Part shown: positions 1 to 38,746 of the stretch, in pieces
How positions within the stretch are numbered: the first letter of the stretch is position 1
Layout of the letters: each line of letters begins with the position of its first letter
Position numbers and translations under genes: made by a program
Source: a virus
IMG/VR virus record: IMGVR_UViG_3300022752_003478
Span: 1-38,746 of that record
Strand: one strand, 5' to 3'
Length of the DNA stretch: 38,746 nt
Notes under the pieces: generated by a model
What the model saw: only the letters and a program-made list of their open reading frames with translations
What the model was told of the DNA's origin: nothing
Databases searched by the model: none

Positions 1-42
1 GGATAACCTGTGTATAATTAGTGTGCAAATGCGAATAATTAC

Positions 43-50
43 TATTTAGA
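43..50 (-). promoter_or_regulatory. late-promoter-like box TCTAAATA
   Basis: On the minus strand this reads TCTAAATA, matching the NNTAAATA box found before several genes in this window and resembling the T4 late consensus TATAAATA. It would drive a transcript leaving the left edge of the window. The gene it would serve is not visible, so this rests on motif similarity only. Confidence 0.25.
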
Positions 51-164
51 ACCACAAAAATCACAGTGCGTCAGCGTGGTCTACGGTGGAGGGGCTGGTT
101 GGCTTAGTCCAAATACTTTTCTCCCTAATCCCTGTATTTCCCACCATCTCTCAGTGGTTCTAAA
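45..164. repeat. 11-bp perfect inverted repeat
   Basis: TTTAGAACCAC at 45-55 is the exact reverse complement of GTGGTTCTAAA at 154-164. The arms enclose 98 bases. The stem could close a structured RNA domain. No protein-coding frame explains the pairing. Confidence 0.6.
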
Positions 165-370
165 GTCAGCGCCACAGTCTCTTCATTCCCAAAAACCGTT
201 GGGTCTCTGCTTGCTTGTGTCTAGTTCTTCCCACAAGAATCCAGCCTATCTCTATCAGTGTAACGGCTCGCGTAGGCTTCTAATCATGATCTTTCTCTAC
301 GTAGCGGGGTATTTCTATATAGGGCCTCAATACTACAGCGGGGTATTTCTATATATACATGGGTGCTATC
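51..370. other. gene-free stretch, possibly structured RNA
   Basis: No convincing protein is encoded here. One plus-strand open frame crosses it, but its composition is irregular, it starts on GTG and it runs into the end of the LamG gene on the other strand, so I regard it as chance. The minus strand is purine-rich between about 100 and 240. An 11-base inverted repeat (45-55 with 154-164) encloses a shorter GGTGG/CCACC pair (about 85-89 with 141-145) and a small TTGG/CCAA hairpin. These nested pairs would allow a folded RNA, but I recognise no known RNA family and find no tRNA T-arm. Confidence 0.4.
303..355. repeat. two copies of a 19-base direct repeat
   Basis: AGCGGGGTATTTCTATATA occurs at 303-321 and again at 337-355, a period of 34 bases. 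On the minus strand both copies lie just downstream of the LamG gene stop at 371. The minus-strand reading contains AGAAATA, a degenerate late-box-like sequence, but no gene follows closely. A 3'-end processing signal or a recombination scar are alternatives. Confidence 0.6.
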
Positions 371-1069
371 TCACACATCATACCTTCCTCGTAGTGCAAT
401 AAAGTTTTGAAGTATTTCTTCTTGGGTAAGTACTCTATTGTATATTTTGACCAAGGAAACATAAGCATTGAGATATCCCCCATAGCCTGCTCCTGGCCTG
501 TTGTATGTCCCTATACTAAATTCTCCCAAATTTGTTGTAGAAGATCCAGAATATGTTCCAGTCCCTGAATGTATTTCTTGACCATTTTGATATCCCTTTT
601 GACTGCCGTTAGTTAACGTAGCGCACATATGAACCCAGGTATTTGTCGTAAATGCTGTGCTAGTTCCCTCTCCGGTCATTATATATGCGCCGTCGTCGAA
701 TAAATCGAAACGACATTTCATGGCACTAATAGAGAATCTCAATTCTGGGTTGTCAAAATTGTCCATGGCAATAATATAGCCACTTTGGCCTGTATAGTTT
801 GTAGGAGTTTTGAAGAATACTTCTATAGTCAGTTGGCTAGGAGCTAATCCTGATGTATTGACACTTATATAATCATTCACACCGTCAAGTAACATAGCAC
901 CCTTGTTACCACTATTAAATGTAGTGCCGTTTATTAATGTTGCGTTTCTATTATTTCCGCTAATATCGAACCAAGATGTGCCTGATCCCGGATATGAACG
1001 GATATTGGCTGCGTCTAGGTGCAAGATCAAACCGTTATTAGAGATTTTTGGGCCCGCAAACACGCTCAT
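371..1069 (-). CDS. LamG/concanavalin A-like virion-type protein
   Basis: A 232-residue protein without a signal peptide or membrane segment. It opens with the signature LHLDAANIRSYPGSGTSWFD (residues 17-36) and closes with YNRVLTQEEILQNF followed by RGRY, the beginning and end of a laminin-G-like jelly roll (LamG_3 type) common in phage tail or receptor-binding proteins. It is a paralogue of the gene just upstream on the same strand, sharing both signatures, and its start overlaps that gene's stop by four bases, so the two are translationally coupled. The family binds carbohydrate or other surface ligands; a tail-tip or fibre-associated role is inference. Ser/Thr/Gly-rich, as usual for such beta proteins. 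Confidence 0.75.
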   Translation of the reverse strand: MSVFAGPKISNNGLILHLDAANIRSYPGSGTSWFDISGNNRNATLINGTTFNSGNKGAMLLDGVNDYISVNTSGLAPSQLTIEVFFKTPTNYTGQSGYIIAMDNFDNPELRFSISAMKCRFDLFDDGAYIMTGEGTSTAFTTNTWVHMCATLTNGSQKGYQNGQEIHSGTGTYSGSSTTNLGEFSIGTYNRPGAGYGGYLNAYVSLVKIYNRVLTQEEILQNFIALRGRYDV

Positions 1070-1824
1070 ATCGTGTACCTTCCCCTAATGGCTGCGTAGT
1101 TTTGCTCCATTTCTATCACTGTTAGGACTCGATTATACAGCATAAACATGCCCATGCGACCGTTGAACCTTCCCACACCCCAATTTATTGATGTGTTGGC
1201 CAAGCCTAGTTTGGCAGGAGCATCTGAAGAGTTACTCACATAGGAGCCTATTGTTGAGATTGATGCTGATTGGCCGTTAAAAAACATAGTCGCTTGGGAT
1301 CCATTATGAGCCAGGGCCACAAAGCCCCAGCGATACTCTGTGTCAGTGAGGCCGATTGCATTGCCTGCCACTGATCCATTACTTTCGTAGAACACACTGT
1401 GAGGTTGGCTAAACGCTGCCGAAGGTGTGCCTGAATTACCCAGTCCCATGCGATAGCCCGAATAGTAGCCACTACCGGTACCATGAAATAGATAGGCCGA
1501 GCCATTGTTATTGCCACCTGTACCAAAGGCAGTCTGAAGAAAGGTCAGAATGATAGTATAGGTTCTAGTGGCGCCTAGGCTGTTATAGTCTATGCCCGAA
1601 TTTAGAGTTACATATTGGAATGCTGCGCCGTTTATACTAAAAGTTCCATCTGAGTTAAAGGTGGGCGATCCCTGTAGAGAGGCTGTGCGGCCATTGCCCG
1701 AGAGATCAAACCAACTGGTGCCCGTGCCCGGGTAACTCTTGGGATTTTTGGCATCTAGATAAGTGATAAGGCCCTGACTCACAATGGGGTTTGTGCTAGT
1801 ATTTGGTCCGTAGAATGTTCCCAT
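1066..1824 (-). CDS. LamG/concanavalin A-like virion-type protein
   Basis: A 252-residue protein with the same architecture as its downstream neighbour: LITYLDAKNPKSYPGTGTSW near residues 19-38, and YNRVLTVIEMEQNY plus RGRY at the end. The middle diverges strongly, as expected if the ligand-binding face evolves fast. The start is fixed by alignment of the N termini (MGTFYGP against MSVFAGP). There is no Shine-Dalgarno sequence; a GCTAAATA box sits seven bases before the ATG, so a very short or absent leader is possible. Likely a virion surface or fibre component, with function inferred from the fold family only. Confidence 0.75.
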   Translation of the reverse strand: MGTFYGPNTSTNPIVSQGLITYLDAKNPKSYPGTGTSWFDLSGNGRTASLQGSPTFNSDGTFSINGAAFQYVTLNSGIDYNSLGATRTYTIILTFLQTAFGTGGNNNGSAYLFHGTGSGYYSGYRMGLGNSGTPSAAFSQPHSVFYESNGSVAGNAIGLTDTEYRWGFVALAHNGSQATMFFNGQSASISTIGSYVSNSSDAPAKLGLANTSINWGVGRFNGRMGMFMLYNRVLTVIEMEQNYAAIRGRYTI

Positions 1825-1831
1825 AGTAGGG

Positions 1832-1839
1832 TATTTAGC
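1832..1839 (-). promoter_or_regulatory. late-promoter-like box GCTAAATA
   Basis: On the minus strand GCTAAATA lies seven bases before the ATG of the LamG gene at 1824. It resembles the T4-type late box. If the T4 spacing from box to start site holds, transcription would begin almost at the start codon. Confidence 0.45.
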
Positions 1840-1851
1840 AGGCTGGGTTTT

Positions 1852-2061
1852 TTATTCTTCAGGTGACCGGCGAATCATGGCCTGATAGTAGTGTGTGGTC
1901 GCTGTATCTGGTCTATAGACCACAGCAATACCTCCTATGGGTATGTAGTTCTGCAGGATTTCTACTTCTACCAAGAGTTCTAGACTCTGTAGATGATCTG
2001 TGGTAATGACCTTGTAGGGTGGTAGGCCTGTGATTAAAGGTCGTTCTGTGAATTCTGTCAT
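1852..2061 (-). CDS. small DUF1737-like protein
   Basis: A 69-residue protein. The start chosen is the ATG at 2061 (MTEFTERPL), because the longer frame to 2124 would run through the promoter palindrome at 2077-2092. The pattern YKVITTDHLQSLELLVEVEI, then YIPIGGIAVV, then YYQAMIRR at the end resembles DUF1737: YKV..., a helix, a short W/IPIGG strand and a terminal YYQAM strand. That family has no established biochemical function. It is divergent from yqgE, sharing the palindromic promoter region, and followed by the LamG pair on the same strand. Confidence 0.6.
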   Translation of the reverse strand: MTEFTERPLITGLPPYKVITTDHLQSLELLVEVEILQNYIPIGGIAVVYRPDTATTHYYQAMIRRSPEE

Positions 2062-2076
2062 ATGATCTTCTGTCCT

Positions 2077-2092
2077 GTGTAAATATTTACAC
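2077..2092. promoter_or_regulatory. 16-bp palindrome, probable divergent late promoter
   Basis: GTGTAAATATTTACAC is a perfect 16-base palindrome between divergent genes starting at 2061 (minus) and 2096 (plus). Each strand carries TGTAAATA (plus 2078-2085, minus 2091-2084), a variant of the late box seen elsewhere in the window. The minus box is 22 bases from its ATG, the plus box 10 bases. It could alternatively be an operator for a dimeric regulator. Confidence 0.5.
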
Positions 2093-2095
2093 CTT

Positions 2096-2686
2096 ATGAC
2101 TGAGCCTATAGAAGAAAATGCCAACCTACTGGGCCACCTATTGGTCGCACAGCCCCTGAACTCAGACGCCTACTTTGCGAGATCAGTGGTTGTGGTCTGC
2201 TCACATAGCAACCAAGGTGCCTGGGGATTGGTCGTGAATAGGCCCTTAATGGATCCACAGCGCGAAAGTGAAATTTGGCGTTGCCTTGGTTGGGACCCCG
2301 GTCATCATCTAGATGGTATTGGCCTTTGGCAGGGTGGCCCTGTGCTAACAGAGCGAGTAATCGTCTTGCATAGCCCAGATTGGCGTGGCCCAGCCACTCA
2401 GATGCTCACTGAACAGATCTGGGTAACTCAAGATCCCAGTATATTCCATGCACTACATCAGGGTCAGGGTCCTAGGGATATTAAGATATTTTTGGGATTT
2501 TCCTCTTGGTCAGCGGGTCAACTAGACGGGGAGCAGCAGGGTCTACCACCGTGGCGTCCTGAACAGCGTTGGCTCACTGCGCCCGCGGACTGGGATTCGG
2601 TGATGAGTGACAGAGATCAAGATTCTCAGTGGAGAAGGGCTATAAAGACCTGTGCCAGTCATGCCACACAGACTTGGCTGTCATAG
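2096..2686 (+). CDS. YqgE/AlgH family protein
   Basis: A 196-residue protein of about the usual family length. N-terminal LLGHLLVAQPLNSDAYFARS is the family hallmark (L.G.lL.A.P...D..F..sVv), followed by GAWGLVVNRPL and, mid-protein, GIGLWQGGPVLTERVIVLHS, matching the conserved YqgE 'GGPV..dr.fvLH' segment. The last conserved block, IKIFLGFSSWSAGQLDGE, is the family's 'GyaGW..GQLe.E'. Bacterial members are widespread, and their function remains poorly defined despite the name AlgH. A copy in a phage is likely a host-derived auxiliary gene. Its 3' end overlaps the convergent DUF6165-like gene by six bases. GC content here is visibly higher than in the central island. Confidence 0.85.
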   Translation: MTEPIEENANLLGHLLVAQPLNSDAYFARSVVVVCSHSNQGAWGLVVNRPLMDPQRESEIWRCLGWDPGHHLDGIGLWQGGPVLTERVIVLHSPDWRGPATQMLTEQIWVTQDPSIFHALHQGQGPRDIKIFLGFSSWSAGQLDGEQQGLPPWRPEQRWLTAPADWDSVMSDRDQDSQWRRAIKTCASHATQTWLS

Positions 2687-3070
2687 ACCCTGATGACTTT
2701 TCTGTTCTTGAACTAGAGAACCGCAGCGCCTGTTGATCTCTTGTTTGATCTGCGCTCTTAGATCGTTTTTCTGATAGACCGCTCGGGCCGCTTCTATAAA
2801 GGCCGTGTCAAACCTTTGCCTACGTTCACAGTCTCGTTTGAAATCTTCAATATGCCACAGATCTAGGTTCACTGTGTGAAGTTCATGCTCTAACTGAGAA
2901 ATCCGGTCTGCATAGGCTGAGAGTAGGTCTGCTCTAATGCTGTCGAGTAGATCTAATTCTCTGTCTACATGGCGCTTTTTCTCGGGATCTCTAATTAGAC
3001 CGCTCTTGATCCGCAGTATGGTAATCTTGTCAATTAACTCACCTGCACTTACGGGTATAAGAATCTCCAT
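2681..3070 (-). CDS. DUF6165-like protein
   Basis: A 129-residue, mostly helical, highly charged protein. The N terminus VSAGELIDKITILRIKSG and the later NLDLWHIEDFKR are the two landmarks of the DUF6165-type family, small cytosolic proteins frequently found beside glycosyltransferases in lipopolysaccharide clusters; their activity is unknown to me. It follows the GT9-like gene with a two-base gap as the last gene of a four-gene minus-strand unit. A second copy of the same family lies at 28269-28685, also among glycan genes, which supports a shared role with sugar-transfer enzymes. Confidence 0.6.
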   Translation of the reverse strand: MEILIPVSAGELIDKITILRIKSGLIRDPEKKRHVDRELDLLDSIRADLLSAYADRISQLEHELHTVNLDLWHIEDFKRDCERRQRFDTAFIEAARAVYQKNDLRAQIKQEINRRCGSLVQEQKSHQGL

Positions 3071-3072
3071 GG

Positions 3073-3819
3073 TTAGGCCGCTCTAAAAATACGAGCATGG
3101 GTTTTGAGATCTGGGTTGGGTAGCCAAATCCAATCTGATAGATGCACAGGGGTTAACTGTATATGATGTTGAGGTATAAAGTATTTTTCCACAGCAATGT
3201 CCAATTGATCCACCATGTTGGCCACTACGCTATCAGTCATTACCAGAGCCTCTGCGTTTTCGATCGTATAGAGCCAATCCCAGATCCAGCCCTGTGAACT
3301 AATAGGAACAACTTGATATTCAGGGGGTATGAGATCTGGGGGCATACGCACAGTCTGTTCTGAACTGTTTAGATGTGTAACCACATAGGGTCCTGTGATA
3401 CCTAACCTTTTATGATGTGCCTGCTCACGTACCGGGTCCCTGTTGATGCACTGGGCCAACTGCCATTTCTTTTGAAAAGGCACGCCTGCACGTAGATATT
3501 TAAAACGATCAAAGGTCACGTGTTGAAAGTAGGCTGTGTCTGCGAATTCGGGGTGTCCAGTGAGGCTGTTGTAAAGGCATAGCACTTCGTCTACCCCCAG
3601 ATCTCGCAGTATGGCCTGGGGCGTGTCATAGAAAAAAGGACCGTGGTCTGGTTTGACTGGGTGCCAGGTCACATAGGGGGCCACAGTCTGCATCTGCTCT
3701 ACCCAGGTATCAACTATGGGCCAATGTATGTTATGGCCTTCTTGATGATAGTGGTAGGCTATGGGTAGGGCTATGACAATGTCGCCTAGCCCACGACTTT
3801 GAATAATACCAATCTTCAT
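3073..3819 (-). CDS. GT9-like (heptosyltransferase-fold) protein
   Basis: A 248-residue protein. The start chosen is the ATG at 3819 (MKIGIIQSRGLGD) because it sits two bases past the upstream stop; the longer version would overlap that gene. The N terminus IGIIQSRGLGDIVIALPIAY matches the GT9 ADP-heptosyltransferase nucleotide (G.GD....P). The second half has VVTHLNSSEQTVRMPPDL and an ENAEALVMTDSVVANMVDQL segment like the GT9 'lI..ads.vtnDSg..HlA' region. Shorter than typical heptosyltransferases (about 320-350), so substrate and activity are uncertain. It forms a unit with a second GT9-like gene and a DUF6165-like gene. Confidence 0.6.
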   Translation of the reverse strand: MKIGIIQSRGLGDIVIALPIAYHYHQEGHNIHWPIVDTWVEQMQTVAPYVTWHPVKPDHGPFFYDTPQAILRDLGVDEVLCLYNSLTGHPEFADTAYFQHVTFDRFKYLRAGVPFQKKWQLAQCINRDPVREQAHHKRLGITGPYVVTHLNSSEQTVRMPPDLIPPEYQVVPISSQGWIWDWLYTIENAEALVMTDSVVANMVDQLDIAVEKYFIPQHHIQLTPVHLSDWIWLPNPDLKTHARIFRAA

Positions 3820-3821
3820 GT

Positions 3822-4592
3822 CTAGAAATAGTCTCCGTTTGGATGATTTGGAAAAAAGCACTCATTGCGTTCAATGGGTAGGTCTGTTCTAAGTTCGCAG
3901 GCAAATTCAACACCTAGGCCTATGGCTAGGCTTAGGGCCACTGACTGATTACCAATAAATTGATCTGCGGCCGCTATGACCTCTGCCATTTCTAGCAGGT
4001 TAGCCGTACGATGGAAGGGTATATCCCAACCCATTTCCTGTTTGAATGCAAGGTACTCTGATTCGTGTCCAATGAACACACTGTCTTTTTCAGCACCCTG
4101 CTCCCTTATTAGATCATAACTCTGTCGGGCCACATTACTGGGCCAGCGACCTGTTCGGTTAATGACCACAGTGCGCCCATCTATGACCCTAGGGTTAGGA
4201 ACAGTGAGCCAGGGTTGATTACGTAGTTCTGAATAATGATCTAGGGGTATGCTAGGGAATAGGCCAGAATAGATATCCACATAGTTGCCAGGGTGACTTC
4301 GAAATGGTACCCTGAACCTATCTAGGTTATGGGTGATTTCTGCTGTGTTAGGATCTAATATATCGAAAGATTCAACATAGTCTTGTGCTAGCATGAGATC
4401 ACGTAGGCTCAGATAGTCCTGTTCAGTCATTCTACCCCTATGATAAGGGTCTGGCTGACTGCCGTAGTTTAACTGGGTAAGGTAGTCAATTTGATTGAGA
4501 TGTAGATAAAATTTACCACCTTCTAAAAATTTAACAACAGGGAGGCTGTAGATTAGGTCACCAAAGGTGCCAGAGTGTTTAAAACTTTTCAT
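3822..4592 (-). CDS. GT9-like protein
   Basis: A 256-residue protein beginning KHSGTFGDLIYSLPVVKFLE, the GT9-like 'G.fGD.i.slP.v..l' pattern, with a C-terminal segment AEVIAAADQFIGNQSVALSL that parallels the GT9 acceptor/nucleotide region where a short helix follows 'fiGnqS'. In between lies VIDGRTVVINRTGRWPS, probably the start of the second Rossmann domain. Paralogue-like relation with the next gene on the strand (two-base gap) suggests they act in sequence or as a pair. The sugar donor cannot be read from the sequence. High GC relative to the central island points to a different recent history. Confidence 0.55.
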   Translation of the reverse strand: MKSFKHSGTFGDLIYSLPVVKFLEGGKFYLHLNQIDYLTQLNYGSQPDPYHRGRMTEQDYLSLRDLMLAQDYVESFDILDPNTAEITHNLDRFRVPFRSHPGNYVDIYSGLFPSIPLDHYSELRNQPWLTVPNPRVIDGRTVVINRTGRWPSNVARQSYDLIREQGAEKDSVFIGHESEYLAFKQEMGWDIPFHRTANLLEMAEVIAAADQFIGNQSVALSLAIGLGVEFACELRTDLPIERNECFFPNHPNGDYF

Positions 4593-4594
4593 GT

Positions 4595-5044
4595 TTAAGA
4601 CTTGATTTCAAATAGTAATAGGAATAATTTTTCGTTAATCCGTGGCCAACCTCTGATGAGATTGTGGCTTATCACAATAAGATCGCCTGTTGATAGAGTC
4701 AGTCTTAGCACTTCCTTTCCACGGTTGATATCTAGATATTCAATGTAGGACCCGGTTTCAAGAACTAGGATTCCGGTATAATCGCTACTGAACAACATGC
4801 TGTCTCTGCCTGCATAATGATGCATTGGTAGAATAGAAGAAGGGGAATACTGTCCAGTCCAAATTTTTCTACGATCAAATACTGTTTTAGTGCTGCCAAT
4901 TTGTCTAAATACCTCTGCGCCTAATGGTGCTAGACTATTAAAAGCATTTTCATAGTCTTGTCCTACCAATTCAGCGGAACCTTTTTCTACGAGATAGGTT
5001 ATATTTGTAAAATTTGGATGCTGAGTAACGAAAAATTCATTCAT
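4595..5044 (-). CDS. unknown protein, possibly cupin-like
   Basis: A 149-residue protein I do not recognise. It is rich in beta-type segments with a central LPMHHYAGRDSMLF and a later VLRLTLSTGDLIVISHNLIR, which together faintly resemble a cupin barrel (His-containing first motif, 'GDl..i....iHg' second motif), but the metal ligands are not clear, so this is weak. First gene of the minus-strand unit that continues into two GT9-like genes. An AGGAAG Shine-Dalgarno sequence precedes the ATG and a GGTAAATA late-type box lies 27 bases upstream. Confidence 0.5.
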   Translation of the reverse strand: MNEFFVTQHPNFTNITYLVEKGSAELVGQDYENAFNSLAPLGAEVFRQIGSTKTVFDRRKIWTGQYSPSSILPMHHYAGRDSMLFSSDYTGILVLETGSYIEYLDINRGKEVLRLTLSTGDLIVISHNLIRGWPRINEKLFLLLFEIKS

Positions 5045-5071
5045 AATTCTTCCTAATGAAGTTGATGTCTA

Positions 5072-5079
5072 TATTTACC
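5072..5079 (-). promoter_or_regulatory. late-promoter-like box GGTAAATA
   Basis: On the minus strand, 27 bases before the gene starting at 5044. The same octamer precedes the IscU gene at almost the same distance (26 bases). Paired with an oppositely oriented box at 5106-5113. Confidence 0.45.
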
Positions 5080-5105
5080 GCTCTGTTTGTATTGATAAAA
5101 ATAAC

Positions 5106-5113
5106 CATAAATA
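5106..5113 (+). promoter_or_regulatory. late-promoter-like box CATAAATA
   Basis: One mismatch from the T4 late box TATAAATA, 27 bases before the ATG at 5141. Together with the minus-strand box at 5072-5079 it makes a divergent late promoter pair. No recognisable -35 element is needed for T4-type late promoters. Confidence 0.5.
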
Positions 5114-5140
5114 TAGGATCACTGATTTATTTTACTATCT

Positions 5141-6019
5141 ATGGCATATCCAGTCAATACAGGTTCTCTAATAACCGCTACAAACTACAATGAAATTTTA
5201 TCAATTGTTGAGCAGGTAGCCGGCACCAACATCTACGGATATGGAAGGCAGGACCTTATCAGCATCTCTGTATCTACAGGTACAAGAATTACCCGTACAC
5301 AATGGATTAACCTAATAAATGATATTAACCGTATTCATTATCATCAATATGGTTCTGATATACTGTTTCCTACACAATTCGCGGGCTACCCCACAACGGC
5401 AACATGGATAATGAATGTAACAACCAGCGTCAGCACTGTGAGTTACACCAGTTTGCCTGGATTTATCATAGAATCAGCCTCTACGACCTATGTGAATACC
5501 ACAGCCAATGTGATATCTACCAGTACATACACTGTACACAGCAGTCAACTTACACCCCTAATTACTACAGGTGGAACCAGTGTTCAAACAGGCACATGGA
5601 CAACTTATCTTGGAGCGCCAGTTGATGCTATACATCATATTGTAGAGGCAAAATGGGCTAATACAGAAACTGCTCACTACTTTTTTAATCTAGGTGGAGA
5701 AATACGTTTTGCTGCTACCAGCACCAGTGTGCCCGTTACCTGGCAAGATATCACAGTACAACGTATTTTGGCAGCAATCAGCGGCACCACTGCAACTATT
5801 TTCAACAGAGACAATTTTATAAGCACCATAACCAGCACGGCCACTGTGTTTGCCCAAACCGGTACCTACAGTTATGTCAAGGTCAAACTTGAAACCCTAA
5901 TTACAACCACCTACACTGCCAGTGTGTTCCTATGTCTAAGTATAACCGACACTAGTACCACAGTCTACAATCTAGGAACACCTTGGGGTTCGTATTGGAC
6001 CACCAGTACCTTTGTATAA
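5141..6019 (+). CDS. Ser/Thr-rich structural protein
   Basis: A 292-residue protein with no signal peptide and extreme Thr/Ser content (runs such as TSTSVPVT and TTTYTASVF), predicted mostly beta. The first 75 residues (MAYPVNTGSLITATNYNEIL onward) form a distinct domain with helix-forming stretches such as INLINDINRIHYHQYG; such a head followed by a beta-rich body resembles phage virion proteins from marine T4-like phages. I cannot name the family. It is the first gene of the plus-strand structural block, behind a late-type box. Codon and base composition differ from the higher-GC minus-strand genes on its left. Confidence 0.6.
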   Translation: MAYPVNTGSLITATNYNEILSIVEQVAGTNIYGYGRQDLISISVSTGTRITRTQWINLINDINRIHYHQYGSDILFPTQFAGYPTTATWIMNVTTSVSTVSYTSLPGFIIESASTTYVNTTANVISTSTYTVHSSQLTPLITTGGTSVQTGTWTTYLGAPVDAIHHIVEAKWANTETAHYFFNLGGEIRFAATSTSVPVTWQDITVQRILAAISGTTATIFNRDNFISTITSTATVFAQTGTYSYVKVKLETLITTTYTASVFLCLSITDTSTTVYNLGTPWGSYWTTSTFV

Positions 6020-6022
6020 ATA
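6015..6022 (+). promoter_or_regulatory. exact T4-type late box TATAAATA
   Basis: TATAAATA is the full T4 late-promoter consensus. It overlaps the stop codon of the preceding structural gene and lies 21 bases before the GTG at 6044, supporting late expression of the Ig-like gene pair. Confidence 0.6.
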
Positions 6023-6043
6023 TCTAAAACAGGAATCTATAAC

Positions 6044-6358
6044 GTGGCAGCACAAACCTTTACTCTAGTCAATAATGGAGCCGTAACACTCACTGTAACC
6101 GGTATTACCTTTAATGATCCCGCGCAGGTACGCCATTCTGCTAATCTTAGTAACTTTACAGGCGGTACTACAGCATTTACTACTACTAACTTCCTTACAA
6201 ATACCACAATTGCCACCGGTGCCAGCAAGACATTCAGCGTGGATTATACCAACAGTACATCAACAACAGCCACAGTACATGGAACTATTGTGGTCACAGC
6301 ATTTAATGGTACAACCAGCACCACTGCCACAATTACCACTAATTTTGTTATAACATGA
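6044..6358 (+). CDS. Ig-like choice-of-anchor D-type structural protein
   Basis: A 104-residue, almost pure beta protein starting on GTG (AGGA about nine bases upstream). The pattern FTLVNNGAVTLTVTGITFND, then TIATGASKTFSVDYTN and a final strand pair fits an ASH/choice-of-anchor D Ig-like fold ('f.l.N.G...l.i..i......f', 'i.pg.s.tf.v.y'). Closely related to the C-terminal domain of the next gene product, including the HSANL.NFTG/HVADLTDLGS segment, so the pair arose by duplication. Likely a virion decoration or fibre-associated protein. Its stop overlaps the next ATG by four bases. Confidence 0.6.
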   Translation: MAAQTFTLVNNGAVTLTVTGITFNDPAQVRHSANLSNFTGGTTAFTTTNFLTNTTIATGASKTFSVDYTNSTSTTATVHGTIVVTAFNGTTSTTATITTNFVIT

Positions 6359-7182
6359 CCTATCCATTTTTTCCTGTGCCCCCTGGATCCCCCACAGGTG
6401 GCGGAGGTGGATCATTCTCTAGTGCAGCAGAAGGCGAAGCAGAAGCAGAAGCAGAAGCTGGTGGAGCAGGTACGGGCGATGCCGGAGCATCAGATGCTGG
6501 TGCAGCAGCAGGTGCAGACGATGAATCAGGTGGACCCGATAACGGCGATGTTGAAAGCAGTTCAGAAGGTGACTTCGTTACAGAAACAGATGGTGTTACA
6601 ACAGAAAGTCTAGGGACAGGATCAGGCTCGCCAGGATCAGGCGGGTCAGCCAGCGAAGGGTATTATGCTGACGGTACTCCTATAGCCAAAGAATATAGTA
6701 AAACATTTTATCTAACCAATGTTGGTGGGGGCAATGCTCGTATTCGTAGTATTAACTTTAATACGCCCGAAGGCATTCAACACGTAGCGGACCTAACTGA
6801 TCTTGGATCAGTGATTAATTTCACTGATCCTTTATTTACAACAAGTACAGTTATCACAACAGGGACCAGTAAGACATTCATAGTAGGATATAATTATCAA
6901 TATGGTGGACAAGGAACCCGCACCGGATCTGTAATAGTAAGAGGTACAGGTGGATTAGAATTAAGAGCAAATATCACTCTGATCATATCACAAACTGGAT
7001 CAACAGCAGGAGGTAGTGCTGTGGTTAGCGGCGGCGGCACAGGAGGAGGCGGCACAGGAGGCGGCTATGTTCCCCCTGCAGAAGGATCCGCAGGATCAGG
7101 AGGAACAGTTTTTGGGGGAGGACTGTCAAGTCAACTTCCAGATCAAGAGCCAATGGATAACATTTATTTTATAATAGGATAA
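6355..7182 (+). CDS. low-complexity plus Ig-like structural protein
   Basis: A 275-residue protein in three parts. Residues about 12-105 are low complexity: Gly/Ser-rich, then an alternating Glu-Ala run encoded by tandem GCAGAA-like hexamers near 6426-6460, then acidic Gly/Asp/Ser linkers. Residues about 115-215 form a choice-of-anchor D-like Ig domain homologous to the preceding gene (SKTFYLTNVGGGNARIRSIN, then TTGTSKTFIVGYNYQ). The tail is Gly-rich. The layout resembles a flexible spacer presenting a globular domain, as in phage surface or fibre proteins. No enzymatic motif. The hexamer run is prone to slippage and may vary in length between relatives. Confidence 0.6.
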   Translation: MTYPFFPVPPGSPTGGGGGSFSSAAEGEAEAEAEAGGAGTGDAGASDAGAAAGADDESGGPDNGDVESSSEGDFVTETDGVTTESLGTGSGSPGSGGSASEGYYADGTPIAKEYSKTFYLTNVGGGNARIRSINFNTPEGIQHVADLTDLGSVINFTDPLFTTSTVITTGTSKTFIVGYNYQYGGQGTRTGSVIVRGTGGLELRANITLIISQTGSTAGGSAVVSGGGTGGGGTGGGYVPPAEGSAGSGGTVFGGGLSSQLPDQEPMDNIYFIIG

Positions 7183-7205
7183 AGTAGTATATAATTAATG
7201 TTACG

Positions 7206-8789
7206 ATGAACGATTGGGAAAAACTTAGACAACACGTTATTAATCACGGTATTATATTCGGTGATAATGTCAATAATAAGCGTTATGCTTTTTTTCTTGA
7301 TATACGACAGGCATTACAAACCGCTGGCTATCTGAAGATAGCAGGACAACTTCTTTGGCAGCAAATTAAGAAATATCAACCCGAGGTTCTTGTTGGCCAA
7401 GGATACGGTGCCGCTAACCTCTTAATGGCTGTACAGATTGCTGCTGAACAGGACGGCCTATTGGTGAACACCCTCATTGGTAGAGATAAACGTAAATTAC
7501 GCAATCGCAGACGCATATTCGAAGGGCCAAGACCTAGTCATTATGCAAGAGCAGTCTATTTAGATGATGCCTTTAATACAGGCGCAACCTATAATAAGTG
7601 TCTACGTCTACTTAAAGAAGAGGGGATCAATTTAGATATCAGAGCCATAGGAGTGTTATATGATTTTTGGAATCATAAAGGCACTAGACTTTTAGAAATA
7701 CTGGGTATGCCTGTTCACCGTATCTTTACAAGGCACGATCTAGGTATCACACGCATTGATCCTGTAGACAGCCCTTTAGAATCTAAATTAATATGGAGAA
7801 ATCTTGCCTATAACCAATGGCGCGACTATCTTAAAAGTCCCCCACTAATTGTAGACGATCGAGTCTACTGGGCTAATGATCGTCATGAGGTATTCTGTCA
7901 AAGGCTTGAAGATGGCGAGATAATTTGGCATCAACAAGGTCCTTATCCTAGACAATTAAAAGGCATTAGTGCCCGTCCTGTGTGTGCAGGCAACCTCATT
8001 CTAATAAGCAGTTATGATGGATATCTCTATGCTTATTGTAGGGATACTGGATCGCTAGTATGGAAGAAGAAACTTGATCTATTTCTGCATAGCACCCCTT
8101 GGGTGGATGAGATAAAACGTGAAATTTATATTGGCACAGAAGGTGGACTGCACTATAAACGTGGGGATATACTAGGAATGGATTTAGACAGTGGTGTTGT
8201 GAAATGGAGGTTTCCAACACAGGATGTGAATCCTGGTAGTCCAATTAAAATTGCGGATCAAGTCATATGTACCAGTAATGATGGTTATATGTATTCCCTA
8301 ACAGACGGAGTACTCAATTGGGCTACCTATGTTGGCACAGTAAAAGGTCGACCCAATGTAATAGAAGATGTTATAATTATTGCAACTGATGAAGGGCACC
8401 TATATGGCTTAGATTTCAAAGGCAAGTTCTTATGGTCAAGATTCTGCGGAACTAGGAGTCTGCATCAATTTTTACCTGTACATGAATCTGGATTAGTCTA
8501 TATAGTGAATCAAGATCACTTTTGTTTGGCCTTTGACCAGTATGGTAACCAGAAATGGATAAGAAAACTAAGAGGCCCTGGCCTATGGAATATCCAATTA
8601 TATAAAGATGAATTAATCATTGTGTGTGAAAATGGTTATGCAGTATGCCTTGATGCTCTAACTGGACTAAAGAAAAATCAAAGTTGGTTAAAATATCGAG
8701 TCAACTGCCCGGTAGACTTTAATGACAAATACCTTGCTGTACATTCTATCACGAATGGACTATTTGTCTACGAGAGGAATATATGTTAA
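7206..8789 (+). CDS. phosphoribosyltransferase / PQQ-like beta-propeller fusion
   Basis: A 527-residue fusion. Residues about 1-170 are a type I phosphoribosyltransferase domain: PEVLVGQGYGAANLLMAVQI is the strand-helix pair before the active site, and AVYLDDAFNTGATYNK (116-131) is the PRPP-binding loop (canonically VlvDDv.tTG.T). Residues about 200-527 contain repeated blades of the pattern 'vyw....g.v.ald..tG...W', for example ISSYDGYLYAYCRDTGSLVW and IYIGTEGG, typical of PQQ-enzyme/WD-like propellers, here cytosolic since no signal is present. The base or sugar acceptor is unknown. It sits between structural genes, with no nucleotide-salvage neighbours, so a role in modification or assembly is as plausible as metabolism. 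Confidence 0.7.
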   Translation: MNDWEKLRQHVINHGIIFGDNVNNKRYAFFLDIRQALQTAGYLKIAGQLLWQQIKKYQPEVLVGQGYGAANLLMAVQIAAEQDGLLVNTLIGRDKRKLRNRRRIFEGPRPSHYARAVYLDDAFNTGATYNKCLRLLKEEGINLDIRAIGVLYDFWNHKGTRLLEILGMPVHRIFTRHDLGITRIDPVDSPLESKLIWRNLAYNQWRDYLKSPPLIVDDRVYWANDRHEVFCQRLEDGEIIWHQQGPYPRQLKGISARPVCAGNLILISSYDGYLYAYCRDTGSLVWKKKLDLFLHSTPWVDEIKREIYIGTEGGLHYKRGDILGMDLDSGVVKWRFPTQDVNPGSPIKIADQVICTSNDGYMYSLTDGVLNWATYVGTVKGRPNVIEDVIIIATDEGHLYGLDFKGKFLWSRFCGTRSLHQFLPVHESGLVYIVNQDHFCLAFDQYGNQKWIRKLRGPGLWNIQLYKDELIIVCENGYAVCLDALTGLKKNQSWLKYRVNCPVDFNDKYLAVHSITNGLFVYERNIC

Positions 8790-9409
8790 GATTAGTGTTA
8801 GATGTAGCCTGTAACAGAGTTATCTATTTTAGCGAAAAAGATAGATTAACAACTAACGATCATGTCTACGTAAGGGAGTGGTTTGAACCTTTGCCTATGG
8901 GTATGACCCATGATAATTGTTGGGATTGGAAGTTAGTAGGGGACAAATTAGTACTAGACCATCAAAACACGAGCAAATTTCCTAAAACTCTATTGGAATT
9001 AAACAAAGAACGTGTAAATCTTTATCTAATAGAGCGAGTGAATTTTCTACGCAGCAAATTTCTTCCAAGTTGTTCTCTAGGTGCTGAAGTTAGAAAAATT
9101 AAACTGGAAGAAGCCAAGCAACAAGGCGGCCCTTTATTAGAAAAACTGGCACCAATTATGGGGTTGTCTCTTCAAGAACTCTGCGAAGAAATTATTTTCA
9201 AAGACAATGAATATAGAAATCTGCTAATGGAAACTGAAATTTTTAGAGAACAGTATAAAGAAAAGATTCTGCTAGCAGATAGCAATGAACAGGTCTATAG
9301 GTTGAGAGATGAAATTAGCGAATTTGAGCCTGGCATGCCCTTGACAAAACACGCAGTGAGCATAAAAGTAGGACCCGCTACTATTAATTCTACACTACTG
9401 GTTAAATAA
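8783..9409 (+). CDS. unknown phage protein
   Basis: A 208-residue protein I cannot assign. The N-terminal 55 residues look beta-rich (LRLVLDVACNRVIYFS, then WDWKLVGDKLVLD). Residues about 65-185 are helical and strongly charged (for example EKLAPIMGLSLQELCEEIIF) and might form a coiled coil, as in phage chaperones or neck proteins. The last 20 residues return to beta. Its ATG overlaps the preceding stop by seven bases, so it is coupled to the phosphoribosyltransferase/propeller fusion, and its stop lies within a late-type box for the following structural gene. Confidence 0.5.
   Translation: MLRLVLDVACNRVIYFSEKDRLTTNDHVYVREWFEPLPMGMTHDNCWDWKLVGDKLVLDHQNTSKFPKTLLELNKERVNLYLIERVNFLRSKFLPSCSLGAEVRKIKLEEAKQQGGPLLEKLAPIMGLSLQELCEEIIFKDNEYRNLLMETEIFREQYKEKILLADSNEQVYRLRDEISEFEPGMPLTKHAVSIKVGPATINSTLLVK
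9401..9408 (+). promoter_or_regulatory. late-promoter-like box GTTAAATA
   Basis: Ends exactly five bases before the ATG at 9414 and overlaps the stop codon of the preceding gene. The same five-base distance occurs at 32770 and 37762. Confidence 0.4.
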
Positions 9410-9413
9410 TGGT

Positions 9414-10892
9414 ATGGGATCAATCAATGTCACAATCACCTCAACATTTGGTTATGTCAACTCTACGGGTACTATTATAGGACCAACAACTTACTTTAAA
9501 ACCATATTTGATTTTCAAAGTAGTTCTACAGGCTTCCTTATTAATGATAGCAAGTTATTAGCAGTATCAACGATAACTCCATTTACCTGTTTCCCAAATC
9601 AAGATAGTGAAATTCAAACTGTATATTTTTATAATAATGGTGTTGCACCACTCACCATAACTAGTTTATTGTTCACCGCAGATTCTGCTATTCCACAAAT
9701 CACCTATGGACCAGGATGGGGATCTATATCTACAACAATAGATCCTGGGGTATCAAAATATTTTGATCTAAGTTATAGAGGAACAGACCTTCTAGGCGAC
9801 TTCTATAACAGTATCACAATTGGATCTAATAATGATCAAGGTATAATACGGTTGGCTACTCAGCAGACCGTAGCCTATGGTTTTAATTGGAACTATTCAC
9901 CGGGCGCTCTATCAGAAGGGGTTACTGAAATTGGTCAACCAATCGAACATACATTTTTAATATCACCCGATTCTAAGAGTTTGGCCAATGGTTTATTGAT
10001 TAATACTTTCGGTGTTTCAGATCAACATTCAGGTGGTTGGGAGGTTGTGGATTACGCGGTACTTAATCAACTAGGTCATATCAAAGTTAGATTTGATCCA
10101 GATAAGGTAGCAAATGCTACAGGAACTTATGTTCAGACATTGACTGTGTATGTTAACGGTATTATGAAGACTATTGAAAATACTGCCACAGTTAACATTA
10201 CATTTACAAACTACCTGCATCTCATTGACTGGGTTAGTCCTATCGCGAGTTCTAATAGTGTCATTGGCCTAAGTTATGACATTGAAAATAATGAAAAGTG
10301 TCTTAAAATTGGAGTAGGACTTGGTGGGGATGGCACACCAGTTTACGATCAAGGAGGAGCAGGATTATTGGATATAGGCATGCTGGGAATCAATGCAGAC
10401 ACACTTGACTATCCTTATGCTCATTGGGCTGAAGTTTATAGAGTAGAAGGCCTAGGTAGTGGAACATCGAGAACGATGTCTATAGGCAAAAGAGATCAAG
10501 ATGGTGAATATGTCTATAAGGTTAAATCTACCGACGGACTAAATTATGGAGATTATTTTGGCAACGGATCTGCCAAAGGTTCTATGTTTACCGTCGTAGA
10601 TGATGGCACAGGAAACCTTTTGATCAGCATGAATGGTCTTAGAGAAATCAGCGGAAGTCAAGACTTTGACGATACCCTACACAATCTTTCGCGAGCCTTT
10701 TATTATTACAGTGAGGCTGACACAGGTACACGTTATACTAATTTACCGCAGTATCCAATTGATACATCGCCTAGTACCGGCACGGTAAAATCCCCATATA
10801 ACGAAACTAGAACTAGAATATTCCGTGGATTCACTGGCAATGGCAATACATGGACCACAGCAACAAGTCTAGTTACTATTCCAGGAATTTAA
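9414..10892 (+). CDS. large beta-rich structural protein
   Basis: A 492-residue protein. Residues about 60-270 hold two Ig-like units of the choice-of-anchor D type: QTVYFYNNGVAPLTITSLLF with a following 'idpG.s..f.l.y' strand, and a second ending in FTNYLHLIDW. The C-terminal half (about 275-492) is a different beta-rich domain with Gly/Asp turns (SIGKRDQDGEYVYKVKSTDG) and Tyr-rich segments. No signal peptide. It is related in its N-terminal part to the Ig-like proteins at 6044 and 6355. Probably a virion protein; the C-terminal domain may be the ligand-contacting part. It immediately precedes the biosynthetic island. Confidence 0.6.
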   Translation: MGSINVTITSTFGYVNSTGTIIGPTTYFKTIFDFQSSSTGFLINDSKLLAVSTITPFTCFPNQDSEIQTVYFYNNGVAPLTITSLLFTADSAIPQITYGPGWGSISTTIDPGVSKYFDLSYRGTDLLGDFYNSITIGSNNDQGIIRLATQQTVAYGFNWNYSPGALSEGVTEIGQPIEHTFLISPDSKSLANGLLINTFGVSDQHSGGWEVVDYAVLNQLGHIKVRFDPDKVANATGTYVQTLTVYVNGIMKTIENTATVNITFTNYLHLIDWVSPIASSNSVIGLSYDIENNEKCLKIGVGLGGDGTPVYDQGGAGLLDIGMLGINADTLDYPYAHWAEVYRVEGLGSGTSRTMSIGKRDQDGEYVYKVKSTDGLNYGDYFGNGSAKGSMFTVVDDGTGNLLISMNGLREISGSQDFDDTLHNLSRAFYYYSEADTGTRYTNLPQYPIDTSPSTGTVKSPYNETRTRIFRGFTGNGNTWTTATSLVTIPGI

Positions 10893-10923
10893 TTAAACAC
10901 CTAGTTTTTTGATAATTAGTGGT

Positions 10924-13149
10924 ATGTTCCTTGACCACTTCTTTCAACCTGATCCCCATTTGGTTTTTGAAATACCATGGAATGATGATCCATTTTCCTA
11001 TGATGAAGAACTTTATGACCTTGGACAGGGTCATAGAGAATTCGTTATACTAAATCCTAGAATTGATACGAAAGATTTATTCTATGTCAATGAAATTCCT
11101 CGTACAGATAAGTGCCTAGTATGGCATAACGGTGAAACTTGGTTAGCCAAATATTTTCGTAAAGGGTGGCGGCCCTATAAAGGTTACCAAGAAATAAGAA
11201 TTGAGCCTACTGAGATTGTTTGGTCTTGGAACCCTGACATAGACAAACTCATGCAGTTTGAGGAAGATATCTATACAACCTTTCAACCGGACCCATGGGA
11301 CAGACAGTTTAAATTAGTTTGGTATATTGATAATAGATTCAATCCATTAGAAGAGAATGTATGGGCGTTTAGTTGTCAACCAAAAGGCAAGGTTGATCCA
11401 ATTAGGAAAGAAATGGGATTTGTTACGCCAAAAGTTAATGTTGAATATAACAAAGACTTACCTAGACTTTTTTTAGATATAGATCAATGTTATCCACCAT
11501 TTTGGGAATTGGTAAATGAATGTGCCTATCAATTAGACAATAAATTTGCTCCAGAAGATCCTATTTGGGTTGTTAAATTTTCTCCATCCTATCGAAAGCC
11601 TAGAGAGTGGAAATGGCTAGGAGTAATAGAACCTCAATTTGAGATTGAATATAATACAGAAATTTCTAAATTAAATTATGATATTCTTCCATATCACAAA
11701 TGGTTTGACTTAGAATATCAGCATGTATATTTTTTAGACAGAGCGTATCTACAGAACAATGAACCCGATATTTGGGTGTTAAAGTTAAGATATACAGAGG
11801 AACCATCTGGGGATAAGGATCAAGGATACATCCATCCTAAATTTAAAATTGTTAAAAATCCAAATTTACCCGATTTAAATTATGATGTTGAATATGTTCC
11901 TCCATACCATGACTTAGCCTTTGAACATATATGGATGTTAGACTCAAGTCTAACATCAAACAGTCCAGAACCAATCTGGGCATTCAAGGCTATATCTGCT
12001 AAAAAATCAAAAGGGTCAAAGATTGTAGGAGAAGTCTACCCTAAAACCTATATTGAGATTAACCAAGATCTCTCACCATATCGATTTAGTTCACCTCAGT
12101 TTCCATTAGATTATCATGATCTTGGATATCTTCATGTGTGGTATGTGAATAGTAAATTAGTTGAGCAGTCTGGTATATGGGCTTTGAGTCTAAGTTTTGT
12201 AGAAGAATGTCAAGGATTCAAAGAGTATGGAGAAATTGATCCAGACTTTACCTTTAAGAAGAATCCTGCCCTATCTGGTATAACTTACGAAATTGACTAT
12301 AAAATTCCTCTCATTGATGCACAGTATGAACATATATGGTATCTAGAAAAAGAAAATAAAAAAATATGGGCCGCAAAGTTATCAGCAACAGAAACGCCTA
12401 CGGGCACGAAGGAAGTTGGTCTAGTGATTCCAGAAATAGCCAAAACGTTAGATGTATTCTTTATAAGTTACAATGAATCTAATGCAGAGAAAAATTGGAA
12501 ACATCTTAAAAAATTAGTGCCATGGGCCCAGAGGGTAGATGGAGTAAAAGGGATTTTTGAAGCGCATAAACAAGCGGCCATGTTGTCCTCTACCGACATG
12601 TTTTATGTAGTTGATGCTGATGCTAGAGTCTTGCCCGATTTTGACTTTGCCTTTAATCCAGATCTCTTTGATAGAAAATTTGTTTACATTTGGAAAAGTA
12701 AGAACCCTTTTAATGATCTAGAATATGGTTATGGGGGTGTTAAACTTTTTCCTAAAAAACTTTTTCAAAACAAAAAGACATGGAATCAATTAGATGTTAC
12801 TACAACTTTGGCCAAGGGGTTGAAAGTTATAGAAAAAACCAGTAACATAACAGAGTTTAATACTGATAAGTTTAGCACCTGGAGAAGTGCATTTAGGGAA
12901 GCAGTAAAACTTTCAGAGAACAAAAACTATAAGGCATTAAAAAATTGGGTGACCAAACTAGATGCCAAATACGCCGACCAAGCCTTGAAGGGCATCGAGG
13001 ATGGAAAAAAATATTATTCAATCAATAAAGATCACAAAAAGAATCTACTATTAATCAACGACAGAGATTGGTTGGAACAAAAATTTAAGGAACAGAATGT
13101 CAGATACGAACCACGAAAGAATACAAAAAGTAATACCAATAATCAATAA
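10924..13149 (+). CDS. tandem-repeat protein with glycosyltransferase-like C-terminal domain
   Basis: About 741 residues. I prefer the ATG at 10924 (MFLDHFFQPDP) over a TTG five codons earlier. About six repeats of 67-75 residues run from roughly residue 95 to 505, each with an N.DL...YDI region, a YEHIWYLD-like core, an IWALKL-like strand and an ending like G....GEIDP. The last 230 residues differ: LDVFFISYNESNAEKNWKHL, then STDMFYVVDADARVLPDFDF and GGVKLFPKKLF, which looks like a GT-A glycosyltransferase with a D.D metal site (VDADA). Repeats may bind the acceptor or scaffold partner enzymes. Head of the long operon; its end overlaps the first radical-SAM gene by 53 bases. Confidence 0.6.
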   Translation: MFLDHFFQPDPHLVFEIPWNDDPFSYDEELYDLGQGHREFVILNPRIDTKDLFYVNEIPRTDKCLVWHNGETWLAKYFRKGWRPYKGYQEIRIEPTEIVWSWNPDIDKLMQFEEDIYTTFQPDPWDRQFKLVWYIDNRFNPLEENVWAFSCQPKGKVDPIRKEMGFVTPKVNVEYNKDLPRLFLDIDQCYPPFWELVNECAYQLDNKFAPEDPIWVVKFSPSYRKPREWKWLGVIEPQFEIEYNTEISKLNYDILPYHKWFDLEYQHVYFLDRAYLQNNEPDIWVLKLRYTEEPSGDKDQGYIHPKFKIVKNPNLPDLNYDVEYVPPYHDLAFEHIWMLDSSLTSNSPEPIWAFKAISAKKSKGSKIVGEVYPKTYIEINQDLSPYRFSSPQFPLDYHDLGYLHVWYVNSKLVEQSGIWALSLSFVEECQGFKEYGEIDPDFTFKKNPALSGITYEIDYKIPLIDAQYEHIWYLEKENKKIWAAKLSATETPTGTKEVGLVIPEIAKTLDVFFISYNESNAEKNWKHLKKLVPWAQRVDGVKGIFEAHKQAAMLSSTDMFYVVDADARVLPDFDFAFNPDLFDRKFVYIWKSKNPFNDLEYGYGGVKLFPKKLFQNKKTWNQLDVTTTLAKGLKVIEKTSNITEFNTDKFSTWRSAFREAVKLSENKNYKALKNWVTKLDAKYADQALKGIEDGKKYYSINKDHKKNLLLINDRDWLEQKFKEQNVRYEPRKNTKSNTNNQ

Positions 13150-14476
13150 CGTAAGTCCGTCTTTTTGTTTGGCCAAATGGTTTCATGTTACCTTGTATCT
13201 ACAAACAGGGGAAAATCATAGTTGCTATCATCCCGCACCTCATGCTATTGAAATAGATGAAATTAAGAACAATCCCAGCGCTCTACATAATACCATGCAC
13301 AAAAAATTAGAGCGACAAGAAATGAAAAAAGGCGTCCAGACTAAAGGATGTCAATATTGCTGGAACATTGAAAACATGGGCGATGGTTACATCAGTGATA
13401 GGCATATTAAAAGCGGAACTATCTACACACCTGAAAGATTAAAGTTAGCCAAAGGATCCTGGAAGAATGATGTCAATCCAGAATATATTGAAATAAGTTT
13501 TGGTAATGAATGTAATTTTAAATGCGGGTATTGCCATCCAAAGGCCAGTAGCAGATTTTACAATGAGATACGTGAACACGGCCCAGTTACCACAGTGAAC
13601 AATCATAGGTGCGACATTGATTGGTTTAGGTTATATGAACGAGAAGAAGCCAATCCCTATGTAGATGCATGGTGGAAATGGTGGCCCAGTCTAAAACAGG
13701 ATCTTACTATTCTACGTATCACAGGTGGCGAGCCTTTAATGCATACTAGTACGTGGAGGCTTTTAGAGGATTTGAAAAAGGATCCGGCTCCTGGACTGGA
13801 ATTAAATGTTAACAGTAATTTAGGTATGAAAACTGCATTAGTTGACAAACTCATTAACAATGTTAATTACCTAATTGAAAATAATTCTATCAAAAGATTT
13901 AAATTGTTTACTAGTATTGATACTTGGGGTCCTCGTGCAGAATATATACGAACAGGGCTTGATATAAAGTTATGGGAAAGTCACCTTGACAAATACCTTA
14001 AAGAAGTAGGCCATCCTATTAGTTTTATGATAACATTTAATATTTTAAGTGTTACTACCTTTCATTTATTGTTGAAAAATATCCTTAAATGGAGGAAAAA
14101 ATATAACAAGTATAATAAGACTGATCAATATCAGATGGTTAGATTTGATACACCCTATCTCAAAGAACCATTACAATATGACATCAATATTCTACCAAAA
14201 GAACAATATATGCCCTACATGTATGATTGTCTAAGTTTTATAGAAAAGAACACAGACGATCATGATCCATTTAAGTTTAGTCTAGTAGAGTTTGAAAGAT
14301 TCCGTAGAATTGTAAAATATATGGAAACCACAGTTTATGATAATGCAAGAACACACGAAGGCAGAAAAGATTTTTATAATTGGTTTACTGCATTAGACCA
14401 AAGAAGAGGTACTAATTTTCAAAAAACATTTCCAGAAATGAAAGAATTTTATAAAGAATGTTCAAAGAAAAATTAA
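13097..14476 (+). CDS. twitch-type radical SAM protein (divergent)
   Basis: A 459-residue radical-SAM enzyme. The [4Fe-4S]/SAM motif is C139-x3-C143-x2-C146 (ECNFKCGYCHP) and the SAM-binding GGE motif is present (RITGGEPLMH). An N-terminal cysteine set, C24 (FCLAKWFHV), C43 (HSCYHP) and C85/C88 (GCQYCW), aligns with the auxiliary-cluster twitch region of the next three genes, although its second motif lacks the CC doublet they share. Such auxiliary clusters usually position peptide or sugar substrates or relay electrons. The chemistry is unknown. The start at 13097 is required to keep C24 and makes a 53-base overlap with the repeat protein, implying tight coupling. Confidence 0.75.
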   Translation: MSDTNHERIQKVIPIINNVSPSFCLAKWFHVTLYLQTGENHSCYHPAPHAIEIDEIKNNPSALHNTMHKKLERQEMKKGVQTKGCQYCWNIENMGDGYISDRHIKSGTIYTPERLKLAKGSWKNDVNPEYIEISFGNECNFKCGYCHPKASSRFYNEIREHGPVTTVNNHRCDIDWFRLYEREEANPYVDAWWKWWPSLKQDLTILRITGGEPLMHTSTWRLLEDLKKDPAPGLELNVNSNLGMKTALVDKLINNVNYLIENNSIKRFKLFTSIDTWGPRAEYIRTGLDIKLWESHLDKYLKEVGHPISFMITFNILSVTTFHLLLKNILKWRKKYNKYNKTDQYQMVRFDTPYLKEPLQYDINILPKEQYMPYMYDCLSFIEKNTDDHDPFKFSLVEFERFRRIVKYMETTVYDNARTHEGRKDFYNWFTALDQRRGTNFQKTFPEMKEFYKECSKKN

Positions 14477-15726
14477 AATTAAAACAAAAATACCTTTTAG
14501 AAGAAAGTAAACATTTCTGTATATTACCTTGGTTACACATACATTCTGTACCAAATGGTAATGTTAGTCCTTGTTGCATATCTTACCCGGGTCACTTTAC
14601 AGGCAAAGTTAAGTCGGAAACTAGATTAATGGAATTAGTTAATTCTGATCCTATGAAACAGTTAAGGTTAAACATGGTAGATGATAAACCATCTACCATC
14701 TGTAAAACCTGTTATAATACTGAGGCAATTGGGGGTGCCAGTTTCAGACAGCATTCTAATAAGATTTATGCACAATTTTATGAAAGGGCTGTATCTAATA
14801 GCACAGAAGAAAGTGGTAATCTTACAGAATTTAAAATGAATTACTTTGATTTTAGATTCAGTACGATTTGTAATTTTAAATGTAGAACCTGTACATCGGA
14901 TTATAGTAGCCAATGGGAACAGGAGAATGTCAAACACAAAAAGGATTACGTGCCTATTCGGAGAGAAAAAAGTACACCTCTACTAGATGATATTATAGAG
15001 CAGATACCAAACATGCACGAAGCATATTTTGCAGGTGGAGAGATATTGATAACAGATGAACATTATACTTTGTTAGAAAATATGATAGCGAAAGGTAAAA
15101 CTGACACTATTCTAAAATATAATACCAATCTCAGTGTTTTTAATTTTAAAGATAAAAATCTAATTGATCTCTGGAAGCAATTTAAGTTTCCTATTAGTAT
15201 CGGCGGTAGTCTAGATCATTATGGTTCTAGAGCAGAATACCTAAGACACGGAACTGATTGGAACAAGATTGCTGATAACATTCGATATCTAAAATCTAAT
15301 TTAGGTTCCAAGGCAGACCTATGCTATAATACAGTGCTTAGTGTTTTTAATGTTCTAACATTACAGGATTTCTATAAAAATCTAGTAAGAGAAAATCTTT
15401 ATGATCCTACAATTGACGGGGTGTTTAGTATCTATAAAATTTCTTCTCCAAGTTATTATAGTCCTCATATTCTAAATTTAGAAGAAAAATCCTATGCTAT
15501 TGGACAAATCGAGCAACTAATAAATTTCTTCCGACTTTACAGAAGAGATAGGAACAGATTTGAAAGTATTAAAAAAGTTCTTGAAGATACTATTACATTT
15601 CTTAAACTAGATATTGATTTGAGTAAGGAAATTGATATGTTTAAACAAGAAACTTTGCGTTTAGATCAAATTAGGAAAGAAAATTTTGTTGATATCTTTC
15701 CTGAATTAAAAAGGTTAGTAGAATGA
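14458..15726 (+). CDS. N-terminal twitch-type radical SAM protein
   Basis: A 422-residue protein. The N terminus HFCILPWLHIHSVPNGNVSP followed by CC (C39/C40), and C82-x2-C85, form the auxiliary Fe-S half typical of the twitch-domain-containing radical SAM family. The radical-SAM core follows with C138-x3-C142-x2-C145 (TICNFKCRTC) and AYFAGGEILIT. It belongs to a tandem set of three close paralogues (this gene and the next two). Product unknown; the family often accompanies glycosyltransferases and SGNH proteins in phage and aquatic bacterial genomes, as far as I know. Overlaps the previous gene by 19 bases and the next by four. Confidence 0.8.
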   Translation: MFKEKLKLKQKYLLEESKHFCILPWLHIHSVPNGNVSPCCISYPGHFTGKVKSETRLMELVNSDPMKQLRLNMVDDKPSTICKTCYNTEAIGGASFRQHSNKIYAQFYERAVSNSTEESGNLTEFKMNYFDFRFSTICNFKCRTCTSDYSSQWEQENVKHKKDYVPIRREKSTPLLDDIIEQIPNMHEAYFAGGEILITDEHYTLLENMIAKGKTDTILKYNTNLSVFNFKDKNLIDLWKQFKFPISIGGSLDHYGSRAEYLRHGTDWNKIADNIRYLKSNLGSKADLCYNTVLSVFNVLTLQDFYKNLVRENLYDPTIDGVFSIYKISSPSYYSPHILNLEEKSYAIGQIEQLINFFRLYRRDRNRFESIKKVLEDTITFLKLDIDLSKEIDMFKQETLRLDQIRKENFVDIFPELKRLVE

Positions 15727-16967
15727 AAGATGATTTAAAAAATAAAAAAGATCACCTACTAAAAGAAAGTAAGGTGTTTTGTATGTTTCCTTGGTTACAT
15801 CTAAATGTAACTCCCAAGGGCGATATCTATCCTTGCTGTAGTAATAACTATTCAGAACCATTTGGTAATACCAAAACTATTTCTCTAGAGCAGGCTATAA
15901 ATTCTGAAAAGATGAAAGAACTGCGTTTGAATATGTTAAATGGTGTGCCTAGCAAGATTTGTGAATTCTGTTATAAACATGAAGAAGCAGGACCTCATAG
16001 TTTTAGAAATTACAGCAAAGACAACTTTGCCAAATACTATGACGAACTAATACCTGCCACAGAAGAAGATGGATCAATAAAAGATTTTAGGATGAGATAT
16101 TTTGATATCAGGTTTAGTAATATTTGTAATTTTAAATGCAGAACCTGTGGTGCCGAATTTAGCAGTCAATGGGCTGCTGAGAATCGTGTTTATGACAAGA
16201 CTTTACCTATTCTGATGCACGCTGATGATCAAAAAGGCAATCTACTTGAAGAAGTTTTGTCACACATTGATCATATTGATCTAGCCTATTTTGCAGGAGG
16301 TGAACCTCTTATCACTGATGAACATTATGTTATGTTAGAGGAGATGATTAGGAAAAAGAAAACCAATATCATACTGCGCTATAATACCAATGCGAGTAAT
16401 ATAAAGTTTAAAAATTATGATATTCTAAAATTATGGAAACACTTTAAAAAGATTGAACTAAGTTGTAGCATTGATCACTATGGAGACAGAGCAGAATGGA
16501 TAAGGAAGGGAACTGATTGGGGAGTAGTAGAAACCAATCTATTAAAGTTCCGTGACTTAAAATATGTTTCTTTTCAAATAAACACGGTTTTTAGTATTTT
16601 TAATTATTTGACTCTATCAGACTTTTATTCATATATGATAAAGAAAAATCTTATACGAAAAACTGATTGGCACAATAGTTTATATTTGGCTATTCATCCT
16701 AGTTATTACAGTGCTAAGAGCCTGCCTGTCAAATTGAAAAAAACTGCAAGGGAAAAAGCATACCTTCTCCTATTAAATGAAGCCAAGGATTACCCACAGT
16801 TAAATACGCTGGTACATGATGCTATCATATTTGCAGACGAATCTAATACATGGGCAGAAAACAAACAGATATTTTTCAAGCACACATTAGACATAGATGC
16901 ACTTCGTGATGATAATTTCTTCAAGACCTTCCCAGAACTACGCCCACTAATAATGGAATTAGAATGA
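15723..16967 (+). CDS. N-terminal twitch-type radical SAM protein
   Basis: A 414-residue paralogue of its neighbours. The auxiliary site is C20 (VFCMFPWLHLNVTPKGD), C38/C39 and C80-x2-C83; the catalytic motif is C135-x3-C139-x2-C142 (NICNFKCRTC), with LAYFAGGEPLIT as the SAM-binding GGE segment. The later DHYGDRAEWIRKGTDW block is shared with the genes on both sides and is probably a substrate- or SAM-contact region specific to this subgroup. The start overlaps the upstream stop by four bases (ATGA). Three such enzymes in a row suggest successive or combinatorial modification of related sites. Confidence 0.8.
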   Translation: MKDDLKNKKDHLLKESKVFCMFPWLHLNVTPKGDIYPCCSNNYSEPFGNTKTISLEQAINSEKMKELRLNMLNGVPSKICEFCYKHEEAGPHSFRNYSKDNFAKYYDELIPATEEDGSIKDFRMRYFDIRFSNICNFKCRTCGAEFSSQWAAENRVYDKTLPILMHADDQKGNLLEEVLSHIDHIDLAYFAGGEPLITDEHYVMLEEMIRKKKTNIILRYNTNASNIKFKNYDILKLWKHFKKIELSCSIDHYGDRAEWIRKGTDWGVVETNLLKFRDLKYVSFQINTVFSIFNYLTLSDFYSYMIKKNLIRKTDWHNSLYLAIHPSYYSAKSLPVKLKKTAREKAYLLLLNEAKDYPQLNTLVHDAIIFADESNTWAENKQIFFKHTLDIDALRDDNFFKTFPELRPLIMELE

Positions 16968-18247
16968 TTAAAAAGAATCAAATTGATGAATCCAAATATT
17001 TTTGTATCCTGCCCTGGATACATTTTCATGCTTGGCCTAACGGCAAGGTATTTCCCTGTTGTATGGCAGATAGTTCTATTCAGTTTAGTTCAACAGAAGA
17101 AGAGTCTGTAATTAAGATGATGAACGCAGATGAGTTCAAAAAGATAAGGCTCAACATGATGGACGAGAAACCTAGTCTAGCCTGTAAGAGATGCTATGAC
17201 TTAGAAAAGCATGGTATATGGAGCCTTAGAAAAAGTCATAACAAGGTACGAGGTGAAGAAAGTTTTGATCTAGTCAAGGCCACCAAAAAAGATGGATCAA
17301 TTGAAAACTTCAAGTTCAAATATATGGATATTAGGTTTAGTAATATCTGTAATATGAAATGCAGAACCTGTGGGCCTGAATGTAGTAGTCTCCACGCACA
17401 AGAATATACAGAAAAGAAATGGTCTAAGGAACATCTTAAGATATGGTTTAACATGGATAAGATCGTGGTCAACTGTAATGAAGATGGTAAGTTCATGGAG
17501 AAACTTAAACCGCACCTTGCTGATGTAGAGGAGGTTTATTTTGCAGGTGGTGAGAGTCTTATTACTCCAGAACACTACGAACTACTAGACTTTTGGATAG
17601 CACTTGAAAAGTTTGATGTTAATATTACCTATACTACGAATTTTAGTGTGTTCAAGTATAAAAAGAAAAACGTACTAGACTACTGGTCAAAGTTCAAAAC
17701 AGTGAAAATATATGCTAGCCTAGATGCTAATTACCAAGTTGCTGAATATCTACGCAAAGGTACAGTATGGAGCGATATTGAAAAGAATATACAAACAATT
17801 AAGAAGAAAGCACCTAATGTTACCTTTGCTCTTACACCTACGATCAGTATATGGAATGTACATAATTTTCCAGACATGTTTCAAGAGTGGTTAGACAAAG
17901 GCTACATCAATATAGACAGTGAATTAAGAATTAACCTGTTAACACATCCGTGGTGGGGTAATATCAATATCCTTCCTTATTTTTACAAGCAGCAGGTGGC
18001 AGAAAAGTGGCGTAAACTGCACGACGATCCTAAATTTCCACGTGAAGTGCATAATGCTTTTGGTGTTGTTTTGAACGCCTTAGAAGCAGATAAATCAGCT
18101 AAAAACGTAAAAAGCAATCCTGACGGATTGAAAGAATTTTTTGAAGAAAACAAAAAGACAGACGAAATACGGGGTGAAAGTTTGTTTCAGGTTATCCCCG
18201 AACTTAAGGACGTATACAAATGGACACTCGCAAACTCATCGAAATAA
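16964..18247 (+). CDS. N-terminal twitch-type radical SAM protein
   Basis: A 427-residue protein, third of the close paralogues. The auxiliary site is C14 (YFCILPWIHFHAWPNGK), C32/C33 and C74-x2-C77. The core is C129-x3-C133-x2-C136 (NICNMKCRTC) with VYFAGGESLIT. It diverges most in the C-terminal 150 residues, where it has THPWWGNINILPYFYKQQ in place of the SPSYYS/HPSYYS segment of the other two, so its substrate probably differs. The next gene starts 28 bases inside it. All cysteines expected for two [4Fe-4S] clusters are intact. Confidence 0.8.
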   Translation: MIKKNQIDESKYFCILPWIHFHAWPNGKVFPCCMADSSIQFSSTEEESVIKMMNADEFKKIRLNMMDEKPSLACKRCYDLEKHGIWSLRKSHNKVRGEESFDLVKATKKDGSIENFKFKYMDIRFSNICNMKCRTCGPECSSLHAQEYTEKKWSKEHLKIWFNMDKIVVNCNEDGKFMEKLKPHLADVEEVYFAGGESLITPEHYELLDFWIALEKFDVNITYTTNFSVFKYKKKNVLDYWSKFKTVKIYASLDANYQVAEYLRKGTVWSDIEKNIQTIKKKAPNVTFALTPTISIWNVHNFPDMFQEWLDKGYINIDSELRINLLTHPWWGNINILPYFYKQQVAEKWRKLHDDPKFPREVHNAFGVVLNALEADKSAKNVKSNPDGLKEFFEENKKTDEIRGESLFQVIPELKDVYKWTLANSSK

Positions 18248-19191
18248 AACAAAACAAAAAGTTTCTAGATATCACATGGCAGGTAAACAATTTCTGTAAC
18301 TATAAGTGCAGTTATTGTAATCCGGGAAACTATGAAGGCACGGCACGCAATGACAAAGACCTTGATATGTATCTAAATGGCATCAAGAATATTACTGCCA
18401 AATATCTTAAGAAAGGTTACAAGAATTTTAAGTTTTTCTTTAGTGGAGGGGAACCTACACTATGGCGTAATCTTATTCCTATCTGCGAATGGATCAAATC
18501 AGATTTGCCTAATTCAATAATCGCCCTGAACACTAACTTGAGTAGGCCCACCTCATGGTGGAAAAAGCATATTCATTTGTTTGATGATGTTGTTGGAAGT
18601 TTTCATATTGAATTTGCAGATCAAGAACGTTATAAACAAAATGCCATGTTCTTACATGATAAGTTAAATTATTTTAGTTGTAAGATGTTGATGCATGAAG
18701 AAAGATTTTGGGAGGTTGTTCAGTTTGGAGAAGAATTAAAGTTAATGCTGCCCAATTATTTTATTGAATGGACACCATTGTTTAACGAAATGACCTTAAA
18801 TGCTCGTCCCTGGGAATATAAAGATCCTAAGCATACAAAGTTTCTAGAAGAGCATAGTATTGATCAAAAGAGAACTGTCCCACAGAAGGTGATTAAGAAT
18901 CCGTTCTTTGCCATGGCCAAATGGGATGATCAAACTATTACAAGTATTAACAGCAATGAAATCACAGTAAAGCGTATGAACTTTTTTAAGGGTTGGGAGT
19001 GCTCCATAGGTGATTGTATTTGGATAAATCAAATTGGAATGATCAGTATGGGAACCTGTGGGCAGGTAAAAACTCTAGGACACATATCTGATGTAAAGAA
19101 TATTGGCCCACTGAAGATAACTTGTGAAAAGGAGCACTGTCATTGTGGCACAGATATTCTTATTCCAAAGAAAGCCGTAGCCGGAGTTTAA
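18220..19191 (+). CDS. radical SAM protein with C-terminal cysteine cluster
   Basis: A 323-residue radical-SAM protein of different layout: the catalytic motif is near the N terminus, C26-x3-C30-x2-C33 (NNFCNYKCSYCNPG), with FFFSGGEPTLW as the GGE motif, while a SPASM-like set of cysteines is C-terminal (WECSIGDC, GTCGQV, then CEKEHCHCG). This is the order usual for SPASM or twitch enzymes that modify peptides or sugars, and the opposite of the four preceding genes. It shares no N-terminal twitch. It abuts the B12-type gene with no intergenic base. A QueE-like assignment was considered, but the length and C-terminal cysteines argue against it. Confidence 0.75.
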   Translation: MDTRKLIEIKQNKKFLDITWQVNNFCNYKCSYCNPGNYEGTARNDKDLDMYLNGIKNITAKYLKKGYKNFKFFFSGGEPTLWRNLIPICEWIKSDLPNSIIALNTNLSRPTSWWKKHIHLFDDVVGSFHIEFADQERYKQNAMFLHDKLNYFSCKMLMHEERFWEVVQFGEELKLMLPNYFIEWTPLFNEMTLNARPWEYKDPKHTKFLEEHSIDQKRTVPQKVIKNPFFAMAKWDDQTITSINSNEITVKRMNFFKGWECSIGDCIWINQIGMISMGTCGQVKTLGHISDVKNIGPLKITCEKEHCHCGTDILIPKKAVAGV

Positions 19192-21420
19192 ATGGATTTT
19201 ACGCTAAGACATCTTGCAAATGACAACATAAAACCTAAAGAACGTCCTACAGAGGACGTAGCAGATTTACGCCATAGAAGTATGATGGATGCGATCGCAC
19301 CATATGCTAAACCAACAGAGCAAAAAAATCTTACTCCTGTTTATATAAATTATAAAACTAGGAATACCAAATTAGCTCTAGTGCTTTGTCCAGAATGGAG
19401 TCCCTATATGCCTCCTTTTAGTCTTGCTCGGTTAAGTGGTGTTGCCAAGAGTGCAGGATATGAAACTCATATTTTTGATCTCAATGTAAAGGCCTATAGA
19501 AAATTTAGAGATGATTGGTGGCCTAATAAAAAAATACCTTTTAGGCTTTGGGACCCAAGTGCTAGTTGGAGATGGTTAGGTGAAACTTATCATAGAGATG
19601 TCCATCCTTTATTAGAACCTTTACTTGAGGAACATGTTACAAAAATTATAAATCTTGATCCTGATGTTGTGGGGTTTAGTTTATACTACATATCTGAGGA
19701 ACCCAGCAAATGGATGGCACGTGAACTTAAACGACGAGCACCTCATATAAAAATAGCAGTAGGAGGACCAACTGTTCATAAGAGTTGGTTTGATATCAGG
19801 CCTGAATATGATTATGTTGTAGTTGGTGAAGGTGAAGGAAATCTACTTCTGATGTTAGAAGAAATTGAAGAAAAGAAGCAAGTAGAATATCCAAGAATTT
19901 TAAAACAGCCAGAAGAGGAACGTATTAATCTAAACAATATGCCCATGCCTGATTATGAGAGTATTGATTTTAGTTTATATGATTTACCAAACGGGGTAAA
20001 CAGTGAAATTAGTAGAGGATGTACAGCCAAATGTAGTTTCTGTGAAGAAACACATTTTTGGAAATATAGACAGCGTCAGGCAGTAGATCTTGTAACAGAA
20101 GTTGAATGGCTTTACTACAATAAAGGTACAGATATCATTTGGTTTATTGATAGTCTTGTAAATGGTAATATCAAAGAACTTCGTGCATTTGCTCTTGCAC
20201 TTAAAAGTAAAGGATTAAAGGTTAGATGGACAGGATATGCTAGATGCGACGGGAGGATGGATTTACAGTATCTTCAAGATCTAGCAGATGGCGGTTGTCT
20301 CATGTTTAACTTTGGAGTAGAGTCTGGTAGTCAAAGAGTCTTGGATGATATGCACAAAGGTGTAACCATTCGAGAGATGGAACAAAACTTTAAAGATTGT
20401 AAGACTGTAGGTATTTGGTGTGCTACAAATTGGATCGTAGGATTTCCTACAGAAAAATTTCAGGACTTCGCAGATAGTATAACCTTTCTTTGGCGGATGA
20501 GAAATAATAATATCAACAATGTAGGTGCAGGTGTTGGATTTGCACAAGGTCCAGAAACACTTACAGGACAAAATCCTCATAGATTCAATTTAAGTTTCCA
20601 AAAATATCTTACTCATTGGATTACCAAAGATTTCTCTATGGGCGGCACCCATGTAATGATGCGAGTTAAGTCCTTTCATATATTTCTTGATATGATGAGA
20701 GGTACTACACAGGCTTCTTTCAGTTATCCTGTAAGATTTAATCTAGCCAAAGAACATTATAAAATTCGTCTACATGAACCTAGTTTTAATAGAGAAGTTG
20801 AATATGAAAAATTTGATTACAATATAATCAATGTAGATATTAATCCTTATGCAAATACAATGATTAATGAAATGTGGGTATTCTTTAGGATGCTATGGCG
20901 TACTAGAGGTGGATACGATGCTACTATATTATTCAACCCGGAAATTGATGAAAGGGAGTTCGGATCTACTTATGGACCACACGGATTAACAGCAGTATAC
21001 AAATTTAGTATTACCAAAGACGGAAAATGGAAGGCAGACTTTGATATTAATTTTAAGCAATTACCTAATCCAGATGATAGGTTTAAAAACAATGAGCCAA
21101 AAAGAATGGGTCCTTTCTTTGCTGTAGACTTTACAAGATTACAGAGTAATGCTGCAAGGCGTTCACGTAAATTGTCTAGGCCTCCCTGGTCAGTTGAAGA
21201 TGGCAGATCAGATAAGGACTATGGAGATTTACTAAATGAAGAAGTGGAGTTAAATCCTAAAACAGACTTTACATTTAATTTTCATTATAAGGGAACAGGA
21301 GACTGGAGCAATCATTTAGATTACGTGATAGATGTGCCTAATCAAAGCACCATGGACGCTATACCTGAAAAAGAGGCAGAAAATTTAAACAAGATGATAT
21401 TTGTCAAGAAGGAATCATGA
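19192..21420 (+). CDS. B12-binding-domain radical SAM protein
   Basis: A 742-residue protein. Residues about 58-230 form a cobalamin-binding-like Rossmann domain (LALVLCPEWSPYMPPFSLAR, then DPDVVGFSLYYISEEPSKW, IAVGGPTVHKSW and YVVVGEGEGN). Many members of this class lack the DxHxxG cobalt-ligand motif, and I do not see one here. The radical-SAM motif is C277-x3-C281-x2-C284 (SRGCTAKCSFCEETHFW). Residues about 490-742 are an extra domain I cannot assign. Class members methylate unactivated carbons or remodel rings. In this operon a methylation, rearrangement or cyclisation on a sugar, lipid or peptide is possible, but the substrate is unknown. Confidence 0.8.
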   Translation: MDFTLRHLANDNIKPKERPTEDVADLRHRSMMDAIAPYAKPTEQKNLTPVYINYKTRNTKLALVLCPEWSPYMPPFSLARLSGVAKSAGYETHIFDLNVKAYRKFRDDWWPNKKIPFRLWDPSASWRWLGETYHRDVHPLLEPLLEEHVTKIINLDPDVVGFSLYYISEEPSKWMARELKRRAPHIKIAVGGPTVHKSWFDIRPEYDYVVVGEGEGNLLLMLEEIEEKKQVEYPRILKQPEEERINLNNMPMPDYESIDFSLYDLPNGVNSEISRGCTAKCSFCEETHFWKYRQRQAVDLVTEVEWLYYNKGTDIIWFIDSLVNGNIKELRAFALALKSKGLKVRWTGYARCDGRMDLQYLQDLADGGCLMFNFGVESGSQRVLDDMHKGVTIREMEQNFKDCKTVGIWCATNWIVGFPTEKFQDFADSITFLWRMRNNNINNVGAGVGFAQGPETLTGQNPHRFNLSFQKYLTHWITKDFSMGGTHVMMRVKSFHIFLDMMRGTTQASFSYPVRFNLAKEHYKIRLHEPSFNREVEYEKFDYNIINVDINPYANTMINEMWVFFRMLWRTRGGYDATILFNPEIDEREFGSTYGPHGLTAVYKFSITKDGKWKADFDINFKQLPNPDDRFKNNEPKRMGPFFAVDFTRLQSNAARRSRKLSRPPWSVEDGRSDKDYGDLLNEEVELNPKTDFTFNFHYKGTGDWSNHLDYVIDVPNQSTMDAIPEKEAENLNKMIFVKKES

Positions 21421-22160
21421 ATAAAATTTTATTAATTTCAGGGTGTAGTCATGCTGCTGGAGCAGAAATAGACGGAAGTAAGGACAGTAAATTTAATAGA
21501 GAATTTAGTTTTGGAAATCAACTTGCAAGACTTTTGGGGAGGAAACCTGTTAATGTTGCATCTAGTGGAGGTACAAATGCTACTATTCTAAGAAGTATTA
21601 TGCATTGGATTCAAGAAAATACAAATGAACAAGATGTTATGGTCCTAGCATCATGGACGGAAAGCACAAGGATGGAAATTCCTATATCTTATGAAAAAAC
21701 AAGCGATTGGGAAAAAGAAGGAAACTATGCAGATTATGCGTCACCCCACAATAAGCATTTTGTTAAACTGAATATGGGGTGGAAGGGTTTAAACGATTGG
21801 GAAAAAGAAATCATCGAAAGGGTGTATCCTATTATGGTTTTTCATGAGTTATATCTACAGATATCCTGTGCTCATATAGTATTGGCTTTACATAATTTTT
21901 TAAAAAATAAACAGATTCCGCACCTAATGACAAATTCTATGTATATGTTCAATGATGATTTTAGATTAGATCCATATCTATCTGAAATTGCTCCTAAGAA
22001 TTATTACATGATGAGAGATAATGAACAGTGTTTTTATCAAAAATATAAAAATCTAGGATACACAAATCCTAAGGCTACATATTGGCATCATGGACCGGAT
22101 GCTCACGAAGCCTATGCAAAAGAATTATATACCTATATAAATACATTTTTAACAAGTTGA
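21417..22160 (+). CDS. SGNH-hydrolase-like protein
   Basis: A 247-residue protein with the block order of the SGNH/GDSL fold: ISGCSHAAGAE with candidate nucleophile S11, SSGGTNATI around N54, and a C-terminal GPDAHEAYAK supplying Asp and His. The DVMVLASWTESTRMEI segment fits the block that precedes the third catalytic region. Family members are esterases or O-acyl transferases/hydrolases on glycans and lipids. Two further SGNH-like genes (28687 and 34137) share GCS at the N terminus but little else. Its ATG overlaps the stop of the B12 enzyme by four bases. Removal or transfer of acyl groups on the modified glycan is a reasonable guess. Confidence 0.65.
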   Translation: MNKILLISGCSHAAGAEIDGSKDSKFNREFSFGNQLARLLGRKPVNVASSGGTNATILRSIMHWIQENTNEQDVMVLASWTESTRMEIPISYEKTSDWEKEGNYADYASPHNKHFVKLNMGWKGLNDWEKEIIERVYPIMVFHELYLQISCAHIVLALHNFLKNKQIPHLMTNSMYMFNDDFRLDPYLSEIAPKNYYMMRDNEQCFYQKYKNLGYTNPKATYWHHGPDAHEAYAKELYTYINTFLTS

Positions 22161-22161
22161 T

Positions 22162-23568
22162 ATGCCAGTTTCAGTACCGTTCTATTATGATTATGTTTTA
22201 CCAAACATTTGCTTGCCAAATGCAACTCCTCCTCAGATGGGTATTATAAACTATATACATACATTATATTCTAATAAACTAAATCAACAAAGTTATTTTG
22301 ATTGTGATATTGATGATCCTAAAGGCCCTATGATGGGGTTATTAGGTGGACAGTTTGGCTACATGCCTAACAGTATTTGGAATAATGGCACTTATCTTTC
22401 ACAAGATTGTTTTTCAAGTCATATAGATGTGCAAAACAATTCTATGTTTTTTGGGAAACAACGTTTTAAAAAATATGTATATCCGATTAAGGTTAATTTA
22501 CATTTTCAGGATTTCACAGGGGTAAATCAAAATCGGTATTCAAGATTAGAGGGCGAATATTTTTGGAAATATATGTCTGAAGAGGCTCTCATAGATGCTA
22601 GAAGAAAGCAGTCTGTTATTTTATTGGATTGGGCCAATGAAAATTTTATTGAAAAACATGAATTTGATAATTTTCATAAAAGTTTAGACAGGTGTCAAAT
22701 TGATAAATCTCAGATTATACTTACAATCAATAGTTTTAATGCAGATGAAGTATATAACTCATGGTACCAAGAGCACGAACGTAAGGTCACAGTTGTAAAT
22801 TTACCATTCTTAATTTATCATACTTCGTATCATTATAATATTTCAAAATCAGGTTTTACTCCTGACATAATATTTAGATCTACTAGGAACAAACAGAGAG
22901 AATTCTATTTCACCTATAAAATAAAAAGGGCGAGAGAACATAGAATTAATATCCTTTACAAGTTAGCAGCAGATCAATGCCTCGATAAGGCAGATTGGTC
23001 ATTGCTTGATAAAGAAGGACTGAATAGGGGTGTTAATTTACATCGATATGGTTTCGCTCACGATCCGAATCTAATTCAATCAATAAATGCCAAGGTACCG
23101 AAAACACTAATAGACGAACCAACCGCTTCAAATGATAATACTCATGGATGGAGTGAAGTAAACTTCAAACCTTATCTAAACAGTTATTTTTACCTTTGTA
23201 CAGAAACATATCATCATGCTCCTTATAAGTCTCTAACAGAGAAAATATTTAAACCTTTGGCTAACTTCAAACCGATAATATTTTATGGCCCACAGGGCTC
23301 TTTAGAAATACTGAGAAAACTAGGATTTCAAACTTTTTCACCACATATAGATGAAAGTTATGATAATGAGTCTGACGATAATAGAAGGATGCATATGGTC
23401 TGTGCCGAAGTTCATCGCCTCTGCCAAATGACTCCAGAACAAATACATCAGTGGTATTGGGACATGGAAGAAATATATTACCATAATAGAAAGACTCTAC
23501 TAGAATTTTACGAACGGCCAGAATATGTAGGGCCTATTGTGAACTTATTACACGAGAGAACAAGATAA
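22162..23568 (+). CDS. putative glycosyltransferase, TEK-motif family
   Basis: A 468-residue protein. The C-terminal third has SYFYLCTETYHHAPYKSLTE, followed by KIFKPLANFKPIIFYGPQGS and LEILRKLGFQTF, then DESYDNESDDNRRMH. This 'vtEt......TEKifKp...kpfi..g..g.L..L...GF.tf....DEsYD' pattern resembles the nucleotide-sugar-binding half of fucosyltransferase-like (GT-B) proteins. An R-rich segment KIKRAREHRINILYKLA around residues 253-269 corresponds to the step between the two domains. Two relatives lie at 30110 and 34925. Activity and sugar are not determinable. It starts one base after the preceding stop and ends in a one-base TAATG overlap with the RmlC-like gene. Confidence 0.5.
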   Translation: MPVSVPFYYDYVLPNICLPNATPPQMGIINYIHTLYSNKLNQQSYFDCDIDDPKGPMMGLLGGQFGYMPNSIWNNGTYLSQDCFSSHIDVQNNSMFFGKQRFKKYVYPIKVNLHFQDFTGVNQNRYSRLEGEYFWKYMSEEALIDARRKQSVILLDWANENFIEKHEFDNFHKSLDRCQIDKSQIILTINSFNADEVYNSWYQEHERKVTVVNLPFLIYHTSYHYNISKSGFTPDIIFRSTRNKQREFYFTYKIKRAREHRINILYKLAADQCLDKADWSLLDKEGLNRGVNLHRYGFAHDPNLIQSINAKVPKTLIDEPTASNDNTHGWSEVNFKPYLNSYFYLCTETYHHAPYKSLTEKIFKPLANFKPIIFYGPQGSLEILRKLGFQTFSPHIDESYDNESDDNRRMHMVCAEVHRLCQMTPEQIHQWYWDMEEIYYHNRKTLLEFYERPEYVGPIVNLLHERTR

Positions 23569-24113
23569 TGAACTACAAATTATTGCCTTGGAATAATTTT
23601 GAAATAAGTTATCTTAGAACATTTCCTTTAGATGTCCCTGTCTATACACCTTCAATTTATAGAGAATACAGAGGTGAAATTTTTACCACCTTTCAAAACA
23701 AAGAACATCCTGTTATGGATTTGCTGCCTAACGATGTTGTTATACATTCAAGGTTTTCTAGATCAAACAAGGAAGTGTTACGTGGTCTTCACTACGATAA
23801 TAAAACTTGGAAATTGGTTCAAGCCCTTGTAGGAGAAATTTATCTAGTGATTTTAGATCTAAGAGAAGATTCAACTACATATGGTAAATGGGAATCATAT
23901 ATTCTATCAGAAAGAACAAGGGATCAAGTTTTAGTACCACCGAACTTTGCCAATGGCCATTATGCTCTAACTGACTGTATATTTCATTATAATCTTTTCT
24001 ATCAAGGTGAGTATGTAGATGAATCAGCACAGGGAGTCATAAAATGGAACGACAAAAGATTTGGCATAGAGTGGCCAACTGAAAGTCCAATACTGCAAAA
24101 GAGAGACAGATGA
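23568..24113 (+). CDS. RmlC-like sugar 3,5-epimerase
   Basis: A 181-residue cupin-fold enzyme, family length. SRSNKEVLRGLHYDN (66-78) is the RmlC signature with catalytic H75; WKLVQALVGEIYLVILDLRE follows as in dTDP-4-dehydrorhamnose 3,5-epimerases, and VPPNFANGHYALTD matches the 'P.gfAHGf..l' loop, although the family's usual His-Gly order is altered (NGHY). Epimerises a 4-keto nucleotide sugar at C3 and/or C5, or C3 only in some relatives. No RmlA or RmlB partner is in the window, so the substrate may come from the host or from another nucleotide (GDP- or CDP-) route using the neighbouring SDR enzymes. Confidence 0.75.
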   Translation: MNYKLLPWNNFEISYLRTFPLDVPVYTPSIYREYRGEIFTTFQNKEHPVMDLLPNDVVIHSRFSRSNKEVLRGLHYDNKTWKLVQALVGEIYLVILDLREDSTTYGKWESYILSERTRDQVLVPPNFANGHYALTDCIFHYNLFYQGEYVDESAQGVIKWNDKRFGIEWPTESPILQKRDR

Positions 24114-24739
24114 TTGAAAATTTAGAACAATATCAGATAATAAGGGACAATTTTTGTACCAAGGAAGATCTTTTAGAGTTTGAAAACCTTATAGTAAAAC
24201 ATTGGGAAGATGCCAAGATTAGAGGACCAGTTCATTTATCAAATGGTAATGAAGAACAACTAATAGAAATTTTCAAAAGGATTGATAAAAATGATTGGGT
24301 ATTCTCTACATGGAGAAGTCACTATCATGCTTATCTAAAAGGTCTAGATCCAAGTTGGATTGAGGATCAGATACTGCAAGGTAAATCTATTACTATCTGT
24401 AATCATGAACAAGGATTTTATTCTAGTGCCATCGTGGGTGGAACGCTACCTATTGCACTAGGAGTTGCGATTGGATTAAAAAGACAGCAGTCTAATAAAA
24501 AAGTTTGGTGCTTTATCGGTGATATGTGTTTTGAAACAGGTGGGTTTTATGAAGTACATAAGTACGCTAGAAATTTTGACATTCCATTATATTTTGTGGT
24601 TGAAGATAATGATATATCTACTTACACACCTACAGTGCATACATGGAATAAAAAAAGAGATTTACCTAGCGATGTAATTAGATACTGTTATAGGTCTAAG
24701 TACCCGCACTACGGATCTGGAAAATGGATAGCATTTTAG
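24110..24739 (+). CDS. thiamine-diphosphate enzyme, E1-alpha-like (PP domain)
   Basis: A 209-residue protein carrying the diphosphate-binding half of a dehydrogenase-E1/transketolase-type ThDP enzyme. AIVGGTLPIALGVAIGLK matches the E1-alpha 'ivG...plg.G.A.a.k', and CFIGDMCFETGGFYEVHKYA with YFVVEDNDIST gives the GD(G/M)...N metal site (G137, D138, N167), Gly to Met in the third position being the oddity. E1-alpha subunits are usually about 320 residues, so this is a minimal version. The pyrimidine-binding half is a separate gene at 29571, five genes downstream. Together they could transfer a two-carbon unit or acetyl group, as in branched-sugar biosynthesis; this is inference. Confidence 0.7.
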   Translation: MIENLEQYQIIRDNFCTKEDLLEFENLIVKHWEDAKIRGPVHLSNGNEEQLIEIFKRIDKNDWVFSTWRSHYHAYLKGLDPSWIEDQILQGKSITICNHEQGFYSSAIVGGTLPIALGVAIGLKRQQSNKKVWCFIGDMCFETGGFYEVHKYARNFDIPLYFVVEDNDISTYTPTVHTWNKKRDLPSDVIRYCYRSKYPHYGSGKWIAF

Positions 24740-24746
24740 GATTAAT

Positions 24747-26384
24747 ATGGAAATTGAAAATAAAACAATTTTGATTACAGGAGCGAATGGACTGGTAGGT
24801 GTTCCTACTGTTATACAATGTCTTGAAGAAGGAGCAGCAAAAGTTATTGCCGTAGATCTAGTAGAAGGACAGGACCTTAGGCTACTCAAGAAAAAATATC
24901 CAGATCGACTAAGTGTTGTTCTAACAGATCTTACAGAGTACCAAAACTGTAAAAGCCTATTTTTAGACAACAAAATAAATTATGTGCTACATCTTGCAGG
25001 TATCAAAGGTAGCCCAATAAGAGCAAAGAATAGCCCTGCTGACTACTTTTTTCCTATGTTAATGTTTAACACCAATATGATTAAACTGGCACATGAATAT
25101 AATGTTGATTGGTTTGTATTTTTATCTAGTGTTGGAGTATATCAACCTGCTGATGTGATGCATGAAGATGATATTTGGACCACAATGCCTAGCCCTAATG
25201 ATTGGTATCCTGGATGGGCTAAACGATGCGGTGAATTGGCTATAGAAACTCTCCAAAAGCAATACGGATGGAATAAGGTAACTGTTATACGTCCTGCAAA
25301 TATTTTCGGTGAAAATGATAATTTTAGTCCAGATGCTACAGTTGTAGCCAGCAATGTATGGAAATTATTTAATGAGCAAGGAGACACTATAACCTGTTGG
25401 GGTGACGGTAGTGCTAAGAGAGATTTTGTATTTGCTAGAGACGTAGCCAAGGCAACTTTAGATGTAATTAAAAAAGAAGTTCAAGACACAATAAATTTTG
25501 GTTCAGGTCATGCTCGTAGCATTAAAGAAACAATCGAAACTCTAGTAGAGGCCTACAAGAAAATATTTAAAAAGCCTAAGACTATCGTATGGGATACCAG
25601 TAAACCAAATGGAGACCTACACCGATGCCTAGGTGATGTAAAGCAAAGAAAATACAACATATTGCCTACTACTGATTTTCAAAAGGCTCTAATGTTAACA
25701 ATTTTAGGGTATAAAAGAAAGTCAAGAGATTTTATAAAACTAAAAGTAAATGGATTTCATATAGGACATGTCAGTGAAATTATTGAAGATTGGGATACCT
25801 TTGAATCTATTATAAGCGATTTGCCTGATTTTGATTCTGCTGAGTTTTATAGATATAGGAATCAAATCAAAGAACAAAGAGTGCCTTGGGAAATTGACCT
25901 TGATGAAATTCCTCAACGTAGACAAGACATTAAGGACAATGATTGGCACATTCATCAGCAGTGGTATGTTACCTATAAGGGAATTAATGGTAAAGATAGA
26001 TATTTCCAAAGGCAAATAGAAAATTTTGTATCTGTCATCTATCCTGAAATAGATATGTCTAAAAGAAATATATCATATAACGACATGTTTACAATTTATA
26101 AAGACGATGACTTTATTGAACTTCATCAAGATGGATTTAACAAAGGTAGATTATGTGTAATTTTGATTTACCTTAGTGATGTAACTGATACAGATGTTGG
26201 TGGAGAATTAGTAATTAAGGACAGACAAGGTAATCTAATTCCTGTCGCCTGTGATAAAGGAAACTATGTAATTCTGGACTTTACAAAGTACAATCTTCAT
26301 CATGCTGTGTCTCCTGTAAAGAATAATTTTATTAGACGAGCCTACCTAGCGTTTGTCTATAATAACGACTTAAGGAATGATTAA
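24747..26384 (+). CDS. SDR nucleotide-sugar enzyme fused to 2OG-Fe(II) oxygenase
   Basis: A 545-residue fusion. Residues 1-310 form an extended SDR: ILITGANGLVGVP with GxxGxxG at 12-18, RPANIFGE, GDGSAKRDFVFARDV. The usual YxxxK catalytic pair is not intact: the local sequence is DWYPGWAKRCGE, with Y154 five, not four, residues before K159. Residues about 420-545 are a prolyl-hydroxylase-like 2-oxoglutarate oxygenase: IELHQDGFNKGR (H460, D462), VGGELVI, LHHAVSPVKNNFIRR with the distal His (518/519) and the 2OG-binding Arg. Fusion suggests sequential NAD(P)- and O2/2OG-dependent chemistry on one sugar nucleotide or on its glycoside. Starts seven bases after the previous gene. Confidence 0.75.
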   Translation: MEIENKTILITGANGLVGVPTVIQCLEEGAAKVIAVDLVEGQDLRLLKKKYPDRLSVVLTDLTEYQNCKSLFLDNKINYVLHLAGIKGSPIRAKNSPADYFFPMLMFNTNMIKLAHEYNVDWFVFLSSVGVYQPADVMHEDDIWTTMPSPNDWYPGWAKRCGELAIETLQKQYGWNKVTVIRPANIFGENDNFSPDATVVASNVWKLFNEQGDTITCWGDGSAKRDFVFARDVAKATLDVIKKEVQDTINFGSGHARSIKETIETLVEAYKKIFKKPKTIVWDTSKPNGDLHRCLGDVKQRKYNILPTTDFQKALMLTILGYKRKSRDFIKLKVNGFHIGHVSEIIEDWDTFESIISDLPDFDSAEFYRYRNQIKEQRVPWEIDLDEIPQRRQDIKDNDWHIHQQWYVTYKGINGKDRYFQRQIENFVSVIYPEIDMSKRNISYNDMFTIYKDDDFIELHQDGFNKGRLCVILIYLSDVTDTDVGGELVIKDRQGNLIPVACDKGNYVILDFTKYNLHHAVSPVKNNFIRRAYLAFVYNNDLRND

Positions 26385-27343
26385 TGAAAATTTTAATTAC
26401 TGGAGGATCTGGTCTTGTTGGGCAGAACCTTACAAACAAATTAGTGTTATTAGGGTATAATGATCTACGCATACATATTAACAAAAGACAGCCCAGAAAT
26501 AGGCATGCTTCTTGCGAATACATAACTGGTGATTTAAGACTCTACGACACATGTCTTACAATTACTAAAGATGTCGATGTTGTAATTCATGCCGCGGCAA
26601 GTACATCAAATGCTGTTGACACGGTTAATGATCCTCTAGCGCATGTAACACCCAATGTGGCTATGAATAATTTCTTAATTGACGGTGCCTATAGAAATAA
26701 GGTATCAAAATATATTTTTATAAGCAGCAATACCGTTTATCCTCCTAAAGGAGATGAACCCGTAAGGGAAACTGATTTTTTATTTGATGAACCTTATCCT
26801 GTATATTTTCCTGTAGGTTGGATGAAACGATATGCAGAAGTGCAGTGCGAACTATATGCCAAGTATTTGCCTAATCCAATGACCACGGTAGTGATTAGGC
26901 CTGCGAATCTTTATGGTCCACATGACAAATATGACTTTGCTCGATGCCACGTTACGCCTGCTACGATAAGGAAGGTAGCAGATAATATGGATCCAATACC
27001 TGTTTGGGGAGACGGTACTGAACTAAGAGATCTACTTTATATTGACGATTTTGTGGATGCCTTAATCGCAGTTATAGAAAAGCAAAATACCTACGATGTT
27101 TATAATGTAGGATCTAATAAGGTTTACAGTGTCTTAGAAGTATTAGACACTATGAAGTCAATTGTAGATAATACTAATCCTGTAGAGTTTATAAAAGGTA
27201 AACCGAGTATGATTCCTGTTAGGAAAATCAATAGCGACAAAATTATGCAGAATTTAGGATGGATCCCTAAGGTCGACTTGACGCAAGGTTTAAAAATGGC
27301 CTATGATTGGTATCTGGCCAATAAGCAAGAATTCACGCGATGA
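26384..27343 (+). CDS. SDR nucleotide-sugar epimerase/reductase-like protein
   Basis: A 319-residue extended SDR. ILITGGSGLVGQNLTNKLV is the NAD(P)-binding GxxGxxG motif; VDVVIHAAAS, FISSNTVYPP (Ser/Thr of the active site) and VVIRPANLYGPHDKYD follow as in GDP-fucose-synthase/GDP-mannose-dehydratase relatives, and the C-terminal WGDGTELRDLLYIDDFVDAL is diagnostic. As in the preceding enzyme, the YxxxK catalytic pair is disrupted: the region reads YFPVGWMKRYAE, with Val where the Tyr should be. Either a shifted Tyr (Y141, seven residues before K148) serves, or the chemistry does not need it. Coupled to both neighbours by one- and four-base overlaps. Confidence 0.75.
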   Translation: MKILITGGSGLVGQNLTNKLVLLGYNDLRIHINKRQPRNRHASCEYITGDLRLYDTCLTITKDVDVVIHAAASTSNAVDTVNDPLAHVTPNVAMNNFLIDGAYRNKVSKYIFISSNTVYPPKGDEPVRETDFLFDEPYPVYFPVGWMKRYAEVQCELYAKYLPNPMTTVVIRPANLYGPHDKYDFARCHVTPATIRKVADNMDPIPVWGDGTELRDLLYIDDFVDALIAVIEKQNTYDVYNVGSNKVYSVLEVLDTMKSIVDNTNPVEFIKGKPSMIPVRKINSDKIMQNLGWIPKVDLTQGLKMAYDWYLANKQEFTR

Positions 27344-28272
27344 AAATACTAATCACGGGCGGGGCGGGCTATTTAGGCTCTACCATGTCAGAATACTTTT
27401 TAGATAACGGTCATGAGGTTACCGTATATGATAATCTCATGTATAAACAGTGTTCTTTACTTCATCTTTTTAAACGTCCTAAGTTTAAATTTATCCAAGG
27501 TGATATACGTGATTCCGATTTTCTAAAGTTAATACCCCAATTTGATTTTATTATTCCTTTGGCCGCAATCGTAGGTATGCCTGCCTGCAGGGCGAACCCA
27601 GACTTGGCTGTGGCTGTAAATTTTACGCAGATTAAAAACATAGTTGATAATATCAGTAGTAGCCAGGGCATCATCATTCCTAATACTAATAGCCAGTATG
27701 GATCATCGGCTGATATTATAACGGAGGAAAGCGATTTTAAACCTTTGTCATTATATGCTCAAACCAAATGTGATGCTGAAGATATTGTTGCACAATCTGG
27801 TAAAGGTATAATATTGAGATTGGCCACTGTATTTGGTCCTAGTCCAAGGATGCGTCAAGACCTTTTGGTAAATGATTTTGTCTACAAGGCCGTTACTGAT
27901 GGATACTTGGTACTTTTTGAATCTCATTTCAAACGAAATTATATACATGTAGAGGACATCGCAAAGACATTTAATTTTCTTGTTGATAACTTTGATACTT
28001 GTAAAAATCAAATTTATAACGTAGGACTATCGTCTGCTAATTTAACTAAATTAGAATTGGCAGAAAAGATCAAACTTTTTGTTCCTGGATTGGTTATCAA
28101 ACAGGACGATTTTAAAGAAGACTTTGACAAAAGGAATTATATAGTTTCTAACGAAAAACTAGAAAAAACTGGTTGGAGACCCACATGCACACTAGAATAT
28201 GGGATACAGCAACTTATAGAATGTTATTCTATAATAATCACACATAACAATAGGAGCTTTACAAATTTATGA
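27340..28272 (+). CDS. SDR nucleotide-sugar epimerase/dehydratase
   Basis: A 310-residue extended SDR with ILITGGAGYLGSTMSEYFLD (GxxGxxG), GDIRDSDFL, LAAIVGMPACRANP and an intact catalytic set: NTNSQYG (Ser/Thr) and YAQTK (YxxxK). The downstream RLATVFGPSPRMR and YIHVEDIAKTFNFL are usual for UDP-/dTDP-sugar enzymes. Of the three SDR proteins in this island it is the only one with a canonical active site. Exact reaction (4-epimerase, 4,6-dehydratase or 4-reductase) is not readable. Start ATGA overlap with the upstream gene and end overlap with a DUF6165-like gene. Confidence 0.8.
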   Translation: MKILITGGAGYLGSTMSEYFLDNGHEVTVYDNLMYKQCSLLHLFKRPKFKFIQGDIRDSDFLKLIPQFDFIIPLAAIVGMPACRANPDLAVAVNFTQIKNIVDNISSSQGIIIPNTNSQYGSSADIITEESDFKPLSLYAQTKCDAEDIVAQSGKGIILRLATVFGPSPRMRQDLLVNDFVYKAVTDGYLVLFESHFKRNYIHVEDIAKTFNFLVDNFDTCKNQIYNVGLSSANLTKLELAEKIKLFVPGLVIKQDDFKEDFDKRNYIVSNEKLEKTGWRPTCTLEYGIQQLIECYSIIITHNNRSFTNL

Positions 28273-28685
28273 CACAGCGTAAATACCTTCATTCATTTGG
28301 CGATCTAATTGATCGTTTGAGTATAGTGCAACTCAAGGAAGTGTTTATTGCAGAGCATAAGGATGTCTATTCAAAAGAAATTGAAGATATCCTACATGAT
28401 CTACAGATTATTTTAGATGAACAAGAACTCGGAATATCTGCCGAAACACTTAGGGCAATCGTTGTCCTTAGTCAAATGAATTTGCATATATGGCATAACG
28501 AATCAAATTACAGACGCGGAATTAAAGACGGAAATAATTTAGAACTTACACACGGTTTAAATGGTATAAGAAATACAGCAAAGAATATTATACAAGAAGC
28601 CGTTGGGGGAAGAAAAGATTATAAAGTAGACTGTCTTGCTGCTGATTTTAAAGACTGGGAAATAAGTTGGAATAAAAAGGATTAA
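28269..28685 (+). CDS. DUF6165-like protein
   Basis: A 138-residue helical protein with HSFGDLIDRLSIVQLKEVF near the N terminus and QMNLHIWHNESNYRRG in the middle, the same two landmarks as the protein at 2681-3070. No catalytic motif. Family members sit with sugar-transfer genes in many bacterial surface-polysaccharide clusters. That both copies in this window do so strengthens an accessory role in glycan assembly. Overlaps the upstream SDR by four bases and is one base before the SGNH-like gene. Confidence 0.55.
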   Translation: MTQRKYLHSFGDLIDRLSIVQLKEVFIAEHKDVYSKEIEDILHDLQIILDEQELGISAETLRAIVVLSQMNLHIWHNESNYRRGIKDGNNLELTHGLNGIRNTAKNIIQEAVGGRKDYKVDCLAADFKDWEISWNKKD

Positions 28686-28686
28686 C

Positions 28687-29574
28687 ATGAAAGCAAGAAA
28701 AGGGTTCTTGTTCACTGGATGTAGTTTTACTTGGGGACAAGGCTTATACTATTATAGCCATTTAGATACTTTACAGGAACCACCTCCTGATAGATATTTT
28801 GCACATTACGTTAGGCCGGCACATATAAAATTTATGGAAAGCGTAAGATTTCCTAGAATAGTTGCAAATCATTTTAATACTTGGGAACTTGTTTGGAAAG
28901 ACAACGGTGGATCTAATGAAGGCATCATAAGCAATTGGAATAGATGGCTTCAAAGAGATCCTCAGTCTTTCAAAGAGTTTGAAATGTTTGAGCACGTTTT
29001 AGACGTTAATGAAATAGATACTGTTATGGTACAATATACTCAGGCTTCTAGAGATGGTGTAGATTTTACTATACGAAGTCTGCGCGGACCTATAAGAATA
29101 CAACGATCTCTAGGAGCAATACTTCACGAACCGGAATATGAAAACAATGGCATAGACCTTCGCCCATTAACAGGAAAACGTAATCTTAAAGAAATTTGGC
29201 TCTCATATCTAGAAAGCAAGAATATCGATTTTGAAACTGCCTACAATGACCATGTAAAGCAGAGCGTTAATAGAGTTAGAGATTGGGCAAAAAATTTACA
29301 TAATAAAGGAATCAAGGTCATAGTAACAACATGGCCTACAGAAAATGTAGCAGCCATATTAGAGGATGAATTCCTTCGTTCAAATTTTTTAAGAATTTAC
29401 TATGAAGGAGTTGTGTACCATTCTATGGAAGAACTTATGCGAGTCAATAAAGAAATGACTATTAAGACCGATTTTGATAGTTTTCAAACTCCACCGCAAG
29501 ACCATCATCCTAGTCTGCTATGCCATAGGGTAATGGCCAAAAATATCATTAGGCATATTGAGGAAAGATCATGA
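28687..29574 (+). CDS. SGNH-hydrolase-like protein
   Basis: A 295-residue protein with FTGCSFTWGQGLYYYS (candidate nucleophile S13), NGGSNEGIISNW (oxyanion-hole Gly/Asn) and C-terminal QDHHPSLLCHRVMAKNI with a D-x-H pair, giving all four SGNH blocks. A large middle insertion (residues about 130-200) distinguishes it from the copy at 21417. Likely acts on acyl or sulfate-ester bonds of a glycan; no substrate can be named. Its end overlaps by four bases the second half of the ThDP enzyme. Confidence 0.65.
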   Translation: MKARKGFLFTGCSFTWGQGLYYYSHLDTLQEPPPDRYFAHYVRPAHIKFMESVRFPRIVANHFNTWELVWKDNGGSNEGIISNWNRWLQRDPQSFKEFEMFEHVLDVNEIDTVMVQYTQASRDGVDFTIRSLRGPIRIQRSLGAILHEPEYENNGIDLRPLTGKRNLKEIWLSYLESKNIDFETAYNDHVKQSVNRVRDWAKNLHNKGIKVIVTTWPTENVAAILEDEFLRSNFLRIYYEGVVYHSMEELMRVNKEMTIKTDFDSFQTPPQDHHPSLLCHRVMAKNIIRHIEERS

Positions 29575-30113
29575 CTGCTCCACAACTAACTCCTTACAAG
29601 GATGCTTTGTCTGATGCTATGTCTTATCTAGGCCAGCAGGAAGATACGATCTTTGTTGGCCAGCAAATTGTCTATGCTGGCAACCCCATGAGTACCACAC
29701 TACAAGGTGTTGATAAAACAAAAATGATTGAATTGCCTGTTATGGAAGAAAGTCAAATGGGTATAACAATCGGACTAGCCATGTCAGGGAGCACTGTTAT
29801 TAGTTTTTATCCTAGATGGGATTTCATTATCCTTGCCTGTAATCAATTAATAAATCATATTGACAAATATAAACTTATGACTGGTAAGGACCTTAGTATT
29901 ATGATAAGATTAGGAAAAGGCAGTGATAAGCCTTTAGACCCTGGGCATCAGCATAAAGGAAATTACCTACAAGAATTTAGGTCTATGTGTCCAAATATAG
30001 AATTTCACGATTTAAAATCTACAGATATAATCGTTCAAAATTATCGCAGGGCCTATAATCAAAAAGGTATTCATGTACTAGTAGAGTATCCTGAATTGTA
30101 TTACGTTCAATGA
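29571..30113 (+). CDS. thiamine-diphosphate enzyme, E1-beta-like (Pyr domain)
   Basis: A 180-residue protein that is the pyrimidine-binding half of a ThDP enzyme. ELPVMEESQMGITIGLAMSG aligns with the E1-beta 'tPi.E.g..GiA.GaA..G', so E59 is the expected cofactor-activating Glu. The next segment VISFYPRWDFIILACNQLIN matches 'p...f..F...a.dQi.N'. The C-terminal transketolase domain of true E1-beta subunits (another 130-150 residues) is absent. Partner: the alpha-like gene at 24110, about 4.8 kb upstream in the same operon. Together they would make a minimal alpha2beta2-type enzyme. No E2/E3 genes are present, so an oxidative decarboxylase complex is unlikely. Confidence 0.7.
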   Translation: MTAPQLTPYKDALSDAMSYLGQQEDTIFVGQQIVYAGNPMSTTLQGVDKTKMIELPVMEESQMGITIGLAMSGSTVISFYPRWDFIILACNQLINHIDKYKLMTGKDLSIMIRLGKGSDKPLDPGHQHKGNYLQEFRSMCPNIEFHDLKSTDIIVQNYRRAYNQKGIHVLVEYPELYYVQ

Positions 30114-31234
30114 GTTATTATCATTTACAGGCTAGACCTTATCATCCTATTGATCTAGATGATATTAGATCTAAAAGACCTCATACCATTGTGTTACATA
30201 ACTATTATGAAAATAGATATTATGAAAGACTTAGACCTAACGTAACCTTTGAGGATCTAGTAGATATTACCAATGAACTGGAATCTACACTTTTGGTGAT
30301 AACAGGTAGTTCAAAGAATCATATCCCTCAATGGGTGCCTAATCATCCACATGGCAGTACTATACCAAGACCTCCGTACACAATATCTAGATATAGCAGG
30401 GTACAAATAAGATTTTGGGAAACTTATAATTTTACCATGCAGTTCTTTAAATGGAGGGAAAATTCAGTCACAAATGACGCATTTAGAGAAGAATCTATAG
30501 CGGATTGGAATTTAAAGTTTGATAATCTTTTTCTTTCACTTAACAATGTTGTCAAAGATCATAGAATAGCACAAATTGACACTTTGGCCAAATACGAAAT
30601 TTTACATTTAGGAAAGTTTTCATGGAATAGTTGGGCCTATGATGGTAAAAGAGACATTGCACACTCTCATACATTTCAATGGAAATATTGGGATCCAACA
30701 ATAGTTGTTCTAGATAATTTTTTTAGAAATGGACCAGAAGGTTCTATTCATCCCGATGGTACGGTACCCCCTAACGACCTTAGAAATAGTTTTATGCAGA
30801 TAGTAACTGAAACTATGACCAGTGAAATTTACTTTACTGAAAAGGTTGCTACGCCTATGCATTTTGGCAAATTGTTTCTAGTTAATGGCGCTCTTGGTTA
30901 TCATAGAGCACTCGAGGAAATGGGCTTTGTTTTGTACGATGAAATTTTTAATTATGATTTTGATAGCGAAAAAAACATGCAAGTTAGAGTTGACATGTTG
31001 ACGCATAATCTTTTTAGACTTAGACGTAAAACCCCAGAAGAATTAAAGATGCTCTTTGAAAGTGTATTACCTAAAATTAAACATAATAAGCAACGGTTAT
31101 ATGCAGTATTTTTAGATTACAGTAGAATTCCTCATTTATATCAAGAACTATACAAAGAAATACCAAATGAAGAATGGGCCAGCATGACTGCCGCTGTATT
31201 TTACCATAAGACAGATGGGTATAACTTTGGATAA
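30110..31234 (+). CDS. putative glycosyltransferase, TEK-motif family
   Basis: A 374-residue relative of the protein at 22162. FLSLNNVVKDHRIAQIDTLA marks the inter-domain region and QIVTETMTSEIYFTEKVATP, then GKLFLVNGALGYHRALEEMG, then YDEIFNYDFDSEKN corresponds to the nucleotide-sugar-binding half, with degenerate glycines compared with its paralogue. The first 150 residues are unlike the others and may select the acceptor. No signal or membrane segment. Overlaps the gene before it by four bases and the methyltransferase-like gene by 20. Confidence 0.45.
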   Translation: MSYYHLQARPYHPIDLDDIRSKRPHTIVLHNYYENRYYERLRPNVTFEDLVDITNELESTLLVITGSSKNHIPQWVPNHPHGSTIPRPPYTISRYSRVQIRFWETYNFTMQFFKWRENSVTNDAFREESIADWNLKFDNLFLSLNNVVKDHRIAQIDTLAKYEILHLGKFSWNSWAYDGKRDIAHSHTFQWKYWDPTIVVLDNFFRNGPEGSIHPDGTVPPNDLRNSFMQIVTETMTSEIYFTEKVATPMHFGKLFLVNGALGYHRALEEMGFVLYDEIFNYDFDSEKNMQVRVDMLTHNLFRLRRKTPEELKMLFESVLPKIKHNKQRLYAVFLDYSRIPHLYQELYKEIPNEEWASMTAAVFYHKTDGYNFG

Positions 31235-31766
31235 AGACGCTTTCAGTAATGGCCAGATAGACAGTAAATTATGGTTGTGTAGAGAGTTAGAAAATCTCTA
31301 CGAATCTATTGATTCTGTTTATATCTATGGTGGGTGGTATGCAATGACTGCATTTTTATTAAAATCAAGAGAGCGAATAGATATAAAAGCAATTAGATCT
31401 TTTGATATAGATCCTGCCTGTGAATCTATAGCAGATATGCTTAATGAAAATTGGGTCTATAAAGATTGGCAGTTTAAGGCCATAACAAAAGATTGTAATG
31501 AAATTAAACCTCGGGATGTAGATCTTATAATTAATACTAGCACAGAGCACTTTGAGTCTATGCAGTGGTGGACTAATATTGCAAAAGGTAGACATGTGGC
31601 TCTGCAAGGAAACAACATGCTGCACGATGATCATGTTGTACATACAGACAGTCTAGATAAGTTTTTATCTAAATATCCTCTTCGTGAGATTTTGTTTCAA
31701 GGTACTTTGGATTTTAATTATCCTGATAAAAAATTTACTAGATTTATGACTATTGGTATAAAATAA
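31215..31766 (+). CDS. class I SAM methyltransferase-like protein
   Basis: A 183-residue Rossmann protein. VYIYGGWYAMTAFLL (about 35-49) occupies motif I (the glycine-rich strand-loop-helix), IRSFDIDPACESIADMLN supplies the acidic residue binding the SAM ribose, and PRDVDLIINTSTEHFESMQW is the motif IV region. Small, without a substrate-recognition domain, as in sugar or natural-product O/N-methyltransferases. Last gene of the 21-kb unit; its stop lies within the left arm of the terminator hairpin. Confidence 0.6.
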   Translation: MGITLDKDAFSNGQIDSKLWLCRELENLYESIDSVYIYGGWYAMTAFLLKSRERIDIKAIRSFDIDPACESIADMLNENWVYKDWQFKAITKDCNEIKPRDVDLIINTSTEHFESMQWWTNIAKGRHVALQGNNMLHDDHVVHTDSLDKFLSKYPLREILFQGTLDFNYPDKKFTRFMTIGIK

Positions 31767-31821
31767 CAGGATTTTTATCAAAAAGGCTTGTTTTTTGCCT
31801 GTTTTTTATATAAAATAACAG
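31757..31821. repeat. 13-base direct repeat flanking the terminator
   Basis: TATAAAATAACAG occurs at 31757-31769 and 31809-31821, on both sides of the terminator hairpin. The copies are identical with a 52-base period. Each resembles a degenerate late box (ATAAAATA) and the second could promote the lysin gene. Confidence 0.5.
31765..31807 (+). terminator. Rho-independent terminator of the biosynthetic operon
   Basis: AACAGG (31765-31770) pairs with CCTGTT (31798-31803) and CAAAAA (31779-31784) with TTTTTG (31792-31797), with the tail running into a T-tract to 31807. An alternative AGGC/GCCT stem is also possible. It ends the run of overlapping genes that began at 10924. Confidence 0.6.
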
Positions 31822-31854
31822 TTTCTTATATAACTAATCTTACCCTCGTAAAGA

Positions 31855-31861
31855 AAGGAGG
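31855..31861 (+). promoter_or_regulatory. strong Shine-Dalgarno site of the lysin gene
   Basis: AAGGAGG five bases before the ATG at 31867, nearly the full anti-Shine-Dalgarno complement. It is the strongest ribosome binding site I see in the window, in contrast to the weak or absent ones before most coupled genes. Confidence 0.65.
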
Positions 31862-31866
31862 TCATT

Positions 31867-32445
31867 ATGACTGAAATTGCTGAAGAAAGGGAAGCGACGA
31901 AATCAAAGTTAAACATGATGTTGATAATGTTTATCATGTTAATAGGTCTTTATATGATCTATAAAATGCTTAACTGGGCTGTAGATCATAGAATAAAAAG
32001 TGTTGAAGTTGTAGAAGAACACCAAATCACTGCTCAGGTTCGAGAAAGGCAATTGGCCTGCTTGGCTAAAAATATATACCATGAAGCAGGTAGTGAACCA
32101 TTTGAAGGTAAGGTTGCTGTGGCTCAGGTAACTCTTAATCGTGCCAACAGTGATGGCAAGTTTCCCGGTGATATCTGTCATGTAGTATATCAAAAGAACA
32201 TATTTTATGAAAAAGTTCTTTGCCAGTTTAGTTGGGTCTGCCATAGACATGCCAATTTTAAACCCAAATACCCTGATATCTATGACGAAAGTATGACAGT
32301 GGCCAAAAAGGTTTTACTAGAAGGTTTTAGATTGCCCAGTCTCACAGAAGCACTTTACTTTCATGCTGACTACGTTAATCCCGGATGGAAATTAACTCGT
32401 GTAGGCAAAATAGGTAATCATATCTTTTACAAGGATTCAAAATGA
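31867..32445 (+). CDS. SleB-type cell-wall hydrolase with N-terminal signal anchor
   Basis: A 192-residue protein. Residues about 15-37 (NMMLIMFIMLIGLYMIYKML) form one membrane segment after a short charged cytosolic tail. The rest is a SleB/CwlJ-type hydrolase: CLAKNIYHEAGSEPFEGKVA with the catalytic Glu (E73), VAQVTLNRANSDGKFPGDIC, CQFSWVCH and a final PGWKLTRVGKIGNHIFYKD. Such enzymes cleave peptidoglycan glycan strands as lytic transglycosylase/muramidase-type lysins. With an uncleaved anchor it would act from the periplasmic face of the membrane, consistent with a signal-anchor-release endolysin. It is followed, with a four-base overlap, by a holin-like membrane protein. Confidence 0.8.
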   Translation: MTEIAEEREATKSKLNMMLIMFIMLIGLYMIYKMLNWAVDHRIKSVEVVEEHQITAQVRERQLACLAKNIYHEAGSEPFEGKVAVAQVTLNRANSDGKFPGDICHVVYQKNIFYEKVLCQFSWVCHRHANFKPKYPDIYDESMTVAKKVLLEGFRLPSLTEALYFHADYVNPGWKLTRVGKIGNHIFYKDSK

Positions 32446-32774
32446 CCTATGCAGAAAAAATCTTAGAATTTGTCAAACATTTACCAATGGCTGCTGTTGT
32501 ATGGCTTAAGACTCATATAGGTAGAATCAGCGCACATACATTAGGATGGTTTACTATCGTGTTATTGCACCTAGCCAGTATTCCTACATTACTAGCGGTA
32601 TTGATGGCACAGAATGATAAACTTCCACCCGTTGATCTTATGATTTTTGTATGGAGTGGACTGATTACTCTATTTTTCAAAAGTCTAATTGAACGTAACT
32701 TTTTATACATTGCAACAATCTGCTTAGGATTTTGTGCTCAAACCGTGATAATGAGTTTGATTCTATTCAAATAA
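32442..32774 (+). CDS. small membrane protein, holin candidate
   Basis: A 110-residue protein with three likely membrane helices: about 33-56 (LGWFTIVLLHLASIPTLLAV), 66-84 (LMIFVWSGLITLFFKSLI) and 87-108 (FLYIATICLGFCAQTVIMSL), and an amphipathic N-terminal part. Size, topology and position directly after the lysin support a class I-like holin, but there is no family signature to confirm it. The ATG overlaps the lysin stop by four bases. Confidence 0.5.
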   Translation: MTYAEKILEFVKHLPMAAVVWLKTHIGRISAHTLGWFTIVLLHLASIPTLLAVLMAQNDKLPPVDLMIFVWSGLITLFFKSLIERNFLYIATICLGFCAQTVIMSLILFK

Positions 32775-32777
32775 ATA
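32770..32777 (+). promoter_or_regulatory. late-promoter-like box AATAAATA
   Basis: Ends five bases before the ATG at 32783 and overlaps the stop of the holin candidate. It matches the spacing seen at 9401 and 37762. Confidence 0.4.
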
Positions 32778-32782
32778 GTTTT

Positions 32783-33028
32783 ATGAAAATACAAGAACTA
32801 TTAGAAAAGATTGCTGCACCTACTGCTAGTCAGTGCTCAGTAGGTAAAGCACGTCTTAGCAATGTACGCTACAGCCAGTGTGTCAGTAGAGGCATGCTTA
32901 AACATGATACTGATCATACAGACGGAACAGGTAAACAGGGAAAGAAAGGTTCTGGAAAAAAACTTAGAGGCCGAAAAGCCAAAAGTGAAATTCACGGCGG
33001 ACCTGTAAAAGACTACGACGGCAAATAA
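32783..33028 (+). CDS. small basic protein of unknown function
   Basis: An 81-residue protein starting at the ATG at 32783 (MKIQELLEKIAAPT). An upstream in-frame ATG at 32732 would run within the holin candidate gene and is less likely. After a short helical head it is dominated by Lys/Gly/Ser (KQGKKGSGKKLRGRKAKSE) and probably disordered and nucleic-acid-binding. Two cysteines (SQCSVGKA and SQCVSRG). No named family. The last 16 bases overlap the convergent O-fucosyltransferase-like gene. Expression from the AATAAATA box would give a near-leaderless mRNA. Confidence 0.5.
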   Translation: MKIQELLEKIAAPTASQCSVGKARLSNVRYSQCVSRGMLKHDTDHTDGTGKQGKKGSGKKLRGRKAKSEIHGGPVKDYDGK

Positions 33029-34146
33029 TCATCCTCGTAGGTCCATTGGGGATAAGAACTGTAGTACCACTCCCATCCATGTTTCAGTTTTGCCCAAGGC
33101 AAAACTGTAGTAGGTTCCATCCAAGCATCTTGGATTAGGTTCCAACCCATATAGTCTGTTACCTGCTTGCCTCCAATACCCCTAAATATATTAATTCTTT
33201 TAGAAAAAGTACTATAGAAGGTTCCGTAGAATTTTTTGGATCCTGTGCAAAGCAAAAGTTCCATAGCAATTTCTTCGGTCGGACTCAATTGATAATTTAA
33301 GTCATCTAACATAACCAAATTATGGTCCTGTCTCACAAGTTTCTTGTATGAAGTTATATCAAATTTTTTAGGTGGATCATATAATAAGCCTGCCTTATGT
33401 AAATCAGTAGCCATATAAATGCATCTATCTTTTTCATATAACTTGTCTATCTGCTCCTTAAATTTGTGCGGATAGTTTATGATATCAAGTATAATAATAC
33501 TTGGATTTTTGTAAGGATTAAAGAATGTGGCATGTCTAACATGAATAGCATCATAGTCTTTTAGATATTTTTTTTGTATGGCATCTGCAAGATCTAGATA
33601 TTGTTTTTTGAATTTGATAGCTGAATTAATTTTATTTTTCAGTTCATTTCTAAAAGGTGCCGTACCTGGATAAACATTATAGAAAAAATGTCCTCCATGT
33701 GAAACTGCTAAAAATTTTTCTTGCTTATTTAGATTATGGATATTACGATTTGAATGAAAATTTTGAAAGTCTATAAGATTAGTAATGTTTTTTTGATTAT
33801 AAAAACAGACACTGTATACATTGCTGATATTTTCTGCTAGAAATTCTGTATTCAATTCACTATCATTTATATTATAATAATTTTTATATTGGTCTAATGT
33901 TATAAAGTCTCTGTCTACTATCTCAACATTAAAATTTTTTTCTATTGCGGCAAGATCTAGAACTTCCCATATTGAACCTTTAGGTGTCGACTTAGCGTGA
34001 GTAACTCCGCACTGATGAGTGACGTTAGGTATTATCAAAGTTCTACCAGTTATATAACTTGATGCCAACGCAGTTTCTAATTCCATTAGAATATTACAGA
34101 AACCTGAACCTTTAAAATAATGAATAAGATAGTTATTCACCGCCAT
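33013..34146 (-). CDS. O-fucosyltransferase-like glycosyltransferase
   Basis: A 377-residue protein using the ATG at 34146 (MAVNNYLIHYF), which leaves a ten-base overlap with the upstream SGNH gene; a start at 34164 would overlap by 28. YFKGSGFCNILMELETALAS matches the O-FucT/NodZ-like opening (G.GN.l..l..al..A), IHVRHATFF is the 'hiR.GD'-like loop, and TEEIAMELLLCTGSKKFYGT with FYSTFSKRINIF corresponds to the conserved C-terminal 'e.l.cs.a..f.Gt..StfS..i' motif that binds GDP-fucose in that superfamily. Donor is therefore plausibly a GDP-sugar, which fits the GDP-sugar-like SDR genes in the plus-strand island. Last gene of the Fe-S/glycan minus-strand unit. Confidence 0.65.
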   Translation of the reverse strand: MAVNNYLIHYFKGSGFCNILMELETALASSYITGRTLIIPNVTHQCGVTHAKSTPKGSIWEVLDLAAIEKNFNVEIVDRDFITLDQYKNYYNINDSELNTEFLAENISNVYSVCFYNQKNITNLIDFQNFHSNRNIHNLNKQEKFLAVSHGGHFFYNVYPGTAPFRNELKNKINSAIKFKKQYLDLADAIQKKYLKDYDAIHVRHATFFNPYKNPSIIILDIINYPHKFKEQIDKLYEKDRCIYMATDLHKAGLLYDPPKKFDITSYKKLVRQDHNLVMLDDLNYQLSPTEEIAMELLLCTGSKKFYGTFYSTFSKRINIFRGIGGKQVTDYMGWNLIQDAWMEPTTVLPWAKLKHGWEWYYSSYPQWTYEDDYLPS

Positions 34147-34928
34147 ACTGGACCAACTTTCCAATGGTTATCATTTTTAGGACCAAAATGTTGAAAGTTT
34201 TTTAATTCAAGAAATGGCCAATTAGGCAAGACTTCTAGTGAACCAAACTTTTTAACTAATCTATCGTAGAACAAATTTGCTACTACTTCTTGACCTTCTA
34301 AATTATCATGCCCACAAGGTAATTTCATACCATGTGTAAAATTATGTACATCTCGAACATCATAAAGATTAGAATATTCCTCGTAGGCCATCGGAAATCT
34401 TTTTTTAACATCCTCTACGGTTGCTTGAGGGATATCAAATTTAAAATATTCTGCAAAGAAAAAATCATAGTGATTATTTTCCAAAAGATTTTTAACAGAC
34501 AGTTTATTTTTTATATCATTCCTAAGAAAATCTTCGTCATCGAATTCTTGAAAATAGATTTTTTCTTGTAAGGTTTCGCTATTTTTCCAATGGAATTTAA
34601 ATTCTTCAAGTCCTGGGTTTGGATAAGGAATTGTCATATAGTCATTGGTATTCCTATCATAGAGTCTATTAAACCATGCTTCTCTTCTATAGATTTGACT
34701 ATACATAATGAGAAATAAGGGCCTATTCTTAAAAGGTTTATTTTCATAAACATAATCAAAGGTCCGTCTAACTATGCCATCATTACTCGAACCAGGCAAT
34801 GCGAGGTTTACAACTGGGCAACCTAATTTATTGGCCAAGAGAGTAGGCCAGCCTTGTGCCTTAGGATCGTCAAGACCTTGGCAATAGGTCCAACTACATC
34901 CATTAGTAACTAAATGTGTAAATTTCAA
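34137..34928 (-). CDS. SGNH-hydrolase-like protein
   Basis: A 263-residue protein: VTNGCSWTYCQGLDDPKAQG (S12 nucleophile candidate), NLALPGSSNDGIVRR (Gly/Asn block) and C-terminal CGHDNLEGQEVVANLFYDRL, where a His-Asp pair occurs but the usual D-x-x-H order is not clear. Closest in style to phage SGNH proteins that start TNGCSWT. Third such gene in the window. It overlaps the upstream gene by four bases and the O-FucT-like gene by ten, so the three glycan-type genes are translated in series. Confidence 0.6.
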   Translation of the reverse strand: MKFTHLVTNGCSWTYCQGLDDPKAQGWPTLLANKLGCPVVNLALPGSSNDGIVRRTFDYVYENKPFKNRPLFLIMYSQIYRREAWFNRLYDRNTNDYMTIPYPNPGLEEFKFHWKNSETLQEKIYFQEFDDEDFLRNDIKNKLSVKNLLENNHYDFFFAEYFKFDIPQATVEDVKKRFPMAYEEYSNLYDVRDVHNFTHGMKLPCGHDNLEGQEVVANLFYDRLVKKFGSLEVLPNWPFLELKNFQHFGPKNDNHWKVGPVWR

Positions 34929-36016
34929 CTAAACAAACTCCTAATAAATTGGTCTTGATAGGGACAAATATTAACCATTTGATCAAACTTTATTTTATTT
35001 TGATTTAGTTTGTGTCCAAAAAGGTTTAATAATTTTTTATGAATTTTAGTATTATCACCTATAGAATCTTTTAGATTTTTTAAAAATATAAGTGCATCAA
35101 ACACAGATTTCTCAACAGGGTTTGACTGTGAGCTAGAATAGGAAATAGAATTTAAAAACCAAAATCCATAATCATGTAAAATCTCTAACATATTTTGAGG
35201 ACCGTACCAAATAAAGAAGTTATCTACTTTACTGAATTGCAAAGCCTTTAGAGTTTTTTCTGTCAATCTGGATCCTATCTCTTCTTCACTTTCCCAAATT
35301 ACATTTACCGCACTTTGATTGTAGTCTGTATAACTAGTAACATGATTCTTTGTCCACACATTACCACTAGCGAATTCATTACTATAAACGATGTCCTTGA
35401 GTGCAATTTCTGGAGATGGATATACATGAAAATCGTTTGGAAAGATTCCTAGAATTTTTTTATAGAGTCTATTACGCCAATCAGCACTTAGGTCTTCAGG
35501 CCTATTTCCGTGATATATTCCCAGTAGGTGATGTTTTTGTTCTTGTGGATAAAAATTTAAAAAACTATAACCTAATTGAAAATAATGCCTAATTACATTT
35601 ATAAAAGGATGATAAAAAACATTTTCATGAACAATTGGATCATTGGCAAAGTTATCAGTCAATAACAATAGATTACCTTGGTCCAAATATTCATATACGC
35701 TTTTTTTGACCGCTGCTTCTTCAAAGTTTAGGAAATGATTTTTAATATCTTCGCCGTTTGTTAGATGTAGGAATAGTTTTTGTTCAGCCTTATTTTCATG
35801 AAAAAGTTCATGAGAAAAGGCAAAGTAGGTAAAGTTTTTACTTCTAATATTGTCACTTCTTGTTTTTTTATCGTGATTAAATTTTAATATCAATTTCCTA
35901 TTACTACCACAATCAAATACAATTTCGTGATGTTCTAAATCAATTTGATGTGGTAAATTTTGTATAGGCCAAAATAGGCAAGGATCATAAGTAGGAATAT
36001 AAATTTCTACATTCAT
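34925..36016 (-). CDS. putative glycosyltransferase, TEK-motif family
   Basis: A 363-residue AT-rich gene product related to those at 22162 and 30110. [20 protein letters not shown] and [20 protein letters not shown], followed by [20 protein letters not shown], correspond to their inter-domain and nucleotide-binding blocks. The DEsYD element is replaced by a Ser-rich stretch. The N-terminal half is divergent. The ATG overlaps the stop of IscA by four bases, so this glycan-type gene is co-transcribed with the Fe-S assembly genes. Confidence 0.45.
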
Positions 36017-36333
36017 ACATTAAAACTTTCTCCACAGCCGCAACGGTTTTTCTCGTTTGGATTGCGAAATTCAAATCCTTCGTTGAGCCCTTGCTTGACC
36101 CAATCCATTTCAAGTCCTTCAAGGTAAACTAGGCTTTTACCATCTACATATATGTGAACTCCGTGTTGCTCATATATATGATCTCCTGATACAATCTTAT
36201 CCACATATTCTAGCACATAGGCTAGGCCACTACATCCTGTAGTTTTTACTCCTACACGTATGCCCAAACCCTTACCACGTTTCTCTAAGTTAGCCTTTAC
36301 ACGTTCTGCGGCGTTTTCAGTGAGAGATATCAT
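36013..36333 (-). CDS. iscA: IscA-type Fe-S carrier
   Basis: A 106-residue A-type carrier, family length. [15 protein letters not shown] (C34) and the C-terminal [11 protein letters not shown] (C98, C100) are the three conserved cluster-binding cysteines of IscA/Hes[21 protein letters not shown] is the usual N terminus. A-type carriers accept clusters from the IscU scaffold and hand them to apo-proteins. The start lies 17 bases inside the end of the IscU gene. The IscA label over SufA is from overall similarity (for example the [14 protein letters not shown] block). Confidence 0.85.
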
Positions 36334-37726
36334 GTTTCTTTTTATAATCTTCTATAGCGGCTTTGATTGCATCCTCTGCTAAGATAGAGCAATGTATTTT
36401 AACCGGAGGGAGCGCAAGTTCCTCTGCAATTGCAGTATTCTTAATCGTTGAAGCCTCGTTAATTGTTTTGCCCTTAACCCATTCAGTAACCAACGAAGAT
36501 GAGGCAATAGCTGAACCGCAATTATGTGATCCAACTCTATTGGAGAAAAATACATGTGCTCCATCTTCTAGTTTAAGATCATAAACCACTACCTTGTCAC
36601 CATCCCGCTCGCATCCACGCAGCATATTTTTATGGGTTATAGGAGAAATTTTAACAACTTTTATTCCGTTATGTATAAAATTTTGCACAATTGGCAATGA
36701 TTGATGTAGGTCTTCGATCGCAAGGAACAAAGAATCATAACCGGCTGTTGCTAACTTATTTCTGCGTTGCTCTACATAATTAGATTCATCTGCCCTATTC
36801 TGCATAAATTTTGGCATTTTTTTAGTGTAGACTTCTATACACTTTTTCTTTCCCGGGATAATAAAGTCTGGGCTAGCTGGTCCAGATGCAGTTTGAATCC
36901 AAATCTTTCCCGAAGACCATTTAGCAGCAATATTATTTTGTTCAAACAGCTCAATAAACTGTTTTTCTATGCTTGTTGGGACTGACCAATCTCTATTTTC
37001 CATACCCTCACGCCATTTAGAGATGTATTCGGGATTACTCCAGTTCTTTTTACTTGCAATACTTGCTTTCTTTTTTTTGGATTCTGGATCTTTACATCGG
37101 AATCCATGTTGGTTTTGAGGCAATAAAGATTTATCAAACGTTTTATTAAACTCAATCATTCTTTTGCTATTAGCTGATTTTATTTCTTTTCTATGTCTAT
37201 TATTAGTTAAAACTCGTAGTTCATGTTCTGTAATTTCATACAATTCTTGTCCAAGAATCAACTGTTGAGCTTCAATTGGACGATTGTCGGCGTTCCAAAA
37301 TATGTGCTCTTTTGTACAAAGTAATGTAAATGTTCCCGGATTAATGTTTTTACGACTAGTCTCACGCTGAAATGTAACAGCTAATAATTCATCGATATCA
37401 ACTGAGTGTTTAATAATGTCTCGTATCCTTTGGGGGTGAACTGTATTTCCGTCCCATGCTAATACTTCATCACCTATTTTCAAAGAAGAAATCTTTTTCC
37501 TATGAGTTGGAGTGTCAATAGGCATATTACTGGTAAGACAGCCGTAAGTCTTAAACTTAGCATCTGTAATTATTCCTTGCTCATTTACCTTAATCTGCAA
37601 CTTCATAACATCACCACAAGCAGGGGCACCAACCATACCAGTACCTACATCTTTATCATCTTTACTAAACGATCCTACGTTACGTGGATTTTCATAATGA
37701 TCAATAACCTGTTCTGAATACGCCAT
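36317..37726 (-). CDS. iscU: IscU Fe-S scaffold interrupted by an intein
   Basis: A 469-residue precursor. Residues 1-62 and 403-469 join to a 129-residue IscU with all landmarks of bacterial Isc[18 protein letters not shown] (C37, D39), [20 protein letters not shown] (the second cysteine ligand) and [15 protein letters not shown] (H105, C106 in spliced numbering). The spliced length and numbering match E. coli IscU almost exactly. Residues 63-402 are an intein inserted immediately before the cysteine equivalent to Cys63. Without splicing the scaffold should be inactive. Preceded by AAGGAG seven bases before ATG and a GGTAAATA box. Scaffold for [2Fe-2S]/[4Fe-4S] assembly; desulfurase and chaperones must come from the host, as none are in the window. 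Confidence 0.9.
36521..37540 (-). mobile_element. intein in IscU with putative PD-(D/E)xK-type homing endonuclease
   Basis: A 340-residue intein. It starts with Cys ([20 protein letters not shown], block A), has [11 protein letters not shown], block B as [10 protein letters not shown] (T138, H141), block F/G as [15 protein letters not shown] and NRVGSHN, and is followed by Cys as the +1 residue: all splicing residues are intact. In the middle, residues about 195-245 contain a NUMOD-like basic segment ([20 protein letters not shown]), and residues 250-350 have [16 protein letters not shown] (D287, E298) and [17 protein letters not shown], resembling DUF559/Vsr-like PD-(D/E)xK nucleases, not the common LAGLIDADG type. 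Likely a homing-capable element; nuclease class is moderately sure. Confidence 0.85.
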
Positions 37727-37752
37727 ACAAACTCCTTTTTGTAAGTATAGAA

Positions 37753-37760
37753 TATTTACC
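37753..37760 (-). promoter_or_regulatory. late-promoter-like box GGTAAATA
   Basis: On the minus strand, 26 bases before the IscU ATG at 37726. Identical to the box at 5072-5079 at nearly the same distance from its gene. Forms a divergent pair with 37762-37769. Confidence 0.45.
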
Positions 37761-37761
37761 A

Positions 37762-37769
37762 GATAAATA
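37762..37769 (+). promoter_or_regulatory. late-promoter-like box GATAAATA
   Basis: One mismatch from TATAAATA. Ends five bases before the ErpA ATG at 37775, so the mRNA would start at or next to the start codon if T4 late spacing applies. Confidence 0.45.
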
Positions 37770-37774
37770 TCAAC

Positions 37775-38098
37775 ATGATAAACATATCAACTCCTGCTCA
37801 ACATAAGATTATAGAATTACTTAAAGAAGAAAATAATCCTAATCTTAAACTAAGGACCTTCGTTCAAGGCGGCGGTTGCTCTGGGTTCAGTTATGGCTTT
37901 ACCTTTGATGAAGACCAGGCGGAGGACGATTGGGAATTTCCTGTAGGCCTGTTTAAGGTCCTAGTAGATGCTATGAGTATGCAATATCTCGAGGGTGCAG
38001 AAATAGATTATAAAGATGACATACAGGGTTCTAGTTTTGTAATCAAAAATCCTAATGCCCAAACAACCTGCGGTTGTGGATCAAGTTTCTCTGTCTAA
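37775..38098 (+). CDS. erpA: ErpA-type Fe-S insertion protein
   Basis: A 107-residue A-type carrier. [20 protein letters not shown] (C35), [33 protein letters not shown] (C99, C101) match E. coli ErpA nearly block for block, including the GGGCSGF..GF form that separates ErpA from IscA. ErpA delivers clusters to essential apo-proteins. It is encoded divergently from IscU/IscA across a 48-base region with two opposed late-type boxes. Its end overlaps the convergent unknown gene by 18 bases. Probably a second, host-derived carrier with a different client set from the IscA copy. Confidence 0.85.
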
Positions 38099-38434
38099 TC
38101 CCAAAAACGGACCCTTCTTGCTGACAATACCTAGCATCTGTTCAAAGTCTAGTCCACTCATTTCTTTGTTGAGATCATAGGTCTTGTCGCTTTGAATTTC
38201 TAAATAGTCCAAACCTAAAATGTCAACTACCTCACTGAGCGTAATCAATTCATTACGCATAGAACTTACCCAAATGCAGGTCATAATGCTTAAAACGAGC
38301 ACATCATGATTTTCATAAATAAGATGTTTTTGGCAATATTTGGTAGTTTCTTTGAGGTAATAATGGATGTCTTCAATCCGAAGTTGAACTTGATAAACCC
38401 AATCTCTAGTGTCTTCTCTAGACCAATAACGCAT
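38081..38434 (-). CDS. unknown protein
   Basis: A 117-residue, mostly helical protein ([20 protein letters not shown], then [20 protein letters not shown]). The start [10 protein letters not shown] has a cluster of charged and Trp residues. I do not recognise a family. It overlaps the end of the ErpA gene by 18 bases and is divergent from DNA ligase. The arrangement suggests a small phage replication-region protein, but that is only by position. Confidence 0.4.
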
Positions 38435-38442
38435 TTAAATAC

Positions 38443-38471
38443 TTGACAAATTATTAACTTACATGTATAAT
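38443..38471 (+). promoter_or_regulatory. consensus sigma70 promoter
   Basis: TTGACA (38443-38448), a 17-base spacer, TATAAT (38466-38471): a perfect consensus in both boxes and spacing, 29 bases before the ligase ATG. The -10 box is part of the 12-base palindrome GTATAATTATAC (38465-38476). It implies host-polymerase (early or middle) transcription of the ligase gene. Confidence 0.75.
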
Positions 38472-38500
38472 TATACTTTATGAACAATATTGGGTAGAAA

Positions 38501-38746
38501 ATGTATTCTATTATTCGCACACTACAGGATCATAATAGTCGCCTAAACAAGGAAGCCATTCTTGAAGCAGAGGCCAAAAATAATAATCAAGAATTATTTG
38601 CTGGTATGCGCTGGTGTCTAAGTCCTTATACTACATTTGGTATCAAGAAAGTTCCTGAACACAAGCAGGTAGATGGAAAAGGTGTTGATTGGGCAGACTT
38701 TGAAAATCTTCTGATAGCCCTTAGTTCCAGAGCACTAACTGGACAC
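38501..38746 (+). CDS. ATP-dependent DNA ligase, T4 gp30-like (partial)
   Basis: Only the first 82 codons are present, cut by the window edge. SIIRTLQDHNSRLNKEAILE, NNQELFAGMRWCLSPYTTFG followed by IKKVP, then DFENLLIALSSRALTGH parallel the T4 ligase N-terminal domain (il..i....s...K.aiL..n....l......y.....f.ikk.P.........l...l..LA.R.ltG). The catalytic KxDG lysine lies beyond the edge. Seals nicks in phage DNA replication and repair. The gene confirms a T4-like phage context and carries the strongest sigma70 promoter in the window. Confidence 0.65.
   Translation, partial: MYSIIRTLQDHNSRLNKEAILEAEAKNNNQELFAGMRWCLSPYTTFGIKKVPEHKQVDGKGVDWADFENLLIALSSRALTGH

Follow-up and report, generated by a model that had tools for sequence, protein, structure and literature searches.

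A conserved, ordered radical-SAM gene module in T4-like phages, with a possible role in glycan biosynthesis

Introduction

What would a phage do with six radical-SAM enzymes encoded side by side? The question is raised by a 38,746-base IMG/VR virus record (IMGVR_UViG_3300022752_003478), analysed here over its whole length and referred to as the window. A first-pass annotation, made from the sequence alone, described a row of six radical-SAM genes in a phage, attributed them to tandem expansion under selection for several related radical chemistries, and suggested a previously undescribed phage-encoded modification pathway.

In the broad sense, this claim of novelty does not hold, as two publications precede it. 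The T4-like marine virus TARA_ERS488813_N000010 and its relatives were reported to carry a Fe-S carrier or IscU together with several Fe-S-related genes, 12 of which, in one genome, are radical-SAM genes (Nishimura et al. 2017, PMC5332604, main text). In T4-like pelagimyophages, glycosyltransferases are concentrated in a host-recognition cluster, in which radical-SAM cassettes vary (Zaragoza-Solas et al. 2020, PMC7029224, accessible text). Here we describe the organization, conservation and probable origin of the block, and weigh what it may produce.

Results

A search of the window with the PF04055 (Radical_SAM) profile gave exactly six matches, with E-values from 3e-20 to 1e-7, two of them slightly below the curated cut-off. 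The corresponding ORFs, rS1 to rS6, lie in a row on the same strand at 13097-21420, as annotated, and all contain an intact CxxxCxxC motif, which was invariant in every aligned phage ortholog. Spacing between consecutive genes was -19, -4, -4, -28, and 0 bases, so that the described pattern of overlapping (by 4 to 28 bases) or abutting genes is correct. The run does not end at 21420, however: the radical-SAM genes form the 5' part of a co-linear, same-strand run of 19 genes, spanning 10909-31766, with intergenic gaps of at most 7 bases, which suggests a single transcription unit (Table 1). Within this run, the genes for the two halves (alpha and beta) of a small E1-like TPP enzyme are about 5 kb apart. 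At the left end of the window, G+C content was 44-48% (positions 1-3000), compared with 31-37% over most of the sequence beyond about 8 kb, and a YqgE/AlgH-like gene of bacterial type (2096-2686) adjoins LamG-type proteins.

Table 1. Features of the window discussed in the text.
Feature	Coordinates	Strand	Remarks
Repeat protein with C-terminal GT-A-like domain	10909-13149	+	Domain at about residues 510-620, DxD D569/D571; 53-base overlap with rS1; 5' of rS1 in most phage loci
rS1, N-twitch radical SAM	13097-14476	+	Auxiliary Cys 24, 43, 85, 88; CxxxCxxC 139-146; C455 conserved
rS2, N-twitch radical SAM	14458-15726	+	Cys 21, 39, 40, 82, 85; motif 138-145
rS3, N-twitch radical SAM	15723-16967	+	Cys 20, 38, 39, 80, 83; motif 135-142
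rS4, N-twitch radical SAM	16964-18247	+	Cys 14, 32, 33, 74, 77; motif 129-136
rS5, radical SAM with C-terminal five-Cys auxiliary-cluster region	18220-19191	+	C261, 280, 302, 307, 309
rS6, B12-binding radical SAM (class B type)	19192-21420	+	Below all NCBIfam equivalog cut-offs
SGNH-hydrolase-like protein	21417-22160	+	By reading; DUF6071, PF19547
Putative glycosyltransferase (22162 family)	22162-23568	+	Motif only
dTDP-4-dehydrorhamnose 3,5-epimerase family, RfbC-like	23568-24113	+	PF00908
TPP-enzyme E1-alpha-like half	24110-24739	+	Pfam/NCBIfam
NAD-dependent sugar epimerase/dehydratase fused to C-terminal 2OG-Fe(II) oxygenase domain	24747-26384	+	Pfam/NCBIfam
NAD-dependent sugar epimerase/dehydratase	26384-27343	+	Pfam/NCBIfam
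NAD-dependent sugar epimerase/dehydratase	27340-28272	+	Pfam/NCBIfam
SGNH-hydrolase-like protein	28687-29574	+	By reading only (FTGCSFTWGQG); no Pfam match
TPP-enzyme E1-beta/transketolase pyrimidine-domain half	29571-30113	+	Pfam/NCBIfam
Second 22162-family member	30110-31234	+	
IscA	36013-36333	-	TIGR02011 above cut-off
IscU scaffold with intein	36317-37726	-	
ErpA-type carrier	37775-38098	+	PRK13623 above cut-off

The division of the six proteins into four with an N-terminal twitch region, one with a C-terminal cysteine cluster and one of B12 type was confirmed. rS1 to rS4 belong to the N_Twi_rSAM family (NF033640, NCBIfam), with scores of 298-362 bits against a cut-off of 170 and N-terminal auxiliary cysteines that are invariant or nearly so. 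To our knowledge, no member of this family has a characterised reaction. rS5 is not a member (33 bits against the same cut-off) and does not have the N-terminal cysteine region; among family profiles, only PF04055 assigns it to the radical-SAM enzymes, and its structural model matches radical-SAM folds. Its five auxiliary cysteines are C-terminal and invariant in 85 phage orthologs. rS6 combines a B12-binding domain (PF02310) with PF04055, both above cut-off, which is the class B (B12) architecture. From this domain make-up, it is predicted to be a methyltransferase of that class; methylation is not the activity of every B12-radical SAM enzyme. The NCBIfam model nearest to rS6, TIGR03975 (RiPP C-methyltransferase), scored 99 bits against a cut-off of 282, and rS6 is thus not a member of that family.

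Comparison with characterised enzymes gave only remote relatives. By profile, BtrN is the solved structure that comes closest to the twitch part of rS3 (2e-5). The folds nearest to the rS5 model were BlsE, MoaA, and viperin, with SuiB, BtrN, and SpeY lower and TigE and PqqE also among the neighbours; BtrN, BlsE, and MoaA are remote, with 12-15% identity and TM of about 0.5. The sugar and cyclitol enzymes BtrN, SpeY, and BlsE resemble the rS proteins in combining a radical-SAM core with an auxiliary-cluster region, but their twitch is C-terminal, whereas that of rS1 to rS4 is N-terminal, and identity is very low. The core domains of rS1 to rS5 gave weak MoaA and viperin scores, all far below cut-off (for the viperin model NF038283, 18-37 bits against 180), so that none belongs to the viperin family.

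The same block was sought in other phage contigs by scanning viral contigs with rS6 and rS5, which gave 17 and 80 loci, respectively, with gene maps drawn from ORF calls. These calls are mechanical, the contigs are fragments, and related samples may have yielded several near-copies of the same phage, so that locus counts exaggerate independence. In about 80 IMG/VR contigs (up to 364 kb), a recurrent order was observed: a protein of the type encoded at 10909, rS1, one to three genes of the rS2/rS3 type, rS4 and rS5, usually with rS6 further on. rS5 and rS6 are adjacent in the closest relatives of the window and separated by other genes in most loci; rS2 is the radical-SAM member most often absent. 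A second B12-radical-SAM family, KedN5-like by a partial score (245 of 700 bits), was found in 36 loci.

In a tree of 314 N-twitch proteins, rS1, rS2, rS3, and rS4 fell into four groups, represented in 80, 57, 74, and 84 loci, with support of 0.58, 0.87, 0.55, and 1.00, respectively, the rS1 and rS3 groups being therefore only modestly supported. Judged by this tree, rS1 to rS4 are four separate ancient orthogroups; ordinary recent tandem duplication of the N-twitch genes is ruled out. The proposed tandem expansion can thus be retained as an ancient event among rS1 to rS4, but not for rS5 and rS6, which are different types of radical-SAM protein. The cysteines are conserved, as claimed: over the 57 to 85 loci assessed, those of the motif are invariant in every group, and so are the auxiliary cysteines, except at two rS1 positions (79/80). 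Pairwise dN/dS between close orthologs had medians of 0.05-0.08 for all six genes, ratios which are rough since they come from NG86 counting with dS often above 1. By this measure, all six genes are under strong purifying selection and, with ratios of about 0.05 and four orthogroups kept side by side, the idea of selection for several distinct enzymes is borne out.

A sampling based on the T4 major capsid protein gp23 alone, taken from one block-bearing phage, recovered 22 contigs, 11 of which carry N-twitch genes above cut-off; all ten of those longer than 80 kb carry at least one above the NF033640 cut-off. Such genes are thus not uncommon in this T4-like group. The 116 kb contig IMGVR_UViG_3300028557_000015 has about 14 N-twitch genes within about 20 kb (38183-58419), far more than the window.

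The phage location of the block was supported by its neighbourhoods. gp23 is absent from the 38.7 kb window itself and present in 13 of 32 block-bearing or related contigs. One relative (L276) shares the SleB-IscA-IscU-ErpA end of the window and continues with a DNA ligase, an HNH endonuclease and virion structural genes; the last, cut ORF of the window (38501-38746) resembles its ligase ORF. In another (L269), a close relative of the right half of the window, a baseplate wedge/tail-fibre connector gene is nearby. Bacterial DNA miscalled as viral was considered as well, given that N-twitch enzymes also occur in bacteria and that one block with the same gene order lies on a contig binned as Rhodobacteraceae (L108; GTDB MAG contig NZVE01000006.1). 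The other bacterial NF033640 homologs, however, are 29-38% identical to rS3 and mostly single-copy, occasionally tandem. The Rhodobacteraceae contig is short (18.7 kb) with a phage gene order, and is probably a phage block binned with a bacterium, while gp23 on block-bearing contigs contradicts a bacterial origin. We consider such an origin extremely improbable; from its gene content, the block is genuine phage DNA of T4-like type. Two objections foreseen at the outset, namely a bacterial chromosome with no phage neighbours and ORFs inactivated in relatives, both fail, since the block is phage-borne and the ORFs are intact. Bacterial tandem N-twitch genes have mixed housekeeping neighbours, which give no guide to function, and in two bacterial loci (L117, L140) rS5-like genes adjoin N-twitch genes.

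Among named phages, neither a nucleotide search with the block nor tblastn with rS1, rS5 or the 10909 protein gave a match, and tblastn with rS6 gave only a weak one, in Streptomyces phage SF3. Vibrio phage K566/K567, a sequenced phage of 255 kb, has a cluster of three N-twitch-like radical-SAM genes, but these are only about 22% identical, and no match to rS5 or rS6 was found in it.

The GT-A-like neighbour of rS1 is present in 76 loci. Its DxD motif is invariant in 56 sequences, and the top Foldseek matches of the C-terminal part of its model are nearly all glycosyltransferases or nucleotidyltransferases, at a weak level (E about 5e-3, low TM, pTM 0.50). In many loci, the protein consists of the GT-A-like part only (318 aa, no repeat region), and the repeats are therefore not a constant partner. 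The commonest neighbour family is the 22162 family, with 251 copies in 85 loci; it had no meaningful match in Pfam or PDB profile searches, and its glycosyltransferase label thus rests on motif reading. A PDB profile search with the paired 267-aa family was empty. rfbC and E1-alpha were present in only 9 loci, and many relatives keep the radical-SAM core without rfbC, E1-alpha and some epimerases, so that the core is not bound to these specific sugars. In 21 loci there is a gene that, on reading alone, resembles an amidinotransferase gene.

No RRE/PqqD domain was found by Pfam in the six radical-SAM proteins. Only 109 bases of 10909-32445 lie outside called genes, which leaves no room for a separate RiPP precursor gene. 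A RiPP cluster was ruled against on these two grounds.

The window also encodes Fe-S assembly proteins. A-type Fe-S carriers were found in 11 of 32 block-bearing or related contigs and in 6 of the 22 gp23-selected contigs; conversely, only 4 of 80 phage loci containing ErpA, many of them short, have an N-twitch gene, which makes the association non-specific. The IscU gene contains an in-frame intein of about 340 aa, starting with CLTSN and ending with VGSHN, immediately before the conserved cysteine of the TYGC-GSA motif. Among IscU copies in ErpA-anchored phage loci, 17 out of 18 have normal or near-normal length, and in the remaining one (L325) the same position is occupied by a homologous intein. 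In another phage group (L270, L272, L294, L317, L338, and L344), an ORF of about 3000-3300 aa directly follows ErpA.

Discussion

Our results suggest, with a probability of roughly 0.55, that the block forms the central part of an operon by which the phage would make or modify glycans, lying in the structural/host-recognition region of T4-like genomes. The conserved order in about 80 contigs, together with the adjoining glycosyltransferase and sugar genes, indicates that these phages probably use radical chemistry to make an unusual sugar. The suggestion of a phage-encoded modification pathway is thus plausible in general terms. The weak resemblance of the protein before rS1 to GT-A enzymes, the BtrN- and BlsE-type nearest relatives and the sugar genes favour a glycan pathway; SuiB and PqqE, on the same list of relatives, keep peptide chemistry possible.

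In such a pathway, the epimerases, RfbC and the TPP halves would provide a deoxy or branched nucleotide sugar, and the GT-A-like protein would transfer a sugar onto a carrier or acceptor. rS1 to rS5 would each generate a 5'-deoxyadenosyl radical from SAM and, with an auxiliary [4Fe-4S] cluster, may oxidise, epimerise or deoxygenate different positions, as BtrN, SpeY, and BlsE do on cyclitols and sugars, while rS6 might move a methyl group from methylcobalamin onto carbon. The product would most likely decorate the host surface, resulting in receptor change or superinfection exclusion, or the virion. More tentatively, the four to six non-redundant radical-SAM enzymes could form a virus-specific assembly line, acting stepwise on one carrier-linked glycan to give a class of sugar foreign to the host for a surface or virion coat.

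Modification of a protein or peptide is a rather unlikely alternative, in which the SPASM/twitch enzymes would crosslink, epimerise or methylate a tail-fibre or other structural protein, or the repeats of the 10909 protein. SPASM enzymes characterised so far act mostly on peptides, tail-fibre-like and other structural genes adjoin the block in relatives, a repeat protein lies directly upstream of rS1, the model nearest to rS6 is a RiPP methyltransferase, and SuiB, TigE, and PqqE are among the fold neighbours of rS5. However, rS6 is far below the cut-off of that model, the upstream protein often has no repeats, and both the RRE/PqqD domain and space for a precursor gene are missing. Small-molecule or nucleotide chemistry apart from surface glycans, such as a viperin-like nucleotide, a modified DNA or RNA base, a lipid or a secreted aminocyclitol-like compound, appears improbable: the viperin and MoaA scores and the amidinotransferase-like gene point in this direction, but these scores are far too low, no DNA-modification gene was recognised within the block, and glycan genes prevail around the block in the window.

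We also regard as very improbable that the radical-SAM enzymes serve mainly host metabolism, with IscU, IscA, and ErpA as a Fe-S auxiliary module. The three Fe-S genes share the 38.7 kb contig with the block, A-type carriers recur among related contigs, and Fe-S supply to viral enzymes has been proposed (PMC5332604, main text); ErpA nevertheless often occurs in phage loci that lack a radical-SAM gene in the vicinity. A link between the Fe-S genes and the block is plausible without being specific, and IscA is a possible supplier of Fe-S clusters.

The published phages are close parallels. The TARA_ERS488813_N000010 group, like the window, is T4-like with several radical-SAM genes and Fe-S assembly genes, but the main text of that study gives gene counts without families, order or glycan neighbourhood (PMC5332604). 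Pelagimyophages share with the present group a T4-like island with glycosyltransferases and radical-SAM cassettes; in its accessible text, that work only mentions the cassettes and does not describe an ordered rS1-rS5 module (PMC7029224). Searches of the open-access literature, which misses most subscription papers, gave no account of the ordered module, the orthogroups or the invariant cysteines. What appears to be new is thus the conserved, ordered module, T4-like phages with multiple radical-SAM genes having already been published.

Radical-SAM enzymes are costly: they are sensitive to oxygen and place a demand on iron, sulfur, and SAM. Their number, 4 to 14 per phage, and the strong purifying selection on them therefore point to a specific benefit to the phage. 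With a defined module of five to six genes, and dozens of contigs that carry orthologs, the question of function becomes testable and, if the chemistry of the module were worked out, the N_Twi_rSAM family would gain its first reaction.

Follow-up and report, generated by a model that had tools for sequence, protein, structure and literature searches.

Can an iscU gene that is interrupted at the codon of a catalytic cysteine still encode an intact Fe-S scaffold, and what kind of element has settled there? The question is raised by a linear fragment of 38,746 bases from an uncultivated IMG/VR virus, analysed here over its whole length and referred to as the window. Calling it a phage rests on the IMG/VR call and on endolysin and virion-protein PHROG matches, and this label is a weak point. 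The gene and its parts lie in the window as follows.

36317..37726, minus strand: iscU precursor gene (extein-intein-extein) of 469 residues, from the open reading frame, a profile match and alignment
37541..37726, minus strand: N-extein, IscU residues 1-62, including Cys37 and Asp39, from alignment to a solved IscU
36521..37540, minus strand: intein of 340 residues directly before IscU Cys63, from alignment, family and predicted model
36320..36520, minus strand: C-extein, IscU residues 63-129 (Cys63 as the +1 residue, LPPVK, His105, Cys106), from alignment

The reading frame at 36317-37726 (minus strand) contains no stop across its full 469 residues. Residues 1-62 and 403-469 together constitute an IscU (TIGR01999, 218.2 bits for a cut-off of 192.4), and residues 63-402 form the insert. 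When aligned by phmmer to the solved IscU chain 2l4x, precursor residues 1-63 fall on residues 1-63 and precursor residues 403-466 on residues 63-126; the insert therefore sits exactly before Cys63. The predicted spliced protein has 129 residues and retains, in the numbering of this alignment, Cys37, Asp39, Cys63, the LPPVK motif, His105 and Cys106, residues with recognized roles in IscU. As befits a class-1 intein, the insert is in frame within a conserved protein whose exteins are continuous without it. The original prediction had proposed an intein of 340 residues at 36521-37540, with splice junctions at Cys63 and an intact 129-residue product keeping all three ligand cysteines; the coordinates agree, and the junctions and product are borne out by the extein alignment to 2l4x, which runs continuously across Cys63.

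The insert itself can be divided into a splicing domain, in two parts, and an endonuclease insert.

37229..37540, minus strand: N-terminal half of the splicing domain, with Cys1 and block B, C-T-K-E-H (intein residues 75-79), limits set by eye
36986..37228, minus strand: helical linker of the endonuclease insert, from predicted secondary structure, with no family match
36641..36985, minus strand: predicted Vsr-like nuclease core (E192, PD225F, E236VY), from conservation and hhalign
36521..36640, minus strand: C-terminal part of the splicing domain, with the VYDL block F and His339-Asn340, from alignment and model

Block B and block F are the customary names of these motifs. Cys1, T-x-x-H and SHN are common to all 23 aligned sequences, each followed by a Cys (the inteins of loci L003 and L013 are identical), and Cys1, Thr76-x-x-His79, His339 and Asn340 are invariant in 24 of 24 aligned inteins, with a Cys next wherever the C-junction could be read. 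Within a more divergent set of 13 inteins, that of L237 has a Ser in place of Thr76, and L239 is cut before the end of the intein. With regard to the fold, an AlphaFold model of the intein alone (pLDDT 79) superimposes on 2lwy with a Z score of 18.4 at 1.7 Å over 131 residues, and further splicing domains gave Z scores of 17.5 (MtuRecA, 132 residues), 17.1 (SspDnaB) and 15.8 (gp41-1). A model of the whole precursor was discarded, its mean pLDDT being 60.6 and much of its nuclease part lying below 50. In the proposed check against intein profiles, the Pfam intein and Hint models match the window, and the divergent members scanned, below cut-off only. Motifs and the HINT fold of the predicted model argue for assigning the window insert to the class-1 inteins.

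The endonuclease insert corresponds to intein residues 105-300, approximately. Its helical linker looks like NUMOD3, and the core that follows has the predicted order helix, strands, helix, strand. The signature E192 ... PD225F ... E236VY is invariant in all 13 inteins of the divergent set. Aligned with six Vsr proteins, the nuclease scored 32.0 in hhalign (probability 58%); 200 column shuffles gave no more than 26.0, and reversal gave 13.9. In this alignment E192 and D225 fall on Vsr E25 and D51, so that the Vsr mismatch endonuclease shares the Glu/Asp register as well as a similar helix-strand order; the Vsr His is absent, and the FWH of Vsr is replaced by EVY. No Pfam family matches the nuclease convincingly. 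On balance, we tentatively class it as Vsr-like. Intein nucleases of the Vsr type exist. A Vsr-like nuclease borne by an intron is reported in PMC11878797. Two sets of candidate relatives were rejected. The top BFVD match, phage G gp329, resembles DnaE and contains an intein; no such nuclease was seen in that intein, and the hhalign alignment covers the first 59 residues only. The PDB sequence matches of the nuclease and intein profiles (a designed TIM barrel and sugar-binding proteins) extend over a single helix-strand stretch and were attributed to chance.

The same intein family occupies the Cys63 codon in 47 viral contigs besides the window, several of which end within the intein. A protein query returned 32 further virus contigs with the insert (L001-L032, L031 being cut by the contig end) and 47 contigs with an intein-free IscU (L033-L079), these 79 loci being a set selected by the query itself. 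A profile of the intein only returned 40 contigs, namely the same 32 and eight new ones; those that were new or broken in frame were read, and all contain inteins in IscU at the same codon. Scanning for the N-junction pattern gave 43 viral stretches: the 36 new loci all run into the intein when read, the other seven belonging to already known carriers, and seven stretches are located on new contigs (L212, L220, L221, L226, L236, L237 and L239), two of which, L220 and L236, are identical in sequence. When the intein was searched by tblastn in 50,697 records of phages and 72,556 of plasmids, no match covered 80% of it, and the weak matches concern nearly exclusively the splicing domain.

Bacterial copies exist as well. 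In a collection of genome contigs, a two-pattern search gave no match; a single-junction pattern then revealed these copies, with 42 matches that comprise nine inteins and 33 intein-free natural variants (e.g., GCVSAIASS and GCLSAIASS). Two of these nine inteins belong to the family of the window. As far as gene names can be read from sequence, Candidatus Achromatium palustre (L169) has the order iscS end, iscU(intein), iscA, and Thiotrichaceae bacterium BB3 (L197) the order iscR-like, iscS, iscU(intein). NifU_N matches the split iscU and no other gene in the Achromatium assembly, and an additional gene in that of the Thiotrichaceae bacterium. The family is rare around both, being found in two of 369 genomes taken from BB3's class (BB3 itself and one weak match, E 4e-4) and in one of 195 genomes taken from Achromatium's order (Achromatium itself). 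The original description of a phage IscU intein thus holds in that the element was found in a phage gene, but it is too narrow because the same intein sits in bacterial isc operons. The other seven bacterial inteins are different, of the LAGLIDADG type, and interrupt the same cysteine of a NifU-like scaffold in six Omnitrophota and one Aerophobetes (L171, L177, L193, L196, L201, L204 and L209); PF14528 was above cut-off in the three that were scanned. The Omnitrophota locus L177 is cut off, and in L193, also from Omnitrophota, the frame continues into an unrelated gene.

How the intein and its host gene evolve was addressed by comparing alleles. Median dN/dS is 0.16 for the N-extein, 0.17 for the N-terminal splicing part, 0.20 for the middle, 0.10 for the nuclease, 0.11 for the C-terminal splicing part and 0.12 for the C-extein, each from the 15 to 44 of 300 pairs that are usable per part, most pairs being saturated at silent sites. 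These values point to purifying selection on exteins and intein alike. In a comparison of 24 alleles (276 pairs), the identity of the inteins does not track that of the exteins (rho 0.06); the intein is more alike than the exteins by more than 10 points in 21 pairs, and the reverse is seen in eight. The histories of intein and extein being unlinked, the intein is taken to be mobile. In L003 and L013, intein and C-extein are 100% identical and the N-extein 64%, as if conversion had proceeded outwards from the intein, and L013 alone may be a chimera; a likeness centred on the intein also occurs in the pairs L017/L021 and L015/L019. With 4 of its 54 inner branches starred, the extein protein tree has poor resolution, and no claims are built on it. 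A homing element would fit both the unlinked histories and the conservation of the predicted nuclease.

The neighbourhood of iscU in the window is itself related to Fe-S clusters.

36013..36333, minus strand: iscA, overlapping the end of iscU, TIGR02011 above cut-off
37775..38098, plus strand: erpA-type A-type carrier, divergent from iscU, NF010147 above cut-off
13097..21420, plus strand: six consecutive radical SAM genes, two of the six below the Pfam cut-off

The six radical SAM gene products are likely users of Fe-S clusters. Three tandem proteins encoded at 14458-18247 have their SPASM match N-terminal to the radical SAM match, an order that seems reversed. Among the 17 intein-bearing records examined, the window included and some being near-copies of each other, 15 carry an A-type carrier and nine carry radical SAM genes. 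The presence of iscU in marine viruses with adjoining radical SAM genes is already described in the accessible portion of PMC5332604.

Taken together, the analysis establishes gene structure, conservation, selection, a predicted fold and unlinked histories, and we hold with high confidence that the Cys63 codon of IscU houses a mobile class-1 intein with a putative Vsr-like homing nuclease; splicing, cleavage of the target and a benefit to the phage are inferred. According to the mechanism that we propose, iscU would be translated as a precursor of 469 residues, and the intein would excise itself by means of Cys1, the block B His, His339-Asn340 and Cys63 as the +1 residue. Excision would release an uninterrupted IscU of 129 residues in which the +1 nucleophile becomes a catalytic cluster ligand. 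The nuclease would cut intein-free iscU at a codon that can hardly change, recombination would copy the intein in, and homing would carry it from phage to phage and, on rare occasions, into the isc operon of a bacterium. The virus, for its part, would retain iscU because it encodes A-type carriers and, often, many radical SAM enzymes that depend on Fe-S clusters.

Other readings of the insert have to be weighed against this one. The window is a metagenome fragment, and the insert might in principle be an assembly chimera; the original prediction had itself listed this as a way to be refuted. The 47 other viral contigs and two bacterial assemblies share the arrangement at the same codon, however, and this recurrence across many contigs excludes chance and assembly error, so that we give a chimera practically no credence. 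A second possibility is that splicing has been lost and that the split IscU is a decayed passenger. A few alleles do look damaged: within the 24 whose inteins were aligned, L023 has a premature stop in the C-extein, after SSLVTE, and L114 has a frame break in the C-extein at LPPVK (L114:4120-4239). On the other hand, dN/dS remains at 0.10-0.20 across exteins and intein, the splicing residues are conserved, and the copy in the window is fully open, which together make decay very improbable.

More attention is due to the suggestion that the intein is kept as a post-translational switch, with splicing, and hence IscU activity, following redox state, iron or infection stage. The insertion lies at a catalytic thiol, possible responsive thiols include Cys1, the +1 Cys, Cys75 and Cys37 of the extein, and mycobacterial SufB and DnaB inteins do respond to oxidants according to published work. 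Furthermore, Cys75 of block B is close to invariant, occurring in 23 of 24 aligned inteins and in 12 of 13 of the divergent set. It is nevertheless missing in L117, and outside the catalytic residues the splicing domain has no cysteine common to all members: Cys310 is missing in three of 24 aligned inteins and replaced in L114, L115, L237, L169 and L197 of the divergent set, and Cys234 of the nuclease also varies among divergent members. Viruses of the same kind encode an intein-free IscU (47 of the 79 loci in the set picked by the query), and the history of the intein is unlinked to that of its host gene. We therefore consider a switch unlikely; the gate by redox state or infection stage advanced in the original prediction is unproven and not supported as stated, and the homing element described above is preferred.

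Cys63 is not the sole site of interruption. Directly before Cys37, a junction scan detected an intein in five viral contigs (L220, L236, L246, L247 and L248), and the end of another in L239 brings the total to six; L220, L236 and L239 have a second intein, at Cys63. Two Cys37 inteins are complete (L236:5637-6752, and L248:2239-3360 on the minus strand). Intein_splicing is above cut-off in both, and HNH_3 is above cut-off in L248 and just below it in L236. Those of L246, L247 and L239 are cut, and the nuclease of their Cys37 intein is therefore out of view. One pattern for a Cys106 intein in viruses gave two matches, both by chance.

Bacterial chromosomes add a further type of element. Ten of 42 genomes in the order of BB3 have a broken iscU, and RF00028 is above the gathering score in ten of ten of these loci (L367-L374, L381 and L382), which are chromosomal and were chosen because iscU is broken there. 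Six of the group I introns split GGT^GAT, between Gly38 and Asp39. The other four are near Pro102, shortly before Cys106: both sides of the CCT^GTA junction could be read in L374 and its 5' side in L373, and in L381 and L382 the site is deduced from the match ends. The intron of L367 encodes a protein of 261 residues, likely a LAGLIDADG enzyme as read by eye. Genes related to iscU are in this way interrupted at or near each of the three ligand cysteines by different types of predicted intervening element.

A third form of interruption is much shorter. Frame breaks in L024 and L026, which among the first 32 loci combine the intein with a stop-insert, and in L116, where a stop-insert follows Gly38 in one of the 24 aligned alleles, were the reason for scanning viral sequences for short inserts after Cys37. 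The pattern required a GGT codon for Gly33, a downstream GAY GTN motif and an insert of 4-32 nt, and the 96 viral stretches that it found are not a census. They represent 71 distinct alleles, among them L263, L264, L269 and L275; eight of the 71 are cut by an end. Judged by 60 nt upstream and 36 nt downstream of the insert, 59 are distinct. In 70 of the 71 a stop directly follows the Gly38 codon (TGA 39, TAG 18, TAA 13), and in 70, L338 being the exception, the downstream part restarts on a second GGN directly before Asp39; neither feature was demanded by the scan. The inserts at this first site are 5-10 nt long and cover all three frames, and one frameshift therefore cannot serve all. In 60 of the 71 alleles the downstream part continues in frame as far as the Cys106 motif, the other 11 being seven cut ones and four with a second insert. 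For 61 alleles, the C part has a dN/dS of 0.116, from 126 usable pairs among 1830. The value for the 22 codons that close the N part is 0.364, in a stretch that also has few silent changes (pS 0.465 vs 0.792).

The insert is closely preceded by a hairpin of 17 bp, which extends to the first base of the Gly38 codon. Across 53 distinct sequences, 97.0% of its cells pair, compared with 91.1% after shuffling and 27-41% when slid, and 47 cells are changed on both sides, compared with 11.4; none of 500 shuffles reaches either value. The covariation score is 0.208 (0.098 shuffled). Three of the five covariation measures exceed the shuffles, and two do not (pairs with two-sided change, 4 vs 3.1; further pair types, 13 vs 11.9). 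One pair is open in 15 of the 53 sequences, and the four two-sided pairs all link wobble bases. Third-base entropy over the last 14 upstream codons is 0.79 with the insert and 1.44 without (about 0.85 and 1.42 when Gly33, fixed by the pattern, is excluded), and downstream it is 1.18 and 1.25, respectively, in a comparison of 65 insert with 57 insert-free alleles that were not matched for kinship. Three intein-bearing loci (L017, L022 and L025) have the hairpin without an insert.

Four alleles that carry the first stop-insert have another, TAACTR, between Pro102 and Val103, at the following loci.

L287:730-849, second stop-insert
L288:3452-3571, second stop-insert
L330:1598-1717, second stop-insert
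L334:4112-4231, second stop-insert

An upstream hairpin is predicted at this second site in both of the two alleles folded. The two phage stop-insert sites coincide with the two bacterial group I intron sites, if the doubled Gly codon at the first is allowed for. RF00028 had no match in the 21 phage loci scanned, the stop-insert pattern is absent from 369 genomes of BB3's class, and inspection by eye of the 25 gene clusters most frequent in the neighbourhood of stop-insert iscU revealed no conspicuous homing endonuclease. One phage contig with a stop-insert iscU also encodes a permuted tmRNA (L327:4553-4953, minus strand; RF04321, 85 bits).

Among ribosomal bypass, split genes, re-initiation and other alternatives, bypass appears the likeliest reading of the stop-inserts, at chances that we would put near even. 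At the first site it would take the form of a stop-hop, GGN-stop-N1-4-GGN. In 63 of 71 alleles a start codon lies within the span from four codons before to six after the resumption point. It is often the native Met41, and 19 alleles have an ATG no later than the landing codon; re-initiation could thus serve many of the 63. The remaining eight have no ATG, GTG or TTG there in the frame of the resumption point. Bypass is weakened in turn by the fact that take-off and landing codons are the same in only 24 of 70 alleles and by the lack of a matching codon at the second site. Short natural counterparts of bypassing have long been presumed, and stop-hops demonstrated in synthetic constructs, according to the part of PMC5009743 available. 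Our wider proposal is that the codons at or near the cluster ligands form a battleground of inteins with Vsr-like, LAGLIDADG or HNH nucleases and of group I introns, where stop cassettes replace introns, ribosomes stop-hop and the homing site is evaded; the chances of this scenario seem to us evenly balanced. With such a cassette, a phage would retain IscU, and its DNA would have lost the match to the homing site of an intron or intein.

The IscU Cys63 intein is real and conserved, and is apparently unreported. The original prediction knew of no IscU intein, and our literature searches likewise found no earlier report. By title and abstract, with few subscription papers covered, neither an IscU intein nor the combination of intein, NifU and phage was reported, and no paper was found on intein, iron-sulfur, phage and auxiliary metabolic gene together; an Achromatium intein, an iscU group I intron and iscU bypassing were also unreported by title and abstract. 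Because the +1 residue is a catalytic ISC ligand, splicing-dependent Fe-S assembly is directly testable in E. coli by IscU complementation. The shared intein also ties phages to sulfur bacteria. It is the accompanying elements at IscU ligand codons that make the intein very interesting, a hot spot suggesting that unrelated selfish elements converge on cluster-ligand codons. If the stop-inserts are bypassed, natural bypassing would be widespread, whereas highly efficient bypass is known from one phage gene; the T4 gene 60 curiosity would become a class with dozens of natural variants, and one on which the hypothesized origin of bypass as a defence against homing nucleases would be tested.

With regard to known systems, one of the closest counterparts of the Cys63 intein is the SufB (Pps1) intein of Mycobacterium tuberculosis, which, as described in the available part of PMC8891592, is likewise of class 1 (C1, block B His, block F Asp, HN, C+1), interrupts an Fe-S scaffold and has Cys253 and Cys612 as C1 and C+1. 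It differs in being cellular and in belonging to another scaffold and pathway, SUF. The TerL inteins of mycobacteriophages are, like ours, phage inteins in active centres, and for some the cutting of intein-free alleles has been measured; the hosts covered in the accessible part of that study (PMC5050341) are, however, terminases and other enzymes acting on DNA or nucleotides, with no metabolic scaffold. As for the stop-inserts, the bypass of T4 gene 60, in the portions available of PMC5009743 and PMC3014915, shares with them a Gly take-off codon followed by a stop, a Gly landing codon and a 5' stem-loop, and has likewise been given a suggested link to group I introns and to protection from a nuclease. 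The stop-inserts differ in the gap between the two codons, which is 2-7 nt and in gene 60 about 50, in being represented by dozens of alleles instead of one, in affecting another gene, and in having identical codons in 24 of 70 alleles.
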